This document shows positions 1 to 64,000 of a stretch of DNA of 64,000 nt, one piece after another (position 1 is the stretch's first letter; every line of letters starts with the position of its first letter). The stretch lies in NCBI RefSeq assembly GCF_025641885.1, contig NZ_JAOTQN010000001.1, positions 992,001 to 1,056,000 on the forward strand, in the 5' to 3' direction. Source of the DNA: Pyrobaculum sp. 3827-6 (GTDB lineage Archaea; Thermoproteota; Thermoprotei; Thermoproteales; Thermoproteaceae). The notes beneath the pieces are model-generated. The model searched no databases. It was given only the letters and a program-made list of their open reading frames with translations, and had not been told where the DNA came from. Both the position numbers and the translations under genes were made by a program.

Positions 1-1053
1 GGGTATGGGCTCTCTATCGAAGGCGGAGGCCCGGGCCCCGGCGTTGCTGCGGCCGCCGATGACTGCGGCGTATTGCCTATTGCTTATAAACTCCGTAGCT
101 TCCCCCCTCCTCACCAACTGCTTCGGCCTCGCCACGACGCCCTCGTCGTCTACCAGGTAGAAGCCGTAGGTGCCGGGGATGGCGGGGTAGTCCGTGATGT
201 TGACAAGCTCGCTGCCGATCCTGACCTTGAGGTTGCCGGGCTTTATGTAGGACTCCCCCGCCTCCGCGCCCTCCCTGCCGTATATCCTATCGAGCTCGAA
301 GGGGTGGCCCACGGACTCGTGGACGAGTATCCCCGCCATCTCGGGGGAGAACACGACGTCGTACCTCCCCGGCGCGACAGACCTAGCCCTCTCCAGTAGC
401 TGGCCCAGCTTCTTGGACTCCTCCTCGAGCACCTTCTCCGCCCCGGCTATGGAGTCCTGGGAGGTGCCGCCGAGGAAGACGTCTCTCTGCAAACTGCCGA
501 GGGAGGGCTCGTGTTTTATCAACATGGCGAATAGATACACCCTCGGCACCTTGCTGTACACATCCGCCCCGTCGCTCGTCACCACCCGCTTCTCCGTCGT
601 CCAGACGTGCGCCACCAGCCTCCTCACTGAGAGGCTCTTGTCTACGTATTCATCTAGAGTCTTCAGCAGATCTACGGGGTCTACCTCAATGGGCGGGAGG
701 CTGTAGCTGAATCTGGCCAGCGCCTCCTCGCTGAGGGCTACCGGGGTCTTCCTCATCCTCCCGGCGGCCTTGGCCAGCTTGACCGCGCGCTCCACCGCCT
801 CCAGCACCCCCTCCAGCTCTAGGCGGGGCGACGCGGCGAAGCCGAGCCCGCCCCCCGCCACGGCCCTCACGGCCACCCCCTCGCTGTGGTAGGTAGTGGA
901 GAATTCAAACTGCCCGTTTCTAAAGCCGGCCACCGAGCCGCTGTCTCTCTGCCACCTCACCTCCACGTAGGAGGCCCCCAGAGATAGGCCGTACTCCAGA
1001 GATTTGTAGAGTAGCTCATCCATGGGGGAGTGTTGAGTGGGCTTTATCAGCAT
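1..1053 (-). CDS. tldD: TldD family metalloprotease (3' end outside window)
   Basis: This protein matches the TldD half of the TldD/TldE (PmbA) protease, a zinc peptidase of unfolded or modified peptides. The family motif HExxxH is visible as HESVGH, about 250 residues in, inside a region reading GILVHESVGHPFELDR. The N-terminal part has the TldD pattern of a short helix followed by an ASYVEVR strand. Translation can start at ATG 1053 (MLIKPTQHS) or at ATG 1023 (MDELLYKSLEYG); I chose the longer form. The C-terminal third runs off the left edge. It is divergent from the SixA-like gene, with about 30 bases between them, and its TldE partner is not visible here. Confidence 0.85.
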   Translation of the reverse strand, partial: MLIKPTQHSPMDELLYKSLEYGLSLGASYVEVRWQRDSGSVAGFRNGQFEFSTTYHSEGVAVRAVAGGGLGFAASPRLELEGVLEAVERAVKLAKAAGRMRKTPVALSEEALARFSYSLPPIEVDPVDLLKTLDEYVDKSLSVRRLVAHVWTTEKRVVTSDGADVYSKVPRVYLFAMLIKHEPSLGSLQRDVFLGGTSQDSIAGAEKVLEEESKKLGQLLERARSVAPGRYDVVFSPEMAGILVHESVGHPFELDRIYGREGAEAGESYIKPGNLKVRIGSELVNITDYPAIPGTYGFYLVDDEGVVARPKQLVRRGEATEFISNRQYAAVIGGRSNAGARASAFDREPIP

Positions 1054-1083
1054 TAATGTTTAAAGCTGTGGCTTTGTTGAGAC

Positions 1084-1532
1084 GTGTCTGTCTACCTTGT
1101 GCAACACGGCTTGGCATTTAAAGAATCTGAGGATCCCGAGAGGAGGCTTACCCCGAAAGGCGTCGAGGAGACCGAGAGGGTGGCGAGATACCTCGCGGAG
1201 AGGGGCGTGGAGGTTGGGGAGATTATCCACAGCGGCCGCGCCAGGGCCAGGCAGACGGCTGAGATATTCGCCAGGCACCTCAAAGCTCCTGTGAGGGAGG
1301 GAGACGGCCTCGGCCCCAACGACGACCCCTCGATCTGGGCTGGGAGGCTGGCCGGGGTTAGCTACGGCATAATGCTGGTGGGCCACCTGCCGCACCTGTC
1401 GAGGCTAAGCTCCCTCCTCCTCGTCGGCAACCCCGACGTCGAGATAATATTAGATACTCAGGTGTGGCAAAGCTCGAGAGGGATGGCGCGAGGTGGGCGC
1501 TGGCGTGGTACATAACTCCGGAGCTGGTATGA
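1084..1532 (+). pseudogene. SixA-like histidine phosphatase, frameshifted near the C terminus
   Basis: The protein starts with GTG (VSVYLVQHGLAF), where QHG stands in for the RHG phosphohistidine motif of the SixA/phosphoglycerate-mutase fold. It continues with SGRARARQTAE and the second histidine in VGHLPHL. After about residue 122 (GNPDVEII) the frame turns into an unrelated tail that stops at 1515. The -1 frame from 1452 instead reads RYSGVAKLERDG and then ARWALAWYITPELV, the expected SixA ending, and stops with TGA at 1530-1532, overlapping the next gene's ATG at 1529. Restoring one T in the TT at 1450-1451 would repair it. It may be a real mutation or a base error; the protein is otherwise complete. 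Confidence 0.8.
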
Positions 1533-2485
1533 GGCTCTGGTATGTAATAGGCGCCTCCGAGCCGCACACATTCTACAAGTCGACGGTTGTCTTGGTGAAG
1601 TCCACCCAGATAGCGCTCTACCTCTCCGCCGCGTTGCTCGCCTCCGGCGTCGCCGCGGCCGCGGTTAACAGGCACCTCCACGAATTTCTCATGGTAGCAG
1701 GGTTGCTGGCCTTTTACCACGCGGTGATGTACGTCCAGCTACCCGGCTTCATAAACGCAACGCCTCACATCTACGCGACGTTGGCACTCCTCGCCCTCTT
1801 TATAGCGGCTATGGCCGCCTCTTCCTGCTACGGATATGCGGCGTATGCGCCATACGCCGTACTGCACCTCATCCTGTACCTAAGGGGTGTCTGGGGGAAG
1901 CCCACCTACTACCCGAATATAATCACGGCGGCGGGGCTTCTACTGTTGCCCTTCGCGAACAGCCACTTGGAGGCTGTTTTGACTTTTCCACTCGCCTCGG
2001 TGTATTCCCTCATGTATAGGATAGACACATCCAGGGCGAGGAGGAGGTTTACGGCCCTCGGCGCGTTGTCCATAGCGGCGACGTACGTAGCCGCCTTTGC
2101 GGCTGTTAAGGCTGGCTATCTCTGGGCTGTTGTGGCGCCGTCCATAGCCTTAACCATCGCGGCGCCTCCACGGATAGGCGATAAATATGGAGTCGCCGCC
2201 CTCCTCTTTAGGTGGCTAGTTGCCCTGGGGCCTTTTGGCACGCATCTCGTCTACATGGCCTTCGCCGTCATTATGTCGGCGTTATGCGTCCCCTACTTCA
2301 TCGGCGCAATTCTCTTTAGACAAGTGCCGAGCTACGGGCCGGAGCTTGTTTTGGCGGCGTCGCTGTCTTATATTTTGAGAAATCTAGGGATCTTGGCCCC
2401 ATCGGCGTTGTTTGTGCTCGCTATAATAGGCTACGCCGTAATCAGATCGATGAGAGAAAAGTACTACCCCCCAACGCCGCCGTGA
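1529..2485 (+). CDS. polytopic membrane protein, unknown function
   Basis: I do not recognise the family. The protein of about 318 residues is almost entirely hydrophobic, with roughly eight or more membrane segments. It begins MRLWYVIGASEPH, has a short basic stretch in the middle (RIDTSRARRRF) and ends with a charged tail (RSMREKYYPPTPP). A longer reading from 1493 is possible, but ATG 1529 overlaps the TGA that would close the repaired SixA-like gene, a typical operon junction, so I chose it. It is probably cotranscribed with the phosphatase. No transport or enzymatic motif is visible. Confidence 0.75.
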   Translation: MRLWYVIGASEPHTFYKSTVVLVKSTQIALYLSAALLASGVAAAAVNRHLHEFLMVAGLLAFYHAVMYVQLPGFINATPHIYATLALLALFIAAMAASSCYGYAAYAPYAVLHLILYLRGVWGKPTYYPNIITAAGLLLLPFANSHLEAVLTFPLASVYSLMYRIDTSRARRRFTALGALSIAATYVAAFAAVKAGYLWAVVAPSIALTIAAPPRIGDKYGVAALLFRWLVALGPFGTHLVYMAFAVIMSALCVPYFIGAILFRQVPSYGPELVLAASLSYILRNLGILAPSALFVLAIIGYAVIRSMREKYYPPTPP

Positions 2486-2521
2486 CCACATTATTTTTAA
2501 ACAGCGCCTAGTGTATCCACC

Positions 2522-3427
2522 ATGAAGTTGGAGGGGGTTATCGTGGCCACGGTGACGCCCTTTACAAAAGACGGGGTTAACTACGAGGGGCTTAGGCTCC
2601 TCCTTTCAAAAATTGTGGAGGCGGGGTACCACGGCGTGTTCCCCACATCCTCAACCGGGGAGGTCACCAAGCTGACTGTTGAGGAGAGGGTGAGGGTTAT
2701 GCAGTTGGCTAAGGAGGCGGCGGGGGGGAGGGCGCTGGTGGTGGGGGGCACGGGGACTGGTGACCACGTCTCGACGATAGAGGTGGCTAGGAGGTATAGA
2801 GACGTGGGGGTGGATCTCCTCTTGATCACGCCGCCTTACTACATCCAGTACGACTGGGCCGCCCTCTACGCCTTCTACAAAAAGGTGCTCGACAAGGTGG
2901 ACATGCCCGTCATTCTCTACACCATCCCCCTGGCCACGGGGTACAACATCCCCGTGGAGGTCTTTGAGCTTGTTGCCAACGAATACAGCCAGGTGGTGGG
3001 GGTTAAGGACAGCTCTGGCGACTTCCGCTACCACCTAGACCTAATCCACCTACTGGGGAGGAGGCTCTCCGTACTGCAGGGTCTGGACATGTTGTTTGTG
3101 CCGTCGCTGTTGATGGGGGCCCACGGCGGCGTCTTGGCGGGTCCCAACTTCCTAGGCGGTCTGACCCTCAAGGAGTACCAGCTGGTGAGAGAGGGGAAGG
3201 TGGCTGAGGCCGTGGAGCTACACAACAAGCTGATGCCGCTGTGGAGGTTTATGGGTGGTTGCGGCTTGGTGGGGAAGCTGGGCGGCAAGTGGCCTACCCT
3301 ATACAAGCTCGCGGCTCAGCTAGTCCACGGCGTGGACATGGGCCCGCCGAGGGAGCCCCTCCCGCCTGTGGACGACAAAGACGTGAAGGAGCTTCAGAAG
3401 CTTTTGAAGGAGCTGGGGCTTATATAG
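2522..3427 (+). CDS. dihydrodipicolinate synthase / KDG aldolase family lyase
   Basis: This is a class I aldolase of the DapA/N-acetylneuraminate lyase family with the usual length (301 residues). Visible hallmarks are the substrate loop SSTGEVTKL, the catalytic tyrosine in VILYTIP and the Schiff-base lysine in VVGVKDSSGD. Because this window carries the LysW (aminoadipate) lysine route, a role in lysine synthesis is unlikely; a sugar-acid or other 2-oxoacid aldolase is more plausible, but the substrate cannot be read from the sequence. An AT-rich box (ATTTTTAAA, 2493-2501) lies about 25 bases before ATG 2522, fitting a leaderless message. taw3 follows after 3 bases. Confidence 0.85.
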   Translation: MKLEGVIVATVTPFTKDGVNYEGLRLLLSKIVEAGYHGVFPTSSTGEVTKLTVEERVRVMQLAKEAAGGRALVVGGTGTGDHVSTIEVARRYRDVGVDLLLITPPYYIQYDWAALYAFYKKVLDKVDMPVILYTIPLATGYNIPVEVFELVANEYSQVVGVKDSSGDFRYHLDLIHLLGRRLSVLQGLDMLFVPSLLMGAHGGVLAGPNFLGGLTLKEYQLVREGKVAEAVELHNKLMPLWRFMGGCGLVGKLGGKWPTLYKLAAQLVHGVDMGPPREPLPPVDDKDVKELQKLLKELGLI

Positions 3428-3430
3428 GGC

Positions 3431-4081
3431 GTGGGGGTTGTAGACAGGAGGGTTTTCGAGGCTCGTAAAAAGGCGTTTGTGGAGAGGCTGGAGAGGGAGG
3501 CTCTCCAAGACAGGGTGGACGGCGACATCCTGCCCCTCCTCCGCCTCCTCAACACACACCCCGACATATACACCACATCAAGCTGTAGCGGCAGGATTAT
3601 GGTGGCCGAGGCGGTGAGGCCTAGCTACAGCAAGGGGCGCGGCTTCAGGCCGGTGGCGAAGTGGCACCACCCCGTGGACGTGGACCTGGTGGGGGAGGTG
3701 GCCGCGGGGCTGGACAACGCCTGGCTAATGGTGAGGGGGGCTATTCTTCACCTAGCCGCCGCCGACGCGAAGATGGCGTATAGGCTGGTGGAGCTGGGGC
3801 GGGAGACCGGGCATAAGCACAGCGGTGTTATTGCTATAAACCGCGGGGGTATATTCGTGGAGATCCTCGGCGAGGAGCGGCTGGACATCCCCCTAAAAGC
3901 CGGGGGGCGCCCCATAGCCGACTTGGAGGCGGCTGTGGATATGGCTAACAAGACGCTGGCGCTGGCGAAGCTGAGGCTCTACTGGCTGGCCGCGAGGATC
4001 GAGTCGGCTCTATTCGGCGCCGAGGCCCCCACCAGCGAGGAGATAAGAGCCGCCATTAGGCGGTTTCTCCAGTGCCTCTGA
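3431..4081 (+). CDS. taw3: tRNA wyosine-derivative synthesis protein Taw3 (TYW3)
   Basis: Taw3 is the N4-methyltransferase step in making wyosine-type bases at position 37 of tRNA-Phe. The family motif around SSCSGRI (about residue 51) is present, followed by the AKWHHPVD and HKHSGVIAINRGG segments typical of the family. The length, 216 residues, is normal. Translation begins with GTG 3431, just after the aldolase stop, so the two are probably cotranscribed although their functions look unrelated. The 3' end is close to the next small regulator gene, which has its own promoter. Confidence 0.85.
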   Translation: MGVVDRRVFEARKKAFVERLEREALQDRVDGDILPLLRLLNTHPDIYTTSSCSGRIMVAEAVRPSYSKGRGFRPVAKWHHPVDVDLVGEVAAGLDNAWLMVRGAILHLAAADAKMAYRLVELGRETGHKHSGVIAINRGGIFVEILGEERLDIPLKAGGRPIADLEAAVDMANKTLALAKLRLYWLAARIESALFGAEAPTSEEIRAAIRRFLQCL

Positions 4082-4128
4082 AAAACGGCGCTACGCAAGA
4101 TTTTTTAAATTGGATTCACGGCGCACAC

Positions 4129-4383
4129 ATGGCGAGGGCAAAAACAGCAAGAGCAGACACAGACCCCAGGAGGGTGCAACTCCTAAAAATAATAGAGGAG
4201 CTCGGTGTCGTGACCCAGGGGCAGCTAGCCAGACTAACCGGCTTCAGCTGGGGCCAGCTACAGTGGCACCTCTACGTCCTTGAGAGAGACGGCAAGGTGA
4301 GGAGAGTTTCTAAAAACGGCGTGGTGTACTACGTCTCGGCGCGCCTCACCCCGTCTTTGTTAGATTTAGAGGAAGTGGGTTGA
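4129..4383 (+). CDS. small winged-helix DNA-binding protein
   Basis: This is an 84-residue putative transcription regulator. The central part (RRVQLLKIIEELGVV, then TQGQLARLTGFSWGQLQWHLYVLERDGKVRRV) is a winged helix: helix, recognition helix and wing. An upstream in-frame start at 4072 exists, but a TATA-like box (TTTTTTAAAT, 4101-4110) sits 24 bases before ATG 4129, so the short form is preferred. The N terminus is basic (MARAKTARADTD). The 3' end overlaps the convergent gene at 4346 by 38 bases, so the two transcripts are antisense at their ends. The target is unknown. Confidence 0.75.
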   Translation: MARAKTARADTDPRRVQLLKIIEELGVVTQGQLARLTGFSWGQLQWHLYVLERDGKVRRVSKNGVVYYVSARLTPSLLDLEEVG

Positions 4384-5179
4384 AGACCAGGGGCTTGTTC
4401 AACAAGCCGAGTGTTATATCCGTCTTGTTGCCGGTGGCCGTCACCTCTCTCGGCGCCACGACGTCTGGCGGGGCCGCTATTCTGTAAATGCCCCGGGGGA
4501 GGCCCCTCACCTCCACTGTGAAGGTGCGGTCCGTGGGGACTAGGCCAAGTACGCCGGGGCCGGGGAGGGTTTGGTTATAGGCGCCGCTCAGCTTCACCTT
4601 CTTTATGCACGACACATATATGTACCTGTTAATTGTGTAGTTGGCGCCGAGGTAGCTAACTTCTCTTATGTCTAGTGGCTTGCTAGACCTGATCTCTAGG
4701 TATATGTTCAGCACCCCCAGCCTCTGGGTCTCGTTTATTAGGTACGGCTTGAAGTACTCACTCTCCAGGGCGAGTAGCGAGGCAGTGAGTAGGTCAAGCG
4801 TGGCGTTTTGAGTCACAGCCTTAAAGTTGTAGACTGTGACCGGGTCTTCGGATCGCGTTCTTTCAACAGTAATGTTAAAGTAGTACACGTAGTCGCCTCC
4901 AATACCTGCGCATCTAGTTACCTCAGGTGGAGAGACGTACAATACGACGCTTAAGACGCGCGACTGCGTCGCACCCGTCGTCGTCGTTGTGGTCCTTGGC
5001 GTGTGTGTGGTTGTGCTGCTTGGCTTTGGTTGCGTGGGGGCCGTTGGCGTTGGGGGTGGAGCACTCGGCGTCGTGGGGGGTGCCGTCGTGTGTACGTACA
5101 GCACGTAGATTAGAGAGGCGCCGGCGGCTATGACCAGCGCCAGCGCTATGGTAGTCGCGTAGTTTATTATAGATGTCAT
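4346..5179 (-). CDS. membrane-anchored extracytoplasmic protein with Thr/Pro linker
   Basis: The family is not recognised. Residues 8-30 form one hydrophobic N-terminal anchor, followed by a proline/threonine linker to about residue 72 (with runs such as TTTTTT) and then a beta-rich outer domain with several N-x-T/S sequons. Two cysteines (in RCAGIGGD and SCIKKV) could pair. This architecture is common for cell-surface proteins of Thermoproteales. The ATG overlaps the surE stop, so it is the second gene of a surE operon. Its function is unknown. Confidence 0.7.
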
Positions 5180-5976
5180 AGCGAGGCGTTTACGTACTCC
5201 ACGAACTCTCTGACGGCATCTAAGTCGACCTTGGCCTCTAAATCTACGGCGTTTAGGTTAAGAGTGAGAGGCGTGATGGCTATGTTTCCCTCCCTCAGCA
5301 CCACGTATACGTCTGTGTCGGGCTCGGGGGCTAGGTCCCTGCCGTACAGCCAGTAGTACTTAACCCCCCTGGGGTCAGTCCGTTCCTCCAGCAACTGCGC
5401 GTATCTCAACTTCGCCGCTTTTACAAGCCGGGCCCTCACCCCCCTCTTCACTCTTTGGGGGAAGTTTACGCTAATTACGTCGACGCCCCGCGGCATCCCC
5501 CGCTTCATGACGAAGCTGGCTGAGGAGACCACCACAGACCCCATTATCTCCAGAGCCTCCTTGTCGTTCATCACCTCCCCCCAGTCTCCCACGTATGCCG
5601 AGTATGCCAGCGCCGGTATGCCGAGGAGCGCGGCTTGAAACGCCGCTCCCAGCGTGCCGGAGGAGAGTATAACCTGTAGCGAGGTGTTGTCGCCTAGATT
5701 CACGCCGGACAGCACCAGGTCGTACCTCCTGCCGAGGCCCAGAGTGGCTAGGTAGACGGTGTCTGAAGGCGTGCCGGAAGTGGCCAGCGCCTTGAAGCCG
5801 CAGAGGTCGGCCTCGTACATCCGCAGGGGTTTGTGGAGGGTGATGCCGAGCCCCGTCGCAGACTTGGGCGACTCGGGCGCCACCACGTCCACCTCCCCCA
5901 GAGCCGCGGCGAATTGGTAGAGAAGCCGCAGGCCCGGGCTGTGGATGCCGTCGTCGTTGGTGACAAGTATCCTCAC
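5176..5976 (-). CDS. surE: 5'-nucleotidase / acid phosphatase SurE
   Basis: SurE is a metal-dependent survival phosphatase acting on nucleoside monophosphates. The N terminus [16 protein letters not shown] carries the metal-binding Asp-Asp pair. The SGVNLGDN and SSGTLGAAF segments complete the active site. Length is 266 residues, normal for the family. The first gene of a two-gene operon, its stop overlaps the ATG of the downstream anchored protein. A short AT-rich stretch precedes the start. Confidence 0.92.
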
Positions 5977-6006
5977 ATAGGAGGAGGACTAGTGGTATTT
6001 AATGGT

Positions 6007-6327
6007 TTAGACGAGCTGAAGCTCTATCTTAACCGTGTCGGGCACCCTAATCGTCATCAGCCTCCTGAGCACCCTCTCGGACGCCTCGATGTCTATAAGG
6101 CGCTTGGATATGCGCATCTCCCAGTGGTCGTAGGTGTGGTAGCCCTGGCCAGACGGCGCCCTCCTCACAGTCACCACGAGGCGCCTCGTGGGCAGTGGAA
6201 TAGGCCCCCTCACCTGGACCCCCATCTTCTTAGCCAAGTCGACGATCTCCCTGGCAACCTGCTCCACATCCGCGGGGTTAGTGCCGTAGAGCCTTATCCT
6301 CACCTTCCTCCTCGCGGCTAGAGACAT
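6007..6327 (-). CDS. rpsJ: 30S ribosomal protein uS10 (S10)
   Basis: This is a component of the small ribosomal subunit. The protein begins MSLAARRKVRIRLYGTNP and contains the S10 signature region (VRGPIPLPTRRL, then SGQGYHTYDHWEMRISKRLIDI). A longer reading up to 6390 would add 21 unlikely residues. A TATA box (6349-6357, reverse strand) lies 26 bases before ATG 6327, so the 106-residue form was chosen. In many archaea uS10 follows the EF-1A gene; here it stands alone, divergent from aRF1. Confidence 0.93.
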   Translation of the reverse strand: MSLAARRKVRIRLYGTNPADVEQVAREIVDLAKKMGVQVRGPIPLPTRRLVVTVRRAPSGQGYHTYDHWEMRISKRLIDIEASERVLRRLMTIRVPDTVKIELQLV

Positions 6328-6348
6328 GGCCGTGCTGTAATTACGAGG

Positions 6349-6384
6349 TTTATAAACATTTTCACACACCAACAATTTTATATA
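6349..6384. promoter_or_regulatory. divergent promoter pair, uS10 / aRF1
   Basis: A TTTATAAAC box at 6349-6357 serves the minus-strand uS10 gene (26 bases to ATG 6327). A TTTTATATA box at 6376-6384 serves aRF1 (about 25 bases to ATG 6406). Both spacings predict leaderless transcripts. Confidence 0.65.
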
Positions 6385-6405
6385 GCCCATCCGCGGTTTC
6401 TGGGC

Positions 6406-7566
6406 ATGAACAGGCCGCCTAACGGCGTTTACTACATCAAGACGCCGGTGGAGCTCAGGGCATTTATCAACCTGCTTAAAAAGTTTCGGGGCTACGCCAC
6501 TACCCTAATCACTCTGTACATAAACGCAGAGAGGCCCATGCCCGACGTACTCAACCTACTCAGGTCTGAGTGGTCGACAGCCTCTAACATAAAGGACAAG
6601 ACTACGAGGACACACGTCCAGGACACCTTGGAGCGGATTACGAATAACTTGAAGGGGGAGGCCAAGGCGCCGGAGAACGGCATGGCGGTTTTCGCAGGCT
6701 TCCACATGATTAACCAGGGGAACTACGAGTGGGTTTACTACGTCGTGGTGCCTCCCCAGCCGATAAACACCTTCAAGTACATATGCGACACCGCCTTCCA
6801 CACCGAGATTTTGGAGGATCAGCTACACGCCGGCGTCGTCTACGGCATAGTGGTTGTGGAGAGGGGGGAGGCCGTGATAGCCCTCCTCAAGGGGGGCCAG
6901 TGGGAGGTGGTCAAGACGGTGGAGTTCTTCGTCCCGGGTAAGCACAGCGCCGGCGGCCAGTCGGCGAACCGCTACAAGAGGCAGACGGAGCACCTAGCAG
7001 AGGCCTTCTACAAGCTGGTGGCCGAGGAGGTGAACAAGATATTTCTACAGATACCCACGCTGAAGGGGATAATCGTGGGCGGCCCCGGCCCCACCAAGGA
7101 GGACTTCTTAGAGGAGGGGGGCCTCGACTACCGCCTAAAGGACAAGGTCCTAGCGGTCGTGCCGGCTTGTTGCGCCAATGAGTACGGCGTCACCGAGGCC
7201 ATCAGAAACGCCCAGGAGGCGCTTAAGGAGAGCGAATATGTCAAGGCTAAGGAGGTTATGGACAGGGTTATGTACTACGCGGTGAAGAAAAGCGACTACC
7301 TTGTATACGGCAGGGAGAGGGCCCTCAAGGCTTTGGAAACCGGCATGGCCGAGGTGGTGGTGGTGGCGGAGGAGCTGGGCGAAGACGCGGTGCTGGAGGC
7401 CGTGATGAAGGCCGAGGAGAAGGGGGTGAGGGTGGAGGTGATACCCCGCGGCGTCGAGGAGTCCAAAACCCTGATGCAGGCCTTCGGAGGCTACGTGGCT
7501 ATACTATCTACGCCGGTCTGGGTCTTTGAGCAACAGATGGCCCAGGCGGCAGAGGCGGCGCAGTAG
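6406..7566 (+). CDS. prf1: peptide chain release factor aRF1
   Basis: This is the archaeal class I release factor, homologous to eRF1, which reads all stop codons and releases the nascent chain. The catalytic GGQ lies at residues 183-185 (KHSAGGQSANRYKR). The YxCxxxF stop-recognition motif is present as YICDTAF (125-131). The NIKS motif reads NIKD here (61-64, followed by KTTR). Length is 386 residues, in the normal range. It is transcribed from its own promoter. Confidence 0.93.
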   Translation: MNRPPNGVYYIKTPVELRAFINLLKKFRGYATTLITLYINAERPMPDVLNLLRSEWSTASNIKDKTTRTHVQDTLERITNNLKGEAKAPENGMAVFAGFHMINQGNYEWVYYVVVPPQPINTFKYICDTAFHTEILEDQLHAGVVYGIVVVERGEAVIALLKGGQWEVVKTVEFFVPGKHSAGGQSANRYKRQTEHLAEAFYKLVAEEVNKIFLQIPTLKGIIVGGPGPTKEDFLEEGGLDYRLKDKVLAVVPACCANEYGVTEAIRNAQEALKESEYVKAKEVMDRVMYYAVKKSDYLVYGRERALKALETGMAEVVVVAEELGEDAVLEAVMKAEEKGVRVEVIPRGVEESKTLMQAFGGYVAILSTPVWVFEQQMAQAAEAAQ

Positions 7567-7670
7567 AGCTGACACGCGGCAGTTACCGGGGGGGGGGGAC
7601 GCCGCTCGGCCGCCGGCCCGCCGCCTTGTAGAGACCTCGACCTCTCCTATCGGCGTTTGGAGTGAAAACC

Positions 7671-9779
7671 CTAGAGCTGGATGACTTGGTCGGCTACTTC
7701 TTCGAATTCGCCTAGGTGCGACGTTACGATGACTGTGGGGACCACTGAGGTGAGTTCTCGGATTAGTTCTACAATTTTTCTGCGGTGGTGTTCATCGAGG
7801 TGTTCGGTTGGCTCGTCGAACATCATGAAGGGGGCCCCGCCGAGGAGGGCTCTCGCCAGGGCGACTCTCAGCGAGAGGGCGAGTAGGTTCTGCTCTCCCA
7901 GCGACAGCAGGCCGTGCTCTATGTAGCCGGTGGGTGTGGCTACCCTCACCACGTAGCGGCCGTTGGAGTCGGCTAAATGCGCCGACTTGAAGGATTCTTT
8001 GTGTCTCAGTTTTAGGAATACGTGGTTGAGCTCCTCGTTTATGGCTCGGAGGAGTATCTGCCTAGCCATCGGCTTAACCTCGCCCAGCGCCGCCCGCATG
8101 TTCTTGGCCTTGCCCAGCGCGCCGTCTAGCTTCGCGAGCTCTGTCTTGGCCTTTTCCAGCTCCCCGGCTATAGATCCCAGCTCGCGCTCGGCCTCCTCAA
8201 GCTGGCGCCGTAGCGTGTCCACCCGGCCGGATAATATGTTGTACTCCTTGAATTTCTCCTCCAGCTGGCTGTACGTAGCCTCGGTCTCTCTCAGCTCTCT
8301 CTCCACCTCCTCTGCCTCCTTCTCCACCTCCCTGAGCCTCTCGCCGACTTCCCCAACCTTGGCCTCGGCCTCCGCCAGCCTCCTCCTCGCCTCCGCCAGC
8401 CTCTTCTCCACATCGCCCTCTCTCTCCACCAAGGCGGTTAGGTAAGCGCGCCTCTTCTCCACCTCTCTCTTTTCGTTGTAGGCCTTCTCCAGCTCCGCCA
8501 GCCTCCTCCTCGCGGCGGCGAGGTCCACCTTAACGTAGTCCTTGTTTGCGTGGTAGAGCTTGTCAAGCGCCTCAAGCCTCTTGACCTCCCCCCTCAGCTC
8601 CTCCACCAGCTCCGCCAGCCTCCTCTCCTCCCTCTCCAGCCCGGCCACCTCCAGCTCGTGCCTCCTGACAGCCTCGGGGCGGAGGGGGGAGCCGCACACC
8701 GGGCACACGCCGCCCTCGGCGCGGCCCGCCAGCCTCACCACGTCTCTAAGCAGTTCAAGCCTAGACCTCACCTCAGCAAGCCGCCTGGCGGCGTCCTCCG
8801 CCCTCCTCCTCGCCTCCTCCAGCCTCGCCGGATCGTAGCTCCTCACCTCCTGAGGCACCCTCTCCGCCGCCGCCACCAGTTGCCGGAGTTCGAAATACTC
8901 CTTCTCCACGTCGCCGATTTGTGGGAGGCTTCTCAACTCCTCCCTCGCCCTCTTGACCTCCACCAGCTCCGCCTCTAGGCGCTCTATCTCCCTCTCAGCG
9001 TCGAGGGAGGTCTGGGCCAGCTCCTCCAGCTTCTTCTCGAGCGCCTCCCTCTCCTTCGCCAGAGAGACGTGGCGCTCCCTCAGCTTGGCGTACCTCTCCT
9101 TCACCTCGGCGTACTGGTTTTTGACAGACTCAAGCCCCCTCAGCCTCACCTCCAGCTCGGCGAGCTCCCGCCTAAGGGCGTCTACGCGGGTCTTGAGGAA
9201 CTGGGCCCTCTTCTCAAGCTCCTCGGCTCTGCCGCCCACCCTCTCCCTCCTGGCCCTGAGCTCGTTTAACACCTCCCTCAGCACCTCGTCCAGCTTGTCG
9301 AATTCGTCTAGCCTCAGCACCCGGTCTAGGTACTCGGCCTCTTGTAGAATCCGCCGGAGCTCCCCCTGGCGGATGTAGAGTAGCTGTCTATACTCCTCGA
9401 CCCCCAGCCCCAGCCTCGCGGCGAGCGCGGCGGTTACGTCGCTGTCACCCCTCGCCACCACGGCGCCGTTCACCGCGAGGTACGTGCCGGAGGGGACGGT
9501 GCCCCCCTCGCCGAACCTCCTTACCACGAGAAGCTCGGCCCCGGCGTGGACGAGGTGCAGCCTCACCTCCCCCGACGAGGCCCCCCTTTTGAGGTAGTCG
9601 GACCACCTACCCCCCGCTCTCTTAACCCACTGGGAGCCGAAGAGGGCGACGGAGACTGCCTCCATTATCGACGTCTTGCCCGAGCCGTTTGGGCCGTATA
9701 TGAAGTTCACCCCCTCGCCGAAGCGCACAGACGCCTTTCCATGCGCCTTGAAGTTGAGTAGCTCAACCCGCCTAATCAT
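7671..9779 (-). CDS. rad50: DNA double-strand break repair ATPase Rad50
   Basis: Rad50 is the SMC-like ATPase that works with Mre11 in break processing. Walker A is GPNGSGKT (about residues 29-36). Long coiled coils surround a zinc hook CPVCG at about residue 356, and the ABC signature region reads LLSLGEQNLLALSLR. Walker B is MMFDEPTEHLDE. At 702 residues it is shorter than many archaeal Rad50 proteins, mostly through shorter coiled coils. The start overlaps the mre11 stop, so it is the last gene of the nurA-herA-mre11-rad50 operon. Confidence 0.94.
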   Translation of the reverse strand: MIRRVELLNFKAHGKASVRFGEGVNFIYGPNGSGKTSIMEAVSVALFGSQWVKRAGGRWSDYLKRGASSGEVRLHLVHAGAELLVVRRFGEGGTVPSGTYLAVNGAVVARGDSDVTAALAARLGLGVEEYRQLLYIRQGELRRILQEAEYLDRVLRLDEFDKLDEVLREVLNELRARRERVGGRAEELEKRAQFLKTRVDALRRELAELEVRLRGLESVKNQYAEVKERYAKLRERHVSLAKEREALEKKLEELAQTSLDAEREIERLEAELVEVKRAREELRSLPQIGDVEKEYFELRQLVAAAERVPQEVRSYDPARLEEARRRAEDAARRLAEVRSRLELLRDVVRLAGRAEGGVCPVCGSPLRPEAVRRHELEVAGLEREERRLAELVEELRGEVKRLEALDKLYHANKDYVKVDLAAARRRLAELEKAYNEKREVEKRRAYLTALVEREGDVEKRLAEARRRLAEAEAKVGEVGERLREVEKEAEEVERELRETEATYSQLEEKFKEYNILSGRVDTLRRQLEEAERELGSIAGELEKAKTELAKLDGALGKAKNMRAALGEVKPMARQILLRAINEELNHVFLKLRHKESFKSAHLADSNGRYVVRVATPTGYIEHGLLSLGEQNLLALSLRVALARALLGGAPFMMFDEPTEHLDEHHRRKIVELIRELTSVVPTVIVTSHLGEFEEVADQVIQL

Positions 9780-10929
9780 ACAGCGCCTTGAGGACGAGTC
9801 TATAGGCCGCCTCCCGCTCCCCCTCCCTCAGATACTCCATAGCCTTAACCACCACCTCGGCGCCCTCCCCCAGCCTCTCCCGCAACAGTCTCCACAACTC
9901 CTCCATGGCCGAGCCCCGGAGAGCCACCGCCCTCTGCGGCGCGGAGGTGCGGTCCGCCACGTCTACATGCAACGCCTTGGTGAAGTAAGCCGCCAGCTGC
10001 CTAGTCTTCACCCCCTCCTCCAAGGTGCCCCACACCTCCACCCTAACCACCGCCCCGGGCTTGTCGAAAAGCCGGGCCGCCTCCTCCACAGCCCTCTGCA
10101 ACTCGCCGGCGTCCCTTACGTGAAGCCTCACCCGGTAAAGCGGCCTGCTCCCCGGTAGCGGTATTGCCCTTAGCGACACCGCCCTCCCAGACACGTCAAT
10201 CAGAACCGCGCCCTTAGGCGCCCTCTCCTCGCTCTTCTCAAACCTGCCGGCGTAGTCCCACGTCTCGAACTCCCCCACGTCCCACACCTCCAGCGACCCC
10301 GCCCAGACGGCGCCAAGGGGGTGCCTCGCGAAGTGGTCGTGGACGTGCCCGGCGGCTATGTGGAGGTGGGAGAGCCCCTGGAAAACCGACTGGGGCATTG
10401 TGAAGTCGTCCTCCTCGGCCGGGTACCTCGCCCTTACCCCCTCGATGGCTTGGTGGATGGCTAAGACGGCGCCGGGCGGGGCCCTCTGCAACAGCCTCTT
10501 GTATTCGCCGGCGTAGTCCCGTGGCGTGGCGCATGCGCCGAATATCCACACGCCGCCTAGATCCGCTGAGTCCCAACACAACAGCCTCCCCAGCCTCAGC
10601 CTGTCGAGCAACTTCAACACGGTATCCATGTGGCAGTGCCCCCCGGCGCACCCCTCCGCCTCAGCCCTATACCGCACGTAGCTGAAGTCGTGGTTCCCCC
10701 CGATGAGGTATATGGGCACCCCGACGCCCTCCACCGCCTCCACGAAGCGGAGCACCGCCCTCGTCGGGGGCCTCCTAGTGTCGAAGAGATCCCCCGTCAC
10801 CAACACGGCGTCTGCCGACCTCCCCCTCGCCAAGGCCTCGCGGAAGGCGTTGTAGTAATCCTCCTCCCGCTCCGGGAGGCCGTACTGCGCCCTCCCAAGG
10901 TGGGCGTCGGAGATGTGTAGAATCTTCAT
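9772..10929 (-). CDS. mre11: DNA repair nuclease Mre11
   Basis: Mre11 is a manganese-dependent exo/endonuclease that partners with Rad50. The phosphoesterase motifs are in order: HISDAHLG near the N terminus, VTGDLFDTRRP, GGNHDFSY, and AAGHVHDH. Length is 385 residues, normal for archaea. The stop overlaps the rad50 start by 8 bases and its ATG overlaps the herA stop, so the genes are translationally coupled. The C-terminal part should form the Rad50-binding and DNA-capping region. Confidence 0.94.
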   Translation of the reverse strand: MKILHISDAHLGRAQYGLPEREEDYYNAFREALARGRSADAVLVTGDLFDTRRPPTRAVLRFVEAVEGVGVPIYLIGGNHDFSYVRYRAEAEGCAGGHCHMDTVLKLLDRLRLGRLLCWDSADLGGVWIFGACATPRDYAGEYKRLLQRAPPGAVLAIHQAIEGVRARYPAEEDDFTMPQSVFQGLSHLHIAAGHVHDHFARHPLGAVWAGSLEVWDVGEFETWDYAGRFEKSEERAPKGAVLIDVSGRAVSLRAIPLPGSRPLYRVRLHVRDAGELQRAVEEAARLFDKPGAVVRVEVWGTLEEGVKTRQLAAYFTKALHVDVADRTSAPQRAVALRGSAMEELWRLLRERLGEGAEVVVKAMEYLREGEREAAYRLVLKALYD

Positions 10930-12752
10930 AAAACCTCCACCACCTCCTCCAGCGCCTTGTAGACGTGGTGGCAGGGCCTCCCCGCGCCGCAGACGCTACA
11001 CGTGGGCCTCCCGTCCTCCACCACCACCTCCACCTCCCTATCCCCCTCCAGTAGCTTCACCTTTATGCGGCCTCCCTCCCTCAGCTTCTGCACCACCTTG
11101 AGCCTCGCCGCGGAGAGCATTACGCCGGGGCCCGGCGCCGAGTTGTACAGCCTCCGCCAGAGCTGCGCCACGTCGGCGGTTTTATCCACCCGCCACGCCT
11201 CCGCCAGGTCTATGTCCCCACCGCCGTACTCCAGCACTCTGTCTCTCACCTTCAGCACAACGGGGAGCCTCACCAGGGGCCCCAGCACCACAGCCTCCCC
11301 CACGTCGAGCCCCGGGAGGTTCTCCAGAAACTCCTGGGCGAGCAACTCGCTGCTCTCCCTAACGGCCTCCTGGTCCCTCGGGTTGACGATGCGCATAATC
11401 ACCTGGCTCTGGCACTGGCTAATTATGTCGGGGTCCACCTTGCTCGGCCTCTGGGTGATGGCCACTAGGTAGGCCCCGAACTTCCGGCCCTCAGACGCCA
11501 CCCGGGACAGCGCCTCGTAGGACCTTGTCTTCCGCAGAGACTTAGGCGGGGCGAAGCGGTGAGCCTCCTCTACGAAGAGCACCACGGGCCACGGCAACTT
11601 CACCCCCCTCAGCCCCCTCACGTGCCTCACCCTCGCCTGGAACAGTCTGTTGACGAGATGCGCCACGACGTAGTCCTGCACCTCCTCGTTGACCCCCGCC
11701 AGGTTGACGATGGTGATGTCCCCCAGCATCTTGGCGAGGGGCGTGGAGCGGGGGGCGAAGACCCCCAGCCTCTGGAGCCTCTTTAAATAAGTCAACGCGC
11801 TGAACACAGCGTGGCGATCTTTAGAGGCTAGTTGCTTGAGGTCGGACATGGGGAAGTCCCCCTCTACCTTGTACTGCTGGAACAGTTTGTTAAGCGCGCC
11901 CTCCCCCCTCATCGCCGTGTAGAGAACCCGCCTAAGGAAGGCGAGGCCCACGGGCCTGCCGGCGGCCTTCTTGACCTTCTTGGCGTAGGACCAGGCGAGG
12001 TATATGGCGTATCTAATCTTCTTAGCGCCGGGGGGCACCCCCGCGGCGTTTGCCAAAGCCTCTGGGTCGCTGTCGAGGACGCCGATCTTGTACATCAAGT
12101 CCCCCACGTGGTGCTCCGCCACCTTCACCACCCTAGCCGTGTAGGGGCCTAGGCGGTGGATGCTGTCTCTAATTGGGACGTACTCGCCGTGGGGGTCGAT
12201 GACAACGATCTTGGCGCCTTTCTTCAACAACTCCTCTATGAGGACCACGGAGAACCAAGTCTTCCCGCTACCAGTCGCCGCTATGACCGCTATGTGTCTC
12301 TTAACCCCGTTGAGGTCTAGACAGATCTCCACGTCCCGGCTGGCGAGCCTGCCCACGCAGAGGCCGTTTTCGACTCTGAACAACTCCTCCACGTCGGCGT
12401 CCTCGGCGAGGTAGACGGAGGCGCCTATCCTGGGGGGTTGCTTCGGTTGCCTCAGCTCGCCCCCCTCTGCGTAGCCCAGCACCTTCACCACAGCTATCTG
12501 CACCTCCAGGATGTTCTCAGAGACGTCTCTAATCACGCTGTACAGGGGGAGGTCCCTCTTGGCTGAGTAGGGGTCCCGGTACAGCTTGACTATCTGCCCC
12601 AGGAGCCGCGCCGAGACGTGCTCCCCCCTCCCCGGATCGTACTCCACGTGGTCAACCACTACGTAGTCGTACAGGCTGATGGGCTTCTCGGGGTCAAGCG
12701 TCGCCACGAACTCGAAGGGCGTCGCCGTCGCCACCACGTAGCCGATTCTCAT
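10926..12752 (-). CDS. herA: bipolar DNA helicase/translocase HerA with C-terminal SWIM-like zinc motif
   Basis: HerA is a hexameric FtsK-like translocase that drives NurA in end resection. The N-terminal HAS barrel (1-about 110) is followed by Walker A AATGSGKT (158-165), DPHGEY, and the Walker B stretch VVLFVEEAHRFAPP. At 608 residues it is longer than I expect for HerA. The last 60 residues read as a SWIM-like zinc element (PTCSVCGAGRPCHHVYKALE, Cys-x-x-Cys then Cys-His-His). The stop overlaps the mre11 start and its start overlaps the nurA stop. Confidence 0.93.
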   Translation of the reverse strand: MRIGYVVATATPFEFVATLDPEKPISLYDYVVVDHVEYDPGRGEHVSARLLGQIVKLYRDPYSAKRDLPLYSVIRDVSENILEVQIAVVKVLGYAEGGELRQPKQPPRIGASVYLAEDADVEELFRVENGLCVGRLASRDVEICLDLNGVKRHIAVIAATGSGKTWFSVVLIEELLKKGAKIVVIDPHGEYVPIRDSIHRLGPYTARVVKVAEHHVGDLMYKIGVLDSDPEALANAAGVPPGAKKIRYAIYLAWSYAKKVKKAAGRPVGLAFLRRVLYTAMRGEGALNKLFQQYKVEGDFPMSDLKQLASKDRHAVFSALTYLKRLQRLGVFAPRSTPLAKMLGDITIVNLAGVNEEVQDYVVAHLVNRLFQARVRHVRGLRGVKLPWPVVLFVEEAHRFAPPKSLRKTRSYEALSRVASEGRKFGAYLVAITQRPSKVDPDIISQCQSQVIMRIVNPRDQEAVRESSELLAQEFLENLPGLDVGEAVVLGPLVRLPVVLKVRDRVLEYGGGDIDLAEAWRVDKTADVAQLWRRLYNSAPGPGVMLSAARLKVVQKLREGGRIKVKLLEGDREVEVVVEDGRPTCSVCGAGRPCHHVYKALEEVVEVL

Positions 12753-14038
12753 AACCCCCAGGCCATCTTAACCCTCCTAGCCATCCCCAGCTCCTCAGCC
12801 ATGTTCTTGATGTACACCGCGTACTCGGACAGCTGGCTCCCCTTGAAAGACGCCACGGAGTGGGCATACCACAGCCACGTGTTGTAGTGAAGCGGGTCTC
12901 TATATTGCCTCGCCAAGAGGCTAACCACGTACTCCACCCTCGCAGGTGGGTAGAAGGCCTTTACAGAGGCCCCGTCGAACATCTTAGTTCCATCCGCCGG
13001 CACCTCCACCAGGAGGGGGGCGTCGTCCCTCCCCAGCCTCACGTAGAAGAAGTAGATCTTGGGCACCTCCTCGAGGGCCTCCCTTACGTACTCCACCACG
13101 TTTTGGCTAAACTGATCCTTCAGCCTGAAGATGAGGGAATCCTCAAGCCTATCCTCAGCCGCCTTCACCAACTTCTCCACTGTGGAGAGCCCCTTGTAGT
13201 TCATATACGCGTCGCAACCCCCCACCAGCATGGGGACTGTGTAGTGCCCCTCTGGCAACACCCGGGCGAGTAGCTCCGAATCTGTGACAGAGGGCGTTAT
13301 TAAGAGGGCCAGCAACCTGGCGCCTTCGTAGTCGTAGGACCTCGCCATCTTGTACTTGTCGAGAAGCTCTTTCCTAAACCGCCGGATCCAGAGGACGGAA
13401 TACCACTGAAGACCCCTCTGAAACACGTAGTCGCTCCACCGCTCGCTCAGCTTTTCAAAAATGACGTGTTCCTTTAGAAGCTTGTAGCTGTGGTCCTTAG
13501 ACACGAACACAAGCCTCGCCCCCCTCTCCCGCGCCGTCCTCAAAAGACGCGCCAGGGTGTACAGCGCCGTGGCCAGCTCCGGCACGTAGTACAAGTTCTG
13601 GAACTCCCTGGCCAGGATTAGGTTGTGTACAAGCCTCACCACCTTGGCGTACAGCGAGCCGTCCATAAGCAGGACGTCGACGCCGTGCCTCTCCAAAGCC
13701 CGTACCCCAGCCAGCGACTCGGCGATTACCAGATAGGCCCAGGGCAGGGAGCTGGAGTCCACAGAGGCCACGTCGGCCACGAACTCCCTCTCGATGAAAT
13801 CCGGCCCAACAGCGGCGGCTCTGGCGAGGATTACCTCATGCCCGTTGGCGAGCCTCACCACTCCTATCCCCCCGTCTACCCCGGCGGTGCGCGCCTCCGA
13901 GGCCTCCCCGCCAACCGCTCTGTACAAGATCTTATCGGCCAACGCGTCGATGGGGTACTCCTCACTAGAGCGTTTTAGCAAATACTCGCGTAGCCTCCCC
14001 CTAGCCGACGCTATAAACATGTCGAAAAACTGATCCAC
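12749..14038 (-). CDS. nurA: 5'-3' nuclease NurA
   Basis: NurA resects DNA ends together with HerA. The RNase-H-like nuclease domain is recognised by GVDGGIGVVRL (catalytic aspartate), the FVADVASVDSSS region, and later VLLMDGSLY and RLVFVSKDHSYKLL. The open frame extends to 14374, but that part lies over the divergent MoxR gene. A TATA box (14058-14066) lies 24 bases before GTG 14038 (VDQFFDMFIASARGR), which I chose; ATG 14020 is the alternative. It is the first gene of the operon. Confidence 0.9.
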   Translation of the reverse strand: MDQFFDMFIASARGRLREYLLKRSSEEYPIDALADKILYRAVGGEASEARTAGVDGGIGVVRLANGHEVILARAAAVGPDFIEREFVADVASVDSSSLPWAYLVIAESLAGVRALERHGVDVLLMDGSLYAKVVRLVHNLILAREFQNLYYVPELATALYTLARLLRTARERGARLVFVSKDHSYKLLKEHVIFEKLSERWSDYVFQRGLQWYSVLWIRRFRKELLDKYKMARSYDYEGARLLALLITPSVTDSELLARVLPEGHYTVPMLVGGCDAYMNYKGLSTVEKLVKAAEDRLEDSLIFRLKDQFSQNVVEYVREALEEVPKIYFFYVRLGRDDAPLLVEVPADGTKMFDGASVKAFYPPARVEYVVSLLARQYRDPLHYNTWLWYAHSVASFKGSQLSEYAVYIKNMAEELGMARRVKMAWGL

Positions 14039-14057
14039 AGCTATTCTATCTACAAGA

Positions 14058-14173
14058 CTTATATAGCTGGGACATAAGCATACCTCAGGAGAGTAGGCCA
14101 AAACTTTCAAAAACCAACGTCCAAAACGCCGGGCCCACGCCGCGCTGGCCCCCAGAGAGGCAAAATATTTTAA
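14058..14173. promoter_or_regulatory. divergent promoter, nurA operon / MoxR operon
   Basis: A CTTATATAG sequence at 14058-14066 reads as CTATATAAG on the minus strand, 24 bases before the nurA GTG. An AATATTTTAA box at 14164-14173 lies 25 bases before GTG 14193 of the MoxR gene. Both fit leaderless transcription. Confidence 0.55.
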
Positions 14174-14192
14174 GCAAACTCCAGTGAAACAT

Positions 14193-15299
14193 GTGGAGGA
14201 TTTGCTACAGAGAATTGTACAAGTCCGGAAGGTCTTAGACGGCCTCTTCTTTAAATTCAGCGACGAGGTCACCGCCAGCCTCACCGCCGTCCTCACCAGG
14301 GAGAACTTCATCCTCATAGGCCCCCCCGGCACCGCCAAGACGATGCTCGTCGCCTCCACATCGAAGTTGCTCAAAGCCAGGTGGTTCTACAGGTTGCTCA
14401 CCAAATTCACGGAGATTGAGGAGGTCATCGGCCCCATAGACGTCGTCGAGCTCCTAAAGGGCAACGTCAAGAGGATATACACAAATTCCATCGTCGAGGC
14501 CGACTTCGCCCTACTCGACGAGATATTCAACGCCTCCAGCGCCATACTCAACACCATGCTCACAATACTAAACGAGAGGGTGATATACGACGGGGGGAGC
14601 ATAATACCAGTCAAGACCTGGACAGTCTTCGGCGCCACCAACAGGATACCAGACGAAGAAGAGCTACAAGCCCTCTACGACAGATTTCCCCTCCGCGTCT
14701 TCACTAAATACGCCAACCCGGAGGAGACCGAGGACCTAATCAAAGCCGGGCTTAGGCTGAGGAGGGAGTACGAAAACCTAGCCCCCATCATGTCCATGGA
14801 CGAGGTCAAGAAGCTAAACGAATACGTCCAGAGCTACGTCTACGAAAACATGAACACCCTTGTGAAGCACATATCCCCCATAGTCGCCTCCTACCTAGAT
14901 CACGTCGTCATATCAAACCGCACCCGCGTCAAGGTGCCCCTATACGTCGTCTCCTACCTCACCGTGCTGGGGCTAAGGCCCCCAGACATAGACGCCGCAG
15001 TGGTGAGGGCAGGCACGCTAAAGGTGTTGAAGTACCTGGTAAAAGACCGGGAAGACCTCTCCGAGTACGAGTCCTTCCTAGCCACCCACATGCCGGGCAA
15101 CCTCTCGGTGCTCTACGACATGGTCAACGAAATAAAGGCACTAATATCCAACAACGCCCTGTCCATAGCTAAGGAGAAGCTTAGAGAAGCTTATGAACTC
15201 TTTGAGAAGTCGGTGGCGGACCCGGTGACCTACCGCTTCTTCCAGGTGGAGATAGAGGAGATTAAATCCACCCTCGAGATGCTGAAGAGCCAGGTATAA
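14193..15299 (+). CDS. MoxR-type AAA+ ATPase
   Basis: This is a MoxR/RavA-clade AAA+ chaperone ATPase, usually paired with a VWA protein to load metals or remodel complexes. Walker A is GPPGTAKT, Walker B ALLDEIFNASSAILNTML, sensor 1 VFGATNRIPD. Length is about 368 residues. Of two nearby GTG codons, 14193 is better placed relative to the TATA box than 14184. It ends one base before the VWA gene starts, so the pair is an operon. The substrate is unknown. Confidence 0.88.
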   Translation: MEDLLQRIVQVRKVLDGLFFKFSDEVTASLTAVLTRENFILIGPPGTAKTMLVASTSKLLKARWFYRLLTKFTEIEEVIGPIDVVELLKGNVKRIYTNSIVEADFALLDEIFNASSAILNTMLTILNERVIYDGGSIIPVKTWTVFGATNRIPDEEELQALYDRFPLRVFTKYANPEETEDLIKAGLRLRREYENLAPIMSMDEVKKLNEYVQSYVYENMNTLVKHISPIVASYLDHVVISNRTRVKVPLYVVSYLTVLGLRPPDIDAAVVRAGTLKVLKYLVKDREDLSEYESFLATHMPGNLSVLYDMVNEIKALISNNALSIAKEKLREAYELFEKSVADPVTYRFFQVEIEEIKSTLEMLKSQV

Positions 15300-16591
15300 T
15301 GGGCGTCCTCCTCAACGTAGACTACAAAGACGAGCTCACCCGCCTCCGGGTACACGAAATTGTGAAGTACTTCCAGCGCCTCGGCATCCCCCTGAAGCTG
15401 GCTAAGATATCCAACGAGGTCATAGCCGACTCCTTCTACATACACTACAGAACCCCCATACTAAGAGAGAACCCCGGCGACGAGGAGGCCCTGTGGCACC
15501 TCTTCGTCAAGTCCTACCTATCCACAGAGGTATACCAGGAGATATCAAAAATAAGTAGATACAACTACCAGGTCTCCAAATCCGCCTCGGTAAAGCTCCT
15601 AAGAGCCTACAACAGCCTCCTCTCCCGCATAGAGAGAGGCGCCGTAGAGGGCGTAGACGACAAGAAACAAGACATGAGAGAACTCAGCGAAAACCAGCAG
15701 CTACGCCAGGAGATCAACAGCCTGCTCCGCTTCTACATGGGCAACATTAAAAACATCGAGAAGCTTAGAAAATCCATAACCAAGGCCCTGGGCAACGAGG
15801 TGGGCAAAGAGGCGGCCGAGCTCCTGTTCGACATCGACATCGACCCCTACAGAGCGAGGCTAGCCAAGATACTGGAGTCCCTCGTCGAGATGGTAGCCGC
15901 AGTCCAGCCAGAGGTGGAGCAAGGCGCCGTCGCCGAGAGGCGCGGCGTCATATCGGGAGTCACCAGGATAAGGGCGTACACCGACTTGCAGAAAGCCACA
16001 AACCTAAGCAAAGCCATATACATACAGTCCCGCGAGCTGTTCGGCTACAAACTAGCCACGAAATCCCTGTCGATATACGACGTGACGCTCGACACCCGGG
16101 AGAAAGTGTACCTACTTGTGGACAAGTCCGGCTCCATGTTCTACACGCTGTACGACGGCGTCGCCATGGACATGACGCAGAAAATCACCTGGGCCACAGC
16201 CCTCGCCATAGCTCTTATGAAGCGTAGCAAGAAGGTGGTGCTGAGATTCTTCGACCAGATGGTGTACCCACCTATAACAAATATCAAAGACATTATCAAA
16301 TCTCTCCTCCGCGTCCTCCCCCTGGGCGGCACCGATATAACAGCCGCGGTCCACACCGCAGTGAGAGACGCAAAACAACAAGGCCTCCACAACTACAAAC
16401 TAGTCATAATAACAGATGGGGAGGACGACATGGTACACCCAGAGGTGTTAAGAGCCGCAAAAGCAACATTTAGAGACGTCAAGGCCGTCCTCATAGGCGG
16501 CTACAACGAAACTATAGAGACCCATTTAAACACAATAAAGATAAATACGGCCAATCCAGAATCATTAAAAACAGCACTAAAAAACATTTAA
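15299..16591 (+). CDS. VWA-domain protein, MoxR partner (CoxE/ViaA-like)
   Basis: The N-terminal ~250 residues are helical and charged. The C-terminal VWA domain shows the full metal-ion-dependent adhesion site: LVDKSGSM, the threonine in PLGGTDITAAV and the aspartate in IITDGEDDMVHP. Such proteins are recruited by MoxR ATPases (compare RavA-ViaA). Its ATG overlaps the ATPase stop. Base composition becomes more AT-rich towards its 3' end and into the CBS gene. Confidence 0.85.
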   Translation: MGVLLNVDYKDELTRLRVHEIVKYFQRLGIPLKLAKISNEVIADSFYIHYRTPILRENPGDEEALWHLFVKSYLSTEVYQEISKISRYNYQVSKSASVKLLRAYNSLLSRIERGAVEGVDDKKQDMRELSENQQLRQEINSLLRFYMGNIKNIEKLRKSITKALGNEVGKEAAELLFDIDIDPYRARLAKILESLVEMVAAVQPEVEQGAVAERRGVISGVTRIRAYTDLQKATNLSKAIYIQSRELFGYKLATKSLSIYDVTLDTREKVYLLVDKSGSMFYTLYDGVAMDMTQKITWATALAIALMKRSKKVVLRFFDQMVYPPITNIKDIIKSLLRVLPLGGTDITAAVHTAVRDAKQQGLHNYKLVIITDGEDDMVHPEVLRAAKATFRDVKAVLIGGYNETIETHLNTIKINTANPESLKTALKNI

Positions 16592-16605
16592 ACACTAAGA
16601 AAATT

Positions 16606-17031
16606 ATGACTATGAACTGCGGAGACATAGCGAAAAAACCACCAATCACCATCACGCCGGACAAGACAGTGGAGGAAGCCGCTGTTTTAATGGCAGACAA
16701 CCACGTCGGCCTCCTAGTCATCGTAGACAGAAACAACCCGAAAAAACCCATAGGCGTGATCTCCGAACGCGACATAATTAGAACAATAGCTGGCAAGGCC
16801 CCCCTCACAGTCACCGTAGACAAGGCAGGCACCATGCACAACTTCATATATGTATACGCCGACGAGCCCGTGACAGTAGCCGCGAGGAAGATGAAGCAGT
16901 ACAACGTCAGACATATAGTGGTGCTGGACAGAAACGGCGAGCTACACGGCGTCATCTCAATACGCGACTTAATAGGCGAAAAACAAATCCTAGACATACT
17001 TGCGAGAGACTGGACCCCAACAAAAGAATAA
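16606..17031 (+). CDS. tandem CBS-domain protein
   Basis: The 141-residue protein consists of two CBS domains (about 1-62 and 70-135). These usually bind adenine nucleotides or other ligands and act as energy or ionic sensors. Repeated pattern: AAVLMADNHVGLLVIVD and GVISERDIIRTIAG in the first; AARKMKQYNVRHIVVLD and GVISIRDLIGEK in the second. It follows the VWA gene by 14 bases. No effector domain is attached, so its target is unknown. Confidence 0.88.
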   Translation: MTMNCGDIAKKPPITITPDKTVEEAAVLMADNHVGLLVIVDRNNPKKPIGVISERDIIRTIAGKAPLTVTVDKAGTMHNFIYVYADEPVTVAARKMKQYNVRHIVVLDRNGELHGVISIRDLIGEKQILDILARDWTPTKE

Positions 17032-17060
17032 CTTTTTATACACCAACCCCCCAAGCCCCC

Positions 17061-18308
17061 ATGAACAAAAACATCATAATAGGAATCATCCTCGCCGCCG
17101 TGGCAGTCGCCGTCGCCGCGGCGGCCCTCCTCCTCTACAAACCGCCACAAAACACGTCAACAGCCACCGCCGCGCCCACCGGCGACAAACTCTACATATA
17201 CCAAGCCACACTGTCCGGCGCCCAGACCTTGAACATGCTTACCTACTACATACCCCTAAAAGACGGGTTGGTATACGCCCAGAGAAGCAACCAGTCCTCT
17301 ACCTACTTCATGTTGAAAAACGACGGCGTCATCAACATACTCGCCCAATCCACAGGCGGCGCCCAGCAGAAACTCACCTACTACAGCCGCCTCATGGAGA
17401 TATGCGTAAACTCCACAACCACAGCCACCGTGGCGGGGGAGACCCTCACCCTAGCCAACACCCAGTGCACACCTAGCACCAGCCCGTTGCCCACGGCCAA
17501 GACCTTCGACGAGCTGGTCTTCCTGATACAAGGCCTGCCCGGCCCCACATCTCCTAGCCAGTGGAAGCAGTCGGGCGTAGCCCAGACACCCCTCGGCCAG
17601 GCCACCATATACACTAACACCACGGAGATCCCCATTATGAGTGGACTCACGGCGACTCTTGATTACGAAAAGCAGGTGCTCAACGACGGCACGGTCTACC
17701 AGCTGAAGATCAAGCTGTCGTATGGGGGGAACGTCGCGGCGACCCTCACCTACACGTTGAAGAACGTCACGGCCCTCCCCGGCGAGTTCAGGACCGTGAT
17801 TAACGAGCTGTCTAGAAACGTGGCCGGCGCCTCAACTGGCGGGCTGGACATTCTGAGAGTAGCCCAGAAGATAGGAATGACCTTCGACGGCGGCTGGCCG
17901 GCGGCGGTGGTCTTCTTCGACCTCGCCTGCCCCTACTGCGCCCAGCTCTTTAAATATAACTACACACTCTTCCAAGGCCACAAACTCGTCTTGGTAGACC
18001 TCATAGTACACCCCAACGTACTGACAGCCCACCAGAGGCTTAGGTGCCTCTACAACCAGACGCCCAGCGAGTTGATACCCACCCTCCGCCTGCTGTACGA
18101 CAGGTTCCTAGCAGGCGACGCAAACTACACCAACATACTCCCACAGAAGCAGTGCAACATCGACGCAGAAGCCGGCATGCAGCTGGCCGCCCTACTGGCC
18201 GGGCAGAACGTGGGCACCCCCATGACTGTGGTGGTCTACCCCAACGGCACCTACACTGTCATCAACGGCTACGATCCCGCGGCGATAGCCAAGGCCCTCA
18301 AGGGGTGA
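17061..18308 (+). CDS. exported thioredoxin-fold (DsbA/DsbG-like) protein
   Basis: One N-terminal hydrophobic segment (residues 4-28, IIIGIILAAVAVAVAAAALL) anchors or exports the protein. Residues 30-270 form a beta-rich outer domain without a family I recognise, and the last 140 residues are a thioredoxin fold with FFDLACPYCAQLFKYN, a CPYC redox site as in DsbA. The later TPMTVVVYPNG has the cis-proline. It is probably a surface thiol-disulfide oxidoreductase. A TATA-like ACTTTTTATA precedes ATG 17061. Its stop overlaps the next GTG start. Confidence 0.75.
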   Translation: MNKNIIIGIILAAVAVAVAAAALLLYKPPQNTSTATAAPTGDKLYIYQATLSGAQTLNMLTYYIPLKDGLVYAQRSNQSSTYFMLKNDGVINILAQSTGGAQQKLTYYSRLMEICVNSTTTATVAGETLTLANTQCTPSTSPLPTAKTFDELVFLIQGLPGPTSPSQWKQSGVAQTPLGQATIYTNTTEIPIMSGLTATLDYEKQVLNDGTVYQLKIKLSYGGNVAATLTYTLKNVTALPGEFRTVINELSRNVAGASTGGLDILRVAQKIGMTFDGGWPAAVVFFDLACPYCAQLFKYNYTLFQGHKLVLVDLIVHPNVLTAHQRLRCLYNQTPSELIPTLRLLYDRFLAGDANYTNILPQKQCNIDAEAGMQLAALLAGQNVGTPMTVVVYPNGTYTVINGYDPAAIAKALKG

Positions 18309-19840
18309 GGGAGTTCCTAAACCCCCGGTCGGTTGCCGTCGTCGGGGCCTCCCCCCGGGCCGACTCCATCGGCGGCCAGATAACTATACAGCTCCTAAGA
18401 GGCTACGGGGGGAGGGTCTACCCCGTAAACCCGAAGTATCAAAGCGCCGAGGTGGGGGGCGTAGAGGTGAAGTTCTTCAGCTCCGTCGCCCAGCTACCAG
18501 AGCCCCCCGAGCTCGTGGTAGTGGCGACGCCGGCCCAGGCGGCGCCCGGCGTCGTAGAGGAGGCTGGGCGCGCCGGCGCAAAAGCCGCCGTGGTTGTGTC
18601 CGGCGGCTTCTCCGAAGTGGGGAGGCGGGATCTGGAGGAGGAGCTGGTGAGGGCCGCGAGGAGACACGGAGTAAGGCTACTGGGCCCAAACTGCGTCGGC
18701 GTCTACAACGCCTTCAACGGCCTAGACACCATGTTCCTCCCACGGGAAAAGGCGGGGAGGCCGCCTCCGGGGCCTGTGGCTTTCCTCAGCCAGAGCGGCG
18801 CCGTGATGACAGCCGCCTTGGACTGGGCCGCGGGGGAGGGGATCGGCGTGGGGATTGCGGTGAACTTCGGCAACAGGGCGGACGTCACCGAGGCGGACTT
18901 CATCGAGTATCTGGCCGGGGTGGAGGAGATAAAGGTGGTGGCGGTCTACCTAGAGGGCTTCCGCTGGAGGGGGGACGCGGCGCGGTTTCTACAAGCCGTT
19001 AGGCGGTCGGGGAAGCCCGTGGTGGTGTACAAAGCCGGCAGGGGGGCAGACGCGGGCCGCGCTGCGGCGTCCCACACAGCCGCCATGGCGGGGAACTGCG
19101 AGATGTACAAAGCACTTTTTAGACAGGCCGGGGCGGTGGAGGCCGAGGATCTCGTAGAGCTCTTCGACATGTCAAAGGCGCTCGCCCTATACGGACCGGC
19201 TAAGGTGGAGAGGGTCCTCGTGGTTACCTCCTCCGGAGGCATGGGAGTTCAGATAGTCGATGCCCTAAACGCCGCGGGGCTGTCGGTCCCGGAGCTACCG
19301 CCCGAGGCCCAGCAGGAGCTGAGGAGGCACCTCCTCCCCATAGCCCCCGTGGCGAACCCCGTGGACCTCACCGGCGGGGGCAACGACCGGCACTTCGGCA
19401 AGGCGCTGGAGATCGGCCTTAGGTATACAGACGCCGCCGTGGTCGCCGCGTTGATACACCCCCCGGGCTACAGCGAGAAGGCGGCCCAAGAGATTGTCGA
19501 GGCCTACGAGAGGCAGAGGAAGCCGGTCATCGTGGTGAGCTTCGGCCGGTCCCCCCAGACGAAGGCCCTAGAGGAGCACCTGAGGCCGAGGCTCCTCGTC
19601 GTCGACACCCCGAGGAGGGCCGCCCGGGCCCTCCTAGCCGTAGCGCTTTACAGCTCTGAAGTAAATCGCCGCGGCCGCAAGGGACGGGATCAGCATCAGA
19701 GTGGCCAGGGCGTATATGGTGGGGTCTCCCCTGCCCCTCGCGGCGTAGCTCCAGAGGAGGATGGGCGCCGTGACGAATCCGGGGCTGGTGGTGAAGGCCG
19801 TCTTGACGTAGGTGTCGAAAGAGTTGGCGAATACTATTAG
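18305..19840 (+). CDS. ADP-forming acyl-CoA synthetase, alpha-type subunit, with run-on C terminus
   Basis: The enzyme makes ATP from acyl-CoA and ADP (acetyl-CoA synthetase, ADP-forming). It has a CoA-binding Rossmann domain (SVAVVGASPRADSIGGQ), a ligase domain with LGPNCVGVYN and FLSQSGAVM, and the phospho-histidine motif ASHTAAMAG. GTG 18305 overlaps the previous TGA. No beta subunit (ATP-grasp) lies nearby. The natural protein probably ends near 19650. The last ~65 residues are Gly/Arg-rich and read through the convergent permease gene (207-base overlap), so the original stop may be lost or a frameshift may be present. Confidence 0.85.
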   Translation: MREFLNPRSVAVVGASPRADSIGGQITIQLLRGYGGRVYPVNPKYQSAEVGGVEVKFFSSVAQLPEPPELVVVATPAQAAPGVVEEAGRAGAKAAVVVSGGFSEVGRRDLEEELVRAARRHGVRLLGPNCVGVYNAFNGLDTMFLPREKAGRPPPGPVAFLSQSGAVMTAALDWAAGEGIGVGIAVNFGNRADVTEADFIEYLAGVEEIKVVAVYLEGFRWRGDAARFLQAVRRSGKPVVVYKAGRGADAGRAAASHTAAMAGNCEMYKALFRQAGAVEAEDLVELFDMSKALALYGPAKVERVLVVTSSGGMGVQIVDALNAAGLSVPELPPEAQQELRRHLLPIAPVANPVDLTGGGNDRHFGKALEIGLRYTDAAVVAALIHPPGYSEKAAQEIVEAYERQRKPVIVVSFGRSPQTKALEEHLRPRLLVVDTPRRAARALLAVALYSSEVNRRGRKGRDQHQSGQGVYGGVSPAPRGVAPEEDGRRDESGAGGEGRLDVGVERVGEYY

Positions 19841-20395
19841 GAACGTGGCGACGAAGGCGGGGGCCAGCAGAGGCATAACCACCGACATCATTGTCCGCGC
19901 CTCCGAGGCGCCCAGTATCCGCGCCGCCTCCACCGCGCTACGGCTCACGTAGGCAACGTACGGCGCGAGGAGGACGTGGGCCATGGGGAGGGTGTAGGCT
20001 AAGTGGGCGAGGAAGACCCCCACAGGGCCGAAGAGATCCACGCCCCCGTGGGACTTCAAAAGCCAGAGGGCCGCGGCGAAGGACAGCGACTCAGAAACCT
20101 CGGGCATCACCATCGCCGCCTGGGAAACCGCTAGATACCTATCGCTCCGGAGGGCGTATGCCATGAAGACCCCAAGCACAGTCGCCGCAAACGCCACGGC
20201 GAGGGCGACCGCCGCGCTGTTGACAACCGCGCCCCAGGCCTGCTCCCACTTAAACAAAGCCTCGTACCACCTCAGAGTAAAGCCGCCCCAGACGTAGGGT
20301 AGCTTGCTGTTGTTGAAGGAGAGGAGGGCCATCACCCCGATAGGCACGTAGAGGGCGACTATAAGAGCCCACGTGTAGATCCTAAGCGCCTTCAT
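19634..20395 (-). CDS. ABC transporter permease, PotC-like
   Basis: This is a 253-residue inner-membrane permease with about six membrane segments. The EAA loop that contacts the ATPase is EAARILGASEARTMMSVVMPLLAP. It resembles the spermidine/putrescine and iron(III) permease family (PotC type). The start overlaps the stop of the other permease by 4 bases, so the three genes are one operon, read ATPase, PotB-like, PotC-like. The substrate cannot be read from the permease. Confidence 0.86.
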   Translation of the reverse strand: MKALRIYTWALIVALYVPIGVMALLSFNNSKLPYVWGGFTLRWYEALFKWEQAWGAVVNSAAVALAVAFAATVLGVFMAYALRSDRYLAVSQAAMVMPEVSESLSFAAALWLLKSHGGVDLFGPVGVFLAHLAYTLPMAHVLLAPYVAYVSRSAVEAARILGASEARTMMSVVMPLLAPAFVATFLIVFANSFDTYVKTAFTTSPGFVTAPILLWSYAARGRGDPTIYALATLMLIPSLAAAAIYFRAVKRYG

Positions 20396-21123
20396 ATCGA
20401 GAAGGAGCGGATTGTCCTAACCACCACGTAGGTCGCCAGGAGGGACAGCCCAGTGAGGAGGATAGACACAACACTCCCGCTGAATATATCCCTCGCCTTG
20501 AAGTAGAGATCCCACACGTAGCTACCGAAGGTGTAGACCTTCCAAGCCCCCAGCACCGCCGGCATAATCACCTCCCCCATGGCGAATAGGAAGATAAGGA
20601 TGAAAGCCGCCACAACCCCCGGCATGGTGAGCGGAAGCTCCACCCTGAGGAAGGCCTGTAGCCTGCCGGCCCCCAGAACCCTCGCCGCGTTTACAGGCGT
20701 CTCGCTCACCTTCTCCACCGCGGCGTACAGCGTCAGGAGGGCGTAGGGGAGGTATTCGTACACCATCCCCACCAAAACCCCGAGGGCCGACCCCCACAGG
20801 GCAAGCCCCGTAAACCTCTCCACAATGGCGAAGAGGACTAGGAGGGAGTAGGCCTTGAGGAGAGTCCCCACCCACAGAGGCGCGATGAGCAGGGCGAACT
20901 CCAGCTCGGATCCCCGCTTCGCTAGGTAGTACGCCGCGGGGTACGCCACGGCGATGGACACAGCCGCCGTCAGCGCCGCGAGGCCGAACGTCGTCAAGAC
21001 GAGAGACGGCGAGGGAAGCCTCAGCTCGCCCCCGCCTGCTATGTAGTACCCCAGCGCCAGGAACGGCACGTAGAAGAGGAGCAGAACAGAGGCGAAGGCC
21101 GCCAGCGCCACCTCCCTAATCAT
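20392..21123 (-). CDS. ABC transporter permease, PotB-like
   Basis: This is the second permease of the heterodimer, 243 residues, with about six membrane segments. The EAA loop is VNAARVLGAGRLQAFLRVEL, followed by PLTMPGVVAAF. It overlaps both neighbours by 4 bases. The family imports polyamines, iron or thiamine in characterised members. Confidence 0.86.
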   Translation of the reverse strand: MIREVALAAFASVLLLFYVPFLALGYYIAGGGELRLPSPSLVLTTFGLAALTAAVSIAVAYPAAYYLAKRGSELEFALLIAPLWVGTLLKAYSLLVLFAIVERFTGLALWGSALGVLVGMVYEYLPYALLTLYAAVEKVSETPVNAARVLGAGRLQAFLRVELPLTMPGVVAAFILIFLFAMGEVIMPAVLGAWKVYTFGSYVWDLYFKARDIFSGSVVSILLTGLSLLATYVVVRTIRSFSI

Positions 21124-22106
21124 TCCTCAACCACGTAGACGTCCCTGGCGTCCCACCCAAACTCCACCACGTCCCCCACGGAGACGGGAGTGTCCAGATC
21201 TACAAAAGCCTTGAAGATATGCCCATTGCTCTGGATCTCCACCTTTAGATAGTGCCAGAGGAAGGTCACGTCCACCACCTGGCCCTTGTAGCTGTAGGTC
21301 TGCCCGCCCCCCAGCACCACGTCCTCCGGCCTAACAACCGCGTACCCACTCTCCCCCAGCCCCAGCTCCCGGGCAGGCACCACGTTAGCCTCGCCGAAGA
21401 ACACAGCCACGAAGCGGTTCCTCGGCCGCCGGTACAGCTCCAGAGGCCTGCCCACCTGCACAATCTCCCCCTCCCGCATCAAGGCAATCCTATCCCCAAT
21501 CTCCACAGCCTCAAACCTGTCATGCGTCACGTAGATAAGGGTAAAGCCAAGCTTGTTGTGAAGCATCTTCAGCTCCTCGAGCAACTGGTTCTTAATGTCG
21601 ACATCCACGTGGCTAAACGGCTCATCCAGAAGGAGGACCTCCGGCTCCACCACGAGGGCCCTCGCCAGCGCCACCCTCTGTTGCTGGCCGCCGGAGAGCT
21701 CGTGAACCCTCCGATACATAAAAGTGGCGGGGTCGAGCCTAATCAGCTCCAGCGCCCACTCCACCCGCCGCCTTACCTCCCCCTCCGGCAACTTCCTCAG
21801 CCTCAAGCCAAAAGCCACGTTCTCAAACACGTTGAGATGCGGAAAAAGCGCAAGGTCTTGAAAAAGCATGGAAACACCCCTCTTGTCCGGGGGGAGGTCA
21901 GTCACATCCCGCCCCCCAATCAACACCCTCCCCCTAGACGGCTTGATAAGCCCAGCCACCACCCGGAGCAGGGTAGACTTCCCCGACCCCGACGGCCCCA
22001 GGATGACAAGCCCCTCGCCCCCCTCCACGTATAGATCAACCCCCCTCAAAGCCTGGAAGCTACCGTAGTGCACAGAGACCCCCTTTAGCTCCACCGAGAG
22101 CCCCAC
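21120..22106 (-). CDS. ABC transporter ATPase, PotA-like
   Basis: The ATPase drives the two adjacent permeases. Walker A is GPSGSGKST, signature LSGGQQQRVALARAL, Walker B VLLLDEPFSHVD, H-loop YVTHDRFEA. The C-terminal ~100 residues form a TOBE-type regulatory domain (VRPEDVVLGG). The frame is open to 22124, but a TTTTATAAAC box (22127-22136) stands 25 bases before GTG 22106, which I chose (VGLSVELKGVSVHYG). No solute-binding protein gene is present in or next to the operon. Confidence 0.86.
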   Translation of the reverse strand: MGLSVELKGVSVHYGSFQALRGVDLYVEGGEGLVILGPSGSGKSTLLRVVAGLIKPSRGRVLIGGRDVTDLPPDKRGVSMLFQDLALFPHLNVFENVAFGLRLRKLPEGEVRRRVEWALELIRLDPATFMYRRVHELSGGQQQRVALARALVVEPEVLLLDEPFSHVDVDIKNQLLEELKMLHNKLGFTLIYVTHDRFEAVEIGDRIALMREGEIVQVGRPLELYRRPRNRFVAVFFGEANVVPARELGLGESGYAVVRPEDVVLGGGQTYSYKGQVVDVTFLWHYLKVEIQSNGHIFKAFVDLDTPVSVGDVVEFGWDARDVYVVEE

Positions 22107-22220
22107 GACACGGGTCAAAAACACAGTTTATAAAACTGACCCCATATTACAAACAACGACGTACATACCCGAAAACACGAGATAGATAATGTTATAAAAG
22201 GGCCACAACTAGAAAAATTA

Positions 22221-22766
22221 ATGAATTGGGGAAGACTACTATTAGTAATAGGTTCACTACAATTTATAATATCTATGCTCGCCGCGGAACAGATATATCC
22301 CCACTACTCCCCACTCCACAACTACATAAGCGACCTAGGCGCCCTGAATGCCCCCACAGCGCCTCTCTTCAACACAAGCGTCTTTCTGCTAGGCCTCCTC
22401 GGCCTCGCCGCCGCGGCGTTGCTCATGCGGGAAATCGGCAGAGCCGCCGTAGCCCTCCTCGCCCTGGCCTCGATAGGCGCCATGGGCGTCGGCATATTCC
22501 CAGAAGACTACGGAACCCCCCACGGCGTCTCCGCCCTTGTGGCCTTCCTATTCGGAGCCCTCGCCGTAATCTCCATGGCGCTCAAAACCCGAGGCCCCCT
22601 CAAGCCGCTCGGCGTGGCCCTGGGCGCCCTCTCTCTGGCGGCCCTGGCCCTGTTCATCCCCCGCGTCCAGACGCCCCTAGGCGTCGGCGGAGTGGAGAGG
22701 CTCATCGCCTACCCAGTACTTATATACTTCGTAACATACGGCTTAGGTGCCCCCAAGACTAGTTAA
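22221..22766 (+). CDS. DUF998 family membrane protein
   Basis: The protein has about six hydrophobic segments in 181 residues and the family's conserved loop YSPLHNYISDLGAL after the first segment. The function of DUF998 is unknown. A TATA box (TTATAAAAG, 22192-22200) is about 25 bases before ATG 22221, so it has its own promoter, divergent from the ABC operon. Its end overlaps the next small gene by 20 bases. Confidence 0.82.
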   Translation: MNWGRLLLVIGSLQFIISMLAAEQIYPHYSPLHNYISDLGALNAPTAPLFNTSVFLLGLLGLAAAALLMREIGRAAVALLALASIGAMGVGIFPEDYGTPHGVSALVAFLFGALAVISMALKTRGPLKPLGVALGALSLAALALFIPRVQTPLGVGGVERLIAYPVLIYFVTYGLGAPKTS

Positions 22767-23058
22767 GGTAGTAGCCGCCATCCCCACCGGACACCGCCAC
22801 CTGAGAATAATCCTCTTTTTCGACGACGGCACCCAGATCCTCCTAACCGAGGCCCTCGCCGCCGGCATCGCCAGGGCCTACATCGACGTGGTAGCCCACC
22901 CCACCAGAAGAGGCGTGGTGCTCTGCGTCAGGGAGGTGGAGGGGAAGCCGGGATACGCTAAGACACAGCTGGTGGAGTGCGGCGGCGAGGAGGAGGCCGT
23001 CGCCGAGGTGGACGCCGCCCTACAAAGCCTCGGGTCTGCAAAAAGCCAGCCTTCTTGA
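22747..23058 (+). CDS. conserved small protein, unknown function
   Basis: The family is not recognised. The protein has 103 residues with a plausible alpha/beta pattern (LRIILFFDDGTQILLTEALA; VVLCVREVEGKPGYA). It starts with GTG 22747 inside the end of the DUF998 gene and overlaps the convergent argH 3' end by 39 bases. Codon use looks like the neighbouring core genes, supporting real coding. Confidence 0.6.
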   Translation: MPPRLVKVVAAIPTGHRHLRIILFFDDGTQILLTEALAAGIARAYIDVVAHPTRRGVVLCVREVEGKPGYAKTQLVECGGEEEAVAEVDAALQSLGSAKSQPS

Positions 23059-24309
23059 CGCGGCTCTCCTCACCTCCTCCGGATTGGCAGATCCCAGAGC
23101 CGGCCTCCTAAGCGCCTCCTCCACGGGGAGAAGAGCCGCCTCCCCCCTCTTAATGGCCTCGGCCAGCTCGAAGTAGGCGGTCCTAAACGGCTTGCCCCCG
23201 AGGGAGGCCCTCTCCGCGGTGTCGGCCGACGTCGTGTAAAACCTCTCGGCATCCGCCCTGGCCCTCCCGCAGTTAAACCCCATCTTCTCCACAAAGTCCC
23301 GGAGCACCTCCACGCCATCCACGGCAATGTCTAGCACAGCCCAGAGGTGGCGGGTCGCCTCCTGGAGATCCAAGCTGTAGCCGAGGCCCACCTTCATAAC
23401 CACGGTCCCCAGCGCCGCGTAGTGCCCAAGCGCCTCGCTGGCCCTCGCCCTCAGCACCTCGAGAGTCACCAGGTTGCGCTTGTGGGGCATGATGCTACTA
23501 GTCGAGACGTGCTCCCCCGGCGCCTCCACATAGCCAAACTCCGGGCTGTTCCACCGGATGAAGTCGTCCACCACGCGTGACAGCTCCGCCAAGAAGGAGG
23601 CCACCACCCCCGCCAGGGCCAGGGCGAAGAACCGCCCCCCCGAGGCGTAGAGCGTGTTCTCCACCACCTCCACAAACCCAGCCAGCTCCCCCAGCCTCCT
23701 CCTGTCGACGGGGGTCTGCACGCCGCCCGCAGGCCCCGCCCCCAAGGGGGAACGCAAGAGGAGCCTCTCAACCCCCGAGAGGGCGTGGAGGAACTCGGCC
23801 AGGAGTTCGTCCACAGCCAGGAGGTAGTGGCCGAAGGTGACCACCTGCGCTGGCTGGAAGTGGGTGAAGCTCGGCATGGCGCAGTCAGCGTACTGGAGAG
23901 CCCTCTCCGCGAGGACGCAGCGGAGCCTCCTCACCCCCTCCCTAAGCGCGCCGACCCTCCGCAGAGCCGCCAGGCGTATGGCCGCCGCCACGTGGTCGTT
24001 GCGCGACCGCCCCAGCCCCACCCACCCCCCCACCTCCGGGCCTAGCCTATCCACAAGCCACTTCTCCAAAGCCTCGTGGACGTCCTCGAAGTCCCCCCGC
24101 AGGAGATCGGAGGGGTCCAGCTCCCCCAGCGCCTTGAGGACAGCCTCCCCCGCCTCCCTAGGAACGGCGCCTATCTCCACGAGGTGCGCCACGTGTGCCT
24201 TCATCACCCGCACCACCTCCTCCGCAATGGCGGCGTCGTCCCTGATGCTGGAGGTGTAGCGCCTAACCAAATCCCCGCTCCCCCCAATCCACCTCCGGTA
24301 GAAACTCAT
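23020..24309 (-). CDS. argH: argininosuccinate lyase
   Basis: ArgH performs the last step of arginine synthesis, splitting argininosuccinate into arginine and fumarate. The fumarase/aspartase superfamily signature is SSIMPHKRN (about residue 268), with the substrate motif GLGRSRNDHVA and the catalytic histidine in FTHFQPAQ. Length is 429 residues. Its ATG overlaps the stop of a 52-residue zinc-ribbon gene, forming a two-gene operon. argG lies 200 bases upstream on the same strand. Confidence 0.93.
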   Translation of the reverse strand: MSFYRRWIGGSGDLVRRYTSSIRDDAAIAEEVVRVMKAHVAHLVEIGAVPREAGEAVLKALGELDPSDLLRGDFEDVHEALEKWLVDRLGPEVGGWVGLGRSRNDHVAAAIRLAALRRVGALREGVRRLRCVLAERALQYADCAMPSFTHFQPAQVVTFGHYLLAVDELLAEFLHALSGVERLLLRSPLGAGPAGGVQTPVDRRRLGELAGFVEVVENTLYASGGRFFALALAGVVASFLAELSRVVDDFIRWNSPEFGYVEAPGEHVSTSSIMPHKRNLVTLEVLRARASEALGHYAALGTVVMKVGLGYSLDLQEATRHLWAVLDIAVDGVEVLRDFVEKMGFNCGRARADAERFYTTSADTAERASLGGKPFRTAYFELAEAIKRGEAALLPVEEALRRPALGSANPEEVRRAASRRLAFCRPEAL

Positions 24310-24464
24310 CCAGAAACCTCAATCCTCTCAGTTATAAGCTCAGCCCCGCACCTAGGGCAGCAGTATGTCACAACCACGTATCTCTTAGTCTGGTTCTTCC
24401 TGCTACACTCCACCGGCTTCACAGGACGTTTGCAGTTTGGACAAACCACGGAGCGTTGCCCCAT
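24306..24464 (-). CDS. 52-residue double-CxxC zinc-ribbon protein upstream of argH
   Basis: This small gene starts at ATG 24464 (MGQRSVVCPNCKRPVK), has a second pair CCPRCGAEL and ends ERIEVSG. The two CxxC knuckles should bind one zinc. The stop TGA overlaps the argH ATG (ATGA). A TATA-like box (TTTTATATTG, 24485-24494) lies 25 bases before the ATG, so the protein is the leading gene of the argH transcript. It lacks the C-terminal EDWGE-type tail, so it is not a LysW carrier. The function is unknown. Confidence 0.75.
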   Translation of the reverse strand: MGQRSVVCPNCKRPVKPVECSRKNQTKRYVVVTYCCPRCGAELITERIEVSG

Positions 24465-24513
24465 CAGCCCCCTAGAAAAAGATTCAATATAAAACCTTTT
24501 CCATTTATATAGA

Positions 24514-25718
24514 CTATTTCCTACGCCGCAGAGCTGTGAGGGAGTGCAGAGACCACATCTCGATGAAGCCCCGCGCCTCCTCGTCGCTGGGGTACCACCC
24601 CGCGCTGTAGTCGGCGAGCTCCTTGCTGTACCCCCCGTAGGGGGACTCCCTCCCCACCACCCACAGAGCCCCCTTGTACAGCTTCACCCTGACCACCCCC
24701 GACACCCACCGCTCCATCTCCCGCGCCGCCGCCTCCAAAGCCTCCCTTAACGGCTCCACCCACAGCCCCTGGTACACCAAGTCCGCCCACTGCGGGTCGA
24801 GGACGTTGTGCTTAAACCTCAGCTCCCTCGGCGTCAGCACCAGCTTCTCTAAGTCACGGTGCGCGTGGAAGAGGACGACGGCGGCCGGCGCCTCGTACAC
24901 CTCCCTACTCTTAAACCCCACCAGCCTATTCTCCACGTGGTCAATCCTCCCAACCCCGTGGGCCCCCCCGAGGTGGTTAAGCGCAGAGATGAGAGAGGCC
25001 AAGTCCATCCGCTCTCCGTTGAGCGCCACGGGGACACCCCCCTCAAACTCGATAGCCACATACGCGGGCTCCGCCGGCGCCTTCTCCGGAGACACCGTCC
25101 ACCTAAACGCCTCCTCAGGAGGCTCCACCATCGGGTCGTCCAGGGGACCCCCCTCGATAGACCTCGACCAGAGGTTGTCGTCGATGCTGAACTTCTTGTG
25201 CTCCTCCCCCACCGGCAGGCCGTGCCTCCTCGCGTACTCCACCTCCTCAGCCCTAGTCATACCCCAAACCCTCGCCGGCGCGATGATCTTAAGATCCGGC
25301 GCCAGAGCCTTCACAGTCACGTCAAACCTCACCTGGTCATTCCCCTTGCTAGTAGAGCCGTGCGCAACGGCGTCGGCCCCAACCCGCCGCGCCACCTCCA
25401 CCACCTTCGCCGCGATGAGAGGCCTAGCCAGCGCCGTCCCCAGGGGGTACAGCCCCTCATACATGCCGTTCATAAGAACCGCCCTAGCTATATACTCCTC
25501 GGCAAACTCCCTCCGGGCATCTATATAAAAGTGTTGCACAGCCCCCGCCTTGTAGGCCCTCTCCTCGATGGCGGAGAAGTCGTCCTCCTGCCCAACGTCG
25601 ACAGTTACGGTGTAGACCTCCGCCCCCAGCCTCTCCGAAAGCCACTTGACGGCAACCGTGGTGTCAAGGCCGCCGGAGTAGGCAAGAACTACCTTACTCG
25701 CCCCGACTTACTCCCCAT
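24514..25718 (-). CDS. argG: argininosuccinate synthase, expressed only after a -1 frameshift
   Basis: ArgG joins citrulline and aspartate. The ATP-pyrophosphatase loop AYSGGLDTT and the body ([21 protein letters not shown]) are intact, and the length is about 400 residues. No ATG, GTG or TTG exists in this frame between the lysW stop (25708-25710) and residue ~57, although the conserved loop lies there. The ATG at 25718, overlapping the lysW stop, reads MGSKSGRVR and stops at TAG 25689-25691. A -1 slip on the four G at 25701-25704 (TCG-GGG-CGA) joins it to the enzyme frame. The next zero-frame codon is CGA (Arg). lysW is cotranscribed upstream. Confidence 0.9.
25689..25718 (-). promoter_or_regulatory. 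argG leader minigene with -1 slip site before an Arg codon
   Basis: Zero frame: ATG 25716-25718, nine codons, TAG 25689-25691. The slip site is the G run 25701-25704 read xxG-GGG, followed by CGA at 25698-25700. Re-pairing of the GGG-bound tRNA one base back is perfect. The resulting frame is that of ArgG. Confidence 0.6.
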
Positions 25719-25893
25719 AGTCCTCCACATCACCCTTAAACTCCTCCAGCGAAACAGACCCACCCCTAAGCCTCACGATGTACCTAGCCCCACACGTGGG
25801 ACAACTCGCAATCTCCCCATCCATAACATCCTCCGGAAGCTCGAACTCCGTCCCACACACCTTGCACTGAACCACCAACCTCTGCGAAGCCAT
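25708..25893 (-). CDS. lysW: amino-group carrier protein LysW
   Basis: LysW carries biosynthetic intermediates on its C-terminal glutamate in the lysine (and in many archaea arginine) pathway. The 61-residue protein has the zinc knuckles CKVCG and CPTCGARYIV, an acidic C-terminal half and the diagnostic end EDYGE (EDWGE in most relatives). An in-frame TTG 25902 is possible, but ATG 25893 is 24 bases from a TTTTATAG box at about 25912-25920. It precedes argG directly; its ligase, reductase and kinase genes lie 17 kb away (42.6-45.1 kb). Confidence 0.88.
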   Translation of the reverse strand: MASQRLVVQCKVCGTEFELPEDVMDGEIASCPTCGARYIVRLRGGSVSLEEFKGDVEDYGE

Positions 25894-26066
25894 ACCCCCC
25901 AACTCGACCCACTATAAAACCTTTTCCCCCAAACCAAAGCCGCCGCCCGCGCTGACTAGCACCACACCAGAGACACACATATACACACAAACCCACCAAC
26001 GGCAACCACCTAGGCGCCCCCCACCCGAGGCCACAATTCAACAATGCCCAGCATCCACGACTCTTA

Positions 26067-27086
26067 CTACCCCCTTTGAGTCAACTCGAATACAGCAACG
26101 TAGCTAGTAACATAGGGTCTACCTCTATAACGCCTTGCCTTGTACATTTCTTGATGTATGAGATCAAACCCCCTAATATTGGAGGAGAGGTAGTTCACAA
26201 ACTGCTTGGCGACGCTGGATATCACTTTCCCAGCCGATACAATGTAGATACGCCTCAACGTACGGCATCGGCTAATAACTGAGTTAATAAAATTGACATA
26301 GCGCTCCCAGTCTCCCCCCAACACCTTCTCCAACTTTCCAGTCCTCACAATTGTCAATGAAATATAGTCTCCACATACCGTGGGGTCATCGACTGATGAC
26401 AGATTACCTACAACTTCGAGCAACCGCCTAACATCGTTCTCTAACTTATTCTTGTCCACTGCACCATTAAACTCCTCAAGAAGCTTCCTTAGCTCAAAAA
26501 GCACAATATGTCTATACAGCGATTCGTCATCAGCTTTATATATGTATTCTAGCAGTGTCTTTTCCTCGGGATTGTTATAAGTCTCCCCAACCAGCCTCAT
26601 GAACTCCGTCAACACTCCGACATCCTTACTCGCATAATCACGAGAAATAGAAACAGCGAGTAACCTAGCCATTTTAGGACCGAAAACAGGCTCTAGATAC
26701 CGCGAGACTGCGTAAGGCGCCGCCATAAGAAGAGCCTTCGCCACAACATGATTCAAATCAGTGGTGTACTGCATCCTTACTATCAACAAGCCCTTTTCGA
26801 GATCTAGAGATATACTCTCCCTATCAGACCACTCGATATCGATATCATACCCAATACCTACAACCGTAGAAGAATGTGGGATAAGAGACCTTAGTCTCTT
26901 CTTAACATAATTCTTATGCTCACTCTTAACTATACGAGAAACTATTGGATAATAAATCTTTAACAGTACAGAATTCACAAAATCCTCTACAGACTTAGAC
27001 AACTTAATCAACAACTTAAAAAAGAGGTTGAGTAAGAAGATGAGGCCAAGAGTTGAGAGAAACCAGTTAAAAGCCTCAGTAATCAC
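26067..27086 (-). CDS. membrane-anchored protein, unknown function
   Basis: The family is not recognised. Residues 10-30 form one strongly hydrophobic N-terminal segment (FLSTLGLIFLLNLFFKLLI), followed by basic residues and a ~280-residue soluble region of mixed helices (VVAKALLMAAPYAVSRYLEP; LFELRKLLEEFNGAVDKNK). The likely topology is cytoplasmic C terminus. The gene is AT-rich compared with the core genome and sits at the edge of the defence island, 180 bases from lysW. No catalytic motif is visible. Confidence 0.65.
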   Translation of the reverse strand: MITEAFNWFLSTLGLIFLLNLFFKLLIKLSKSVEDFVNSVLLKIYYPIVSRIVKSEHKNYVKKRLRSLIPHSSTVVGIGYDIDIEWSDRESISLDLEKGLLIVRMQYTTDLNHVVAKALLMAAPYAVSRYLEPVFGPKMARLLAVSISRDYASKDVGVLTEFMRLVGETYNNPEEKTLLEYIYKADDESLYRHIVLFELRKLLEEFNGAVDKNKLENDVRRLLEVVGNLSSVDDPTVCGDYISLTIVRTGKLEKVLGGDWERYVNFINSVISRCRTLRRIYIVSAGKVISSVAKQFVNYLSSNIRGFDLIHQEMYKARRYRGRPYVTSYVAVFELTQRG

Positions 27087-27103
27087 GCAACCAACCGGGC
27101 CAC

Positions 27104-27358
27104 CTACTCACGTACAGCAGAGCCCGACAGCCTTGCCGTAATCTCCGCCGCCGCAACCAGACACTTAACATCGCTACAGACGAGGTTAATCCTGCCATCT
27201 TTACTCTTAAACATCCCACCTAAATTATCCACGGTAATCGGCCTACCACAGACAAAACACCGGTAGCGCCCCCCAACAACCCCCTCGTAGAGCCCCAACC
27301 TCTTCAACACATCCACCAAATCAGTGTCATGCACAGCCTTCACAACAACCGAAACCAT
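27104..27358 (-). CDS. small putative zinc-binding protein
   Basis: The 84-residue form starts at ATG 27358 (MVSVVVKAVHDTDLVDVLKRLG), 23 bases after a TATATA box at about 27376-27384. The open frame continues upstream to 27556, but that part is Cys/Trp-rich and unlikely. Cysteines in YRCFVCGRPI and LVCSDVKCL could bind zinc. It lies 18 bases upstream of the membrane-anchored gene on the same strand. The function is unknown. Confidence 0.6.
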   Translation of the reverse strand: MVSVVVKAVHDTDLVDVLKRLGLYEGVVGGRYRCFVCGRPITVDNLGGMFKSKDGRINLVCSDVKCLVAAAEITARLSGSAVRE

Positions 27359-27659
27359 GGCAACCCATCGACACATATATAAAAACTCAACGCCACTCAC
27401 CCCGCAACAGCCAAAACACAGCCATAGACATATGCAGTAACTTACAAATACTAAATCAGTTTCAATCAGCCAGACGGGCCCACCCGAGATCCTCACATCT
27501 GCAAAGACCCGCCTCCAGAGCCTGATCGCCTTATGCCCACAGACACGACGCCTCACTTCCCCCTTCAGACATCAAAATTTCTAAGATCCCCCGCGCCCGA
27601 CGCCACATTGGCACTGCCACAGACCCCCAAGGCGCGCCGTGGCGAGGCCCCCCGCTACG

Positions 27660-28541
27660 TCACCGCAGAGTTGCAAACAAGCCGAGCAACTCCTTGTGAC
27701 GCGACACATCTGCGTGCAACTGCAGAACCTCGCCCCCCGAGAGGATCCTCACCTTGTCGGCAAGCTCGTGGAAAGCCCCCGAGAGATACGGCTCCAAAAG
27801 CCTCAAAGCCCGCTCCCTCTTACCCTCCCCAGCCACCACGAGAAACAGCCCCCGAGGCCTCCACACGTCGTAGGCGTGCTTCAGAGCCGCCAAAGACCTC
27901 TCCACAAACCCCCCAGCAACCACCTCGAAGACAGCCACAGGCGGAATCCCCCGCCTAGCCTCCACCTCACCCCTCCACCAACACACGTCATGCCTAAACG
28001 GCCCATTCGCCACCTCCACCCGCCCGTAGAACCCCAGCACCCCCGCCAGCTCAACAAGAGCTGACTTCAAAAGCTCGTGGCCCCCACCGCCGCCCCCAGC
28101 GCCCCCAAGCGCCCTCTCCACAAACTCCCCAAACCCCCTCGGAAGCGGCCCCCTCCGGTAGTAGTAGGAAAAGAGACGCAACGCGCTAGGCGACCCCACG
28201 CCGAACTCCCTAAGCCCCTCCAAGGCGTCGCCTATCCTCAGGACCCCGCGGGCCACCGGCCTCACCTCCACAACCCACGGGTACTTAACCCTCCCCTCCC
28301 TCTCCTCGTCAGGCCACGTCGCCCTCCTCGACCGCCTCCACTCCCCAGCCACCTCCCAAACCGCCACAAAAGACTGGCAAAGCTCAGAACAGCCCTCCTT
28401 CACCACGTACACAACCAGCCTATCACCCCTCTTTATGTTCCCAACGGCGAACTCCGCAGTCTTCGCAGGCGCGCCGTACAGACCCCTCTCCTCACTCCAC
28501 CTATAACTCTCCTCGGGAAGCATCACAAGCCAATAATCCAT
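27660..28541 (-). CDS. EVE-domain protein with C-terminal nuclease-like domain
   Basis: Residues 1-135 match the EVE/PUA-like fold that reads modified DNA or RNA bases: MDYWLVMLPEESYRW, a VGNIKRGDRLVVYVVKEG core and YPWVVEVRPV. The C-terminal ~130 residues look like a restriction-nuclease-type fold (LKSALVELAGVLGF; FRHDVCWW; PPVAVFEVVAGGF; RGLFLVVAGEGKR), but the catalytic triad is not certain. ATG 28541 was chosen over codons further upstream because it begins the EVE domain and lies 22 bases after a TTTTAAATA box. This is consistent with a modification-dependent restriction role. Confidence 0.72.
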   Translation of the reverse strand: MDYWLVMLPEESYRWSEERGLYGAPAKTAEFAVGNIKRGDRLVVYVVKEGCSELCQSFVAVWEVAGEWRRSRRATWPDEEREGRVKYPWVVEVRPVARGVLRIGDALEGLREFGVGSPSALRLFSYYYRRGPLPRGFGEFVERALGGAGGGGGGHELLKSALVELAGVLGFYGRVEVANGPFRHDVCWWRGEVEARRGIPPVAVFEVVAGGFVERSLAALKHAYDVWRPRGLFLVVAGEGKRERALRLLEPYLSGAFHELADKVRILSGGEVLQLHADVSRHKELLGLFATLR

Positions 28542-28695
28542 ATCTCCATTGAAACTCCTATTTAAAACCATGGCGCAAATAAACACCAAAACCCAGACCC
28601 CGCCAGCGCCGTAGTTGCTTAAATAATACTAGCCCCACCCCCCGCCGGGGGCCACCCTGAATCCAAGGCTTTTAAGCAGGTGGTTGGGTATATAC

Positions 28696-30114
28696 GTGGG
28701 CAGGACGAGGGCCAGGGAGGGGCTCGGCCGCGTGGAGACCCCCATGGCGGTGGCTAGACACATGGTAGAGCTACTATTCGACGGTGTGGCCAGCGCAACG
28801 CGTGTCCTCGACGCCGGCGCCGGGAGGGGCATCTTCATAAAAGCCATAGCCGCCTACGTCAGAGAGAGGGGGATACCGCCCCCCGAGGTAGTCGGCGTGG
28901 AGGTAGACCCCCAGCTGGCCGACGCCGCGGCCCGCCAATTCAGAGGACTGCCGTGGGTGAAGATAGTCGCCGCAGACTTCCTCACCCTCACCCCCAAGGA
29001 GATAGGCCACTTCGACCTAGTCATCAGCAACCCACCCTACATATCCTACGAATACATCGACCCAGCCGCGCGGGAGAGGTACAGACAGACCTTCAAGACG
29101 GCCAGGGGCAGATTCGACATGTACTACCTCTTCTTCGAAAAAGCCCTCGACCTACTACGCCAAGGCGGACGCCTCGTCTTCATAACCACCGAAAAGTACA
29201 CCTACACCAACTCCGCCACCGAGCTCAGAAAACTCCTCACAACACACCACGTCAAACTCCTAGAATTCCTAGACGAAGACACATTCCCAGGAGTCTACGC
29301 CTACCCCCTCATAACAGTCGTCGAAAAGAAGCCGCCAGGCCCTACAGTAATACACCACCGAGACGGCACCACCACAGTAGTCAACCTACCCACCGACGGA
29401 ACCCCCTGGCTAGCCGCAGCCAGCCGCCAAACCCCCAGCCACCCAGCCCCAACCCTCAGAGACATCGCCGAGAAGATAAGCCCCGGCGTCGCCACCGGCC
29501 GCGACCACGTCTTCATAATCCCCCGCCACGCCCTACCCCCAGAGCTCGCCCCCTACTCCCACCCCACAGTCAGCGGACAAGAACTCACCAACCTATTCAA
29601 ACCGGGGACAGCCATCGACCCCACAAAACTACCAAACGTCATCCTAATGCCCTACAAAAAGACAGGACAGCTCATGACCCCCACAGAAGCCCAGCCCCTA
29701 ATCCAATACCTCCAACGCCACCGCCCCCAGCTAGAGGACAGGTACGCTGTCAAGACAGGCAAAAAGCCCTGGTACGCCTTCCACGAAAACCCACCAATGC
29801 TTCAGTTGCTCAAGCCGAAGATCCTGGTCCCAGACCTCGCCAAGGAACCAGCCTTCTACCTAGACCCCACAGGATCCATAATCCCCCGCCACAGCGTCTA
29901 CTACATAGTACCCAAAAACCCCCAAACCATCACCCAACTCCTCCACTACCTCAACAGCGAAGAAGCAAAGAGGTACCTCCGCCAACACAGCCAAAAAGCC
30001 GCAAACGGCTACCTAAGACTACAAACCCACGTCCTAGAGAAACTACCCATCCCCCCAGCCCTAGCCAAAGCCAACAACCCCACAGCCCCCCTCCCAAACA
30101 CATGGATGCTATAG
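28696..30114 (+). CDS. type II DNA N6-adenine methyltransferase
   Basis: The enzyme is a TaqI-like gamma-class methylase. Its SAM site is VLDAGAGRGIFIKA, motif IV is the catalytic NPPY (VISNPPYISYEYI), and the C-terminal ~240 residues form the target-recognition part. Length is about 472 residues. GTG 28696 lies about 24 bases after a CTTTTAAGC box, better than the TTG at 28684. It overlaps the downstream endonuclease gene by 13 bases, a typical restriction-modification pair. Third codon positions are strongly C-rich. Confidence 0.88.
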   Translation: MGRTRAREGLGRVETPMAVARHMVELLFDGVASATRVLDAGAGRGIFIKAIAAYVRERGIPPPEVVGVEVDPQLADAAARQFRGLPWVKIVAADFLTLTPKEIGHFDLVISNPPYISYEYIDPAARERYRQTFKTARGRFDMYYLFFEKALDLLRQGGRLVFITTEKYTYTNSATELRKLLTTHHVKLLEFLDEDTFPGVYAYPLITVVEKKPPGPTVIHHRDGTTTVVNLPTDGTPWLAAASRQTPSHPAPTLRDIAEKISPGVATGRDHVFIIPRHALPPELAPYSHPTVSGQELTNLFKPGTAIDPTKLPNVILMPYKKTGQLMTPTEAQPLIQYLQRHRPQLEDRYAVKTGKKPWYAFHENPPMLQLLKPKILVPDLAKEPAFYLDPTGSIIPRHSVYYIVPKNPQTITQLLHYLNSEEAKRYLRQHSQKAANGYLRLQTHVLEKLPIPPALAKANNPTAPLPNTWML

Positions 30115-30947
30115 AAGACATCCTCCGGAAAATACCAAGACCAAACTACAGCGAAATGCCTCAACTCTACGAAGAAATCGACAACATGACCAGAGCAATT
30201 TTCAACACCCTCGCAAACTCAAGACTATACGACCCCCAGACACATTACCTGAAATTTCACGAGGCGTCCACCGAAGACATTATCGCCACAATCAAGAAAA
30301 ACCCCAGAGTCATGATACCCTTCTACGTAATGATCTGCGGCTTCAGCGTAAGAGAACTAGAAAGACTATACGGCATCAGAGACGTATACAGCCTAAGAAA
30401 AAACGTGAAAGACGCCGAAAAACTACGCGCATTCGCCGAGGCCATCCACGACAACCTCACACAGCCCATACATATAGAAACCGCCCTCTACAAATTCTAC
30501 AAAAACTGGGAAGAACACCAAAAACGCCACATACGCGGACGCCTGGCAGAAAACTACGTAATCAACCAAATAAAGAAATACGGCTACGACGCCGGGAAAA
30601 TCAAAATAAAATGCGGCGACAAAGAACGCGAAATAGACTGCGCCATCCCACCCAACCCCCAAAACCTCAAAGTAGCCATCTTAATACGCCGAGGCGTATT
30701 CCGAGACCTAGTAAAAAGAGCTAAGGAATTCAGCACAGAATTCGACGAACTAACCCAATGCCTCCCCCACACAAAATTCGTAGTAATATACTTCGCCTCC
30801 CCCCACGAACAACAACGACTAGAAGAAATACGCAAAAGAATAGAAAGCGAAAGAGAAAACAAAAAACCCTACGACCTAGTAATCCTAACCCCCCAAGAAA
30901 TACAACAAAAACTCATACCAAAACTACAACAATGGCTCAAACCCTAA
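30102..30947 (+). CDS. predicted type II restriction endonuclease
   Basis: No close family was recognised, but the gene overlaps the methylase stop and is the expected endonuclease partner. The N-terminal ~140 residues are helical. The region RGRLAENYVINQIKKYG followed by KEREIDCAIPPNP and LKVAILIRRG has the PD-(D/E)xK layout (Glu helix, then E-I-D), although the usual E-x-K strand reads I-L-I-R-R. ATG 30102 gives 281 residues. The target site cannot be predicted. Confidence 0.7.
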   Translation: MDAIEDILRKIPRPNYSEMPQLYEEIDNMTRAIFNTLANSRLYDPQTHYLKFHEASTEDIIATIKKNPRVMIPFYVMICGFSVRELERLYGIRDVYSLRKNVKDAEKLRAFAEAIHDNLTQPIHIETALYKFYKNWEEHQKRHIRGRLAENYVINQIKKYGYDAGKIKIKCGDKEREIDCAIPPNPQNLKVAILIRRGVFRDLVKRAKEFSTEFDELTQCLPHTKFVVIYFASPHEQQRLEEIRKRIESERENKKPYDLVILTPQEIQQKLIPKLQQWLKP

Positions 30948-31001
30948 ACCCAGAAAAAACCAGCCAATAGAAATATAAAAACACAACCCCCAAAAAAACA
31001 C

Positions 31002-31184
31002 ATGAAGTGCCCCTACTGCGGCTCCACAAACGTAGAAGCCGTCAAAAGCTGGGACATGCCGAAGATGGGCTACCACGTCACCCACTACCGGTGCAAAACA
31101 TGCGGCGGCCTCTTCAACCACTACACAGGCAAAGGAAGGGAGTTCGTCCTCCGGGTAGGCCCTAGGAAGAAGACCTCCGCCTAG
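31002..31184 (+). CDS. 60-residue zinc-ribbon protein
   Basis: The protein starts MKCPYCGSTNVEAVKSWDMP and has a second knuckle CKTCGGLFNHYTGKG, a classical C4 zinc ribbon. It ends in basic residues (GPRKKTSA). An AATATAAAAAC box (30970-30980) lies about 26 bases before ATG 31002, giving it its own promoter. Its 3' end overlaps the convergent helicase by 23 bases. It may regulate the restriction-modification genes or be unrelated to them. Confidence 0.75.
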   Translation: MKCPYCGSTNVEAVKSWDMPKMGYHVTHYRCKTCGGLFNHYTGKGREFVLRVGPRKKTSA

Positions 31185-33582
31185 CGTTGTACTTGTATTC
31201 AATCCCCCTAACGGTCTCCAGCACCCACTCCCTCTGGAATTGCGCGAAGGGCACGCACGAAAGCTCCACACACCTATCATTATCTACATAAGCCGTGCAT
31301 ATTATGTAGCGGTCGGGATACCTCGAAGCAAAATCAATTTCATTTGCAGTAAAGGAAAAGGGCTCCTCCCTCTTGCCTATCCACTTCCCCTTAATCTCAA
31401 CAACGTACATCACTCCGTTTTTCAACACAACCATGTCAAAAGGCCGAGGCCCGCTGAAGTAGTCATGCCTAACCACATAGCCGTTTCTCCTCAACCACTC
31501 CCTTACACAGTTGACAGCCGCCTTCTCAGTCCGTTCGATAATCCTGCTCCGCCTCACCTCCGCCTCAACCCTCTCCTCAAACTCTTCCACAGCCACAGTA
31601 CCCACCCCCTCCACCCTAGCCCTCCTAATCCTCACCAACTTGTACTCAACATCGCCAAGGTGGAGCAAATCCTTCACATTGTCTAGGTACCTCTTCAAAT
31701 CCATCCACACATTCATGTGGACAAGCCTAGCCACCTCCTCCCGCTCATCCTCTCTCACCTCGCCAGACTCCACCTCAACAAAATCCCAATCCACAGCACC
31801 CTCTCTAAAAACCCCCTTCTTAATCTCGCGGCTCCGGCTAAGCGGAGTCTCCAGACGCACCAACACAGACTCTCTATACACAGGCTGTTTTGCGGAGAAG
31901 TACTCCACCTCGGCGAGGTAGTACCCGCCCCCAGGCTCCGGCCGCAGATCGTATGGATACCCCAGCTTGGCTCTGAGCCCGCTCTCCACCAAAGCCTTCG
32001 ACTTCCACCTCACCTCCTCCTTAGCCTTTAGTATAGCCTCAATCCTCCGCCTAAGCTCCTTCACCCTCTCCCCGTCTGACAAGGCGGTGAAGACGTCGGC
32101 CTCTTTTAAGTAGGCCGAGGAGCCTATTTCAATAATCTTCCGGAGCTGGTCCTCAGACAGCTCGTAAATCTCAAACTCGCCGTAGCTCTGAGGCGGAAGT
32201 GCCCTAAGCGAGATGTTGTAAAGCTTCTCCAAGAGGTCTAGATACATGGTGTACTCGTCCCGCTCCCCTCCCGCCCTCAGCACCATATCCACCACCAGCA
32301 CTGAGTCGGCCCTCTGGCCGAAGCGCCATATCCTCCCAACCCGCTGCACATGCTTCGTGGGGCTCCACACCACCTCGTAGTTAACAACCACGTCGTACAT
32401 CTGGAGGTTAACCCCCTCCGACATGATGTCGGTAGAGATAAACACCGCCGTGTCGAAGGAAGAGGCCAGGAGAGACGCCTCCACGTTTACATCTATCTTC
32501 TCCCTGGCCTTCGCCGTGGCGTACATAACCCCCATCCCCCCGCAGTCGGCCTTGGCGAAGCCATCCCCGGAGTCAACAACCCTGCAGCCCTGCGTCAGTT
32601 GCTGAAATAGATACTCAGCCGTCGCGGCGTACTCGGTGAAGACCAGCACCTTCCTCCCCCTCCACCGCTCAAGCAACTTCCTCAAAGCGTCGAGCTTCCT
32701 ATCCGGCGCCGAGGCGAATCTCCCAGCGAGCTCCACGAGATCCCTCCACCCCGCGACGTTCCCAATACAGGCATCCAGCTCCCCCTCCTCAAGAGCCGCC
32801 GCGTCGCAGACGCCCCCCACCACCCGCCCCAGCGTTTTGAAAAACGACGCGGGGCTAGACATAGCCCTCTTCTCAACCACAACCCTCACAATAGGCTCAA
32901 CATCGGCGCTCCTCAGCTTTGCCAGCAGACTAAACAGCGCCTGCCCCTCCTCCCTAGAGGCCCTCACCTGAACCACCCAGTAGCTGAGGCGGGGAAATAT
33001 CCTACGCCCCTCGTACTCCTCCACATCCCTCTTCTCCCTCCTAACCACCAGCCCGCCCACCAGCGACGTCAAGAACCGGTAGTCCTCCTCCTCGCCGGTG
33101 TGAGGCGTCGCGGTGAGGAGGAGGCAACCCCCCGCCTTTCTGCAGAGATGCGCCAGATTCGCCCTCTGGGTGTCAAGCCTAATCTTGTGGGCCTCGTCAA
33201 CGACGACGAGATCCCACGCTATGCGGCTAAGAGCCTCGAGGTAGTCCGGCACCTTCGCCCTATCCATAGTGACTAGGTACACCCTATGCCCCAGGGGAAA
33301 TTCAGAACTCTCCACTAGGAAATACGGAATCTCGAACCTCTCCAACTCCCCAGCCCACTGCGACAACACCGCCCTCGGCACCACAACCAAGACGTGGTTC
33401 ACCCGCCCCAGCTCCATCAACGCCTTCACCAAGAGCAACGCCTCGATAGTCTTCCCAAGCCCCACGTCGTCGGCAAGAAGAAGCCTAGGCCTAGGGAGCC
33501 ACAAGGCATCAGACACAAAATCAAGCTGGTGCCTATACAACTCCTTACCAGCCTGCCTAAGAATCTCCACTAGAGAGACCAT
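31162..33582 (-). CDS. SNF2-type helicase with C-terminal DUF3883/PD-(D/E)xK domain
   Basis: This is the helicase component of a helicase-methylase-ATPase defence system. Motif I is ADDVGLGKT, motif II VVVDEAHKI, motif III LLLTATPHTG; the second lobe has STDIMSEGVNLQ and QRVGRIWRFGQ. A long charged middle region follows, and the last ~110 residues are a nuclease-like DUF3883 domain (RPFDMVVLKNGVMYVVEIKGKW: D then E-x-K). Length is 806 residues. It is the last gene of the set on this strand and is separated from the ATPase by a small opposite-strand gene. Confidence 0.88.
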   Translation of the reverse strand: MVSLVEILRQAGKELYRHQLDFVSDALWLPRPRLLLADDVGLGKTIEALLLVKALMELGRVNHVLVVVPRAVLSQWAGELERFEIPYFLVESSEFPLGHRVYLVTMDRAKVPDYLEALSRIAWDLVVVDEAHKIRLDTQRANLAHLCRKAGGCLLLTATPHTGEEEDYRFLTSLVGGLVVRREKRDVEEYEGRRIFPRLSYWVVQVRASREEGQALFSLLAKLRSADVEPIVRVVVEKRAMSSPASFFKTLGRVVGGVCDAAALEEGELDACIGNVAGWRDLVELAGRFASAPDRKLDALRKLLERWRGRKVLVFTEYAATAEYLFQQLTQGCRVVDSGDGFAKADCGGMGVMYATAKAREKIDVNVEASLLASSFDTAVFISTDIMSEGVNLQMYDVVVNYEVVWSPTKHVQRVGRIWRFGQRADSVLVVDMVLRAGGERDEYTMYLDLLEKLYNISLRALPPQSYGEFEIYELSEDQLRKIIEIGSSAYLKEADVFTALSDGERVKELRRRIEAILKAKEEVRWKSKALVESGLRAKLGYPYDLRPEPGGGYYLAEVEYFSAKQPVYRESVLVRLETPLSRSREIKKGVFREGAVDWDFVEVESGEVREDEREEVARLVHMNVWMDLKRYLDNVKDLLHLGDVEYKLVRIRRARVEGVGTVAVEEFEERVEAEVRRSRIIERTEKAAVNCVREWLRRNGYVVRHDYFSGPRPFDMVVLKNGVMYVVEIKGKWIGKREEPFSFTANEIDFASRYPDRYIICTAYVDNDRCVELSCVPFAQFQREWVLETVRGIEYKYNARRRSSS

Positions 33583-33629
33583 AGCCTGAAAAGAGGGTAA
33601 AAAATAAATTTAAAACAAACAAGCCACCC

Positions 33630-33866
33630 ATGGAAGAAGTAATAAACACAACCCGACAAGTCGTGCCGCTAGTCTTAGCCATCATCATATTAATGATAAT
33701 CTACAATGTATCCATTAACATATTTGACACACTTAAAAACGCCCTTCATCCATATGTTGATGATATAATCCAATATAGCAAAAATTTATTAACCTTAGTT
33801 ACGTTTACACTCATCGTAGTCCTACCAATCTTGAGTTATTACCAGTCTAGGTTAACCGCAGACTAG
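33630..33866 (+). CDS. 78-residue two-segment membrane protein
   Basis: There are two hydrophobic segments (about 10-33, VVPLVLAIIILMIIYNVSI, and 52-68, LLTLVTFTLIVVLPILSY) joined by a short polar loop. An AAATTTAAAAC box (33606-33616) lies about 20 bases before ATG 33630. The gene is AT-rich, reads opposite to the surrounding defence genes and overlaps the end of the small 131-residue gene by 4 bases. Its position inside the helicase-ATPase set makes a membrane effector or an immunity-type role conceivable, but no family was recognised. Confidence 0.65.
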   Translation: MEEVINTTRQVVPLVLAIIILMIIYNVSINIFDTLKNALHPYVDDIIQYSKNLLTLVTFTLIVVLPILSYYQSRLTAD

Positions 33867-34258
33867 GGTAGTGCCTCCCGGTAGGTCTTGGCGATTTTCG
33901 CAAAGGCGTCGACAATGCGGCGGCAGTTGCCGCCCTCAGCTCTGCATAGCCAGAGCCTGTAGAGAAAGGCGTCGGCTATGAGGGACACCTCGTGAAGCCT
34001 GAGAGATGCGGCGAGTACCTCGGCCTCCCCCCGCGGCAGGCGGCCCCTGCGCGCCAGGAGGTACACCAAAGCCCTCTCGAAGGGAACTCTATCCCGGAAA
34101 ACCAGCTCCCCGTCGCTAAGCTCCACATGCCTCCCCACCTCCCAAGGCCACAGCCTCTTTAAAAAATCAGCCACCTCCTCCAGCGGCACCCCCACCTCAA
34201 ACCTCCCCTCCGGCGCCACCACAGCCACCCGACGCGCCCCCCGCCTCCTAATCAACAT
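33863..34258 (-). CDS. small protein of the helicase-methylase-ATPase operon
   Basis: This is a 131-residue protein, not recognised. It is basic at the N terminus (MLIRRRGARRVAVVAPEGRFE) and helical later, with a cysteine pair (LWLCRAEGGNC). Its ATG overlaps the end of the DUF499 ATPase by 7 bases, so it is cotranscribed with it and probably contributes to the same system. Confidence 0.75.
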   Translation of the reverse strand: MLIRRRGARRVAVVAPEGRFEVGVPLEEVADFLKRLWPWEVGRHVELSDGELVFRDRVPFERALVYLLARRGRLPRGEAEVLAASLRLHEVSLIADAFLYRLWLCRAEGGNCRRIVDAFAKIAKTYREALP

Positions 34259-37200
34259 ATCTCCTCCACCTCCACGTCGAAGGCGTAGTCCGCCCCCTTA
34301 AACTTCTGCGCCATATCACTGTCTATCTGGACAGCAGGCGAAAACTCAAACCTCACGTCAGCCCCCGGCGACAGGTACTCCAGAGCCGCCAGGAGTCTGA
34401 CCGCCCGCTCCCTCACCTCTGGAGATGTGACGTTAAACACGGCGTCTACGCTCAGCGACACGTCGCCCCCCACCTGCGCCGCCCTCACGGCGAGCCTATG
34501 CGGCACACCCCTCTTCACAAAGTAGTCAAGCAACCCCCTGGCGTCCTTCACAGCCTTTACAGAAATCCCCCTAACCGCTTCTCCCACATTTACAGAGTAC
34601 TTAGTCCTCACCTTCCTACACCGCCCCTTGACGTTTACAGCCACTCTCCTCCTATCTCTACCTCCATCTCTAAAGACGGCCTCTACCTCCAGGCTGTAGA
34701 CACCCGGCTCCCACGGCAGATCCACCTCAAACACGTGGACTCTGCCGGAGGCGCTCTCCTCCCTCTCCACATCACCCACGCGGTAGATAACAGCGGCTAG
34801 GTCGTCGGAACCCACCACCTCCACCCTCAGCCTGGAGCCGGGGTTCCGCTCCACCACAGGGGTAGCCACCCCATCAATCCTCACCTCCACAGCCCTCTCC
34901 CTAACCTCCACCTCCAGGCGGCCCTCCGAGAGGAAGGGCCAGTCGCCCCTAGCTGTGAGAAGCTCATCCACAGCCCTCTTCACCTCCTCGCCGCTGGGCC
35001 TCTTATACACCACGTAATACCGCGTCGCGCTTGTGGAAAGAGATGCCAGTTGCTTCAAAAACGCCTCCACAGCCCAATCCACAAGCTGATCTCTCCACCT
35101 CAGCGGGGCGACCCCAACGTCCTTGTCAAGCGGCGGAGCCTCACAACCAGACTTAGAGAGCCACTTAACCTCTCCATCCACCTCGAACAGGCAGCTACAC
35201 CCGGCGCAGTAGCTCTTCACAGCCTCTACAAACTCTTCAAAGGAGATAGGCGCAGGCGGGAACTTCTCGTTGTTTAGATACAGACTCCAGAGATCTCCCA
35301 GCTTCTTAAAGCCGTCCCACTGAAGCTCTGCGAAAATCTTCTCCACAAGCCCCCTCAAAACGTCAGACCTCTGCTTAGCCACCTCGCTGAGGTATTCGTC
35401 AAGCCGCTTCACATCCACATCCCTAAACCCAGCCGCCACCCTCCTAAGCCAGGCAAAAGCCGCCGCCCTCAGAGCATTCGCGGCGCGTTCCTTCCACCGC
35501 TCCACCCTACTCCTCAGCAACTGCTCCATCTCCCGCCTCAGCCTCTCGTCATCAACCGACAAGACATCCGGGAAGTAGTGGTACAAGTTGACAAGAACCT
35601 CGTCAACCGCTTTGTAGAGCTGGCCCAACGCCACGGCGGCCTCCTTCACGTTCTTAACAGCCACAAACCTCTCTAAAAGCCGCCCCGCGTCGGCAGGCGG
35701 GGGCCCCGAGTCGTCCCGCCTAACGAAAAAGAGGTTGTTCCTCCGCCTACCCACCCCAAACTCCATCAAGTCAACAGCCAGCGTGGACTTATCCGCGTCG
35801 TCCAGCGCCTTGGCCCACTCATCTCTATTTGGAATAATCACCACCTTGCCGGAGGCCCTCCTCTGGCTACCCACGCCTGAGACGTACACCGCCGAGAAAA
35901 ACCGGGCCCCCTCCCTAAGTAGAGAAGCCAGCTGGTCAGCAACCACGTCGATGCCATCCTCATACGAAAACTTAAACATGGCCTCCCTTATCGCGTGCAC
36001 CTCATCCCCCACAAACCAGTAGAGATACCTATCCCCCAGCCTAGCTACGTGAAGCCCCACGTCAGTGGCCTTAGCCAACACCTCCCTCACCTCAATAGGC
36101 CTAATATCAACCCCATTGTAGCTACCCGCCACAAGATCATCCTCCGTCGGATACAGAGACTCCGCCGGCATAAGCCGGGCGAGGAAGGTCGCCAGGAGGA
36201 TGTGCCTCAGGACTGAGACAGCGGCCCTGCTCCCCAGCCTCTCCACATCCTCTCTGTACAGCCTCAACAAGGTGGCCCACTCCCCGGCCATGGGCCCACC
36301 CACGACGAGTATATCCTCAGGCTCCGGCAGGTGGACAAAGGTCACAAGCTCCTCGGGAGACGCCTTGACGTAGGCCCTGGCCAAGGTGCGGAGAAGCTCC
36401 CTAGTCATCTGAACCCTAGTCCTCCCAGCAAGCGACTCGCTGGCAAGCCTCAACACGATGTCGAGAAAGACGGGGTTGAAGGGGTACGCATCCTCCAGCC
36501 CCTTCTCAAACTTCCTTAACTTCTCCTCCTTCACCACGTCTTTCAGTGGCGCCACGTCGACCTTCCTGGGCCGGAGGCCGGCCCACCGCCTGAAGACGGC
36601 GACTATGTTCTCTGTCGTATCAAGGCTGATCTTTACGATGTGCACTCTCTTCACCGCGTCCAGTGACTTGAAGATCTCTAGGGCGGGGTCTCGGCTGTCG
36701 TCCGGGAAGAGTGAGTATGACACAAAGAGGTAGACCCCTCTGACTTCCCCGGCGACCTCAGCCAGCGTCTGGATCCACTGCACGAAGCCGGGTTCCTCCT
36801 CTAGGTACTGCGTTTCGTCAAACAGCAACACTAGGGGGGCCAGCCCTCTAGTAGCCTCTCTAAGCTCCTCCTTTGTGGAGAGAGACCTCAGCCGCCTCTC
36901 TAACTCTCCCAAGATCCGCGCGGCTCTGAAAACGGCCACGTTGGGCACCTTGGCAAGGGTTGGCGTATACAGCTCAATCCCGTACTCAGCCAAGTGCCGC
37001 GAGACGCACTCCCCCGACCCCTTACACCTCTTGTACAAGGCCACGATGTGGAGGACTAAGGCGAGGAAGTGCGACTTCCCGGCCCCTAGCATAGCTGGAA
37101 GCGTATATATCTGCGACTCCCCCGCCGTCAGCTTCTTTAAGAAGTCCTCAAGGTGCTGTCTAAACCCCGGCGTGATGTACGTAATCTTGAAGAAGGACTC

Positions 37201-37323
37201 TGGGTCACAGTAGATCTTGTGTGCCTCCTCCGGATCTCTCCCTAGAAACAACGCCCCGTAGACCTCGTATATGTCGATGGCCGGACTTATCTTACCCTCG
37301 GCCAGCAATTTTATAAAAGACAT
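34252..37323 (-). CDS. DUF499 AAA+ ATPase of a defence system
   Basis: This is a large (1023-residue) P-loop ATPase. Early in the protein LPAMLGAGKSHFLALVLH forms Walker A and LAPLVLLFDETQYLEEE forms Walker B. The C-terminal half has beta-sandwich segments (VHVFEVDLPWEPGVYSLEVE). DUF499 proteins occur next to DUF1156 methylases and SNF2 helicases in defence islands, exactly as here. The ATG at 37323 follows the methylase stop by 30 bases. Confidence 0.86.
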   Translation of the reverse strand: MSFIKLLAEGKISPAIDIYEVYGALFLGRDPEEAHKIYCDPESFFKITYITPGFRQHLEDFLKKLTAGESQIYTLPAMLGAGKSHFLALVLHIVALYKRCKGSGECVSRHLAEYGIELYTPTLAKVPNVAVFRAARILGELERRLRSLSTKEELREATRGLAPLVLLFDETQYLEEEPGFVQWIQTLAEVAGEVRGVYLFVSYSLFPDDSRDPALEIFKSLDAVKRVHIVKISLDTTENIVAVFRRWAGLRPRKVDVAPLKDVVKEEKLRKFEKGLEDAYPFNPVFLDIVLRLASESLAGRTRVQMTRELLRTLARAYVKASPEELVTFVHLPEPEDILVVGGPMAGEWATLLRLYREDVERLGSRAAVSVLRHILLATFLARLMPAESLYPTEDDLVAGSYNGVDIRPIEVREVLAKATDVGLHVARLGDRYLYWFVGDEVHAIREAMFKFSYEDGIDVVADQLASLLREGARFFSAVYVSGVGSQRRASGKVVIIPNRDEWAKALDDADKSTLAVDLMEFGVGRRRNNLFFVRRDDSGPPPADAGRLLERFVAVKNVKEAAVALGQLYKAVDEVLVNLYHYFPDVLSVDDERLRREMEQLLRSRVERWKERAANALRAAAFAWLRRVAAGFRDVDVKRLDEYLSEVAKQRSDVLRGLVEKIFAELQWDGFKKLGDLWSLYLNNEKFPPAPISFEEFVEAVKSYCAGCSCLFEVDGEVKWLSKSGCEAPPLDKDVGVAPLRWRDQLVDWAVEAFLKQLASLSTSATRYYVVYKRPSGEEVKRAVDELLTARGDWPFLSEGRLEVEVRERAVEVRIDGVATPVVERNPGSRLRVEVVGSDDLAAVIYRVGDVEREESASGRVHVFEVDLPWEPGVYSLEVEAVFRDGGRDRRRVAVNVKGRCRKVRTKYSVNVGEAVRGISVKAVKDARGLLDYFVKRGVPHRLAVRAAQVGGDVSLSVDAVFNVTSPEVRERAVRLLAALEYLSPGADVRFEFSPAVQIDSDMAQKFKGADYAFDVEVEEIC

Positions 37324-37353
37324 ACATGGAACTCTTCAGATACTTAAAAGTAC

Positions 37354-40300
37354 CTACCCCCACCACTCGGCGCCCAAAACAGCTCTCGCCGTCCTTACGT
37401 CTACGTCGTCCTCGTCGAGGACCCCCGCCCTAGCCAGCTCCACAAGCGCCTTCGCCAGCGCCAAGGCCTCCTCCCTAACCTCCGGCGCACAGGTGACGGA
37501 GATCTTGGCCAGGTGTTTGAGCTGAAGCTGGCGGAAGCAGTCAAGCACCGGCCGCCCCCGCTGAGCCGAGTACACCCGCCGGATCTCGTCCACCGTGTCC
37601 TCCCGCGGCGCCAAGACCTCAAAAGCCTTGCGCTTAGCCACCCTCGGCCCACCCACGTCGGCCTCCCTAATCAGCCCCAGCTTGATGAGGTCTACGTGCG
37701 GCAGGCCAGTGGCCCGCTCCACGTGAGACAGAGTGTCGCTGTCCACATACCCCCGCTCGTTCTCCATAATGCGGAGGGCAAGGTAGGCGTGCGCCGCCGG
37801 GTCGGACAGCCTCACCCCGGCCTTCCTGAGGAGGGCCTCGAAGGCGATAGCCACCGCCTGCCTCATCAACCCCTCGGAATCAAGCTCCAAGCCGCCGAGC
37901 ATAACCGGGCTGTGGGCCGTGAGGTACTCCAAAGCCGCCAAATAGGCGTAGACCCACACGGTCGTCTTGTTGCCCCCAGACAGACAGCTCTTCTCCACAG
38001 ACGCCTTCGACACAGCCCTCAGCCTGCGGTCGATTCTCTCGGCCACCTCCTCTATTACCCTATCCCTCCAGGCCGAGAGGTCCAGCGGCTTAGGACCGGA
38101 CCTGCGCCTCCACGCAGAGACGTAGCCGCCCAGCACAGACGCCTTGCCCCTAGCCACGACGTTCTCCTCACTCTCAGTAACCACCGGGTACGCCGCCACC
38201 ATCTCCAGCCCGTTCACGCGCCAGAGCGCATCCACAAGGGCGGCCCACGACTCCGGCTTCTTAGCCACGTAGTAGGTCACAAGAAGGCCGTCCTCCTTCA
38301 AAAACCTGAGCACGTTAGCAAAGGCCTTAGCCAGCATGTCGCGGAAAGTGGCGCTGATCTTGAAGTACTCCCAGCGCCCCACGCTCTCCGACACCTCCCT
38401 CACGGAGAACCTCTCCCACTGAGTCCTCACCTCCAGCCCAAGCTCGTCGAAAAACGCCTCGGGCAGAAACCTAGGCCGAAGCGCCGCGCCGTCGCTGTCG
38501 CTGAGCGCCCTCTTAAGCCACACAAAGTAGAAGTCGCTCAGCTCGGAATAAGGCACATCGTCTGCGTAGGGAGGGTCGGTGACAACAATATCAAACATAT
38601 CATCACCAAATGATTCAAGTGACACAACGTCATCAAGCAAGACCCTAACCCTACTAGGACTGTCGCTAGCAACAGAAATGAGATAAGGTAATACTTTTTC
38701 TGTGGTTTTATCCATATTCATTTTTAGTGTCCCAGTGCCGCTAAAATCAGCAAAGGGAGAAACATCGCCCCAATTCCAAGACATAGCTATACCTCTCATG
38801 GATAATGCATGAGAAACTTTAGCTGGAAGTTGTCCACCATACTGCCAGAATGTAACCTCGCAATTATAACTAACATATCTTACCAATGCTATTGCTAGGT
38901 ATATTGTTACTGCTTCTGCGTATTTAAGCGCCTCTTCTTTGTTCAATCCTTCCTTTAATTTATCTTCCTCAATTTTCTTACCTGCCTCACGTATTAGTTT
39001 AACAAGTTTGACTAGGGTTAGGAGCTGGCGTGGGTTGAAGAGTTTAAACCATTCGTCGAAACCGTATGTATTGATGAAATGTCTGTCATCGTACGGAGAT
39101 ATACTCTCAGTGGGTAGATCCGTATCTCCCCACATCCGTCTGAGTTTCTCAGCGGCTTGCCACAGCTTGTCCACGTCTTGTTGAGTTGCTGGCTGGAACT
39201 GCAGGTCGCCGTCTTTGACGTATACCTTGACAAGGAGTGTGGGCCTCGCGGGCGCGTTTTTGAGATCCTCCAGAGTGGCCTCACCCCTTAGGTACTTTTC
39301 GTATAGCTCGTTCCACTGGCGGAGGGCCCACTTGACGTACCAGTCGCCGTCTCTCCTCCCGCCTTTTGTGATTTTTCCGTTGACCACCCGGTGGTTGATC
39401 TCGGCGCGGCAGTGTAGGCACTGGGCGGTCTCCTTTCTGGCGTCTATGTTTTTGGCCGGCACGGCGTAGCGCCGTCCCCGCCACTCCACCGAGCCGCCGC
39501 CTTCCTCCTCCTTGGTCTGCACCTTGGCGTTGAGCTCGCCGCAGCCGCCCCCGCCTTGTCTTCTGCACTCCTCGTTTAGATCCACCACGGAGATGCGGCC
39601 CTCCTCCCACTTCATCCACGCCAGCCTCTCGTAGTAGGTCTTTCCCTTGACTCTGGCGAGCCACCAGTTGCCCACCAGCGGGGTGTAGCGGCCGCAGACG
39701 GGGCACTTGACCTCCCAGGTGCCTATGTAGACGTCGGCGTCGTAGAGCCCCGCCACGTCCGGGTCGTTGCGCAACTGATCCAGCACCCACCTCCCCCACT
39801 TCGCCACGTCGTATATGAGCGCCGGCACCTTGTACCTGGCTGAGTCAGCCGCCGCCCTCACGCCGTTGAATTTCTTCACGACGTCTTCTAGGCCGAGCTC
39901 CCTCGCCTCTCTGCCGGTGATCTCTGTTGTGAGGTGGCCGAATTTCTTTGGGTACTCCAGCACCGCCTTGAGAAAGACGTAGGCCGTGGGCAGGAGCTCC
40001 ACGGCCGCGGCGTCGGCGCCTAGCCTGGCCGCCTCCAGCGGAATGGAGCCAAAGCCCGCGAAGGGGTCGAGCACCTTCTTGCCCCTCAGCCTCTCCACAA
40101 GGCGCGGCGAGGGGTTGCACTGGTGCACCGTCTTCCTCTCGCGGCGGCATGGGAAGAGGTCGTTTAGGAACTGCTCCGGGTTGCTGTAGGCGTCGGCGGG
40201 CAGTAGCGCCGCGGCGATCACCGCCCTAGCCCCAGCCAGCGGCTTCCGGGTCCACCAAAACACCATCTCCCAATGCGGAGGCCTCCCAGGTCCCTTCTCC

Positions 40301-40359
40301 ACACAGCTGTATTCGTTAATAGCCTCAATCGGTATGCCAGCCTCCAGCAGAGACACCAT
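37354..40359 (-). CDS. DUF1156 DNA methyltransferase
   Basis: This is the methylase of the defence system. The DUF1156 start (MVSLLEAGIPIEAINEYSCVEKG, then FWWTRKPLAGARAVIAA) is followed by the SAM motif VLDPFAGFGSIPLEA, a zinc-knuckle insert (CPVCGR, CLHC) and the catalytic VVTDPPYADDVPY. About 1000 residues. The frame is open to GTG 40401, but the TTTTTAAA box at 40376-40383 favours ATG 40359. The stretch from about 38,580 to 39,180, between zinc insert and catalytic motif, is distinctly AT-rich within an otherwise GC-rich gene. Confidence 0.87.
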   Translation of the reverse strand: MVSLLEAGIPIEAINEYSCVEKGPGRPPHWEMVFWWTRKPLAGARAVIAAALLPADAYSNPEQFLNDLFPCRRERKTVHQCNPSPRLVERLRGKKVLDPFAGFGSIPLEAARLGADAAAVELLPTAYVFLKAVLEYPKKFGHLTTEITGREARELGLEDVVKKFNGVRAAADSARYKVPALIYDVAKWGRWVLDQLRNDPDVAGLYDADVYIGTWEVKCPVCGRYTPLVGNWWLARVKGKTYYERLAWMKWEEGRISVVDLNEECRRQGGGGCGELNAKVQTKEEEGGGSVEWRGRRYAVPAKNIDARKETAQCLHCRAEINHRVVNGKITKGGRRDGDWYVKWALRQWNELYEKYLRGEATLEDLKNAPARPTLLVKVYVKDGDLQFQPATQQDVDKLWQAAEKLRRMWGDTDLPTESISPYDDRHFINTYGFDEWFKLFNPRQLLTLVKLVKLIREAGKKIEEDKLKEGLNKEEALKYAEAVTIYLAIALVRYVSYNCEVTFWQYGGQLPAKVSHALSMRGIAMSWNWGDVSPFADFSGTGTLKMNMDKTTEKVLPYLISVASDSPSRVRVLLDDVVSLESFGDDMFDIVVTDPPYADDVPYSELSDFYFVWLKRALSDSDGAALRPRFLPEAFFDELGLEVRTQWERFSVREVSESVGRWEYFKISATFRDMLAKAFANVLRFLKEDGLLVTYYVAKKPESWAALVDALWRVNGLEMVAAYPVVTESEENVVARGKASVLGGYVSAWRRRSGPKPLDLSAWRDRVIEEVAERIDRRLRAVSKASVEKSCLSGGNKTTVWVYAYLAALEYLTAHSPVMLGGLELDSEGLMRQAVAIAFEALLRKAGVRLSDPAAHAYLALRIMENERGYVDSDTLSHVERATGLPHVDLIKLGLIREADVGGPRVAKRKAFEVLAPREDTVDEIRRVYSAQRGRPVLDCFRQLQLKHLAKISVTCAPEVREEALALAKALVELARAGVLDEDDVDVRTARAVLGAEWWG

Positions 40360-40481
40360 ATCAAACAACTCCCAATTTTTAAACCAGCTGTACGCTATCA
40401 CTGAAATATAAGCTCACGGGTGTATCTGCACGTCATTTTGACTGATTCATTTATATCTACATCCACAGGATTATCATTTAG

Positions 40482-41954
40482 ATGGCCAGTACCCACGCCA
40501 AAGATAGAGCTCCTACACGGGAGGGAGTTTATGAGAGCAATAAATATCCAACGTCTACAAATAACAGTACGGCCATTCTACACAGATTATATGAGTTACG
40601 CAAAAGACAAATAAATGGCGTAGACTGCCTAAGGGAGTCCACAAAGTGCGCCAATCTCCTTAAGAAGATCTTAGGCAGTGAGCTATGGTATGTTCGTGAA
40701 AATCCCCTTGTCTACGTGGCGAGGAATGATTTGGCTTCTAATCCCTACCTATCTCCGTATAGGATAGAAGATATCAACTTGGCTCTAGGTCTGAATCTCT
40801 CAAGCATCGAGTTTGAGTTTGGCAGTGGCGTGGTGGACAAGTCGCCTTATGAAATTAGAAGGCTCCCTCCATATAAGGGGCCAACTGGGAGAGTTCCGTT
40901 AAGAATATACTATCAGTCAAGATATAAGCAAATAGGGCTGTGGCTAGTTAGGGATTGGAATCTCTTTGATGTCGAGCTACACTTATTGAGAGGGGAGGAT
41001 GAGCTTTCTACTGTAAGTGGCAGTATTGTTGGAGACCCTGGTGTCTCAGTACTGATAGTGGGCAAGGATTTTCTCGAGAAGCATTTCGATGATATCGTTC
41101 GTCTGAAGAGGGAGAGCTTTGAACAAGGCAATGGCCGTTCTAGACTTCAGATAATTAATGGCGACGATCTTGGCGGAAAAATCCGCGCCCGTGGTGCAAA
41201 GTATATATTAGCTAATCTCCGTTCGGCTATACTGTATAAGGCCCATTACACGCCATTTAGGGTGGTGCTTCCTAAAGGGTGTGAGTTATGTGATTTGATT
41301 TCGAGTAGCTTGGTTGTGGGGATGGCTTTGGCTAAGGAGGGAAATGACTACATCAAGGCTGTTGCAGTATTGATGACTAGTTCTGGCGACGTTGTAGGGT
41401 ATGTAGATACTAAAAGGGTGTTTAGGGGGAGGTCTATGGAGCTGAGGGCAGATGAGGCGGAAGAGTTCGGTGGAAAAGTAGGCAAGTTGGTAAATGAATA
41501 CAGGTCACACTATGTTACAGAGTTCCGCAGGGAGCCCGGTTTGATTATTATTGCTCGAAGTAGATCGTTTAGGGAGGAGGAGGCAACGAGGGTGCGTAGG
41601 GGCTTTTCGACGATTCTGGAGAGGGTGAATAGCGGTATAAGGAATGTGTTGAGTGAGGATAACTTGTTGTTTATGTCGACGACGAAGACTGATTATAATT
41701 TTGGAAGAGACGTGGCGGCGCATGTGGCTTCTATCAACCAGCGAAATGCTGGTGCTTGGTTTCTTCAACCTGCTAGTTTTGAGAGAGCGGTGAAGGTCTC
41801 CTACCAAGGGTATATGAAGGACTTTGACGTACGGTTGCCAGCAATTGCCTACACTTATCTCAGGGCGTTAGACTTCACAAGTCTTAGTGGTAAGAGGACG
41901 ACAATAGCGCCCGTTACATATGCCAAGCGTTTCCTACGGTGGTATAAACACTGA
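40482..41954 (+). CDS. catalytically degenerate PIWI/short Argonaute-like protein
   Basis: By eye this is a MID-PIWI protein. Residues 108-133 (IEFEFGSGVVDKSPYE) resemble the opening strand of short prokaryotic Argonautes; 140-265 fit a MID domain (LQIINGDDLGGKIRARGAKY then NLRSAILYKAHYTPFRV). The rest follows the PIWI order. Catalytic positions look lost: VVGMALA in place of GIDVS, IIIARSRSF in place of IHRDGR, and TIAPVTYAKRF in place of the final P-x-HYA. It probably binds guide/target nucleic acid without cleaving. It is AT-rich and overlaps the next gene by 35 bases. ATG 40482 lies about 30 bases after a TTTATATC box. Confidence 0.7.
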   Translation: MASTHAKDRAPTREGVYESNKYPTSTNNSTAILHRLYELRKRQINGVDCLRESTKCANLLKKILGSELWYVRENPLVYVARNDLASNPYLSPYRIEDINLALGLNLSSIEFEFGSGVVDKSPYEIRRLPPYKGPTGRVPLRIYYQSRYKQIGLWLVRDWNLFDVELHLLRGEDELSTVSGSIVGDPGVSVLIVGKDFLEKHFDDIVRLKRESFEQGNGRSRLQIINGDDLGGKIRARGAKYILANLRSAILYKAHYTPFRVVLPKGCELCDLISSSLVVGMALAKEGNDYIKAVAVLMTSSGDVVGYVDTKRVFRGRSMELRADEAEEFGGKVGKLVNEYRSHYVTEFRREPGLIIIARSRSFREEEATRVRRGFSTILERVNSGIRNVLSEDNLLFMSTTKTDYNFGRDVAAHVASINQRNAGAWFLQPASFERAVKVSYQGYMKDFDVRLPAIAYTYLRALDFTSLSGKRTTIAPVTYAKRFLRWYKH

Positions 41955-42612
41955 AGAGATCAATATTGAGAATATAGCAAGCCTACTGAAATTTCTACAT
42001 GATCTTCTTGAGAAGTGGTGGGGCTGTATTTACAAGAGGTTGCCTGAGCGCTCTAAGAAGTGGCTTAGTAGGATTTGGCCTCGGGATGCGGGGGATTGTC
42101 TTGAGGCTGTTTCATTGCTGAGGAGGGGGTATAGTGTAGTAAGGGATGAAAGAATAATTGCCGAGCTGGGTTCTGTCTACAGGAGGATTGAGGAGGTATT
42201 TAGAGGATTAAAGAGCGATTTGTCTGATTTTCGTAGGTGGATTGTACTGCTTAATGAGATGGGGATTATTGCTGAATATCTCGGTGGGTATTGGAAGGAT
42301 AGCTTTGAACAGAGGCTTAGAGAGATAAGGAGGTTTTACAAAATTGACTGCGGTAGATCTGTCAGGTGTGCGGCGCCAGAGAGGTGTTTGTTTCTTTACG
42401 TGGTTTGTAGCGACAAGTCAGCAAGGAGTCGGATCGTGCGGGACTTGAAAGGTATTGCTTCGAGAGGCACTACGTGGTCTGAATTGGCGGCGTATTTGAT
42501 AGGGGATGATGTTCCAAATAGTTATCGCGAATTGATAGGGGATATTTACGCCGTCTGTTCTAATAGGGGTGTAAATCGCTACGCGGGTAACAACGGTGGG
42601 CTATCTAAATGA
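41920..42612 (+). CDS. partner of the PIWI protein, unknown
   Basis: This is a 230-residue protein with no recognised family. It is predicted largely helical, Arg/Lys-rich in the first half (WGCIYKRLPERSKKWLSRIW) and has several cysteines (GDCLEAV, KIDCGRSVRC, ERCLFLYVVC). No membrane segment or TIR/SIR2/nuclease motif is visible. The start overlaps the PIWI gene's end, so the two are translated from one message. Short Argonautes normally need a partner, so this is the candidate. It ends 6 bases before the convergent lysZ stop. Confidence 0.65.
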   Translation: MPSVSYGGINTEEINIENIASLLKFLHDLLEKWWGCIYKRLPERSKKWLSRIWPRDAGDCLEAVSLLRRGYSVVRDERIIAELGSVYRRIEEVFRGLKSDLSDFRRWIVLLNEMGIIAEYLGGYWKDSFEQRLREIRRFYKIDCGRSVRCAAPERCLFLYVVCSDKSARSRIVRDLKGIASRGTTWSELAAYLIGDDVPNSYRELIGDIYAVCSNRGVNRYAGNNGGLSK

Positions 42613-42618
42613 GTCGGT

Positions 42619-43398
42619 TTAGTCCGTTATGTGTGTCCCGGCTCCGTTTAGGGCTGTGTCTATGGGGCTGTCGGCGAGTCCGCTTGCGATTATTACCTCT
42701 ATGCCGGTTTTGGCGGCCTCGGTGGCCATGAGTAGCTTTCTCTTCATGCCTCCCCTCACCTCTTCGCTTTGGACTAGCTTCTCTGCCTCTGGGGCGGTGA
42801 GGTGGGGGACCACCTTCCCGCCTATGTAGAGGCCCTCCACGTCGCTGAGGAGCAGGAGCTTCTGGGCCTTCACGGCCTTGGCTACGTCGAAGGCTAGCTG
42901 GTCTCCGTCGACGTTTAGAAGCTCGCCCTTCTCGGACACGGCGATGGGTGCCAGCACCTTGAGGGGTGGGGGGAGTAGCTTGTCTGCATCTATCTGGGTG
43001 ATGCGGCCGACGTAGCCTCCGTCTACCACCCTCTGCCGGCCTCTCTCGTCTACTATCAAGACTTTTTCTTTGCGCTTCGCCTTGACGACGCCGAGGTCTG
43101 CGCCGGTTAGGCCGAGGGCCGGCACGCCGAGGGCGTGGAGGGCGGCTACTATCTGCTTGTTTATCCAGTTCATGGCCATGACGAAGGTTTTTAGAGTTTC
43201 CCAGTCGGTGTATCTGCTTACGAGGCCTCCTGGGTGGGTTAGGTACTTGGGTTCTAGGCCTAGTCGCTTCATGAGGTCGTTTACCATGCAGCCGCCTCCG
43301 TGCACCACGACGGCGCGGTCTGCGTATTTGGGGAGGTTTTGTATTGTCTTGGTGGGGTCTTTGCAGACTACCGACCCCCCGATCTTTATGACTATCAT
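42619..43398 (-). CDS. lysZ: [LysW]-aminoadipate/glutamate kinase (acetylglutamate kinase family)
   Basis: LysZ phosphorylates the LysW-bound intermediate. The family motifs are KIGGSVV at the N terminus, [17 protein letters not shown], the LTGADLGVV region and [10 protein letters not shown]; a C-terminal [10 protein letters not shown] completes the nucleotide site. Length is 259 residues. Its ATG overlaps the lysY stop by 4 bases, so it is the last gene of lysX-lysY-lysZ. Confidence 0.88.
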
Positions 43399-44450
43399 AT
43401 GGGGGCGATGGGGATTGTCCTCAGCCCCTCGTCCTCTGGGAAGCCCATGGCGATGTTGAAGGCCTGCACCGCCTGGCCGGCGGCGCCTCTGACTAGGTTG
43501 TCTATGGCGGCGAAGGTGACTACCCGGCCGAGGCGGGGGTCGATCTCAAACCCAATGTCGACGTAGTTGGAGCCGAGGATGTACTTGACGTTGGGGTACC
43601 GGGACACGCCGAGGCGGTCTTTTACCAGTCTTATGAACTTCGAGTCGCTGTACATTGACCTGTAGTATTTCCACATGTCGGCCTCCGTGGGGGTCTTGTC
43701 GGTGTATACGTGGCCTGTGGTGAATATGCCCCTCACGATGTCGACGGCGTGGGGAGTGAAGGCCACCTTTACGGACCTGCCGGCGAGTAGGCTGAGCTCC
43801 TGCTCAATCTCGGCGATGTGGCGGTGGTGGACGGGCTCGTAGGGCCTCACTACGTAGGTGCGGAAGCTGTGTAGGTCGACGAAGGAGCCCTCGGCGCCGG
43901 CGCCGCTGGAGCCTATCTTGGCGTCTACCACGGGTGGGGTGTTGCCTATGACGCCGTGTTTTGCCAGGGGGGCTAGCATGAGTATGGAGGCGGTGGCCAT
44001 GCAGCCCGGCACCGCGACGAGCTTTGCGCCGGGTAGCTCGTGTCTGTGGAGCTCGGGCTGTCCGTATACGGCCTTCTGGAGGAGGTCGGGGTATGGGTGG
44101 GGCTGTGGCCACCTGTACCACTGGACGTAGGCGTTGGGGTCCTTGAGGCGGAAGTCGGCGCTGAGGTCGAATACGGCGGCTCCTGATTCGTAGAGCTTGG
44201 GCACCCACTTGACGGACTCGCCGTGTGGCAGGGCTAGGAACACTACGTCGGCCTTCAAGGCGGCGTCGATCGACGGCTCGACGAACTTCAGCTGGGTTAC
44301 GCCGCGGAGGTTGGGGTGCACCCTGTAGACGTACTCCCCCTTGAACTTGCGGGAGGTGGCGCAGACCACCTCGACTCCGCTGTGCTGTAGGAGTAGCCTC
44401 AGGAGCTCCCCTCCGACGAATCCCGAGGCGCCTACTACGCAGACTTTCAT
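43395..44450 (-). CDS. lysY: [LysW]-aminoadipate/glutamate 6-phosphate reductase
   Basis: LysY (ArgC family) reduces the LysW-bound acyl phosphate. NADP site: [18 protein letters not shown]; catalytic cysteine in [14 protein letters not shown]; substrate part [19 protein letters not shown]. The open frame runs on to 45131, but everything upstream of [10 protein letters not shown] (ATG 44450) lies over lysX and reads as Pro/Arg-rich nonsense. 351 residues. The ATG overlaps the lysX stop. Confidence 0.9.
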
Positions 44451-45120
44451 ACGAGCTCTGCCAGCGCCTGCGCCTCGTCTCTGTTTTCTATGGCGGGTAC
44501 GGGGTCGACGTCGACGACGTACTGGGCGGAGCCGTAGCTTCCGAGGGTGACGCGGGCGTACAGCAGCCCGAGGTCCTTTAGGACGTCTGCCACTAGGCCG
44601 GTGGCTGTCTTCGCCGTGGCGAATATCTTGGCTGTGGAGTGGGGCTTCGGTATGACGATGGTCACCTTGGAGAGGGGGTTGCGCATGTACATCCTGTGTT
44701 CTATCACGCTTTTGGCCCCCTCGACGCTGGTCACGGGGCCGTCGAGGTCTAGGCGCCAGGCTGTGAGGAGTAGCCATGGCCTCTCCAGCTCTACCTTCTC
44801 TACTGTGTGGTCTGTTGATACGAGGGCGTAGGGGGGTCCGTATTTGGGTATCCAGTTGAGGCGGTTGAGGGCGGCGTATATGGCGGGGGGCGGGTTGATG
44901 CTCCTCTTCGCGATCTGGCCGTATATGGCGGCGGTGTAGGGGTTGCCCATCCTTAGGATGGCTGTTCCGTGTAGGGCGTGGATGGGGGTTTCGGAGATGT
45001 TTACAACAACGGGCTTGTGGCCCCTTGCGGCCAGCGCGTCTGCTAGTATCTTGTCTTGTAGGGTGGGGCTGTCTGTGAGGATGTATATCGCCCCACTTTC
45101 CCCTCTGGCCCCTGGTCCAT
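44447..45120 (-). CDS. lysX: LysX-like ATP-grasp ligase, expressed only after a -1 frameshift
   Basis: By position and partial similarity this is the LysW-aminoadipate (or glutamate) ligase. The enzyme frame reads AIYILTDSPTLQDKILADAL at its start and contains NRLNWIPKYGPPYALVST and YVVDVDPVP; about 225 residues, shorter than typical LysX (~280). No ATG, GTG or TTG exists in frame for the first ~47 residues. The ATG expected from the promoter (45120, 23 bases after TATATAAG) is one frame off and stops at 45043-45045. Slips of -1 at GAG-GGG-AAA (Lys) or GTG-GGG-CGA (Arg) enter the enzyme frame. Confidence 0.75.
45043..45120 (-). promoter_or_regulatory. lysX leader minigene with Lys- and Arg-coupled slip sites
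   Basis: Zero frame: ATG 45118-45120, 25 codons, TAG 45043-45045. Three runs of four G are read xxG-GGG: 45109-45112 followed by CCA (Pro), 45100-45103 followed by AAA (Lys), 45091-45094 followed by CGA (Arg). A -1 slip at any of them leads into the LysX frame without a stop. Confidence 0.6.
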
Positions 45121-45138
45121 GCGTGCCTCATGTGGCTA

Positions 45139-45176
45139 CTATATAAGTTTTTTGTCTGCGAAAAGGTTATATATAG
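45139..45176. promoter_or_regulatory. divergent promoter, lysX operon / thrC operon
   Basis: CTATATAAG at 45139-45147 (CTTATATAG on the minus strand) lies about 23 bases before the lysX leader ATG at 45120. TTATATATAG at 45167-45176 lies 22 bases before the thrC leader ATG at 45194. Both predict leaderless transcripts that begin at the leader codons. Confidence 0.65.
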
Positions 45177-45193
45177 GTGGTATTTTGCGGGTC

Positions 45194-45235
45194 ATGGAGG
45201 GGATTTCGGGGACGGTGTACGCCTCCGCTGTGTGA
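45194..45235 (+). promoter_or_regulatory. thrC leader minigene with Ile- and Thr-coupled slip sites
   Basis: Zero frame: ATG 45194, 13 codons (MEGISGTVYASAV), TGA 45233-45235. Two runs of four G are read xxG-GGG: 45199-45202 followed by ATT (Ile) and 45208-45211 followed by ACG (Thr). A -1 slip at either gives the frame of threonine synthase, starting GDFGDGVRLRC or GDGVRLRC. Confidence 0.6.
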
Positions 45236-46341
45236 CATGCGGCTCTGTGTTTGCTCCGAACTATAGGCTATATAGGTGTCCCAAGTGTGGGGGCCTTCTC
45301 GAGGTGGAGGTGTCTAACCTCTACTGGGCGCCCAAGGGGAGGGGGGTGTGGCGCTACGCTTCTATGCTCCCGCTTAAGAGCGGCGTGTCGCTGGGGGAGG
45401 GCCAGACTCCTCTTGTGAAGTCGGCGCTGGGGGAGGGGCTCTATGTGAAGTTCGACGGAGCTAACCCGACGGGTAGCTTCAAGGACAGGGGGATGGCGCT
45501 GGGGGTGACGGTGGCGAGGGAGAGCGGGGCTAACAAGGTGGTTGTCGCCTCCACTGGCAACACTGCGGCGTCTGCGGCGGCTTACGCGGCTAGGGCTGGG
45601 CTTAGGTGCTACGTGGTTCTGCCGAGGGGGAACGTGGCGAGGGGTAAGCTGGTGCAGGCGGCGCTTCACGGTGCGGAGCTGGTGATGGTAAACGGCTTTT
45701 TTGACAAGGCGCTGGAGTACGTGGTTAACTACGGCACTAAATACGCCTACCCCCTCAACAGCTTCAACCCGTGGAGGCTGGAGGGGCAGAAGACCCTGGC
45801 TTTTGAGGTGTATGAGGAGCTGGGGTGTCCGGACTATGTGGTGGTGCCGGTGGGGAACGCCGGCAACATATCTGCTATCTGGAAGGGGTTTAGGGAGCTG
45901 GCCTCCCTGGGGCTGTGCGGCAAGCTTCCCAAGATGGTTGGGGTGCAGGCGGAGGGGGCGGCGCCGCTGGCGGACGCGTGGGAGAGGGGGCTGGACGAGC
46001 CTCTATTCGTCGATGAGCCGAGGACAGTGGCGTCGGCGATTAAGATCGGGCGGCCTATCAACTGGCCTAAGGCTTTGAGGGCGGTGAGGGAGTCGGGGGG
46101 CTTCTTCGTGAAGGTGTCTGATGGGGAGATTATGAGGGCGCAGAGGCTCCTGGCGACTAGGGACGGCCTGGGGGCGGAGCCCGCCGGGGCGGCTTCGGTG
46201 GCGGCTGCCCTGAAGCTCGGCCTCGGGGGGACGGTGGTCGCCGTCGTCACCGGCCACGCGTTGAAGGACCCCGACGCGGTGGAGGTATCGGCTAGGGAGG
46301 TTAGGAACGCCGACGAGCTCGCGGAGCTTTTGGAGCGATGA
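45194..46341 (+). CDS. thrC: threonine synthase, expressed only after a -1 frameshift
   Basis: ThrC converts phosphohomoserine to threonine with PLP. An N-terminal zinc ribbon (RCVTCGSVF, RCPKCGGLL) precedes the fold-type II domain; the PLP lysine is in NPTGSFKDRGM and the phosphate loop in VPVGNAGNISA. The in-frame ATG at 45130 lies upstream of the TATA box and would add an unlikely hydrophobic head. The promoter-matched ATG 45194 is in the +1-related frame and terminates after 13 codons. A -1 slip at GAG-GGG-ATT or TCG-GGG-ACG restores ThrC. The aspartokinase gene overlaps its stop. Confidence 0.9.
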
Positions 46342-47333
46342 AGCCCGTGGTTAAGATCGGGGGGTCGCTCCTCCGCTCCGCGTCTGATTTCAAAAGGGCG
46401 GCCAGCTTCGTCGCGTCGTATCGGGAGCCGCCTGTCGTCGTCGTCTCGGCTATCAAGGGGGTGACGGACATGTTGCTGGAGCTTGAGCGGACTAGGAGCT
46501 ACCTACTCTACGAGGAGGTTCTCCACAGACACCTCTCGGTGGCCAGGGCGCTGGGGGTGGAGGAGGCTGTGGCCCCCCTATTGAGGGAACTGGAGGCGGC
46601 TCTGAAGGCGCCGCGGGGCCCGTGGTCCGCAGACTACTTCGCCTCCTTCGGCGAGAGGCTGTCGGCGAGGATTCTCCACGGAGTTTTGGCGGCCATGGGG
46701 GTGGAGGCGGGGCTGTTCGAGGCGCCGGTGGTGACGGACAGCAACTTCGGCAACGCGGAGCCACTCCGGCTGGAGCGTAGGGACGAGATCGCGGAGCCGG
46801 GGGTGGTGGCGGTGGTGACGGGCTTCATCGGCAGGGACAGGGAGGGCCGCTTCACGACGGTGGGCCGCGGGGGTAGCGACTACACGGCCACCTACGTGGG
46901 GAAGGAGATCGGGGCGAGGAAGGTGACTTTGGTGACCGACTCGCCGGGGGTCATGACGGCGGATCCGCGGGAGGTGGAGGAGGCCTACGTCCTGCCGCTC
47001 CTCTCCCTCCAGGAGGCGGTGGAGGCGGCCAAGGTGGGGGCTAAGAACTTCCACCCCCGCACCTTCATCCCCGTGCTGGAGGCCGGGGGGATGGCTGTGG
47101 AGGTGAGGAGCTACGAGAGCAGGGGCACCCTAATCGCAAACGTCTACGCGCCGCCTCCCTTCAAAATCGCGGTTAGGTGCGGCCAGGGTAGCTGCGTGGT
47201 GGGGCTGGGGGCGCAGGAGCTGACAAAGCTGGGGGGCGTGGCGGTGGGGCGCTACTCGGTGAGGCTGGGGATCCCGCCGCGGCAGGCCCATGAACACCTA
47301 ATTCTGCCCTACGTCAAGTATATTAGGGGGTAA
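46338..47333 (+). CDS. lysC: aspartokinase with shortened regulatory part
   Basis: Aspartokinase performs the first step towards threonine and methionine. The kinase core is clear: VVKIGGSLL, VVSAIKGVTDM, TTVGRGGSDYTAT, TLVTDSPGVMTADPR and NFHPRTFIPV. At 331 residues it lacks most of the usual double ACT regulatory region; only ~60 residues follow the kinase domain. It overlaps thrC by 4 bases and was probably followed directly by asd before the mobile element inserted. The short tail makes feedback inhibition by threonine doubtful. Confidence 0.88.
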   Translation: MKPVVKIGGSLLRSASDFKRAASFVASYREPPVVVVSAIKGVTDMLLELERTRSYLLYEEVLHRHLSVARALGVEEAVAPLLRELEAALKAPRGPWSADYFASFGERLSARILHGVLAAMGVEAGLFEAPVVTDSNFGNAEPLRLERRDEIAEPGVVAVVTGFIGRDREGRFTTVGRGGSDYTATYVGKEIGARKVTLVTDSPGVMTADPREVEEAYVLPLLSLQEAVEAAKVGAKNFHPRTFIPVLEAGGMAVEVRSYESRGTLIANVYAPPPFKIAVRCGQGSCVVGLGAQELTKLGGVAVGRYSVRLGIPPRQAHEHLILPYVKYIRG

Positions 47334-47429
47334 TACCCCCTTTCTACTCTCCGGGCGTCCTGGGGGGCACTGGGCCCGGGCGGGCGCTTAGGCGCGCCCG
47401 GGACGGGGCCGCCCGGAGGGTTGGCGCCG

Positions 47430-47685
47430 CCCCTTCGGCGAGCGCGAAAATAGGCGCGGCTTCGCCTCCCGGTGCCCTCGCGGGAGGCGGGGCGGGCTAC
47501 TGCAGGCCCATGAGTGCATAAACACATCCCTATTTATGAATTAACGATGTAGCGTACGTCAAGCTTCGCCAATTCCGCCTTCTCTAATTCCAAATTTTTA
47601 GATTTGGAAGTGATATAGGCGTCTTTTTCTTTCAACTACCACGGCGCATGGACAGTTCTAAATTACGCAGAGGCGGTGTAACGTC
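47430..47685 (+). repeat. left inverted repeat of the TnpB/GIY-YIG element
   Basis: The sequence matches, in inverted orientation, 49575-49825. A perfect 30-base core is 47516-47545 against 49710-49739. Similarity continues outward (for example the GC-rich stretch around 47471-47500 against 49755-49784) and inward to the ATGCAGAGGCGG-like end near 47675. This repeat also fills most of the gap after the aspartokinase gene; no gene is seen in it. Confidence 0.85.
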
Positions 47686-47690
47686 TCATC

Positions 47691-47737
47691 TACATTCTTC
47701 CTGACTCAACATCGTAGGTTTTTCCTTAATCAGGAAG
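47691..47737 (-). repeat. hairpin at the tnpB 3' end (omega-RNA candidate)
   Basis: Inverted arms ACATTCTTCCTGA and TCAGGAAGAATGT (13 bases each, perfect complements) are separated by about 20 bases and overlap the tnpB stop. A related direct copy lies at about 49491-49545. In TnpB systems the guide (omega/re) RNA extends over the tnpB 3' end and element end, so this is the likely scaffold region. Confidence 0.55.
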
Positions 47738-48931
47738 AATGTCCGATTGCAAGTCAGGAGGAATGTAGAGGGGAGGGTTGAAAGTCGTGTTGGGAAAAAA
47801 GGGGATTATTTCCCGGTACCTCTTCTGGGCCCAGTGTATGGGCACCTCGTCTCTATTTGCTTCAAAGCCGCACTGACACTTTACGCGGCGGTTCGGTAGC
47901 TCCTCCATCTTGGCGCCACATTTGGGGCATATGGTGCTGTACAGTCTCAGCTCTGCGTAGGGCACCCCGTGCCACTCGGCAAGCTCCCTCAGCCTCTTTG
48001 TGAACCTACCTACGTTGAGGTACTTCTTGACGCTTGGCTTCACTCTATCGCTCTCCTTCAGCTCTCTTACGGATTTGTCCTCTGGCGTGTCCACCACGAC
48101 GGCGGCTTTGTACTGCGTTGCCAATTGTACAATCTTCTTTGCCGCCTCAATAGTCCACTGCCTCCAGAGACGCCACAGCCTGCTTTTCAGTGCTGTGGCT
48201 TTGTTACAGTGGACGCCTTTTGTGGAGCAGAGGGAGTCCAGCCTGGCGATCTCCCTCTCCAGGGAGCCGATGTGCGCCAAATCAGGCCTTAAGACGCCTC
48301 TCCGCAGCACCCGCCCCTCTTCAACAACTGCCCAAACAACGCCGTTATGTAAAGAGTTGATATCCACGACAAGAAGCCGCTTGGGCTGGAATGGCGTAAT
48401 TTCTCTGTAGAACACCAGCGCCACATTGAAAGTAGCGATATTGCTACCCCTCCTCTTACCCACCCAAGCCAGGGCGAACTTCAATTGGGCGCCTTCCCTT
48501 ATCCGCTCCTCAATCCACTTTATTTCTGATTTCCTCAGCCTAATCACGATAGTGTTGCCGCGCTGACCGCTCCACTTCCTCACTTTAATCACTTTTTCCT
48601 CTCGGCTTTCTTGACTAGAGACGAAATCCACAAGAACACCTCGACTTTCATCCTCCTCATTGTTGCTCAACCGTAGCTGGACATTAAATGGCAATGGTAT
48701 CCTCCAGATACCATTTTTCAACCCGTTTACCGGAATCAACTTCATAACATATTTCAACTTCTCAGCGAAGTACTTCAGCGGATTCTGCTCCGGCATAGGT
48801 GCCTTGAAACCAGATTTGTACCACTCCGTTGCCCACTGCCGGAATTTCTGTTGAACCTCCAGGAATTTCGCCAACTGCTCAGGCGGGATTTCCTCAACCC
48901 TCCTCTTTATTGTTAATGTTCGGTAGCCCAT
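47726..48931 (-). CDS. tnpB: TnpB RNA-guided nuclease (IS605 OrfB family)
   Basis: 401 residues. The RuvC-like residues appear in order: the Asp in LLVVDINSLHNGV, the Glu in VVVDTPED, a zinc finger (CPKCGAKM, CQCG) and the final Asp in EANRDEVPIHWA. TnpB proteins are guided by RNA from the element end and cut DNA to favour element retention. The start overlaps the GIY-YIG gene by 19 bases, so the two are cotranslated. All key residues appear intact. Confidence 0.85.
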   Translation of the reverse strand: MGYRTLTIKRRVEEIPPEQLAKFLEVQQKFRQWATEWYKSGFKAPMPEQNPLKYFAEKLKYVMKLIPVNGLKNGIWRIPLPFNVQLRLSNNEEDESRGVLVDFVSSQESREEKVIKVRKWSGQRGNTIVIRLRKSEIKWIEERIREGAQLKFALAWVGKRRGSNIATFNVALVFYREITPFQPKRLLVVDINSLHNGVVWAVVEEGRVLRRGVLRPDLAHIGSLEREIARLDSLCSTKGVHCNKATALKSRLWRLWRQWTIEAAKKIVQLATQYKAAVVVDTPEDKSVRELKESDRVKPSVKKYLNVGRFTKRLRELAEWHGVPYAELRLYSTICPKCGAKMEELPNRRVKCQCGFEANRDEVPIHWAQKRYREIIPFFPNTTFNPPLYIPPDLQSDILPD

Positions 48932-49446
48932 GTCCCGCTACGTACACCTCCTAACGTTGAATTAAGCACCGCCTCCTCACTAGTTTCGCCTCTCCAGTCA
49001 GGCGGCGACCTGTCCGCATGCACAACAGCACAGTTCTCCGAACGGCCGCCAGCAGACGCCTCTGCTTGACACGTGAAGAAGCTGGTTGACGAAACGCCCA
49101 CAAGCTTGGCGTATTTAGCCATGGACACGGGCTCCTCCACCGGCTTGTCTCGGCGTCTCTGTGTGTAGAAGAAAGGCGGCTTCCTCGGCTCCGCGGAAGG
49201 CCTCCTCTTGTTGAATGGGGGCTTGAAGACCGCGTGGAGCCACGCCTCCCACATCTCTGCCACCCGCCTCCTCCGCGTGTAGGCCAAGATGATGAAGACG
49301 TCGGCCCTAAGCCCCCTCCTCGCCGCAGAGGAGTGCCCCCGGAGGTGCATGTAAATGTGATCGTAGTAGCCGTCCCGCTTCCCCACCCCCACATACGCCA
49401 CACGCCCCCCGGCGACGGCCAAGTAGACGTAGTGGACAGCCCCCAC
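48913..49446 (-). CDS. GIY-YIG endonuclease-like protein with C-terminal extension
   Basis: Residues 5-80 have the GIY-YIG pattern: HYVYLAV, then RVAYVGVGKR (YVG and catalytic-type Arg 24), a His-rich loop, the Glu in AEMWEAWLHAV (Glu 67) and FKPPFNK with the terminal Asn. Residues 107-125 (VSMAKYAKLVGVSSTSFF) look like a helix-turn-helix, and the tail is Ser/Gly-rich. It lies upstream of and overlaps tnpB. GTG 49446 follows a TTTAAAG box by about 19 bases. Such nucleases nick or cut DNA in mobile introns and repair. Confidence 0.75.
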   Translation of the reverse strand: MGAVHYVYLAVAGGRVAYVGVGKRDGYYDHIYMHLRGHSSAARRGLRADVFIILAYTRRRRVAEMWEAWLHAVFKPPFNKRRPSAEPRKPPFFYTQRRRDKPVEEPVSMAKYAKLVGVSSTSFFTCQAEASAGGRSENCAVVHADRSPPDWRGETSEEAVLNSTLGGVRSGTWATEH

Positions 49447-49490
49447 GCATACGCCAAGGCTTTAAAGCCAACTACGGCATTCAGCTACCC

Positions 49491-49545
49491 CATCTACATT
49501 TTTCCTGGCTCGACCTCAGACGTTTTCCCTGAAACAGGAGAAATA
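49491..49545 (+). repeat. second hairpin copy at the right end
   Basis: This stretch resembles 47691-47737 in direct orientation (ACATTTTTCCTG ... CAGGAGAAAT) but with an imperfect stem. It lies upstream of the GIY-YIG gene and inside the right inverted repeat. Confidence 0.5.
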
Positions 49546-49574
49546 TACGGCGTAAGGTCAGGTAGTTTGTAGAA

Positions 49575-49825
49575 GGGCCGTTGCGCCGCCTCTGCATAAT
49601 TTAAAACTATCCATGCGCCGTGGTAGTTGAAAGAGGGGGGCGCCAAATCCGCTAAATCTAAATTTGAATCAGAGAAAGCGGAATCGGCGAGACTTGACGT
49701 ACGCCGATTGTTAATTCATAAATAGGGATGTGTTTATGCGCGTATGGGCTTGCAATGGTTCGCCCCGCCTCCCGCGAGGGCGCCGGAAGGCGATAATGTT
49801 CTCAAATTGCAATGCCGAAGGGCCG
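49575..49825 (-). repeat. right inverted repeat of the TnpB/GIY-YIG element
   Basis: This is the reverse complement of 47430-47685 with many substitutions and a perfect 30-base core at 49710-49739. It runs up to the start of asd and contains a TATA-like ATTCATAAATA (49714-49724) facing asd, so the element may supply the asd promoter. Confidence 0.8.
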
Positions 49826-49832
49826 GGCGGCT

Positions 49833-50852
49833 ATGGACCGCCTAAAGGTCTACGTCCTGGGGGCCACGGGGCTGGTGGGGCAGAGGTACGTCCAGCTCCT
49901 GGCGAGGCACCCCTGGTTCGAGGTGGTGGGCCTCGCCGCGTCGGAGAGGAGCGCCGGGAGGAGGCTGGGGGAGGTGGGGTGGGTGCTCGACGAGCCGCCC
50001 CCGCCGGAGGTGGCGGAGATGCGTGTGGAGAAGCTGGACGTGGACAAGGTGCCAAGGGTCGACTTCGTGTTTTCCGCCCTCCCCAGCGAGGTGGCGGCGA
50101 GGGTGGAGCCGGAGCTGGCGGCGCGGGGCTACGTGATACTCTCCAACTCTAGCAACATGAGGATGGACCCCGACGTCCCGCTCATCATCCCCGAGGTGAA
50201 CCCAGACGACCTCTCCCTTGTCGAGAGGCAGAGGGAGGGGCGCGGGTGGAGGGGGGCTGTGGTGAAGAAGCCCAACTGCACCACCACTATTCTCAACCTT
50301 CCCCTTAAGCCGGTGCTGGACGAGTGGGGGATAGAGAGGGTGCACGTCGTCACCATGCAGGCCCTGTCCGGCGCGGGGTACTCCGGCGTCCCCTCGGTGG
50401 CCATCGCAGACAACCTCATACCCTTCATAAGGGGCGAGGAGGAGAAGGTGGTGGGGGAGACGCGGAAGATCCTAAAGGCCGACTTCGAGATCTACGCCAC
50501 GACGACGAGGGTAAACGTCGTCGACGGACACACGGAGGTAGTGTACATAGACACGAGGCGGGACTTCGACGTTTCTGCTGTGGCCGAGGTGCTGGAGAGG
50601 TTCAGAGGCCCCCCGCAGGAGCTTAAGCTCCCCACGGCGCCGGAGAGGCCCGTCGAGGTTAGGCGCCAGGCGGACAGGCCCCAGCCGCGGCTGGACAGGA
50701 TGGCGGGGAGAGGCATGGCGGTGGTGGTGGGGAGGATTAGGCGGCTCGCCCCCCGGAAGCTCTCCTTCATCGTCCTCGGCCACAACACCATCAGAGGCGC
50801 CGCCGGCAACTCAATCCTCACCGCAGAACTAATGGCGGCGCAGAGCCGCTAG
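49833..50852 (+). CDS. asd: aspartate-semialdehyde dehydrogenase
   Basis: Asd is the second step of the aspartate pathway. The NADP loop is VYVLGATGLVGQRYVQLL, the catalytic cysteine is in KKPNCTTTILNLP and the substrate part in SGAGYSGVPS; C-terminal GHNTIRGAAGNS. 339 residues. An in-frame ATG at 49812 would add seven residues but lies in the inverted repeat; ATG 49833 (MDRLKVYVLG) fits the family start. Separated from thrC-aspartokinase by the mobile element. Confidence 0.9.
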   Translation: MDRLKVYVLGATGLVGQRYVQLLARHPWFEVVGLAASERSAGRRLGEVGWVLDEPPPPEVAEMRVEKLDVDKVPRVDFVFSALPSEVAARVEPELAARGYVILSNSSNMRMDPDVPLIIPEVNPDDLSLVERQREGRGWRGAVVKKPNCTTTILNLPLKPVLDEWGIERVHVVTMQALSGAGYSGVPSVAIADNLIPFIRGEEEKVVGETRKILKADFEIYATTTRVNVVDGHTEVVYIDTRRDFDVSAVAEVLERFRGPPQELKLPTAPERPVEVRRQADRPQPRLDRMAGRGMAVVVGRIRRLAPRKLSFIVLGHNTIRGAAGNSILTAELMAAQSR

Positions 50853-51162
50853 AAGCCCGGCACACCCTCCCTACCTAAGGCGGAGCACCCCCCTTCTCAA
50901 GCGGCTCGCCACCTCGTGCGAGGGAACATCACGGCGGCTTTTAGGTGGGTCTGGGTCTCTATGCGCTTCTCCGTAGTGTTGATGTGGAGGTGGGCGGGAT
51001 CCCTTACTGCGCTAGTGGCGGTGGCGGATTGGGGTGGCTAGCTCGCGGCGGGTCTGCATGTCGGCCTTGGCTACCGTTGTGGAGGTGGCCCGGCGCTTTC
51101 GAGGGCGAGCTTCACAGCCTCTCGGTGTAGGGGTGTCTGCCAAGCGTAGTCCCTACCCACGC
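50853..51162. other. gap without a convincing gene
   Basis: About 310 bases between asd and the decayed ATPase. A 61-codon frame on the plus strand (50945-51130) is Gly/Trp-rich, lacks a promoter and has stop codons just outside, so it may be a gene remnant. No tRNA arms or hairpin terminators were seen. Confidence 0.5.
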
Positions 51163-52063
51163 CTATTTCTTTGTTTGGGGGAGCGGGGCGATGGGGTCCA
51201 CTAGCCTAGTTACGAGATTTTTATGAATCAAGTAGTCTACAAGTTCGCGAGGTGCCTTTAGTAGTGCGTCGGGGTTTTCCAGCGCCTCTTCCAGTGCAGT
51301 TCTGTGTCTAGCTAAGATGGTTGTGTCGAGCCCCCTGGACTTATATATCTTCTCAACGAGCTTGTCAACTTGCCACCCCTCCTCGTCTAGCATCTCCACG
51401 GCCCTTGGGTTGCCTCCCGTAGCCCTCCAGAGCTTTTCAAAGTCTGTGTCTAGATTCGTCTGGACTATCAACTCTCTAAAGCCGTCCCTAGCCAGGTTCC
51501 ATAACGTCTTGACGTTTGCCTACATGTGGCGCCCTACGGCATCTAGGCTGGCGCCCTCGGAGGAGGTGATGACGACGAAGACTCTGTCCACCTCGAGTGG
51601 GGGGTGCTCCACCACTGTGAGAGCCTTCTTGACGTATAGCTCGACGTTGGCCACTGCTTGAAATACGTTGTCTAGAAGCAACGCTAGGCCCCCAACCCGC
51701 CTAAGGCCGAGCCTCTTGGCGAAAACCCCACAGCCAAGACGCCCTCAGCCAAGGCCGAGGCCACGTCGCCGCCTACGGCCCGGGCCACGGAGGCCACCGC
51801 CCTCTTCACTTCGCCAGGCGCCTCCAGCCCCGCCTCAGGTCCATAGGGGGGGGGGAGTAATACACCATATAGTCGTAGGTCTGGGACAGCCTCCACCGGA
51901 GGTACCGCAGTAGGGTAGTCTTGCCGCACCCCTCCGGGCCGTATAGCACAATAGGCGTGGAGACGCCGCGGCGCGCCTTTTGAAGCAACCACTCCACTTC
52001 CACTTCCCTATCTGCGAAGCAGACACCTACCCCCCTAAATTTCACCCGGTAGTCGCAGTCCAT
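51163..52063 (-). pseudogene. decayed archaeal P-loop ATPase (Arch_ATPase type)
   Basis: The N terminus (MDCDYRVKFRGVGVCFADR) carries an intact Walker A, LYGPEGCGKTTLLRYL. The frame then breaks at a run of ten C (plus-strand G 51846-51855), again near 51720 (FSPRGSALGG against FAKRLGLRRVGG), and has an in-frame TAG near 51520 where a Trp codon would fit. The end (FEKLWRATGGNPRAVEML) is the usual C-terminal helix of these ATPases. A CTTTATAAC box (52084-52092) lies about 25 bases before ATG 52063. The gene is inactive unless the tracts are misread. Confidence 0.75.
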
Positions 52064-52193
52064 TGAATCATCCACGTTGGCTTGTTATAAAGCTGTGTTG
52101 GATCCCAGCGGCGGAGTGGGCAATGGAGAGGGCCGTCGGCCGCATCTTCCCGACTACTAGCGCTGGTGAGGTTATTGCTAGCTGAAAGTTGAC

Positions 52194-52469
52194 GTGGGGC
52201 ACATCTTAAATGTGGAACGCACGATAATTAGATATTACAAGCGTAAGTGGAGTCGGGATTTAGTCCGAATGAGGTGGTTAGACGTGGCGTTGCGGAGACT
52301 CGTGGCGGAGCTAAAATGTAGCTTGTATCCCCCGGGCGGTAGGAGTTTTGCAGAGTTCCTGAGTGTGCGAGGGGACTTCTTGCCGCTGTTTCGGCGCGTT
52401 GACGAGGCGCGCGGTGGTGTATTGCTGGGGAGGCTGTCTATCGGAAATGGGGTGGTTAAAGCGCTATGA
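52194..52469 (+). CDS. small basic hypothetical protein
   Basis: This is a 91-codon frame starting with GTG (VGHILNVERTIIRYYKRKWS), rich in Arg and aromatic residues. No family was recognised and no clear promoter is seen. The end overlaps the convergent metallo-beta-lactamase gene by 14 bases. It could be a gene fragment. Confidence 0.35.
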   Translation: MGHILNVERTIIRYYKRKWSRDLVRMRWLDVALRRLVAELKCSLYPPGGRSFAEFLSVRGDFLPLFRRVDEARGGVLLGRLSIGNGVVKAL

Positions 52470-53031
52470 TGTTGGTATATGGGTGAGCTATGTCTCTAAA
52501 CTTGACGTATTGTTTCTGGTGGCTGTAGTGTATGGGGATGGTTATCTTGGGGCGTAGCAACATGACGGCGTCGGCGGCCTCCTCCGGCGTCATGACAGTC
52601 TCCCCGCCGATTGGGAGGATTAAGATGTCGATCGGCGCCGCGGAGGCCATCTCTCTTATTAAGTCCGTGTCGCCGGTGTGGTAGATCCGGACGCCGCCTG
52701 TCTCCACCACATACCCCACGCCCTCGCCGCGGGGGTGTACCGGCTTCCCCTCTCTCAGCTTAGTGATGTTGTAGGCATCGACGACGTGAATCACAAAGAG
52801 CCCCACCTCCAAGACGTCTCCAGGTTTGACTAGGCGGCCGCCGAAGGGGGAGTAAAACTCCTGGACCCCCCCGGGGTAGTGGCTCGGGTGGCTGTGGGTG
52901 TAGAAGAGGTGGCGGCAACCCTCTGCGCTGGGTGCGTCTATACACAGCGTCTCGCCTCTGTGCCTAATGGCAACGCCGGCGGCGCCGCCGGCCCTCCACA
53001 GCTCGACTTCCCGAAAGACTAGCCTCGGCAT
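52456..53031 (-). CDS. metallo-beta-lactamase-fold hydrolase
   Basis: Small (191 residues) MBL-fold protein of the UPF0173-like type. The metal motif reads THSHPSHYPGG (usually HxHxDH), followed by YHTGDTDLIREM (metal-bridging Asp) and IPIHYSHQKQY (final His). The usual Asp-His of the first motif is Pro-Ser-His here. ATG 53031 begins 5 bases after the upstream gene ends; an alternative ATG 53055 overlaps it. Likely cotranscribed with the AMP-binding protein; substrate unknown. Confidence 0.8.
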   Translation of the reverse strand: MPRLVFREVELWRAGGAAGVAIRHRGETLCIDAPSAEGCRHLFYTHSHPSHYPGGVQEFYSPFGGRLVKPGDVLEVGLFVIHVVDAYNITKLREGKPVHPRGEGVGYVVETGGVRIYHTGDTDLIREMASAAPIDILILPIGGETVMTPEEAADAVMLLRPKITIPIHYSHQKQYVKFRDIAHPYTNIIAL

Positions 53032-53035
53032 ACCT

Positions 53036-54943
53036 CTACGCGCCGCCTCTCGCAACCTTGGCTACCTCTTCTATCCACCTGTCGACGCGGGGCGCCGAGC
53101 CCGTGTTGACATACGCCTTTAGTAGCCGCCTAAGCTCTCTCCTGTCGGCGGCTGGGATCTCCTCCACTGGGATTACCTTGGCCGGGTCGGCTATGGGTCC
53201 TGCGTATTCCCGGACAGCCCGCCTCACTTCATCTGGCTGGGCCCTGCCTTTGTAAACCACCACGGGCGCCTCGAATTTCTGGGGGTCGCGGATGGCGAAG
53301 GCCACGGCGTACTCCACGTCGGGGGTCGACATGGCGGCTTTCTCAATCACCGCGGGGGAGATGCGGTAGCCGTTGACCTTCAAGACGGCGTCGGACCTCC
53401 CCACGGGGAATATATTCATATCCTCGGTCATGACGGCGTAGTCGCCGATGTAGTAGACGCCGCCTATCCACCTCTCGGCGTACCACTTCGTATACTCCAC
53501 CGGCATAGCTGGCCACGGGGCCTTCACCACCATCTGGCCGGGGCGCCCCCTCACCGAGGCGCCGGAGTCGTCCACCACGTCTATGTAGAAGCCCGGCATG
53601 GGCGGCCCCACCGAGCCGGGGGCGATTGGGACAAAGGTGTAGTTGGGGAGGCTACCGGTGACGAAGGTGCCCAGCTCCGTCTGTATAAACATGTGGATAA
53701 CCGGGATCCTTCCGCTGAGCTTCTCCGGCAGGGAGTCTATCGAGGGCACGGTGCCAGTCCCCACGTATTGGTAGGCCCACCTCCAGTACCTAACCTCCAG
53801 GGGCTCCGCCGTTGTTAAAATAAGCTTCAACATGTCCAAGTTGTGCGACTTCAACAACTCCGGGTCCTGTCGGGAGAGCACCCTCAAGGCGCCGGCTGTG
53901 GTGAGGAAGACTGTGACGGCGTGTTGCTCCAGTATCCCCCACCACACGTCCCAGTTGGGGTAGTCGGGGCCCCCCTCGTACACAACCACTGTGGAGCCCA
54001 CCATCAGCGGCCCGAAAAGGACGTAGGTGACGCCGGTTATCCACCCGGGGAGGACTGTGCAGAAGTAGGTATCCCGGGGCCTCAGCCCCATCCACCTGGT
54101 GGTGGCGTAGGTCTGGACTAGATAGCCCCCCGCGCCGTGGCCCACGAACCCCAGACCCTCCTCGTAACCCACGTGGAGGCCGAAGAGGGGGTGGCTCGAC
54201 TCGACCACAGCCTCCTCCGCAGGCGCCGCGCCAACCTCGTCGATGTAGTAGTCCCGCCCCCTCTCCATATCCACCTCCACGCCCATCCGCTCCACCACCA
54301 GAACCCTGGGCCTCCACGTAGAGATCCTCAGCGCTCTATCCACAACGTCCTTAACCCTCACCGGCCTCCCCCTCCTGGGGAAGGCGTCAACCGTCACAAG
54401 CACCTTAGGCCGCCTGTCCTCCACACGCATGGCCAAGTCGCCGTAGCCAAACCCCGTGAACACAGGCTCAAAGGGCGCCCCTATCTTAACAGCGGCGAGC
54501 ATGAGGGCCACCACCTCAGGTGTCGGAGGCGCGTAGAACATAACCCAATCCCCCAGCCCCACCCCAGCCGCCTTGAGAACCCCGGCGTATCTATCCACCA
54601 AGCTGTTGAGATCGCCGTAGGTATAGGCCTTGATAACCCCCTCCTCCCCCCTCCACACCAGCGCAAGCTTGTCCCAAACCCAGCTCCCCCTATGCCTCCC
54701 CACAACATTCCTGTAGGGGTTCAGACGGCCCCCCACAAACCAGCGAACCGCAGGAGGCTCCCCCTCCAGAGCCCTGTCCCACCTCCTCTCCCAGATAAGG
54801 GCCTCCGCCTCCCTCTCCCAAAACCCCAGCCGCAAGCTCTCCTTGTAGATCTTCTCGTACTCAGCGGCGCCTATAGTCTTGTACTTAAAGAGGGGTGGGA
54901 CCACCCTCTCCTCGCTGTAGAAATCACCCAAAGAACCCCCCAT
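53036..54943 (-). CDS. acetyl-CoA synthetase-like AMP-binding protein with degenerate motifs
   Basis: Overall similarity to AMP-forming acetyl-CoA synthetase is clear (WERRWDRALEGEPPAVRWFVGG; MFIQTELGTFVTGSLPN; YYIGDYAVMTEDMNIFPVGRSDAVLKVNGYRISP). The ATP-binding Ser/Thr/Gly loop is replaced by FGLHVGYEEGLGFVGHGAGG, and the C-terminal catalytic Lys motif (GKI) is missing (AADRRELRRLLKAY). Adenylating activity is therefore doubtful. ATG 54943 lies about 27 bases after a GTTATATAG box at about 54966-54974. The product is about 635 residues. Confidence 0.82.
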   Translation of the reverse strand: MGGSLGDFYSEERVVPPLFKYKTIGAAEYEKIYKESLRLGFWEREAEALIWERRWDRALEGEPPAVRWFVGGRLNPYRNVVGRHRGSWVWDKLALVWRGEEGVIKAYTYGDLNSLVDRYAGVLKAAGVGLGDWVMFYAPPTPEVVALMLAAVKIGAPFEPVFTGFGYGDLAMRVEDRRPKVLVTVDAFPRRGRPVRVKDVVDRALRISTWRPRVLVVERMGVEVDMERGRDYYIDEVGAAPAEEAVVESSHPLFGLHVGYEEGLGFVGHGAGGYLVQTYATTRWMGLRPRDTYFCTVLPGWITGVTYVLFGPLMVGSTVVVYEGGPDYPNWDVWWGILEQHAVTVFLTTAGALRVLSRQDPELLKSHNLDMLKLILTTAEPLEVRYWRWAYQYVGTGTVPSIDSLPEKLSGRIPVIHMFIQTELGTFVTGSLPNYTFVPIAPGSVGPPMPGFYIDVVDDSGASVRGRPGQMVVKAPWPAMPVEYTKWYAERWIGGVYYIGDYAVMTEDMNIFPVGRSDAVLKVNGYRISPAVIEKAAMSTPDVEYAVAFAIRDPQKFEAPVVVYKGRAQPDEVRRAVREYAGPIADPAKVIPVEEIPAADRRELRRLLKAYVNTGSAPRVDRWIEEVAKVARGGA

Positions 54944-54982
54944 GCCATCTCTAGAAGACAGCTCTATATAACCACTTCTCAC

Positions 54983-55700
54983 AAGCCACAGCCTTTAGAG
55001 ATCCTAGGCACTCGTGTACCCCACTGTACATGTGGCTACGCCCTGGCTGAAAGCTTCCATAAAGTCGTACCTATACCTAACCGCGGCCTCTATCTGGAGA
55101 GAGGGGCTCGGCCGCTTCACCACTTAGAGATGCTGGCATACACGCACCAGGTAAACGCCCCCGGAGGGGCTATTTAGGGCGATGGGGGGTGAAGCCGCCG
55201 CGGTGGGGGGGGGGATTCACCGCGATGATCGCGTTCAGCGTCAGAATGTGGCATACACAGCGGCCGCGGGAGCGAATCCCCGCCTCCCGCCGCGTAGGCA
55301 ATGGCACATGATACCCGGACGCGGCGTGTAGACAGTTCCAAGCTATGCGCCTCACAACGCTACGGAGAATTACCGGTCACCTACCTACTTGCAATCTGTA
55401 GCTCTACTTGATACAGGAGAATCTCCAACAGCCAATTTAGGAAAAATAATTGGCGCGTCTCCAGGCGTTGCCAAGCCCCCGGCGTAGTACCCCCTTTTCA
55501 ACTCTCCCGGCGTCTTGAGGAGACCCCGAGGCGTCAGAGAGAAGAAAGGGCTGAATACTTTTCCATTGTTTTACATTTTCCAAAATGGCTCACACGCTGA
55601 TACGGGCGGTGCTCAAAGGCGTGGGGACATGGGCAGGAGGCGGGGGCCCGTGCCGTCGCTCTCGTTGATCCCCGACTTACGCAATGTCCGTAGCCGCAAG
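54983..55700. other. 720-base gap without a recognisable gene
   Basis: The gap contains the promoter of the AMP-binding gene at its left end. Elsewhere it has several short GC-rich inverted sequences (for example around 55190-55230) and a stretch at 55486-55528 resembling 47331-47372. All frames are interrupted or read as low-complexity peptides. No tRNA or convincing C/D box RNA was found by eye. Confidence 0.5.
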
Positions 55701-56597
55701 CTACAAGCAGAATAAAACAGAAGCCGTCAGTATGTTCGTCGCAACAGATAAAATCATAATAATTAGCGAAAACTTAGCGGCAATTTTCGGCGGGTAGAAA
55801 GTCAAATAGAAGGGGTAAGAGTGCCTTGGGAACTCGAAAAGAATGGCGAAGAGGGCTCTTCCTATGAAGATAGCGGCTAATCCCTTTAAGGGGCCTACAG
55901 AGTGTAGCAAAGTACTCAGCGCGAAGAAGCCCGTCGCAGGCATTAACGCTGTGGTTATGACGATGTTGAAGAAATGCGACCCGCCTCCATGTAAGCCGAA
56001 GGACGTAGATATGTAAGAAAATACGAACTCAACCGCCGTGAATATTAAAGCGAATCGGAGCGTCAAATATGCGGAAGACTTCAGAAGAGATATATAGCCG
56101 CCCCGGCGCCTCTCCACGCCAGCCGTCGTGTTTGTTTCTGCGTCCTCCGCCGCGTGTTTTTTAAGGAAGATTTTCTTGAAAATATGGGCTATTGGCAGGT
56201 ACAGAAAAGTTCTGGCGGCATCCACCCCTATGTAGATGCTCCCGATTGCCGGGCCCAAGGCCGCGAGGGCGGGTATGTATGAAAACCTAATGCCGAAATT
56301 AAGCGTTTTCAGCGGCATTGTCGCAATTATGTAGTGAGCAATCTCTCTCCACTCCACCCGCTTCTCTTTATATATCTGCGAGAGAACCGCGTGCTCCGCC
56401 TGAGGGCTTGCGAGGCCTAGCAATAACGGCGTTGCAAAGCGGCGGGACACGCCGAGCCTCTTTAAAAAGGCACCCGCATATCTTTCCACTCTGCGCAAGA
56501 GCCCCCTCTCAATAATGTTGTAAAGCGCAAGACCTGCCAGCGTTGATGCGAAGAAAATAGCCGTCATTATCGAGAGATGTATCACGTGATGTATCAT
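55701..56597 (-). CDS. membrane protein, possible gate/nucleoside-recognition type
   Basis: This is a 298-residue protein with about seven membrane segments. The pattern LLLGLASPQAEHAVLSQIYKEKRV and the inverted second half (GLHGGGSHFFNIVITTALMPATGFFAL) resemble gate-domain membrane proteins, but the assignment is weak. The ATG overlaps the ecfT stop, making it the last gene of the ECF operon. It could be an extra transport component. Confidence 0.6.
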   Translation of the reverse strand: MIHHVIHLSIMTAIFFASTLAGLALYNIIERGLLRRVERYAGAFLKRLGVSRRFATPLLLGLASPQAEHAVLSQIYKEKRVEWREIAHYIIATMPLKTLNFGIRFSYIPALAALGPAIGSIYIGVDAARTFLYLPIAHIFKKIFLKKHAAEDAETNTTAGVERRRGGYISLLKSSAYLTLRFALIFTAVEFVFSYISTSFGLHGGGSHFFNIVITTALMPATGFFALSTLLHSVGPLKGLAAIFIGRALFAILFEFPRHSYPFYLTFYPPKIAAKFSLIIMILSVATNILTASVLFCL

Positions 56598-57388
56598 ATC
56601 CCCTGGGAGATGAAGAACCAGTAGACGTCTTTAAGAGGCGGTATGTATAACAGATTTAGCAGAAAGAGATAAGTCAGTATTTTAAAGACGGCGATGGTGG
56701 AGGCCGCTGTTAGTAAAGACGCCGAGAGGATTTTCTCGCGGAAGGGCCACGGCGTATTCCTCCCCCTACCTGGGGAGATGCCGGAGGCCAGCAGGGCGAG
56801 AGCCGCCGTGTAGGCTTTTCTGATTGTCTGGGCGATGAGCGGTATGAGCATCTGGAATGTGGAGAGGTCCAGTCTGTGCAGTTTTTTAACCAAGGCCACA
56901 TTCCCCCAGCCCTCCATCATTGAAGGTATGTGGCGCAGGAGAATCGCAAGGCCTGCGGCTACTCTCGCGTCGAGAAAGCCTCTAGTCAGTCTTATAACCT
57001 CGGCCTCTCCCGTAGAGAAGGCGGCGGTTAGACCAGCCAGCGTAATAGAGGCCGCCCTTAAGCTCTGCTTAAGGCCGTAAACCAGCCCCTGGTAGTATAA
57101 ATACACCCCGCCTGTGAGTGGGCCTAAAAGCGGCGTGGAGGGGGGGATTATAACCGCCAGCACAGTCCTGGGAAGTTCGTTATAGAAGAGGCCCTGCATT
57201 ATAGTTATGCTCCAGACCACTGGTATAATGATGAGAACGGCCGTCCTCACATAGTTGGCGCTGGGCCTTCTGGCGGTGAAAGCCGCCAGCGCCGCCAAGA
57301 AGGCCACGAGCAGAAGCTCGGTCTTGTCTATGGCTAAGACAAAGATGTTGAATGCTATTAATAACGACAGCTTAGTCCTGGCGTCCAT
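56594..57388 (-). CDS. ECF transporter transmembrane component (EcfT-like)
   Basis: This is the CbiQ/EcfT-type coupling protein: an early helical pair (LSLLIAFNIFVLAIDKTELLLVA), a long cytoplasmic stretch and a Gly-rich coupling segment (ALLASGISPGRGRN) where the family has Ala-Arg-Gly motifs. ATG 57388 (MDARTKLSLL) was chosen over 57448 because it matches the family start; it overlaps the ATPase gene by 17 bases. Confidence 0.72.
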   Translation of the reverse strand: MDARTKLSLLIAFNIFVLAIDKTELLLVAFLAALAAFTARRPSANYVRTAVLIIIPVVWSITIMQGLFYNELPRTVLAVIIPPSTPLLGPLTGGVYLYYQGLVYGLKQSLRAASITLAGLTAAFSTGEAEVIRLTRGFLDARVAAGLAILLRHIPSMMEGWGNVALVKKLHRLDLSTFQMLIPLIAQTIRKAYTAALALLASGISPGRGRNTPWPFREKILSASLLTAASTIAVFKILTYLFLLNLLYIPPLKDVYWFFISQGI

Positions 57389-58793
57389 AGACAGCCTCGG
57401 CGCTCTGCGCCACCTCCCCGGCGGGGCCTCTCGCCGCAATTCTCCCATCGCTGAGGACGTAGGCGTAGTCGCAACAACCAGCTACAAAGCGGAGATCGTG
57501 CGTCGCAACGAGAGCAGTCTTGCCACGGCCCACGTATTCTCTCAAAAGCGCGCATATAGCCTCGAGGTTTTCCAAATCCTGCCCCACGGTAGTCTCGTCG
57601 AGGAGAAGCACGTCTGGGCGTAGCGCCAGCACGGCGGCGAAGGCCGCCCTGAACCTCTGCCCTCTTGAAAGGGAGTGGGGGTTGCGCCCTCTTAACTCGC
57701 CGAGGTTAAGTGCGTTTATAAACTCGTCAGCTACGTCAGCTGCCCCACCCCCGGCCCACCACTGCGCCCTCGCCGCCACCTCCTCGCGGACAGTCTGGTA
57801 GAATAAAACGACGTCTGGGTTCTGAGGAAGATAGCCCACAACGCCCTCCACTTTCACAGAGCCCCTCTCCGGCTTGAGTACGCCGGTGATTATTTTCAGC
57901 AGAGTGCTCTTCCCGCTCCCGTTAGGGCCGATTAAGGCGTAGACGACCCCTTCTCTGAGCTCCAGATCTACCCCCCTCAGCACTTGGTGGCGGCCGTAAG
58001 AAAACCATACGCCACTAACCGACACTCTGACCGCTCCGTTATATGAGGGAGATCTCGGCGGCGCTCTCCACTCCACTCTAATGCCGTGCTTCCGCAGAAC
58101 GTCCGCTCTGCCGAGCGCCTCGCCGCCTTTAAACACGTCCACTACGCGGCCTCTGTCAAGCAATATGATTTTGTCAACTTTGGGCAGTATGGGGGCGAGA
58201 TCGCGAAATCTATGCTCGATTAAAATTACTGTCTTCCCCCCTTCTTTCAAAGCTAGGAGATCGCCGAGTAGCGACCTCGCAGATCTCAGATCGAGGTGGG
58301 CCAACGGCTCGTCGAATACGACCACTGAAGCGCCGACGAGGAGGATTTTGGCAATAGCCACTCTCTGCAACTGGCCCCCCGAGAGCTCCTCCACCTTCCT
58401 CTTAAGCAGAGGCCTCAGCCCCACGGCCTCCGCCACCTTTTCCACGTCGCGCGCGCTCCTCCCCACGTTGTCAGCGACGAGCGTCAACTCGTCAATTACA
58501 GTGCCGGCCAGCACTTGGTCGTAAGGAGACTGGGCTAGGTAAGCCACCGTTTTATTAACCTTGTATATATTGCTGTTAAGGACATCCAGCCCGGACACCG
58601 CCACCCTCCCCACCACCCTCGCCTTCTCTATGTGGGGAATCACCCCGCTTATCACTTTGCCCAGAGTAGATTTCCCGGAGCCCGATCTGCCCACCACTAC
58701 GTACAGACCCGGCCCGAGCGTTAGGTTTATGTCTTCCAGCGCCTTAACCTCGCCGTAGGAAACCTCCCTCAGCTCTACTCTGACCTCACTCAT
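57372..58793 (-). CDS. ECF transporter ATPase, two ATPase domains in one chain
   Basis: 473 residues with two ABC domains. Domain 1: GRSGSGKST, ELSGGQLQRVAIAK, VVVFDEPLAHLD. Domain 2 (from about residue 250): GPNGSGKST, SLSRGQRFRAAFAA, VLLLDETTVGQD. The A1A2 fusion replaces separate EcfA1/EcfA2. The second signature is degenerate (LSRGQ) and the second catalytic Glu is present (DET). Overlaps its neighbours on both sides. Confidence 0.88.
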   Translation of the reverse strand: MSEVRVELREVSYGEVKALEDINLTLGPGLYVVVGRSGSGKSTLGKVISGVIPHIEKARVVGRVAVSGLDVLNSNIYKVNKTVAYLAQSPYDQVLAGTVIDELTLVADNVGRSARDVEKVAEAVGLRPLLKRKVEELSGGQLQRVAIAKILLVGASVVVFDEPLAHLDLRSARSLLGDLLALKEGGKTVILIEHRFRDLAPILPKVDKIILLDRGRVVDVFKGGEALGRADVLRKHGIRVEWRAPPRSPSYNGAVRVSVSGVWFSYGRHQVLRGVDLELREGVVYALIGPNGSGKSTLLKIITGVLKPERGSVKVEGVVGYLPQNPDVVLFYQTVREEVAARAQWWAGGGAADVADEFINALNLGELRGRNPHSLSRGQRFRAAFAAVLALRPDVLLLDETTVGQDLENLEAICALLREYVGRGKTALVATHDLRFVAGCCDYAYVLSDGRIAARGPAGEVAQSAEAVYGRQD

Positions 58794-60174
58794 AATATAC
58801 CGCCCTCACGTATTTACACAAACGGAGCCCCATTAAAATCCCTGCCAGAGAGTACGCGGCCATTCCCGCTATATACGTCGCTAGGTACCAGTCGGCGTAG
58901 TACAGCCTATAGAAAGAGGCGTAGAGTATGAAGTCTATATAGCGGTCGACTGCGGAGGCGGAGGTAAGCGATACGGCCAGTGCCCAGGGGCGCTGGCTCT
59001 CCCCGCGCGTGACGCCCGCGGCGTAGAGAAAGGTCTCAAAAAAGAGAGAGGATGTGGCTGTCCAGAGGAAAAGCATTATGCCGAAGCCGAAGTAAAGCAT
59101 CGACAAGAGAAGAGATCCTAAGAATGCGAGGGAGAGGGCGCCCAATTTAGGCCTCAGCGAGATCAGCACCGTGTAGAGGAAGTACTGGAGAGTGCCGTAG
59201 AAAAAGCCGTGTGTCACCCAGTCAAAGGGGCCGAGGAATGAGCCGAGCCCTCTCATCAAGGCGCCAGGCACCGTCACTACCACGAAGGAAAGCGGGGCGA
59301 AGAGCATCGGCAACAGTATCTCCTTCAGCCCGTTCTCCCTCACGTAGCGGCCTACGGCGTATGCGAAAAAGGGCAAGGCGACGAAAACGGAGAAGATCGC
59401 AAGCAGTAAGCTCTCGCCCCTCACGGAGATCACCTTAATGGTATACGTCTTGTTGTAAACAGGCCTCGGCGATCCCGGCGGATATAGAAACACGGTGAGG
59501 TTATAAACGCCGCCGGCAAACTTCTCAGCCTCGCCGGGGACGAATATAGGGAAAACCGCGGCGCCTCTCACCGGCACTATTATAGTGCCGAACTCTGTCT
59601 CCGGATTGAAGTACAGAGACTGCGCGGCTATTGGAATCCGCCTCCCGCTGGGATCTGTCATAACTAAGAGAGCGGTGTACGTGCCGTTTGCCCTCACACA
59701 CACTACCCCCAGCAGATCTGGGTGGCCGACGTCCCGCCCAGTGAGGAATTTAACAAAGGCAGGCATGTAACTGGCAACAACGAAGGTGTAGGGCTGGTAC
59801 TTCGGGTCGAAATGGCACGTGAGGGTGGAAGGCGCTATGAGCTCAACCTCTGCGCGCGCAACCCTTGGAGTGATGACCCTCTCCGCCGTTGCTGTTGCCC
59901 CGCCGCACGTCGCTTTTGCTATGAGTCTACAAGAACCGCTCCCCAGCGTTAAGTTAAATACAAACGTTCTACTGTCCCCCTTTGCGTAAAGCTTAAATAA
60001 GCTCTCGCTGGGCCTCGCGGAACAGCCATATGTCGACAGCGACAGCGCGCAACTAAGCGGCGAGTCTGCATAAGATGTCACAGTGGCGAAGCCGATAAGA
60101 GAGCTGTTGGGAAGCGCGTAAGAGGCGTTTCCAGGAAAAAGAAGGGCTATTGCTATCAGCGTTGCGTTTATCAT
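58786..60174 (-). CDS. putative ECF substrate-binding (S) component with extracytoplasmic domain
   Basis: There is an N-terminal export signal (INATLIAIALLFPGNASYA), then about 230 residues of beta-rich outer domain with many Asn-x-Ser/Thr sites and cysteines, then six or so membrane segments (from about residue 255) resembling an S component. The operon order suggests it is the substrate-specific part of the ECF transporter. Fusion of a large outer domain to an S component is unusual. The substrate is not visible; the cobN genes next door suggest cobalt or a corrinoid. Confidence 0.6.
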   Translation of the reverse strand: MINATLIAIALLFPGNASYALPNSSLIGFATVTSYADSPLSCALSLSTYGCSARPSESLFKLYAKGDSRTFVFNLTLGSGSCRLIAKATCGGATATAERVITPRVARAEVELIAPSTLTCHFDPKYQPYTFVVASYMPAFVKFLTGRDVGHPDLLGVVCVRANGTYTALLVMTDPSGRRIPIAAQSLYFNPETEFGTIIVPVRGAAVFPIFVPGEAEKFAGGVYNLTVFLYPPGSPRPVYNKTYTIKVISVRGESLLLAIFSVFVALPFFAYAVGRYVRENGLKEILLPMLFAPLSFVVVTVPGALMRGLGSFLGPFDWVTHGFFYGTLQYFLYTVLISLRPKLGALSLAFLGSLLLSMLYFGFGIMLFLWTATSSLFFETFLYAAGVTRGESQRPWALAVSLTSASAVDRYIDFILYASFYRLYYADWYLATYIAGMAAYSLAGILMGLRLCKYVRAVYYE

Positions 60175-61919
60175 TCGGCTTTAAACGCCAACAATTGGTA
60201 TTCGCCTATTATGTTCGCCGGGGCAAATTCGCTTGGCGCGGTGTTTATCAACCCGACGAGTACGTATATCTTATTGCCGTGTACGTCTAAATCTAGCGGA
60301 ACTCCGAACTGCGGAATAGTGATGAACCTAGCCACCACCCTATACCTACAGACATCAAAAACATAGACGCCAGACATAGAGGCGTCAGCCGCCACCCAAT
60401 CCTGTCCAATAGGCACATAGACAAAACAGCCAGCTATCGCAAACGGGATAACCTTCCCATACATAGGCATGCCTATGAATTTGTCTACATAGAGGAGCTG
60501 TCCATTAGTCAAATTCAAGACAAAGATCTTAGTCTGGTTGGGGTGTTGAATGAGGGGCCTCCTCTCGGCGCCTGGCGCCCAGTAGGTGACGTACGTGCTG
60601 CTCGTATAAGCCACGACTCTGCCCTGAGTTACGCCGGCTAGCCCGCTGAAGGTGTATACGTATGATGTTATTAACGTGTGGTTTCTGCTCTTCTGCGGTA
60701 TTACCAACGCCTGCGCCGGTATTGGCGTCATTATAGATGCAGACCACAGCACAACCGGCATTCCGAGCTCTGCGGATCTCTTGTTATCCAGGGCATATAT
60801 CGTGCCTTGATCTGTAACGACTACGAGATTCTTCGCGTCTGGCGAAAGAGCAAGGCCGTTCCAAATACTTGTGTAGTTGAAGTAGGGCACTAATGGCGGC
60901 GGCGCGAATTTGTAAAGCAGATTGCCGTTCGTGGCGTTAAGCACGTAGACAACGCCGCTGAACCACTTGTACGGATTTCTAGGATCAATATACCACCAAG
61001 TAGCCACGGCGACGTATCCCCCACTCGCCGTTGCTATAGGCAGGGAGGTGTACGCCGGCCCCTCTTTGGGCCAGTACCACACGACGTCCCAGCTACCTAT
61101 CTTCACTGCAAGAAGGCGCGACGCTTGCACAGAGGTGTATTTACTGACTACATACTCTGTCTTATTCAAGACATTTCTCAACTCTGGATACATTTTTATG
61201 AGGTTATATTTAACTAGTACGTACTTTAGCTGTTGACTAACTGGATCAATTACCGATTCTCCTATAGTTACAAACATTAAGCCGTCTGAGAATGTTATAA
61301 ACATCGGCCGGACTCCGTACCAAGGCTGTTTTGTTATTGTAGCGTCTGTTGCGTTTGAGGGGCCTAGGAGGTACTGGGCCAGCTTTATAGAAGCCACCTC
61401 CCTCCAGCTGGACGTGTCGTAGATCACTAGTTCTCCCTCCCTAGAAGCTATGCCAACTACGAGGTACTTCCCGTCGGGAGTGAAGTCCTGTACGTAATAA
61501 GGCACTCTACCTAACCCATATGTAAACTTAGCTACAAGCGTCCCATTAGAGGCGAATATATACAACTCGCCCTTTTGAGTACCCACGGCTATAAACCTGC
61601 CGTCGGGTGAGGTTGTGACAATGCCTTTCTCGTAGGTGGACCAGTCCCAGGCACGTGCGTAAATTCCATTTTGTATTAACCAGTCCTTATCTACAAGAGG
61701 CTGAGTTGTCCAGAGGAGTTTCAGCTGGGTTGGGTATTGTTGCTGTACGGTGATCTGCGGCGTTGTGCGCGTGGCGTTGGCTAACTGTGTGCTTAGAGGT
61801 GCGGAGGAGGTAGGCGGGCGGGTTTGAATAGGCGCCTTTTCTTGTTGTATAGAAAATAGGAGACTTCCGACGAGGGCCGCTAATACTACTAAGATAAGAT
61901 ATACCCACTTTTTGCTCAT
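60171..61919 (-). CDS. membrane-anchored beta-propeller protein
   Basis: An N-terminal membrane segment (WVYLILVVLAALVGSLLFSI) is followed by a Thr/Gln linker and a ~500-residue propeller. Repeated blades read SPDGRFIAVGTQKGELYIFA, TPDGKYLVVGIASREGELVIYD and SPDAKNLVVVTDQGTIYALD (PQQ/WD-like). The protein would face outside the cell. It is the first gene of the ECF operon and could capture the substrate, replacing a binding protein. A TATA-like ACTTAAATA lies about 29 bases upstream of ATG 61919. Confidence 0.75.
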   Translation of the reverse strand: MSKKWVYLILVVLAALVGSLLFSIQQEKAPIQTRPPTSSAPLSTQLANATRTTPQITVQQQYPTQLKLLWTTQPLVDKDWLIQNGIYARAWDWSTYEKGIVTTSPDGRFIAVGTQKGELYIFASNGTLVAKFTYGLGRVPYYVQDFTPDGKYLVVGIASREGELVIYDTSSWREVASIKLAQYLLGPSNATDATITKQPWYGVRPMFITFSDGLMFVTIGESVIDPVSQQLKYVLVKYNLIKMYPELRNVLNKTEYVVSKYTSVQASRLLAVKIGSWDVVWYWPKEGPAYTSLPIATASGGYVAVATWWYIDPRNPYKWFSGVVYVLNATNGNLLYKFAPPPLVPYFNYTSIWNGLALSPDAKNLVVVTDQGTIYALDNKRSAELGMPVVLWSASIMTPIPAQALVIPQKSRNHTLITSYVYTFSGLAGVTQGRVVAYTSSTYVTYWAPGAERRPLIQHPNQTKIFVLNLTNGQLLYVDKFIGMPMYGKVIPFAIAGCFVYVPIGQDWVAADASMSGVYVFDVCRYRVVARFITIPQFGVPLDLDVHGNKIYVLVGLINTAPSEFAPANIIGEYQLLAFKAE

Positions 61920-61980
61920 GTCTCATCTCGAAATTAGCCAGATATTTAAGTATTACAGAGCTCGTATTGGTGTATTAAAA

Positions 61981-61990
61981 ATTTATAAAT
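61981..61990 (+). promoter_or_regulatory. promoter of the cobN genes
   Basis: An ATTTATAAAT box 23 bases before ATG 62009 fits a leaderless transcript divergent from the ECF operon. Confidence 0.55.
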
Positions 61991-62008
61991 ACGCGGCTTC
62001 CTGTACAT

Positions 62009-63532
62009 ATGCAGGTTGCTGTAACCAAAAAGGGCGAGGAGCTCCGCGCCGTTTTTAAAACTGCACTGGAGATTCTGGATAGAATTAGGGAGAGTTCCTC
62101 CAGCGAGGTCGCCGGTTTTTTAACTGGGCTGGAGGGCGGCTATGTAGAGCCCGGCTACTCCGGAGCACTTACGCGGGGTAAAATCGAGGTATTGCCCACG
62201 GGCCGTAACTTCTTCGCCGTTGATCCAACACAGTTGCCTAGCCCCTCGGCATGGAAAATTGGCGTGGAGTCTGCAGAGAAGTTAATCAAGTACTACATGG
62301 AGAGGCACGGGAAGTATCCGGAGAGCGTTGGTGAGGTTTTGTGGTCTATAGATGCTTACAAAGCCGACGGAGAACAACTAGCTCAAATATTATATCTACT
62401 GGGGGTTAGGCCCACATGGGATTCGAGCGGCTCGGTGAGGGGTCTTGAGGTTATACCGCTTGAGGAACTGGGCAGGCCGAGGATAGATGTCTTAGTGAGA
62501 ATTAGCGGAATTGTGAGAGATACCCTCCCCAACTACATCTACTTAATAGACGAGGCCGTCGCCAAGGTGGTAGCACTGGACGAGCCTTATGAGATGAATT
62601 ACCCAAGAAAACACTATTTTGAAAACCTTGAGAAGCTGAAGGCCGTCGGCGCCGACGATGTAGAGGAGTTAGCGAGGGCCAGAGTATTCGCCGAGCCGCC
62701 GGGCGCTTACGGAGCGGGCGTCAACTACGCGGTGGAGGCATCTGCTTGGAGGACCGATGAGGATTTAGCCAAGACCTGGGTTCAGTGGGCTGGCTACGCC
62801 TACACGAGGGGGTCCTTCGGCAAGCCTGCCCATGAGGCCCTACTTACTAACCTACACTACGTCGACATGGTGAATAGAAACCATATAAGCGACGAACACG
62901 ATATATTTAACTGCTGTTGCTACTTCGCTTACCACGGCGGATTTGCCAACGCGGCTAAGGTAGTCTCTGGAAAGGATGTGGAGGTGGTGACTGTGGATAC
63001 GAGGGACATCAGCAACGTGGATGTGAGGGATATGGGTGATGAGATTGAGCGCGTAGTCCGGGCGAAGCTTCTCAACCCGGTGTGGATTTCGGAAATGAAG
63101 AAACACGGCTACCGCGGGGCCAGCGAATTCTCTAAGAAGATACTTCACCTATACGGCTGGTCCGCCACGACGAAATTGGTGGAGAAGTGGGTCTTTGACG
63201 AGATCACCAAGACCTATGTCCTCGACGAGGAGATGAGGAGGTGGTTTATGGAAAACAACGTACACGCCCTTGAGGAGATAGCGAGGAGGCTTGTGGAGGC
63301 GGCGGAGCGCGGCCTCTGGAAAGCCGACAAGGAGATTTTGGAGAAGTTGCGCAGCATCTATACAGAGATCGAGGCTGTTCTCGAAGGCGAGATTGAGGGG
63401 GAGGTCCAAGGAGGAGCTATTGCGATATTTACAGCCTCAGACGTAGATATGTGGCGTAATTCGGACGCGATGAAGAGAGCGGAGGATGCCTTTGAAAAGC
63501 TGAAGAAGATAAGCGTAAGGCTGAAGGCATGA
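62009..63532 (+). CDS. cobN: CobN/BchH-type chelatase, C-terminal half
   Basis: CobN is the large subunit of cobaltochelatase. The sequence LEELGRPRIDVLVRISGIVRD and the following NYIYLIDEAVAKVVALDEP are CobN-specific, as are AYGAGVNYAVEASAWRTDEDLA and the C-terminal DVDMWRNSDAMKRAEDAF. 507 residues cover only the C-terminal part of the usual ~1200. It overlaps the following gene, which encodes the N-terminal half, by 4 bases. Confidence 0.85.
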   Translation: MQVAVTKKGEELRAVFKTALEILDRIRESSSSEVAGFLTGLEGGYVEPGYSGALTRGKIEVLPTGRNFFAVDPTQLPSPSAWKIGVESAEKLIKYYMERHGKYPESVGEVLWSIDAYKADGEQLAQILYLLGVRPTWDSSGSVRGLEVIPLEELGRPRIDVLVRISGIVRDTLPNYIYLIDEAVAKVVALDEPYEMNYPRKHYFENLEKLKAVGADDVEELARARVFAEPPGAYGAGVNYAVEASAWRTDEDLAKTWVQWAGYAYTRGSFGKPAHEALLTNLHYVDMVNRNHISDEHDIFNCCCYFAYHGGFANAAKVVSGKDVEVVTVDTRDISNVDVRDMGDEIERVVRAKLLNPVWISEMKKHGYRGASEFSKKILHLYGWSATTKLVEKWVFDEITKTYVLDEEMRRWFMENNVHALEEIARRLVEAAERGLWKADKEILEKLRSIYTEIEAVLEGEIEGEVQGGAIAIFTASDVDMWRNSDAMKRAEDAFEKLKKISVRLKA

Positions 63533-64000
63533 GGATATCCGTAGTGCTGGGCTACGGTGGCTACTCTATTAACATTTTTAGAAAGGTCTTGGAGGAGGAA
63601 GCGGCGAGGTTTGGCTTTGAGTGGCTTGCGGCCGTTGACGAGGTTTCTGAGAAGTATGCAGAGCTCTACGGTTCTTCAGACGCGGTGTTTATCTACTCTC
63701 ACAACCTCCCTGAGAAGGTAGTTGATGCTTTGAAGAGAGGTCTTGCATCCGGCGCCATTAAGGTCTGCCTAAACGCAGGGTATCTCTACAACTACCCAGA
63801 GCTGGTTAAGCCTGCCGACGTGAGGGTGCAGGAACTCGCCAGGAGGTACTACGTATTAGGCGGCGAAAAGAACCTACGCTCTCTCGTGAGATACATGCTC
63901 AAACTACTTGACCGTCAGGTGGAGCCTGACCCCCCGGAGGAGCTCCCGTGGCACTTCATATACCACCCGAGACTCGGTATCTTCAACACCACTAAGGAGT
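63529..64000 (+). CDS. cobN: CobN/BchH-type chelatase, N-terminal half (runs off window)
   Basis: ATG 63529 starts MRISVVLGYGGYSINIFRKVL, an N-terminal CobN-like region. DAVFIYSHNLPEKVVDALK and later LPWHFIYHPRLGIFNTTKE match the beginning of CobN. The gene continues beyond the right edge. Together with the preceding gene it would make a full CobN, but with the halves encoded in reversed order. Confidence 0.78.
   Translation, partial: MRISVVLGYGGYSINIFRKVLEEEAARFGFEWLAAVDEVSEKYAELYGSSDAVFIYSHNLPEKVVDALKRGLASGAIKVCLNAGYLYNYPELVKPADVRVQELARRYYVLGGEKNLRSLVRYMLKLLDRQVEPDPPEELPWHFIYHPRLGIFNTTKE

Follow-up and report, generated by a model that had tools for sequence, protein, structure and literature searches.

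The known catalytically inactive pAgos of archaea act through a partner gene lying directly downstream, of the Af1317/SiAga2 type (PMC10954474), and long-B pAgo systems also have their partner gene directly downstream (PMC10620215). The split pAgos AfAgo/AfAgo-N and SiAgo/Aga1 possess an N-L1-L2 half (PMC10954474). DUF499-centred BREX-related (BR) systems, alias Hma, have been surveyed (PMC12839542), and in archaea EVE genes accompany BREX-related systems (PMC7641849). The words PIWI, Argonaute and pAgo do not occur in the text of the BR survey (PMC12839542). A search of open-access papers returned no account of an association between Argonautes and DUF499 operons, and we could not find an earlier description of an Argonaute pair as an exchangeable cassette beside a BREX-like operon.

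Such a pair is described here from a window of 64 kb, the whole stretch of DNA that was analysed, in an archaeal genome of 2.30 Mb (G000). The first-pass annotation had placed the pair in a defence island, and a DUF499/DUF1156 BREX-related operon indeed adjoins it.

An inactive Argonaute and its overlapping partner

The upstream gene of the pair (40482..41954, + strand) encodes a catalytically inactive MID-PIWI Argonaute of 490 aa. The downstream gene (41920..42612, + strand) encodes a partner of 230 aa that is predicted to be all-helical and has no known domain. Their reading frames share 35 bases in the ORF listing of the window, and the positions, lengths and overlap first reported for them are exact. 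Both exceed chance length: in 2000 Markov shuffles of the pair's stretch, the longest stop-free run was 215 codons (median 77). The pair had also been called AT-rich, which agrees with a GC content of 46% against 57-59% in the neighbouring operon. A TATA-like box, tttatatcta (40450..40459, + strand), can be read about 25-30 bases before the PIWI ATG, and TTTTATATT is likewise read upstream of the PIWI genes in G165 and G093.

Homologous overlapping PIWI-partner pairs with the same gene order occur in three other places: G165, from the same genus, G093, from the same family, and contig WUQR01000055.1 (G217). Their PIWI proteins are 40%, 40% and 44% identical to that of the window, respectively, and their partners 33%, 34% and 29%. 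G165 and G093 resemble each other more closely (PIWI 80%, partner 84%). Because both genes diverged together, at 40%/33% between the window and G165 and at 80%/84% between G165 and G093, the pair is taken to be one unit. The sample consists of four loci with about three distinct alleles, and three of the loci have the lysZ border in common and could be related by descent. A single-protein scan of genome contigs added nothing, plasmids held nothing, and viral contigs held nothing for PIWI or partner. A match in G228 (E 3e-5) was rejected as it sits among ribosomal protein genes. Partner matches in G309, G058 and G314 (E 0.001-0.009) were rejected as short, two of them having internal stops. The ‘Candidatus Calditenuaceae’ MAG label of the fourth locus (L012, on WUQR01000055.1) is doubted. 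The contig encodes a 655-aa ATPase that is 77% identical to the G165 one and that 25 relatives of the MAG lack, so the contig is probably thermoproteal DNA binned wrongly, in which case the PIWI-partner family may be confined to Thermoproteales.

The 490-aa protein is an Argonaute with a MID (Rossmann-like) and PIWI (RNase H-like) fold. The PADLOC pAgo profile matches it over residues 205-383 (E=1.1e-15) and matches the PIWI protein in all four members (best 9e-22). A four-row PIWI profile finds 9qbl, a 482-aa argonaute, in the PDB (E=7e-4), and against eleven archaeal pAgos a profile-profile comparison yields E 7e-11; a single-sequence PDB search with the window protein produced chance matches only. 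Foldseek of the AlphaFold model, which is weak (mean pLDDT 48, from a two-row alignment), returned 41 PDB matches at E<=0.001, of which the top 40 are Argonautes, led by AfAgo (5.6e-10). In structure alignments the model reaches Z 14.3 with AfAgo over 304 residues (span 107-472) and Z 14.0 with SiAgo from the SiAgo-Aga1 complex (residues 103-485), and it also fold-matches SPARTA and SPARSA chains.

The first-pass annotation had read this protein as a short Argonaute with an N-terminal strand, MID and PIWI in that order. The PADLOC, 9qbl and AfAgo matches bear out MID-PIWI, as do the top 40 fold matches in the PDB. The predicted structure does have the PIWI fold whose absence would have refuted that reading. 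However, the Argonaute part starts only near residue 103, behind a poorly predicted extension (residues 1-100), and profile and tree group the protein with inactive archaeal pAgos like AfAgo and SiAgo, so that the short-Argonaute reading holds in part. The tree covers 26 archaeal pAgos; the four members group together (100) at the end of a long stem, and the nearest relative outside it is L097 of G117, a single-chain pAgo of 611 aa (SH-aLRT 96, long branches).

In the alignment the canonical G-I-D corresponds to G280-M281-A282, the canonical R-D-G to R359-S360-R361, and the fourth catalytic position (H/D) to K482. The DEDX comparison covers three alignable positions, the glutamate having no alignable counterpart, and by this reading the PIWI nuclease is dead at all three (A282 and S360 in place of D, K482 in place of H/D), as had been proposed. 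Catalytic loss is usual among the PIWI relatives, since none of the aligned pAgos keeps the first catalytic aspartate. All four members retain K209, Q223 and K253 of the MID pocket, where the usual Tyr is replaced by Ile, while the C-terminal segment of related pAgos is about 25 residues shorter in these proteins. With the pocket tyrosine missing and the C-terminal segment shortened, guide anchoring may differ. Where MID meets PIWI, all four members share an invariant C267-x2-C270 motif that relatives lack.

In the partner, three to four cysteines are conserved, C150-x5-C156-x6-C163 plus C144 or C147. They suggest a metal site, and the motif could also be purely structural. The structure model, built from two sequences and of middling confidence (pLDDT 58), is all helix. 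The partner matches no family in Pfam or PADLOC, with no TIR, SIR2 or nuclease domain recognised there, and no PDB chain at a meaningful E-value. Foldseek gives nothing below E 1, and hydropathy indicates no membrane helix (maximum 19-residue value 0.88). It had been described from the start as free of TIR, SIR2, nuclease and membrane features, and these searches agree. No conserved copy of the HEPN motif R-x4-6-H was seen in it. Several candidate likenesses were discarded: fold similarity to assorted helical bundles (Z <=6.0) is within the chance range for helical models, a PSP1 Pfam match of two members (0.006) was judged chance, and a Cas4-type cluster (C-x2-C-x5-C spacing in some members) was dropped as there is no PD-(D/E)XK core.

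AfAgo-N and APAZ are strand-rich. The first-pass suggestion that the partner may be an APAZ-like half is disfavoured by its all-helix model, within the limits set by a pLDDT of 58. The partner profile resembles none of the proteins, N-lobes among them, that are encoded next to 25 related pAgo genes. No N-L1-L2 half adjoins the pair, and the N-lobe profile A7 finds none in G000, G165, G093 or G217; as a control this profile recovers G117 at 1e-56, whose N-lobe is itself one profile row, and a far relative could escape it.

The adjoining operon and the exchange of the pair

The neighbouring operon contains the three genes that define a tripartite DUF499 BREX-related (Hma) system, namely a helicase, an N6-methylase and a DUF499 ATPase, all on the - strand. 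Nearest to the pair is a DUF1156 DNA methyltransferase (37354..40359), assigned to the BREX-related (Hma) operon by Pfam and PADLOC, whose start at 40357-40359 is favoured over a GTG at 40401 by homologues and by the end of DNA identity. The DUF499 AAA+ ATPase (34252..37323, also by Pfam and PADLOC) belongs to the same operon. The SNF2/DEAD helicase (31162..33582) has a C-terminal NOV_C domain, is HmaA/DrmD/BrxHII-like and carries a nuclease-like FDMVV...EIKGK by inspection. An EVE-domain protein (27660..28589, - strand) lies in the left part of the island, and several sister loci have related genes upstream of the methylase. An Eco57I-type N6 methylase with a TaqI-like specificity domain (28684-30114) separates the EVE gene from the helicase and runs on the opposite strand. 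Strong AT/GC skew is seen at 13000-18000 and 29000-32000 of the window, with AT skew up to 0.45.

The pair occupies a replaceable cassette (40361..42627, no strand) which has no DNA similarity to G165 or G093, while the flanking DNA aligns at 82-91%. This feature, more telling than those listed in the first-pass annotation, is absent from it. Between the window and G165 the DNA is 91.5% identical over 31001-40360, up to the methylase start codon. No alignment extends across the pair, and 91% identity resumes from 42628, 16 bp past the partner stop. G093 has the same two cassette borders as G165. At synonymous sites PIWI and partner have reached saturation, against dS 0.07-0.40 for helicase, methylase and ATPase; for this reason rapid protein evolution alone is rejected as the cause of the divergence. 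In the comparison of G165 with G093 the pair has dS 0.33-0.45, near the 0.48 of the methylase, and dN/dS 0.23-0.24, so that it is under purifying selection where this is measurable. By these comparisons the pair was replaced as a unit in one line and, its dS being close to that of the methylase, inherited with the operon in another.

The island spans 25931-42624 of the window, and to its right lies an amino-acid kinase of the lysZ/argB type (42619..43398, - strand), fragments of which border sister islands. The native arg/lysZ locus of G165 (L114) is without the island, matching the window at 20621-25930 and then at 42625-47333, with 4 kb of other genes between the two matching stretches. At the island's site there (L114:6648-9251) stand an AAA ATPase of 463 aa and, next to it, a protein of 402 aa, McrB/McrC-like by eye. 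Fragments of lysZ/argC border the copies of this island in G165 and G093 and a second DUF499 operon in G000 and G165 (border fragments at L112:11497-11803, L113:11073-11426 and L014:12830-13141). The lysZ gene appears to serve as an integration or recombination border of DUF499 islands, and the whole island looks mobile.

In the second DUF499 islands, a protein of 373-376 aa is encoded between the operon and the lysZ fragment (L112:10328-11449, L113:9893-11023). It has an N-terminal hydrophobic segment and the sequence RNYVAH (R-x4-H), a motif of the kind that HEPN RNases typically have, with no HEPN profile match, and is predicted to be a membrane-HEPN protein in the same border position as the PIWI cassette.

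Possible roles of the pair

The best explanation, to which we give about an even chance, is that the pair comprises a guide-using sensor and a helical effector or adaptor, forming an accessory layer of the restriction island. The MID-PIWI protein would bind a small 5′-phosphorylated guide and, once loaded, would detect invader nucleic acid that matches the guide and leave it uncut. The effect of target binding would be passed on by the helical, cysteine-rich partner encoded in the same cassette, which would serve as effector or adaptor. The cassette would constitute a second defence layer in an exchangeable accessory slot beside the DUF499/DUF1156 operon, a slot in which the predicted membrane-HEPN protein seems to fill a similar accessory role in sister islands. 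In its favour, the partner gene has, overlapping PIWI in all four members, the downstream position in which AfAgo-type and long-B systems carry their effector gene (PMC10954474, PMC10620215). Points against this explanation are that the partner matches no effector family, that the loci are few, that the pocket tyrosine is missing, and that the structure models are of low confidence.

The pair might instead be an independent pAgo module that travels with the island, having the same molecular role with no functional link to the operon. Defence islands gather unrelated systems, and shared border sequences can swap whatever stands between them. Divergent transcription also fits such a module, and the pair is not co-transcribed with the operon, given its divergent orientation and its own promoter-like box. 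On the other hand, neither the 81 genomes of the class nor a 300-genome sample of the phylum contains a pair apart from the DUF499/DUF1156 operon. In all four loci the pair is divergent from the DUF1156 methylase and within about 0.25 kb of its start, and this holds for the fourth copy, whose downstream genes differ from those of the first three. That difference in flanks indicates that the link between pair and methylase is not only the inheritance of one place, although the independent cases are few. An independent module is possible and on the unlikely side.

A closer association, in which the pair is an integral specificity subunit and PIWI with its guide brings the methylase or the helicase-nuclease to the DNA of invaders, would account for the position beside the methylase start codon, fixed in all copies, and for the retention of a PIWI pair there despite differing alleles. 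This arrangement is rather unlikely. A survey of 45 genomes in the order shows methylase homologues in 12, and nine of these 12 are without the pair (one, G189, on a weak match), which argues that the operon does not need it. The promoters are separate, and the methylase has a recognition-like centre of its own: residues ~400-600 are hypervariable, with 44-75% identity there against 81-98% elsewhere, and are likely its DNA-recognition region. We consider it quite doubtful that the locus is a guide-directed BREX-related system in which the dead PIWI targets the methylase-helicase via a cysteine-cluster (Zn/Fe-S) adaptor and the cassette is swapped like a specificity module. It is very improbable that the partner is a stand-in N-L1-L2 (APAZ-like) lobe of a split Argonaute with its effector elsewhere, perhaps in the operon, for although AfAgo and SiAgo have such a half and none was found near the gene or in the genome, the partner model is helical, its gene lies downstream of PIWI and not upstream, and its profile is unlike the proteins at the 25 related pAgo loci or any PDB chain.

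The pair adds an Argonaute lineage with a partner of unrecognised fold and no detectable N-lobe, a test of the rule that truncated pAgos act as split N-lobe/MID-PIWI pairs. In addition, its Argonaute genes have a fixed, exchangeable site beside a BREX-related operon, a site seemingly taken by an HEPN protein in sister islands. If cassette and operon cooperate, guided immunity would be joined to modification-based restriction. If they do not, the accessory position in such islands is a place in which to look for new effectors.

Comparison with known systems

BR/Hma systems share with this locus the helicase, the DUF499 ATPase, the DUF1156 methylase and a nearby EVE gene. Unlike their components, the PIWI cassette of the window is divergent from the operon and optional.

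SPARTA, SPARSA and SPARDA have a MID-PIWI protein of similar length, with the 9qbl profile match and the fold matches as further likenesses. In these systems APAZ is fused to TIR, SIR2 or a nuclease, whereas none of these is recognised in the partner. On the sequence evidence, the pair is not a short pAgo system as defined, the APAZ-effector being absent.

The nearest sequence relative, L097 of G117 (hhalign E 8e-8), is followed by a gene for 246 aa that overlaps it by 4 bases. In contrast to the pair, this pAgo has its own N-lobe, its genome has no methylase match, and its downstream protein has no similarity to the partner.

SiAgo-Aga1-Aga2 of Sulfolobus islandicus (8znj, 9lgw) is likewise a crenarchaeal inactive MID-PIWI protein in a multi-gene defence unit. 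The pair differs in that no Aga1-like half was detected and, by hydropathy, its partner is without the membrane segment of the Aga2 type.

The AfAgo system of Archaeoglobus fulgidus (PMC10954474) is similar in its inactive MID-PIWI protein, which is the best fold match, in its downstream overlapping partner and in its AT-rich island. AfAgo has its own upstream N-L1-L2 subunit (AfAgo-N), whereas no N-lobe gene was found for the pair. Its downstream helical protein is fused to an effector domain, whereas the partner described here is unrelated in sequence, with no added known domain recognised. More generally, AfAgo/SiAgo-type split pAgos have a downstream fusion with TM, TIR, HEPN or PD-(D/E)XK; the partner of the window is also downstream, overlapping and, in its model, helical, and no fused domain is recognised in it. 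As no N-lobe was found, the pair is not counted as an AfAgo/SiAgo-type split pAgo, though it probably works in the manner of such systems.

Follow-up and report, generated by a model that had tools for sequence, protein, structure and literature searches.

Amino acid biosynthesis in the Thermoproteaceae is likely to be under a genome-wide control that would require neither a dedicated regulator nor an RNA switch. The mRNAs concerned would begin out of frame with the enzymes they encode and would be opened by a starvation-induced slip at the sequence G_GGG; leaders with several such sites would answer to a shortage of any one product, and the N terminus of the enzyme would record which amino acid had been short. 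The gene from which this proposal originates encodes a LysX/ArgX-like protein and lies in the window, i.e. the whole 64,000-nucleotide stretch of Pyrobaculum sp. 3827-6 DNA analysed here. At this gene and at others described below, the promoter-matched ATG is out of frame with the coding sequence, a G_GGG run follows, the codon after the run (hereafter X) specifies a product of the gene's pathway, and the arrangement is conserved in other genomes. The features of the LysX-like operon are as follows.

45140 to 45147, minus strand: TATA box of the LysX-like operon (CTTATATA), 27 nt before ATG 45120
45043 to 45120, minus strand: short ORF in frame 0, putative sensor peptide MDQGPEGKVGRYTSSQTAPPYKTRY, starting at the promoter-matched ATG
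45106 to 45112, minus strand: candidate slip site 1, G_GGG (G4 at 45112-45109) followed by CCA (Pro, 45108-45106) in the A site
45097 to 45103, minus strand: candidate slip site 2, G_GGG (G4 at 45103-45100) followed by AAA (Lys, 45099-45097)
45088 to 45094, minus strand: candidate slip site 3, G_GGG (G4 at 45094-45091) followed by CGA (Arg, 45090-45088)
44447 to 45112, minus strand: LysX/ArgX-like protein in the -1 frame, with putative entry by -1 slip; predicted fold matching ArgX (3vpb), LysX/ArgX (5k2m) and LysX (3vpd)
43395 to 44450, minus strand: argC/lysY (TIGR01850, 417.7 bits), with an ATGA overlap with the preceding LysX-like gene
42619 to 43398, minus strand: lysZ, [LysW]-aminoadipate/[LysW]-glutamate kinase (NF010662, 279 bits), with a 4-nt overlap with argC/lysY

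The distance between the TATA box and ATG 45120 falls within the 26-28 nt that are usual between TATA box and start in the leaderless genes of this genome. Read from this ATG on the minus strand, frame 0 is ATG GAC CAG GGG CCA GAG GGG AAA GTG GGG CGA TAT ... TAG, an ORF of 25 codons with its stop TAG at 45045-45043. The long LysX-like frame is -1 relative to the same ATG (CA GGG GCC AGA GGG GAA AGT GGG GCG ATA TAC); it is closed on the upstream side by an in-frame TGA (45130-45128), and its first ATG, GTG or TTG is ATG 44950, about 57 codons past ATG 45120 and about 45 past ATA 45085. The first-pass annotation of this DNA had pointed to an ATG one frame off the gene, to a long stretch devoid of start codons in the gene's own frame, and to three G_GGG runs before CCA, AAA and CGA, each of which would allow -1 entry into that frame; all three observations are exact. 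Among the Arg codons of this genome, CGA is the least used (1.4 per 1000).

The LysX-like gene is the head of an overlapping argC/lysY-lysZ operon, and argC/lysY is probably coupled to it translationally through the ATGA overlap. Its product matches no family in Pfam or NCBIfam, and does not reach the cut-off of the LysX model TIGR02144. The AlphaFold model of the protein (pLDDT 89.5), however, resembles in a Foldseek search the ArgX of Sulfolobus tokodaii (3vpb; TM 0.81, E 9e-13), and further matches are the LysX/ArgX of Thermococcus (5k2m) and the LysX of Thermus (3vpd). Because its model matches these structures, we regard the protein, on its predicted fold, as a shortened LysX/ArgX-like protein: it is like the LysX/ArgX ATP-grasp ligases in fold, but about 50 residues shorter, with 15% identity, and unrecognized by the LysX family model. 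The name LysX that had been given to it earlier is not appropriate. Canonical LysX identity is ruled out by the missing TIGR02144 and Pfam matches, and the true lysX is found on another contig (G000:C4:47524-48342, TIGR02144 score 349.9), where it has its own ATG GGG AAA leader.

A comparison of 5' ends between species, which had been proposed as a check, was possible for 16 further genomes with LysX-like homologues, namely ten other Pyrobaculum and six Thermoproteus (among them P. oguniense TE7, Pyrobaculum sp. WP30 and Thermoproteus sp. CP80). The out-of-frame layout is kept in all of them: a promoter-matched ATG in the same wrong phase, together with G_GGG CCA, is present in 17/17 homologues from the two genera, and most also keep AAA and CGA. 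In the 16 leaders scored, CCA occurs in every one, AAA in 13 and CGA in 14. The leader of Pyrobaculum reads ATG GAT CTG GGG CCA GAG GGG AAA GTG GGG CGA, and that of Thermoproteus ATG GAA TTT TCG GGG AAA ACG GGG CCA GCG GGG CGA. The same three units are thus found in both genera in a different order, the AAA unit preceding the CCA unit in Thermoproteus, so that AAA has been kept though moved. In one genome (G005) only the CCA unit is left, and in another (G001) the AAA unit is lacking. Because of these differences, Pyrobaculum and Thermoproteus may each have acquired the Lys unit on their own. Among the readable LysX-like homologues from the family's third genus and from the next family, most start at an ordinary in-frame ATG or GTG. 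P. oguniense also has a second, degraded LysX-like copy (G002:C1:1204725-1205288), which adjoins thrC and contains an internal TAG.

The same anatomy recurs across the genome. Stretches covering 2.28 of its 2.30 Mb were surveyed for a TATA box followed after about 27 nt by a leaderless ATG, a short frame 0, G_GGG, codon X and a long -1 frame. Including the LysX-like operon, 14 genes have an X that matches their product, and one more is tentative. One of the 14, the threonine synthase gene thrC, is the divergent neighbour of the LysX-like operon in the window.

45166 to 45175, plus strand: TATA box of thrC, from the sequence
45194 to 45235, plus strand: short ORF of thrC in frame 0, ATG GAG GGG ATT TCG GGG ACG GTG TAC ... 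TGA
45199 to 45205, plus strand: candidate slip site 1 of thrC, G_GGG then ATT (Ile); an Ile site is present in 7/14 thrC leaders
45208 to 45214, plus strand: candidate slip site 2 of thrC, G_GGG then ACG (Thr); ACA or ACG is present in 14/14 thrC leaders
45199 to 46341, plus strand: threonine synthase in the -1 frame (TIGR00260 thrC, 260 bits)

The other members, with their codons X, are listed here.

Canonical lysX: AAA (Lys), in ATG GGG AAA (Pyrobaculum) or ATG NNN GGG AAA (Thermoproteus)
Homocitrate synthase (hcs): AAA (Lys)
Carbamoyl-phosphate synthase small subunit (carA): CGA (Arg)
Citramalate synthase (cimA): ATT (Ile)
Acetolactate synthase (ilvB): GTA, CTT and ATT (Val/Leu/Ile)
2-Isopropylmalate synthase (leuA): CTC (Leu)
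trpB2: TGG (Trp)
trpD: TGG (Trp)
Tryptophan-tRNA ligase (TrpRS, trpS): TGG (Trp)
Isoleucine-tRNA ligase (IleRS, ileS): ATT (Ile)
N-terminal transketolase gene of the aromatic pathway: TAT and TGG, in relatives also TTT (Tyr/Trp/Phe)
PLP-dependent cysteine-synthase-like gene: TGT (Cys)
aroD-chorismate mutase, tentative (G000:C5:47384, plus strand): ATG GGG TAT TGA (Tyr), gene in the -1 frame

In the leader of the canonical lysX (G000:C4:48350, minus strand; locus L049, 4022-4849), the gene is in the -1 frame in 13/13 genomes examined. The lysX genes of the next family offer a different picture: in four of them (L027, L028, L030 and L031, around position 2300 and in L031 around 1296) no in-frame start is found upstream of the conserved N terminus, and ATGGAACGGTTTCC is present out of frame, with no G_GGG. 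As regards the transketolase, its genes are known to cluster with genes for aromatic amino acids in Thermoproteus tenax (PMC3189178). The aroD-chorismate mutase gene is classed as tentative because a TTG start would fit it too. Shift candidates were discarded if the TATA box was absent or if a start codon lay at leaderless distance; an ABC permease (C4:158454), an FmdE-like gene (C1:1069582), a carbonic anhydrase and the ATGTG cases were set aside in this way as having ordinary GTG or ATG starts. A scan of this genome for weaker promoters yielded no further convincing members, and no leaders for His, Met, Ser, Asn or Gln were found in it.

Orthologues were taken from ten genomes, and loci from up to 17 genomes of the two genera. 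At 20/21 leader sites X encodes an amino acid that is made or charged by the gene's pathway, the exception being Pro; when the labels were shuffled in 200,000 trials, the mean number of matches was 3.9 and the maximum 14, and no trial reached 20. The ATG with the best TATA box is in the phase requiring a -1 shift at 157 of 165 distinct loci. Of the eight exceptions, three are trpD genes of Thermoproteus that lack their own promoter, and three are ileS genes with an additional in-frame ATG; the remaining two are the degraded LysX-like copy of P. oguniense and one cysteine-gene locus without an ATG. X changes only synonymously (ACA/ACG, GTA/GTC/GTT, CTT/CTC, ATT/ATC, TAT/TAC, TGT/TGC), even though that third base doubles as the first base of the following codon in the enzyme frame and is free to alter residues of the enzyme. 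Over all leaders, TATA box and ATG are 24-31 nt apart (mostly 27-29), and frame 0 runs for 3-28 codons to its stop, which in several species comes immediately after the Trp codon of trpB2. The run is G4 or longer at every site counted, and exactly G4 at 210/227.

The most coherent reading of these data is that each leader is a translational attenuator, sensing aminoacyl-tRNA by -1 frameshifting, which we consider very probable. The proposal was made because the geometry is that of slippage by a single tRNA next to a vacant A site: a tRNA on GGG can fully re-pair one base back, and no such re-pairing is open to the A-site codon (AAA would turn into GAA, and CTC into GCT). The leaderless mRNA would start at the out-of-frame AUG. 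As long as the amino acid is plentiful, X would be decoded after G_GGG, and the ribosome would stay in frame 0 and stop within 3-28 codons. With charged tRNA for X scarce, the A site would remain empty while tRNA-Gly occupies GGG in the P site; this tRNA would then move back by one base to pair with the other GGG contained in the G4 run, and bring the ribosome into the -1 frame. The result would be the biosynthetic enzyme or the aminoacyl-tRNA synthetase, and operon mates such as lysY-lysZ would follow by overlap coupling. Leaders with several sites would act as OR gates, for Lys/Arg/Pro, Val/Leu/Ile, Tyr/Trp/Phe and Thr/Ile. Depending on the slip used, the LysX-like protein is predicted to begin with MDQGAR..., MDQGPEGESGA... 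or MDQGPEGKVGAIY...; the corresponding predictions are (M)ASGAR|TIR for LeuA, (M)SGVV... for TrpB2, and MEGDFGDGVR or MEGISGDGVR for ThrC. That the ATG is used, that the ribosome slips and that shortage induces the slip are each probable, to judge from the nucleotide sequences compared.

The proposal of the first-pass annotation, that -1 slips before Lys and Arg codons sense the products of the pathway, thus gains strong comparative support from the conservation in two genera and from 13 more genes with a matching X. It had also been remarked that two of the three A-site codons, those for Lys and Arg, match the products, and this holds; the third may fit too. The CCA (Pro) of the LysX-like operon is the one site outside the obvious product logic, but LysY and LysZ probably lead also to ornithine, and for this reason proline may, on the pathway as reconstructed, be a further product of the operon. 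A gene of the ornithine-cyclodeaminase family (111 bits) is present in the genome, no proA scores above its family cut-off, and conversion of ornithine to proline is one of two routes proposed in the T. tenax genome paper (PMC3189178). Besides its G_GGG site before CGA (Arg), the carA leader of one genome (L214, from G001) contains another before CCA (Pro), which is consistent with proline being tied to the arginine/ornithine route.

Concerning the glycine tRNA, ARAGORN detected no tRNA-Gly(CCC), but it gave no tRNA-Gly whatever in this genome, and it copes poorly with intron-containing tRNAs, of which there are many in Pyrobaculum. Noncanonical introns are indeed documented in Pyrobaculum tRNAs (PMC3218864).

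Other explanations of the frame relation must be weighed against a charging sensor. The slip might occur at a fixed rate, as in constitutive programmed -1 frameshifting, with X a mere by-product of the sequence of the -1 frame. G_GGG by itself permits a slip, and fucA1 of Sulfolobus solfataricus is a known archaeal example, with a -1 frameshift of about 10% (PMC8211752). A by-product, however, would not track metabolism as X does, with a product codon at 20 of the 21 sites and only synonymous changes, and the leaders have neither a heptamer nor a stimulatory structure, so that we hold a constitutive shift to be improbable. The same X-product match is left unexplained by transcriptional slippage, in which RNA polymerase would add a G in the G4 run and restore the frame in some of the mRNAs. 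The runs do lie very near the transcription start, and one extra G would suffice; still, slippage of this kind would favour runs longer than the G4 that predominates, and it must be rated very improbable.

A non-standard or downstream start in the enzyme frame, with the ATG ORF as a separate leader peptide, deserves attention considering that a GTG or GTA necessarily follows the G run in the -1 frame wherever X is a Trp, Cys or Tyr codon. In trpS, trpB2, trpD and the cysteine gene, translation could formally begin at a GTG, and in carA, lysX, cimA and thrC an in-frame start codon is nearby in some species. The ileS gene (G000:C3:136727 and orthologues) has G_GGG ATT or ATC in most species; several Pyrobaculum possess, in addition, an ATG in frame a few codons farther upstream, which gives the impression of a switch in the course of loss or gain. 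Nevertheless, at 65/157 loci, among them most of the LysX-like, ilvB, hcs and thrC loci, the mRNA offers no ATG, GTG or TTG in frame within 20 codons, and the leaderless ATG is a universal feature. Near-cognate ATN codons are not conserved either: this applies to ATA 45085, once suggested as a start that would overturn the frameshift, and one homologous locus (L018) has no ATN codon there. An alternative start therefore appears distinctly improbable as a general explanation. Finally, homopolymers are prone to sequencing errors, and P. oguniense does have its degraded second copy, so that a base missing from the G run, or a set of pseudogenes, might be suspected. The extra base envisaged in the first-pass annotation as a refutation is excluded by the same layout in 16 further genomes; for the whole set, the frame relation is shared by up to 17 separately sequenced genomes, many of them complete, and by 14 gene families whose enzymes are otherwise intact, which leaves error or decay a negligible probability.

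The preferred reading, a leader that senses tRNA charging, recalls several known systems. In the trp, his and ilv leaders of bacteria, which act by ribosome-mediated transcription attenuation, a short ORF with product codons makes the ribosome the sensor. Here, too, there is a short ORF with cognate codons (frame 0, 3-28 codons) and the ribosome would be the sensor, but the sensor ORF overlaps the gene, the switch would be one of reading frame, and the output would come through translation. A terminator or antiterminator upstream of the gene is not expected, since the spacing from TATA box to ATG predicts that there is no upstream leader. In prfB, the gene of release factor 2, a slowly decoded A-site codon triggers a +1 shift, and the protein made in this way cures the shortage. 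That shift goes in the +1 direction at a stop codon, depends on a stimulator resembling a Shine-Dalgarno sequence and concerns one gene, whereas the shift proposed here would go in the -1 direction at sense codons, on leaderless mRNAs and in at least 14 genes.

The closest parallel is the hungry-codon -1 frameshifting of Gallant and Lindsley, in which one tRNA in the P site shifts its pairing back by a base when the aminoacyl-tRNA due next is in short supply, without a stimulatory structure (PMC8211752, PMC5009743). Full -1 re-pairing of the P-site tRNA is shared, with G_GGG at every site counted. In hungry-codon slippage the A-site tRNA is limiting in the relevant condition, and here 20/21 A-site codons correspond to the product. 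No stimulator is required there, and folding after the slip sites is here weaker than in gene-internal control windows (mean -19.7 versus -21.9 kcal/mol). In minimum free energies at 150 loci, a measure that does not cover pseudoknots, no excess structure indicative of a 3' hairpin stimulator was found. The lack of extra folding is to be expected if a single tRNA slips beside a vacant A site, a process for which no stimulator is needed. Some LysX-like leaders can form a GUGGGGC...GCCCCAC hairpin, which results from conserved Ser-Pro-Thr codons; it is absent in Thermoproteus, and was dismissed as a general element. The difference from the classical phenomenon is that hungry-codon slippage has been described as an effect of starvation, whereas here it appears to be built into the gene starts of a regulon, the hungry codon being that of the product.

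Canonical programmed -1 frameshifting, on the other hand, uses a two-tRNA heptamer X_XXY_YYZ and a 3' hairpin or pseudoknot as stimulator; in the present leaders only the Gly codon re-pairs (X would become GAA, GCT, GTG, etc.), and minimum free energies gave no sign of a stimulatory hairpin. The fucA1 gene of S. solfataricus is the only cellular archaeal -1 frameshift in a 2021 review of archaeal recoding (PMC8211752). It has in common with our leaders that it is an archaeal -1 shift (here deduced from sequence), but it has the heptamer A_AAA_AAT and a putative stem-loop, lies inside the gene and has no link to a product codon, and the present leaders differ in all these respects.

A search of the open-access PMC literature brought up no previous description of such a system. 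If the proposal is true, it represents a general mechanism of gene regulation undescribed in the literature searched, in which starvation frameshifting is used regulon-wide and nearly half of the amino acids are sensed by such leaders. Cellular archaeal -1 frameshifts would rise from one reported case (PMC8211752) to at least 14 gene families, and a possible answer would be at hand to how these archaea regulate amino acid synthesis. For many biosynthetic genes of these genomes the start as annotated would likely be wrong, and N-terminal peptides joining two frames are predicted.

As to the sites themselves, the commonest codon before GGG is TCG (96/227 sites), and AAA, CGA and the CTC of leuA are invariant, even synonymously. 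Because TCG is favoured and these three codons never vary, the data suggest that the leaders monitor particular tRNAs.

Follow-up and report, generated by a model that had tools for sequence, protein, structure and literature searches.

A tnpB gene paired with a GIY-YIG nuclease gene inside long inverted arms in Pyrobaculum

In Pyrobaculum sp. 3827-6 (G000), a tnpB gene and a gene for a GIY-YIG-type nuclease are enclosed together by long inverted arms, and six loci, spread over two genomes, carry this pair with the gene order unchanged: the copy in the window (the whole 64,000-nucleotide stretch analyzed), L009, L010, and L011 in G000, and L101 and L103 in the comparison genome G004. The preliminary description had proposed that TnpB and a GIY-YIG protein form an unusual mobile unit inside long inverted arms, and this is supported; no Y1 transposase was detected in the genome. 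We read the unit, with about even confidence, as a composite mobile element that joins a TnpB module with its end, A, to a GIY-YIG module with its palindrome, H, and that would spread by break and copy. Throughout, A denotes the outer, GC-rich part of an arm and H the inner palindrome of ~95 nt; L numbers are individual loci compared, and G002, G003, G004, G006, and G015 are the comparison genomes.

Layout and insertion pattern

Both genes lie where they had been placed before, and their overlap of 19 nt was confirmed (Table 1). This overlap is peculiar to the window copy, with the two genes spaced by 6–53 nt in L009, L010, and L101. The inverted repeats, in which three blocks (87, 45, and 161 nt) match at 75%–87%, and the perfect 30-base core within them also proved real; terminal inverted repeats are thus present, in the form of A-H arms inverted on both sides of the window copy. 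The bounds proposed earlier for the element (47430–49825) were corrected: the left end is placed at 47334, adjoining the stop codon of the upstream gene, because arms aligned from many places share a sharp outer boundary, TRCCCCCTTTCTACTCTCC, and the right arm, truncated by its outer ~115–130 nt, ends near 49826. The H copies carry several TTCCTGA / TCAGGAA motifs, and the TTTAAA box upstream of the GIY-YIG start would be a TATA box. Within the arms, only the GIY-YIG gene adjoins tnpB; a serine recombinase, the mark of IS607, is not beside it. Rfam gave no matches within the element (12 sources). Elsewhere in the window (55488–55556), a very short A-ended sequence matches the A end over 33 nt at 85% and is followed ~60 nt on by an inverted partial copy of the end, resembling a tiny gene-less derivative.

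Table 1. Features of the window copy, in window positions
Feature	Position	Strand	Basis or remark
Left arm, part A, outer element end TACCCCCTTTCTACTCTCCGGGCG...	47334..47683	-	Sharp boundary common to many copies; empty site in G004; compensatory hairpin changes
Perfect 30-base inverted-repeat core	left 47516..47545, right 49710-49739
Palindrome H, left copy	47684..47790		Overlaps tnpB 3' end
tnpB, 401 aa	47726..48931	-	Pfam match, alignment
GIY-YIG nuclease gene, 177 aa, GTG start	48913..49446	-	Predicted fold
TTTAAA box, upstream of GIY-YIG start	49461..49466	-	TTTAAA or a one-base variant in 12/12 aligned copies
Palindrome H, right copy, upstream of GIY-YIG gene	49474..49580
Right arm, part A inverted, truncated	49581..49826	+	Outer ~115-130 nt missing

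In addition to the window copy, three more long copies and numerous partial ones occur in G000. The GIY-YIG gene is frameshifted in L103 and L011. Comparison with relatives showed that four of the eight insertions searched are absent there (the window copy, L009, L010, and L105); for L013, L014, L051, and L101, the same search resolved no empty site. The window site is empty in G004, with no target repeat seen against that empty site, and the flanking genes are joined without the element in six other species. L009, near the 3' end of a dihydroorotase-like gene (the names of host genes at insertions come from reading their translations), has an empty site in G004 and a 7-bp repeat, TACCCCT. L010 lies inside an aldehyde-oxidoreductase-like gene that is uninterrupted in G004, and ~1.1 kb of its target has been replaced. 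The A-H-GIY fragment L105 has an empty site in G000 and an 11-bp repeat, GACTTTATTTA; it and L009, both truncated, are the only copies with target repeats. The flanks of L101 match different places in G000, and L051 is a short gene-less A-ended element of ~100 bp with both ends.

Among 31 A ends, a count from which one weak match had been dropped beforehand and in which L102 and L111 share one flank, the outward neighbor was the base A in 21 and C in none. Six of the 31 had a GGGGGYA-like stretch within 14 nt, whereas the 43 control windows averaged 0.58 and did not exceed 2. At L101:6353-6460 and L103:7237-7340, the stretch that follows a 5' fragment of the GIY-YIG gene comes from a host gene and has further matches in G004 and G000; that the flanks are alike at both loci suggests capture or duplication. 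Between A-type sequences at L107:3218-3643 (G004), the translation repeats FQLSFDFR, which suggests a CRISPR array.

The two proteins and their DNA marks

TnpB matched the Pfam family Cas12f1-like_TNB at 33.1 bits (cut-off 26.3), and the RuvC-I Asp190, the RuvC-III Asp361, and four Cys are invariant in all 12 aligned copies. Its motif II has the form VVVDxP, and the usual Glu is absent from all 12; the single profile match to a TnpB-like nuclease of solved structure places a Val opposite the Glu of VED, and VVVDxP also occurs in more distant members of the TnpB subfamily. The cutting activity of this TnpB is therefore doubtful. PADLOC returned weak Csx1 and Cas12f matches, to TnpB only. TnpB has 45 matches in G003, a genome of 1.8 Mb, where most of the longer matches are 40%–46% identical, an unusual expansion.

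The GIY-YIG protein of the window copy had no Pfam or NCBIfam match. Its homolog at L111 matched PF01541 over positions 2–78 of 78, below the cut-off, and the relative at L112 gave a GIY-YIG match of 22.4 bits against a cut-off of 22.6. An AlphaFold2 model built from 12 sequences was moderate for residues 1–75 and poor beyond (mean pLDDT 55). All ten of its best Foldseek rows were GIY-YIG proteins, with weak E-values (best 0.03), as were all 11 best VIA-align rows, among them UvrC (Z 7.8, 2.6 Å, 70 residues) and I-TevI (Z 5.9, 3.1 Å, 71 residues), the first unrelated row having a Z of 4.0. By this predicted model, the protein has a GIY-YIG fold. Y18 and E67 are invariant in the 12 aligned copies. 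Position 30, which by comparison with UvrC we take to be the probable catalytic Arg (the mapping of the catalytic Tyr, Tyr, Arg, and Glu is likewise our assumption), is Arg in 8 of the 12 copies; four, the window copy among them, have His. Of 45 genomes of the order, four gave a match to the GIY-YIG gene, G006 with a distant relative only, and a search of viruses in IMG/VR for the protein confirmed none.

Both genes are under purifying selection. The median dN/dS was 0.33 for the GIY-YIG domain (10 copies, 44 of 45 pairs computable, leaving out the broken or partial copies L103, L104, L105, and L015) and 0.18 for TnpB (8 copies, 22 of 28 pairs computable). Among the six composite copies, the dS of TnpB is ~0.5–1.4, and for the same pairs it is lower in the GIY-YIG gene than in TnpB (0.29 vs. 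1.17 between the window copy and L009), which suggests exchange between copies.

The preliminary description had placed a TnpB omega RNA at 47640–47770, a stretch that proved to be mainly the H palindrome. On the window strand, H folds well (z -5.5), as palindromes do by nature, and among 19 copies, chosen from the matches in the compared genomes, covariation was no higher than in shuffles; the copies keep their sequence, not their pairing. H was accordingly rejected as an omega RNA and is probably a protein-binding DNA site, one that the GIY-YIG protein may bind. Covariation lies instead in 47334–47515 on the minus strand, within A. Folding energy gives A no support as an RNA (z -0.2), and RNAalifold on 22 A copies, a hand-made choice overlapping the 31 ends of the target count, found little covariation (-0.76). 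In a permutation test, which ignores the shared ancestry of the copies, native hairpin halves paired better: none of 20,000 permutations was as low for the main hairpin (21 distinct), and 10 and 73 of 20,000 were for two further stems. A is, as far as these aligned copies indicate, a structured end, and the structure may form in RNA or in single-stranded DNA. Because compensatory hairpin changes occur in A and none in H, A is the better omega-RNA candidate and H a likely DNA site; read in the direction of tnpB, A would provide both a candidate omega-RNA scaffold and the right end.

Modules found apart and possible modes of movement

Among 21 genomes, A was found in four, all of which hold the TnpB subfamily at 57% or more, and H in two, which are the two with the GIY-YIG protein at 50% identity or more. 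G015, outside the 21, has the GIY-YIG gene, H, and A, and gave no tnpB match, so the link between A and tnpB is not clean. In G002 and G006, where no close GIY-YIG gene was found, tnpB relatives are 55%–62% identical, and three of the four loci read have an A-type end. Judged from these matches, such an end is common to GIY-less tnpB elements of other Pyrobaculum species. At L172 (G006), inverted repeats of ~200 nt surround tnpB, and another repeated motif replaces H. The preliminary description had tied its reading to tnpB not being mobile without the GIY-YIG gene or the long repeats; this counts in part against it, since relatives with an A end do occur without that gene, and one of them, L172, also has long inverted repeats.

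The GIY-YIG gene in turn occurs without tnpB at L012, L102, L111, and the orthologous pair L016/L106. At L102, L111, L016, and L106, it is followed by a gene for a protein of ~450 aa, stop-broken in some. Most of the 50 rows matched by a model of this partner were LAGLIDADG proteins (best Z 6.7 and 6.5, under 8), which the predicted structure resembles, and the partner had no LAGLIDADG-family Pfam match. In two genera, at L102:2781-5451 and L111:3398-6310, the GIY-YIG gene and the LAGLIDADG-like gene are bounded on one side by a tRNA-like sequence and on the other by a repeated tRNA 3' portion, as if the unit had been inserted at a tRNA gene; the tRNA-like sequence was read by eye as tRNA-Thr with introns, and ARAGORN did not call a tRNA. 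G000 and G004 both have a divergent GIY-YIG copy close to the same tRNA-Glu (L016:2546-2618 and L106:3725-3797); it has lost its first GIY tyrosine and probably goes back to an old insertion common to the two.

Many tnpB elements are without a recognizable transposase of their own. A search for Y1 transposases at E 0.01 found them in none of five genomes; the control was positive in 6 of 14, and the G000 assembly, in 13 contigs, may miss a gene. Serine recombinases are present in all five, none of them beside the window tnpB, and the four recombinase loci fetched were without this kind of TnpB, a GIY-YIG gene, or a clear H. Beside three of these loci, no A or H match was better than E 0.1, and the fourth, L247, had only a 57-nt, 75% match to A. 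In the composite reading, the GIY-YIG protein may make a break, and the element might then be copied in by repair; copying would start at an A end and often stop short, such an early stop leaving truncated second arms, variable repeats, and target deletion, and TnpB would cut sites without the element and so protect it from loss. Break and copy fits because the repeats vary, target is deleted at L010, and one outer arm is frequently lost. Because L009 has its intact A end on the GIY-YIG side and not on the tnpB side, we discarded a retroelement-like scheme in which a single 3' end is fixed.

The A ends of G002 and G006 imply that a mover other than the GIY-YIG protein may act on such ends. An enzyme that recognizes them could thus move the tnpB element in trans, with the GIY-YIG gene as an acquired passenger that aids retention or competes with other nucleases, a reading we regard as a serious one, at somewhat under an even chance. 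Short gene-less A-ended elements such as L051 would suit it, as would serine recombinases in every genome searched; however, the near absence of A and H from the recombinase loci argues against it, and none of the A-ended elements among the loci read has a recognizable transposase. That the GIY-YIG protein is itself the transposase, binding H and cutting near GGGG..TA, with TnpB or the LAGLIDADG-like protein as an exchangeable retention enzyme, appears unlikely.

Two further accounts, versions of which were raised in the preliminary description, seem very improbable. Were the composite a dead remnant of two unrelated elements lying side by side, one would look to the modules found apart, which upholds that part of the proposal, to the frameshifted GIY-YIG genes of L103 and L011, and to the age of the copies implied by the dS of TnpB; yet the order is the same at six loci, insertions are absent in G004, and the purifying selection on both genes means that the composite is not a chance remnant. 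A homing element in the strict sense, in which the GIY-YIG protein cuts one cognate site and homologous repair copies the element in, strikes us as equally remote. The fold, with I-TevI among the matches, and the fact that L102 and L111, from two genera, adjoin tRNA sequence of the same kind would agree with homing, but it is not supported, because the tnpB-bearing copies sit in unrelated sites (the window copy, L009, and L010).

For the composite reading, which we continue to prefer, the interest lies in a tnpB tied at six loci to a second nuclease that H, as its DNA mark, accompanies from genome to genome, and in the pairing of that same GIY-YIG nuclease elsewhere with a different, LAGLIDADG-like second nuclease. 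Movement without the usual transposase can be tested here in purified form, at high temperature, as only a small protein and a short palindrome are required.

Comparison with known systems

The tnpB elements of the IS200/IS605 and IS1341 types have hairpins near their ends and an omega RNA made 3' of tnpB; IS200/IS605 elements have a Y1 TnpA, in the element or elsewhere in the genome. The element described here shares with IS200/IS605 a TnpB with RuvC and zinc ribbon and hairpins near the ends, and its A end likewise lies 3' of tnpB. In contrast to that family, it was found in a genome without a detected Y1 TnpA and has long inverted arms and a GIY-YIG gene before tnpB; IS200/IS605 elements have neither terminal inverted repeats nor target duplication, whereas inverted arms are present here; as to target duplication, the window copy shows none, and short repeats occur at two truncated copies. 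IS607 differs in carrying a serine recombinase beside tnpB, where this element has the GIY-YIG gene only.

In the open-licence literature, we found no report of a prokaryotic element that combines a GIY-YIG gene with tnpB. The paREP2b repeats of Pyrobaculum, described as putative transposons (PMC3558965), are, like this element, a repetitive Pyrobaculum family, and the available part of that text mentions no link to TnpB or GIY-YIG; the alternative partner of the GIY-YIG gene may belong to paREP2b. The archaeal casposon MetPsy-C1 has terminal inverted repeats and a GIY-YIG nuclease among its other genes (PMC4046053), but it has a Cas1 integrase and a polymerase, and TnpB is not mentioned in the portion of that article available. 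The giant-virus Mariner element PGv-1 carries both a TnpB homolog (Fanzor1) and a GIY-YIG nuclease (Bao and Jurka 2013; PMC3627910); it is a single-copy element in a virus of a eukaryote, with a Mariner transposase, TIRs, and TA duplications, a set of features that distinguishes it from the Pyrobaculum element.
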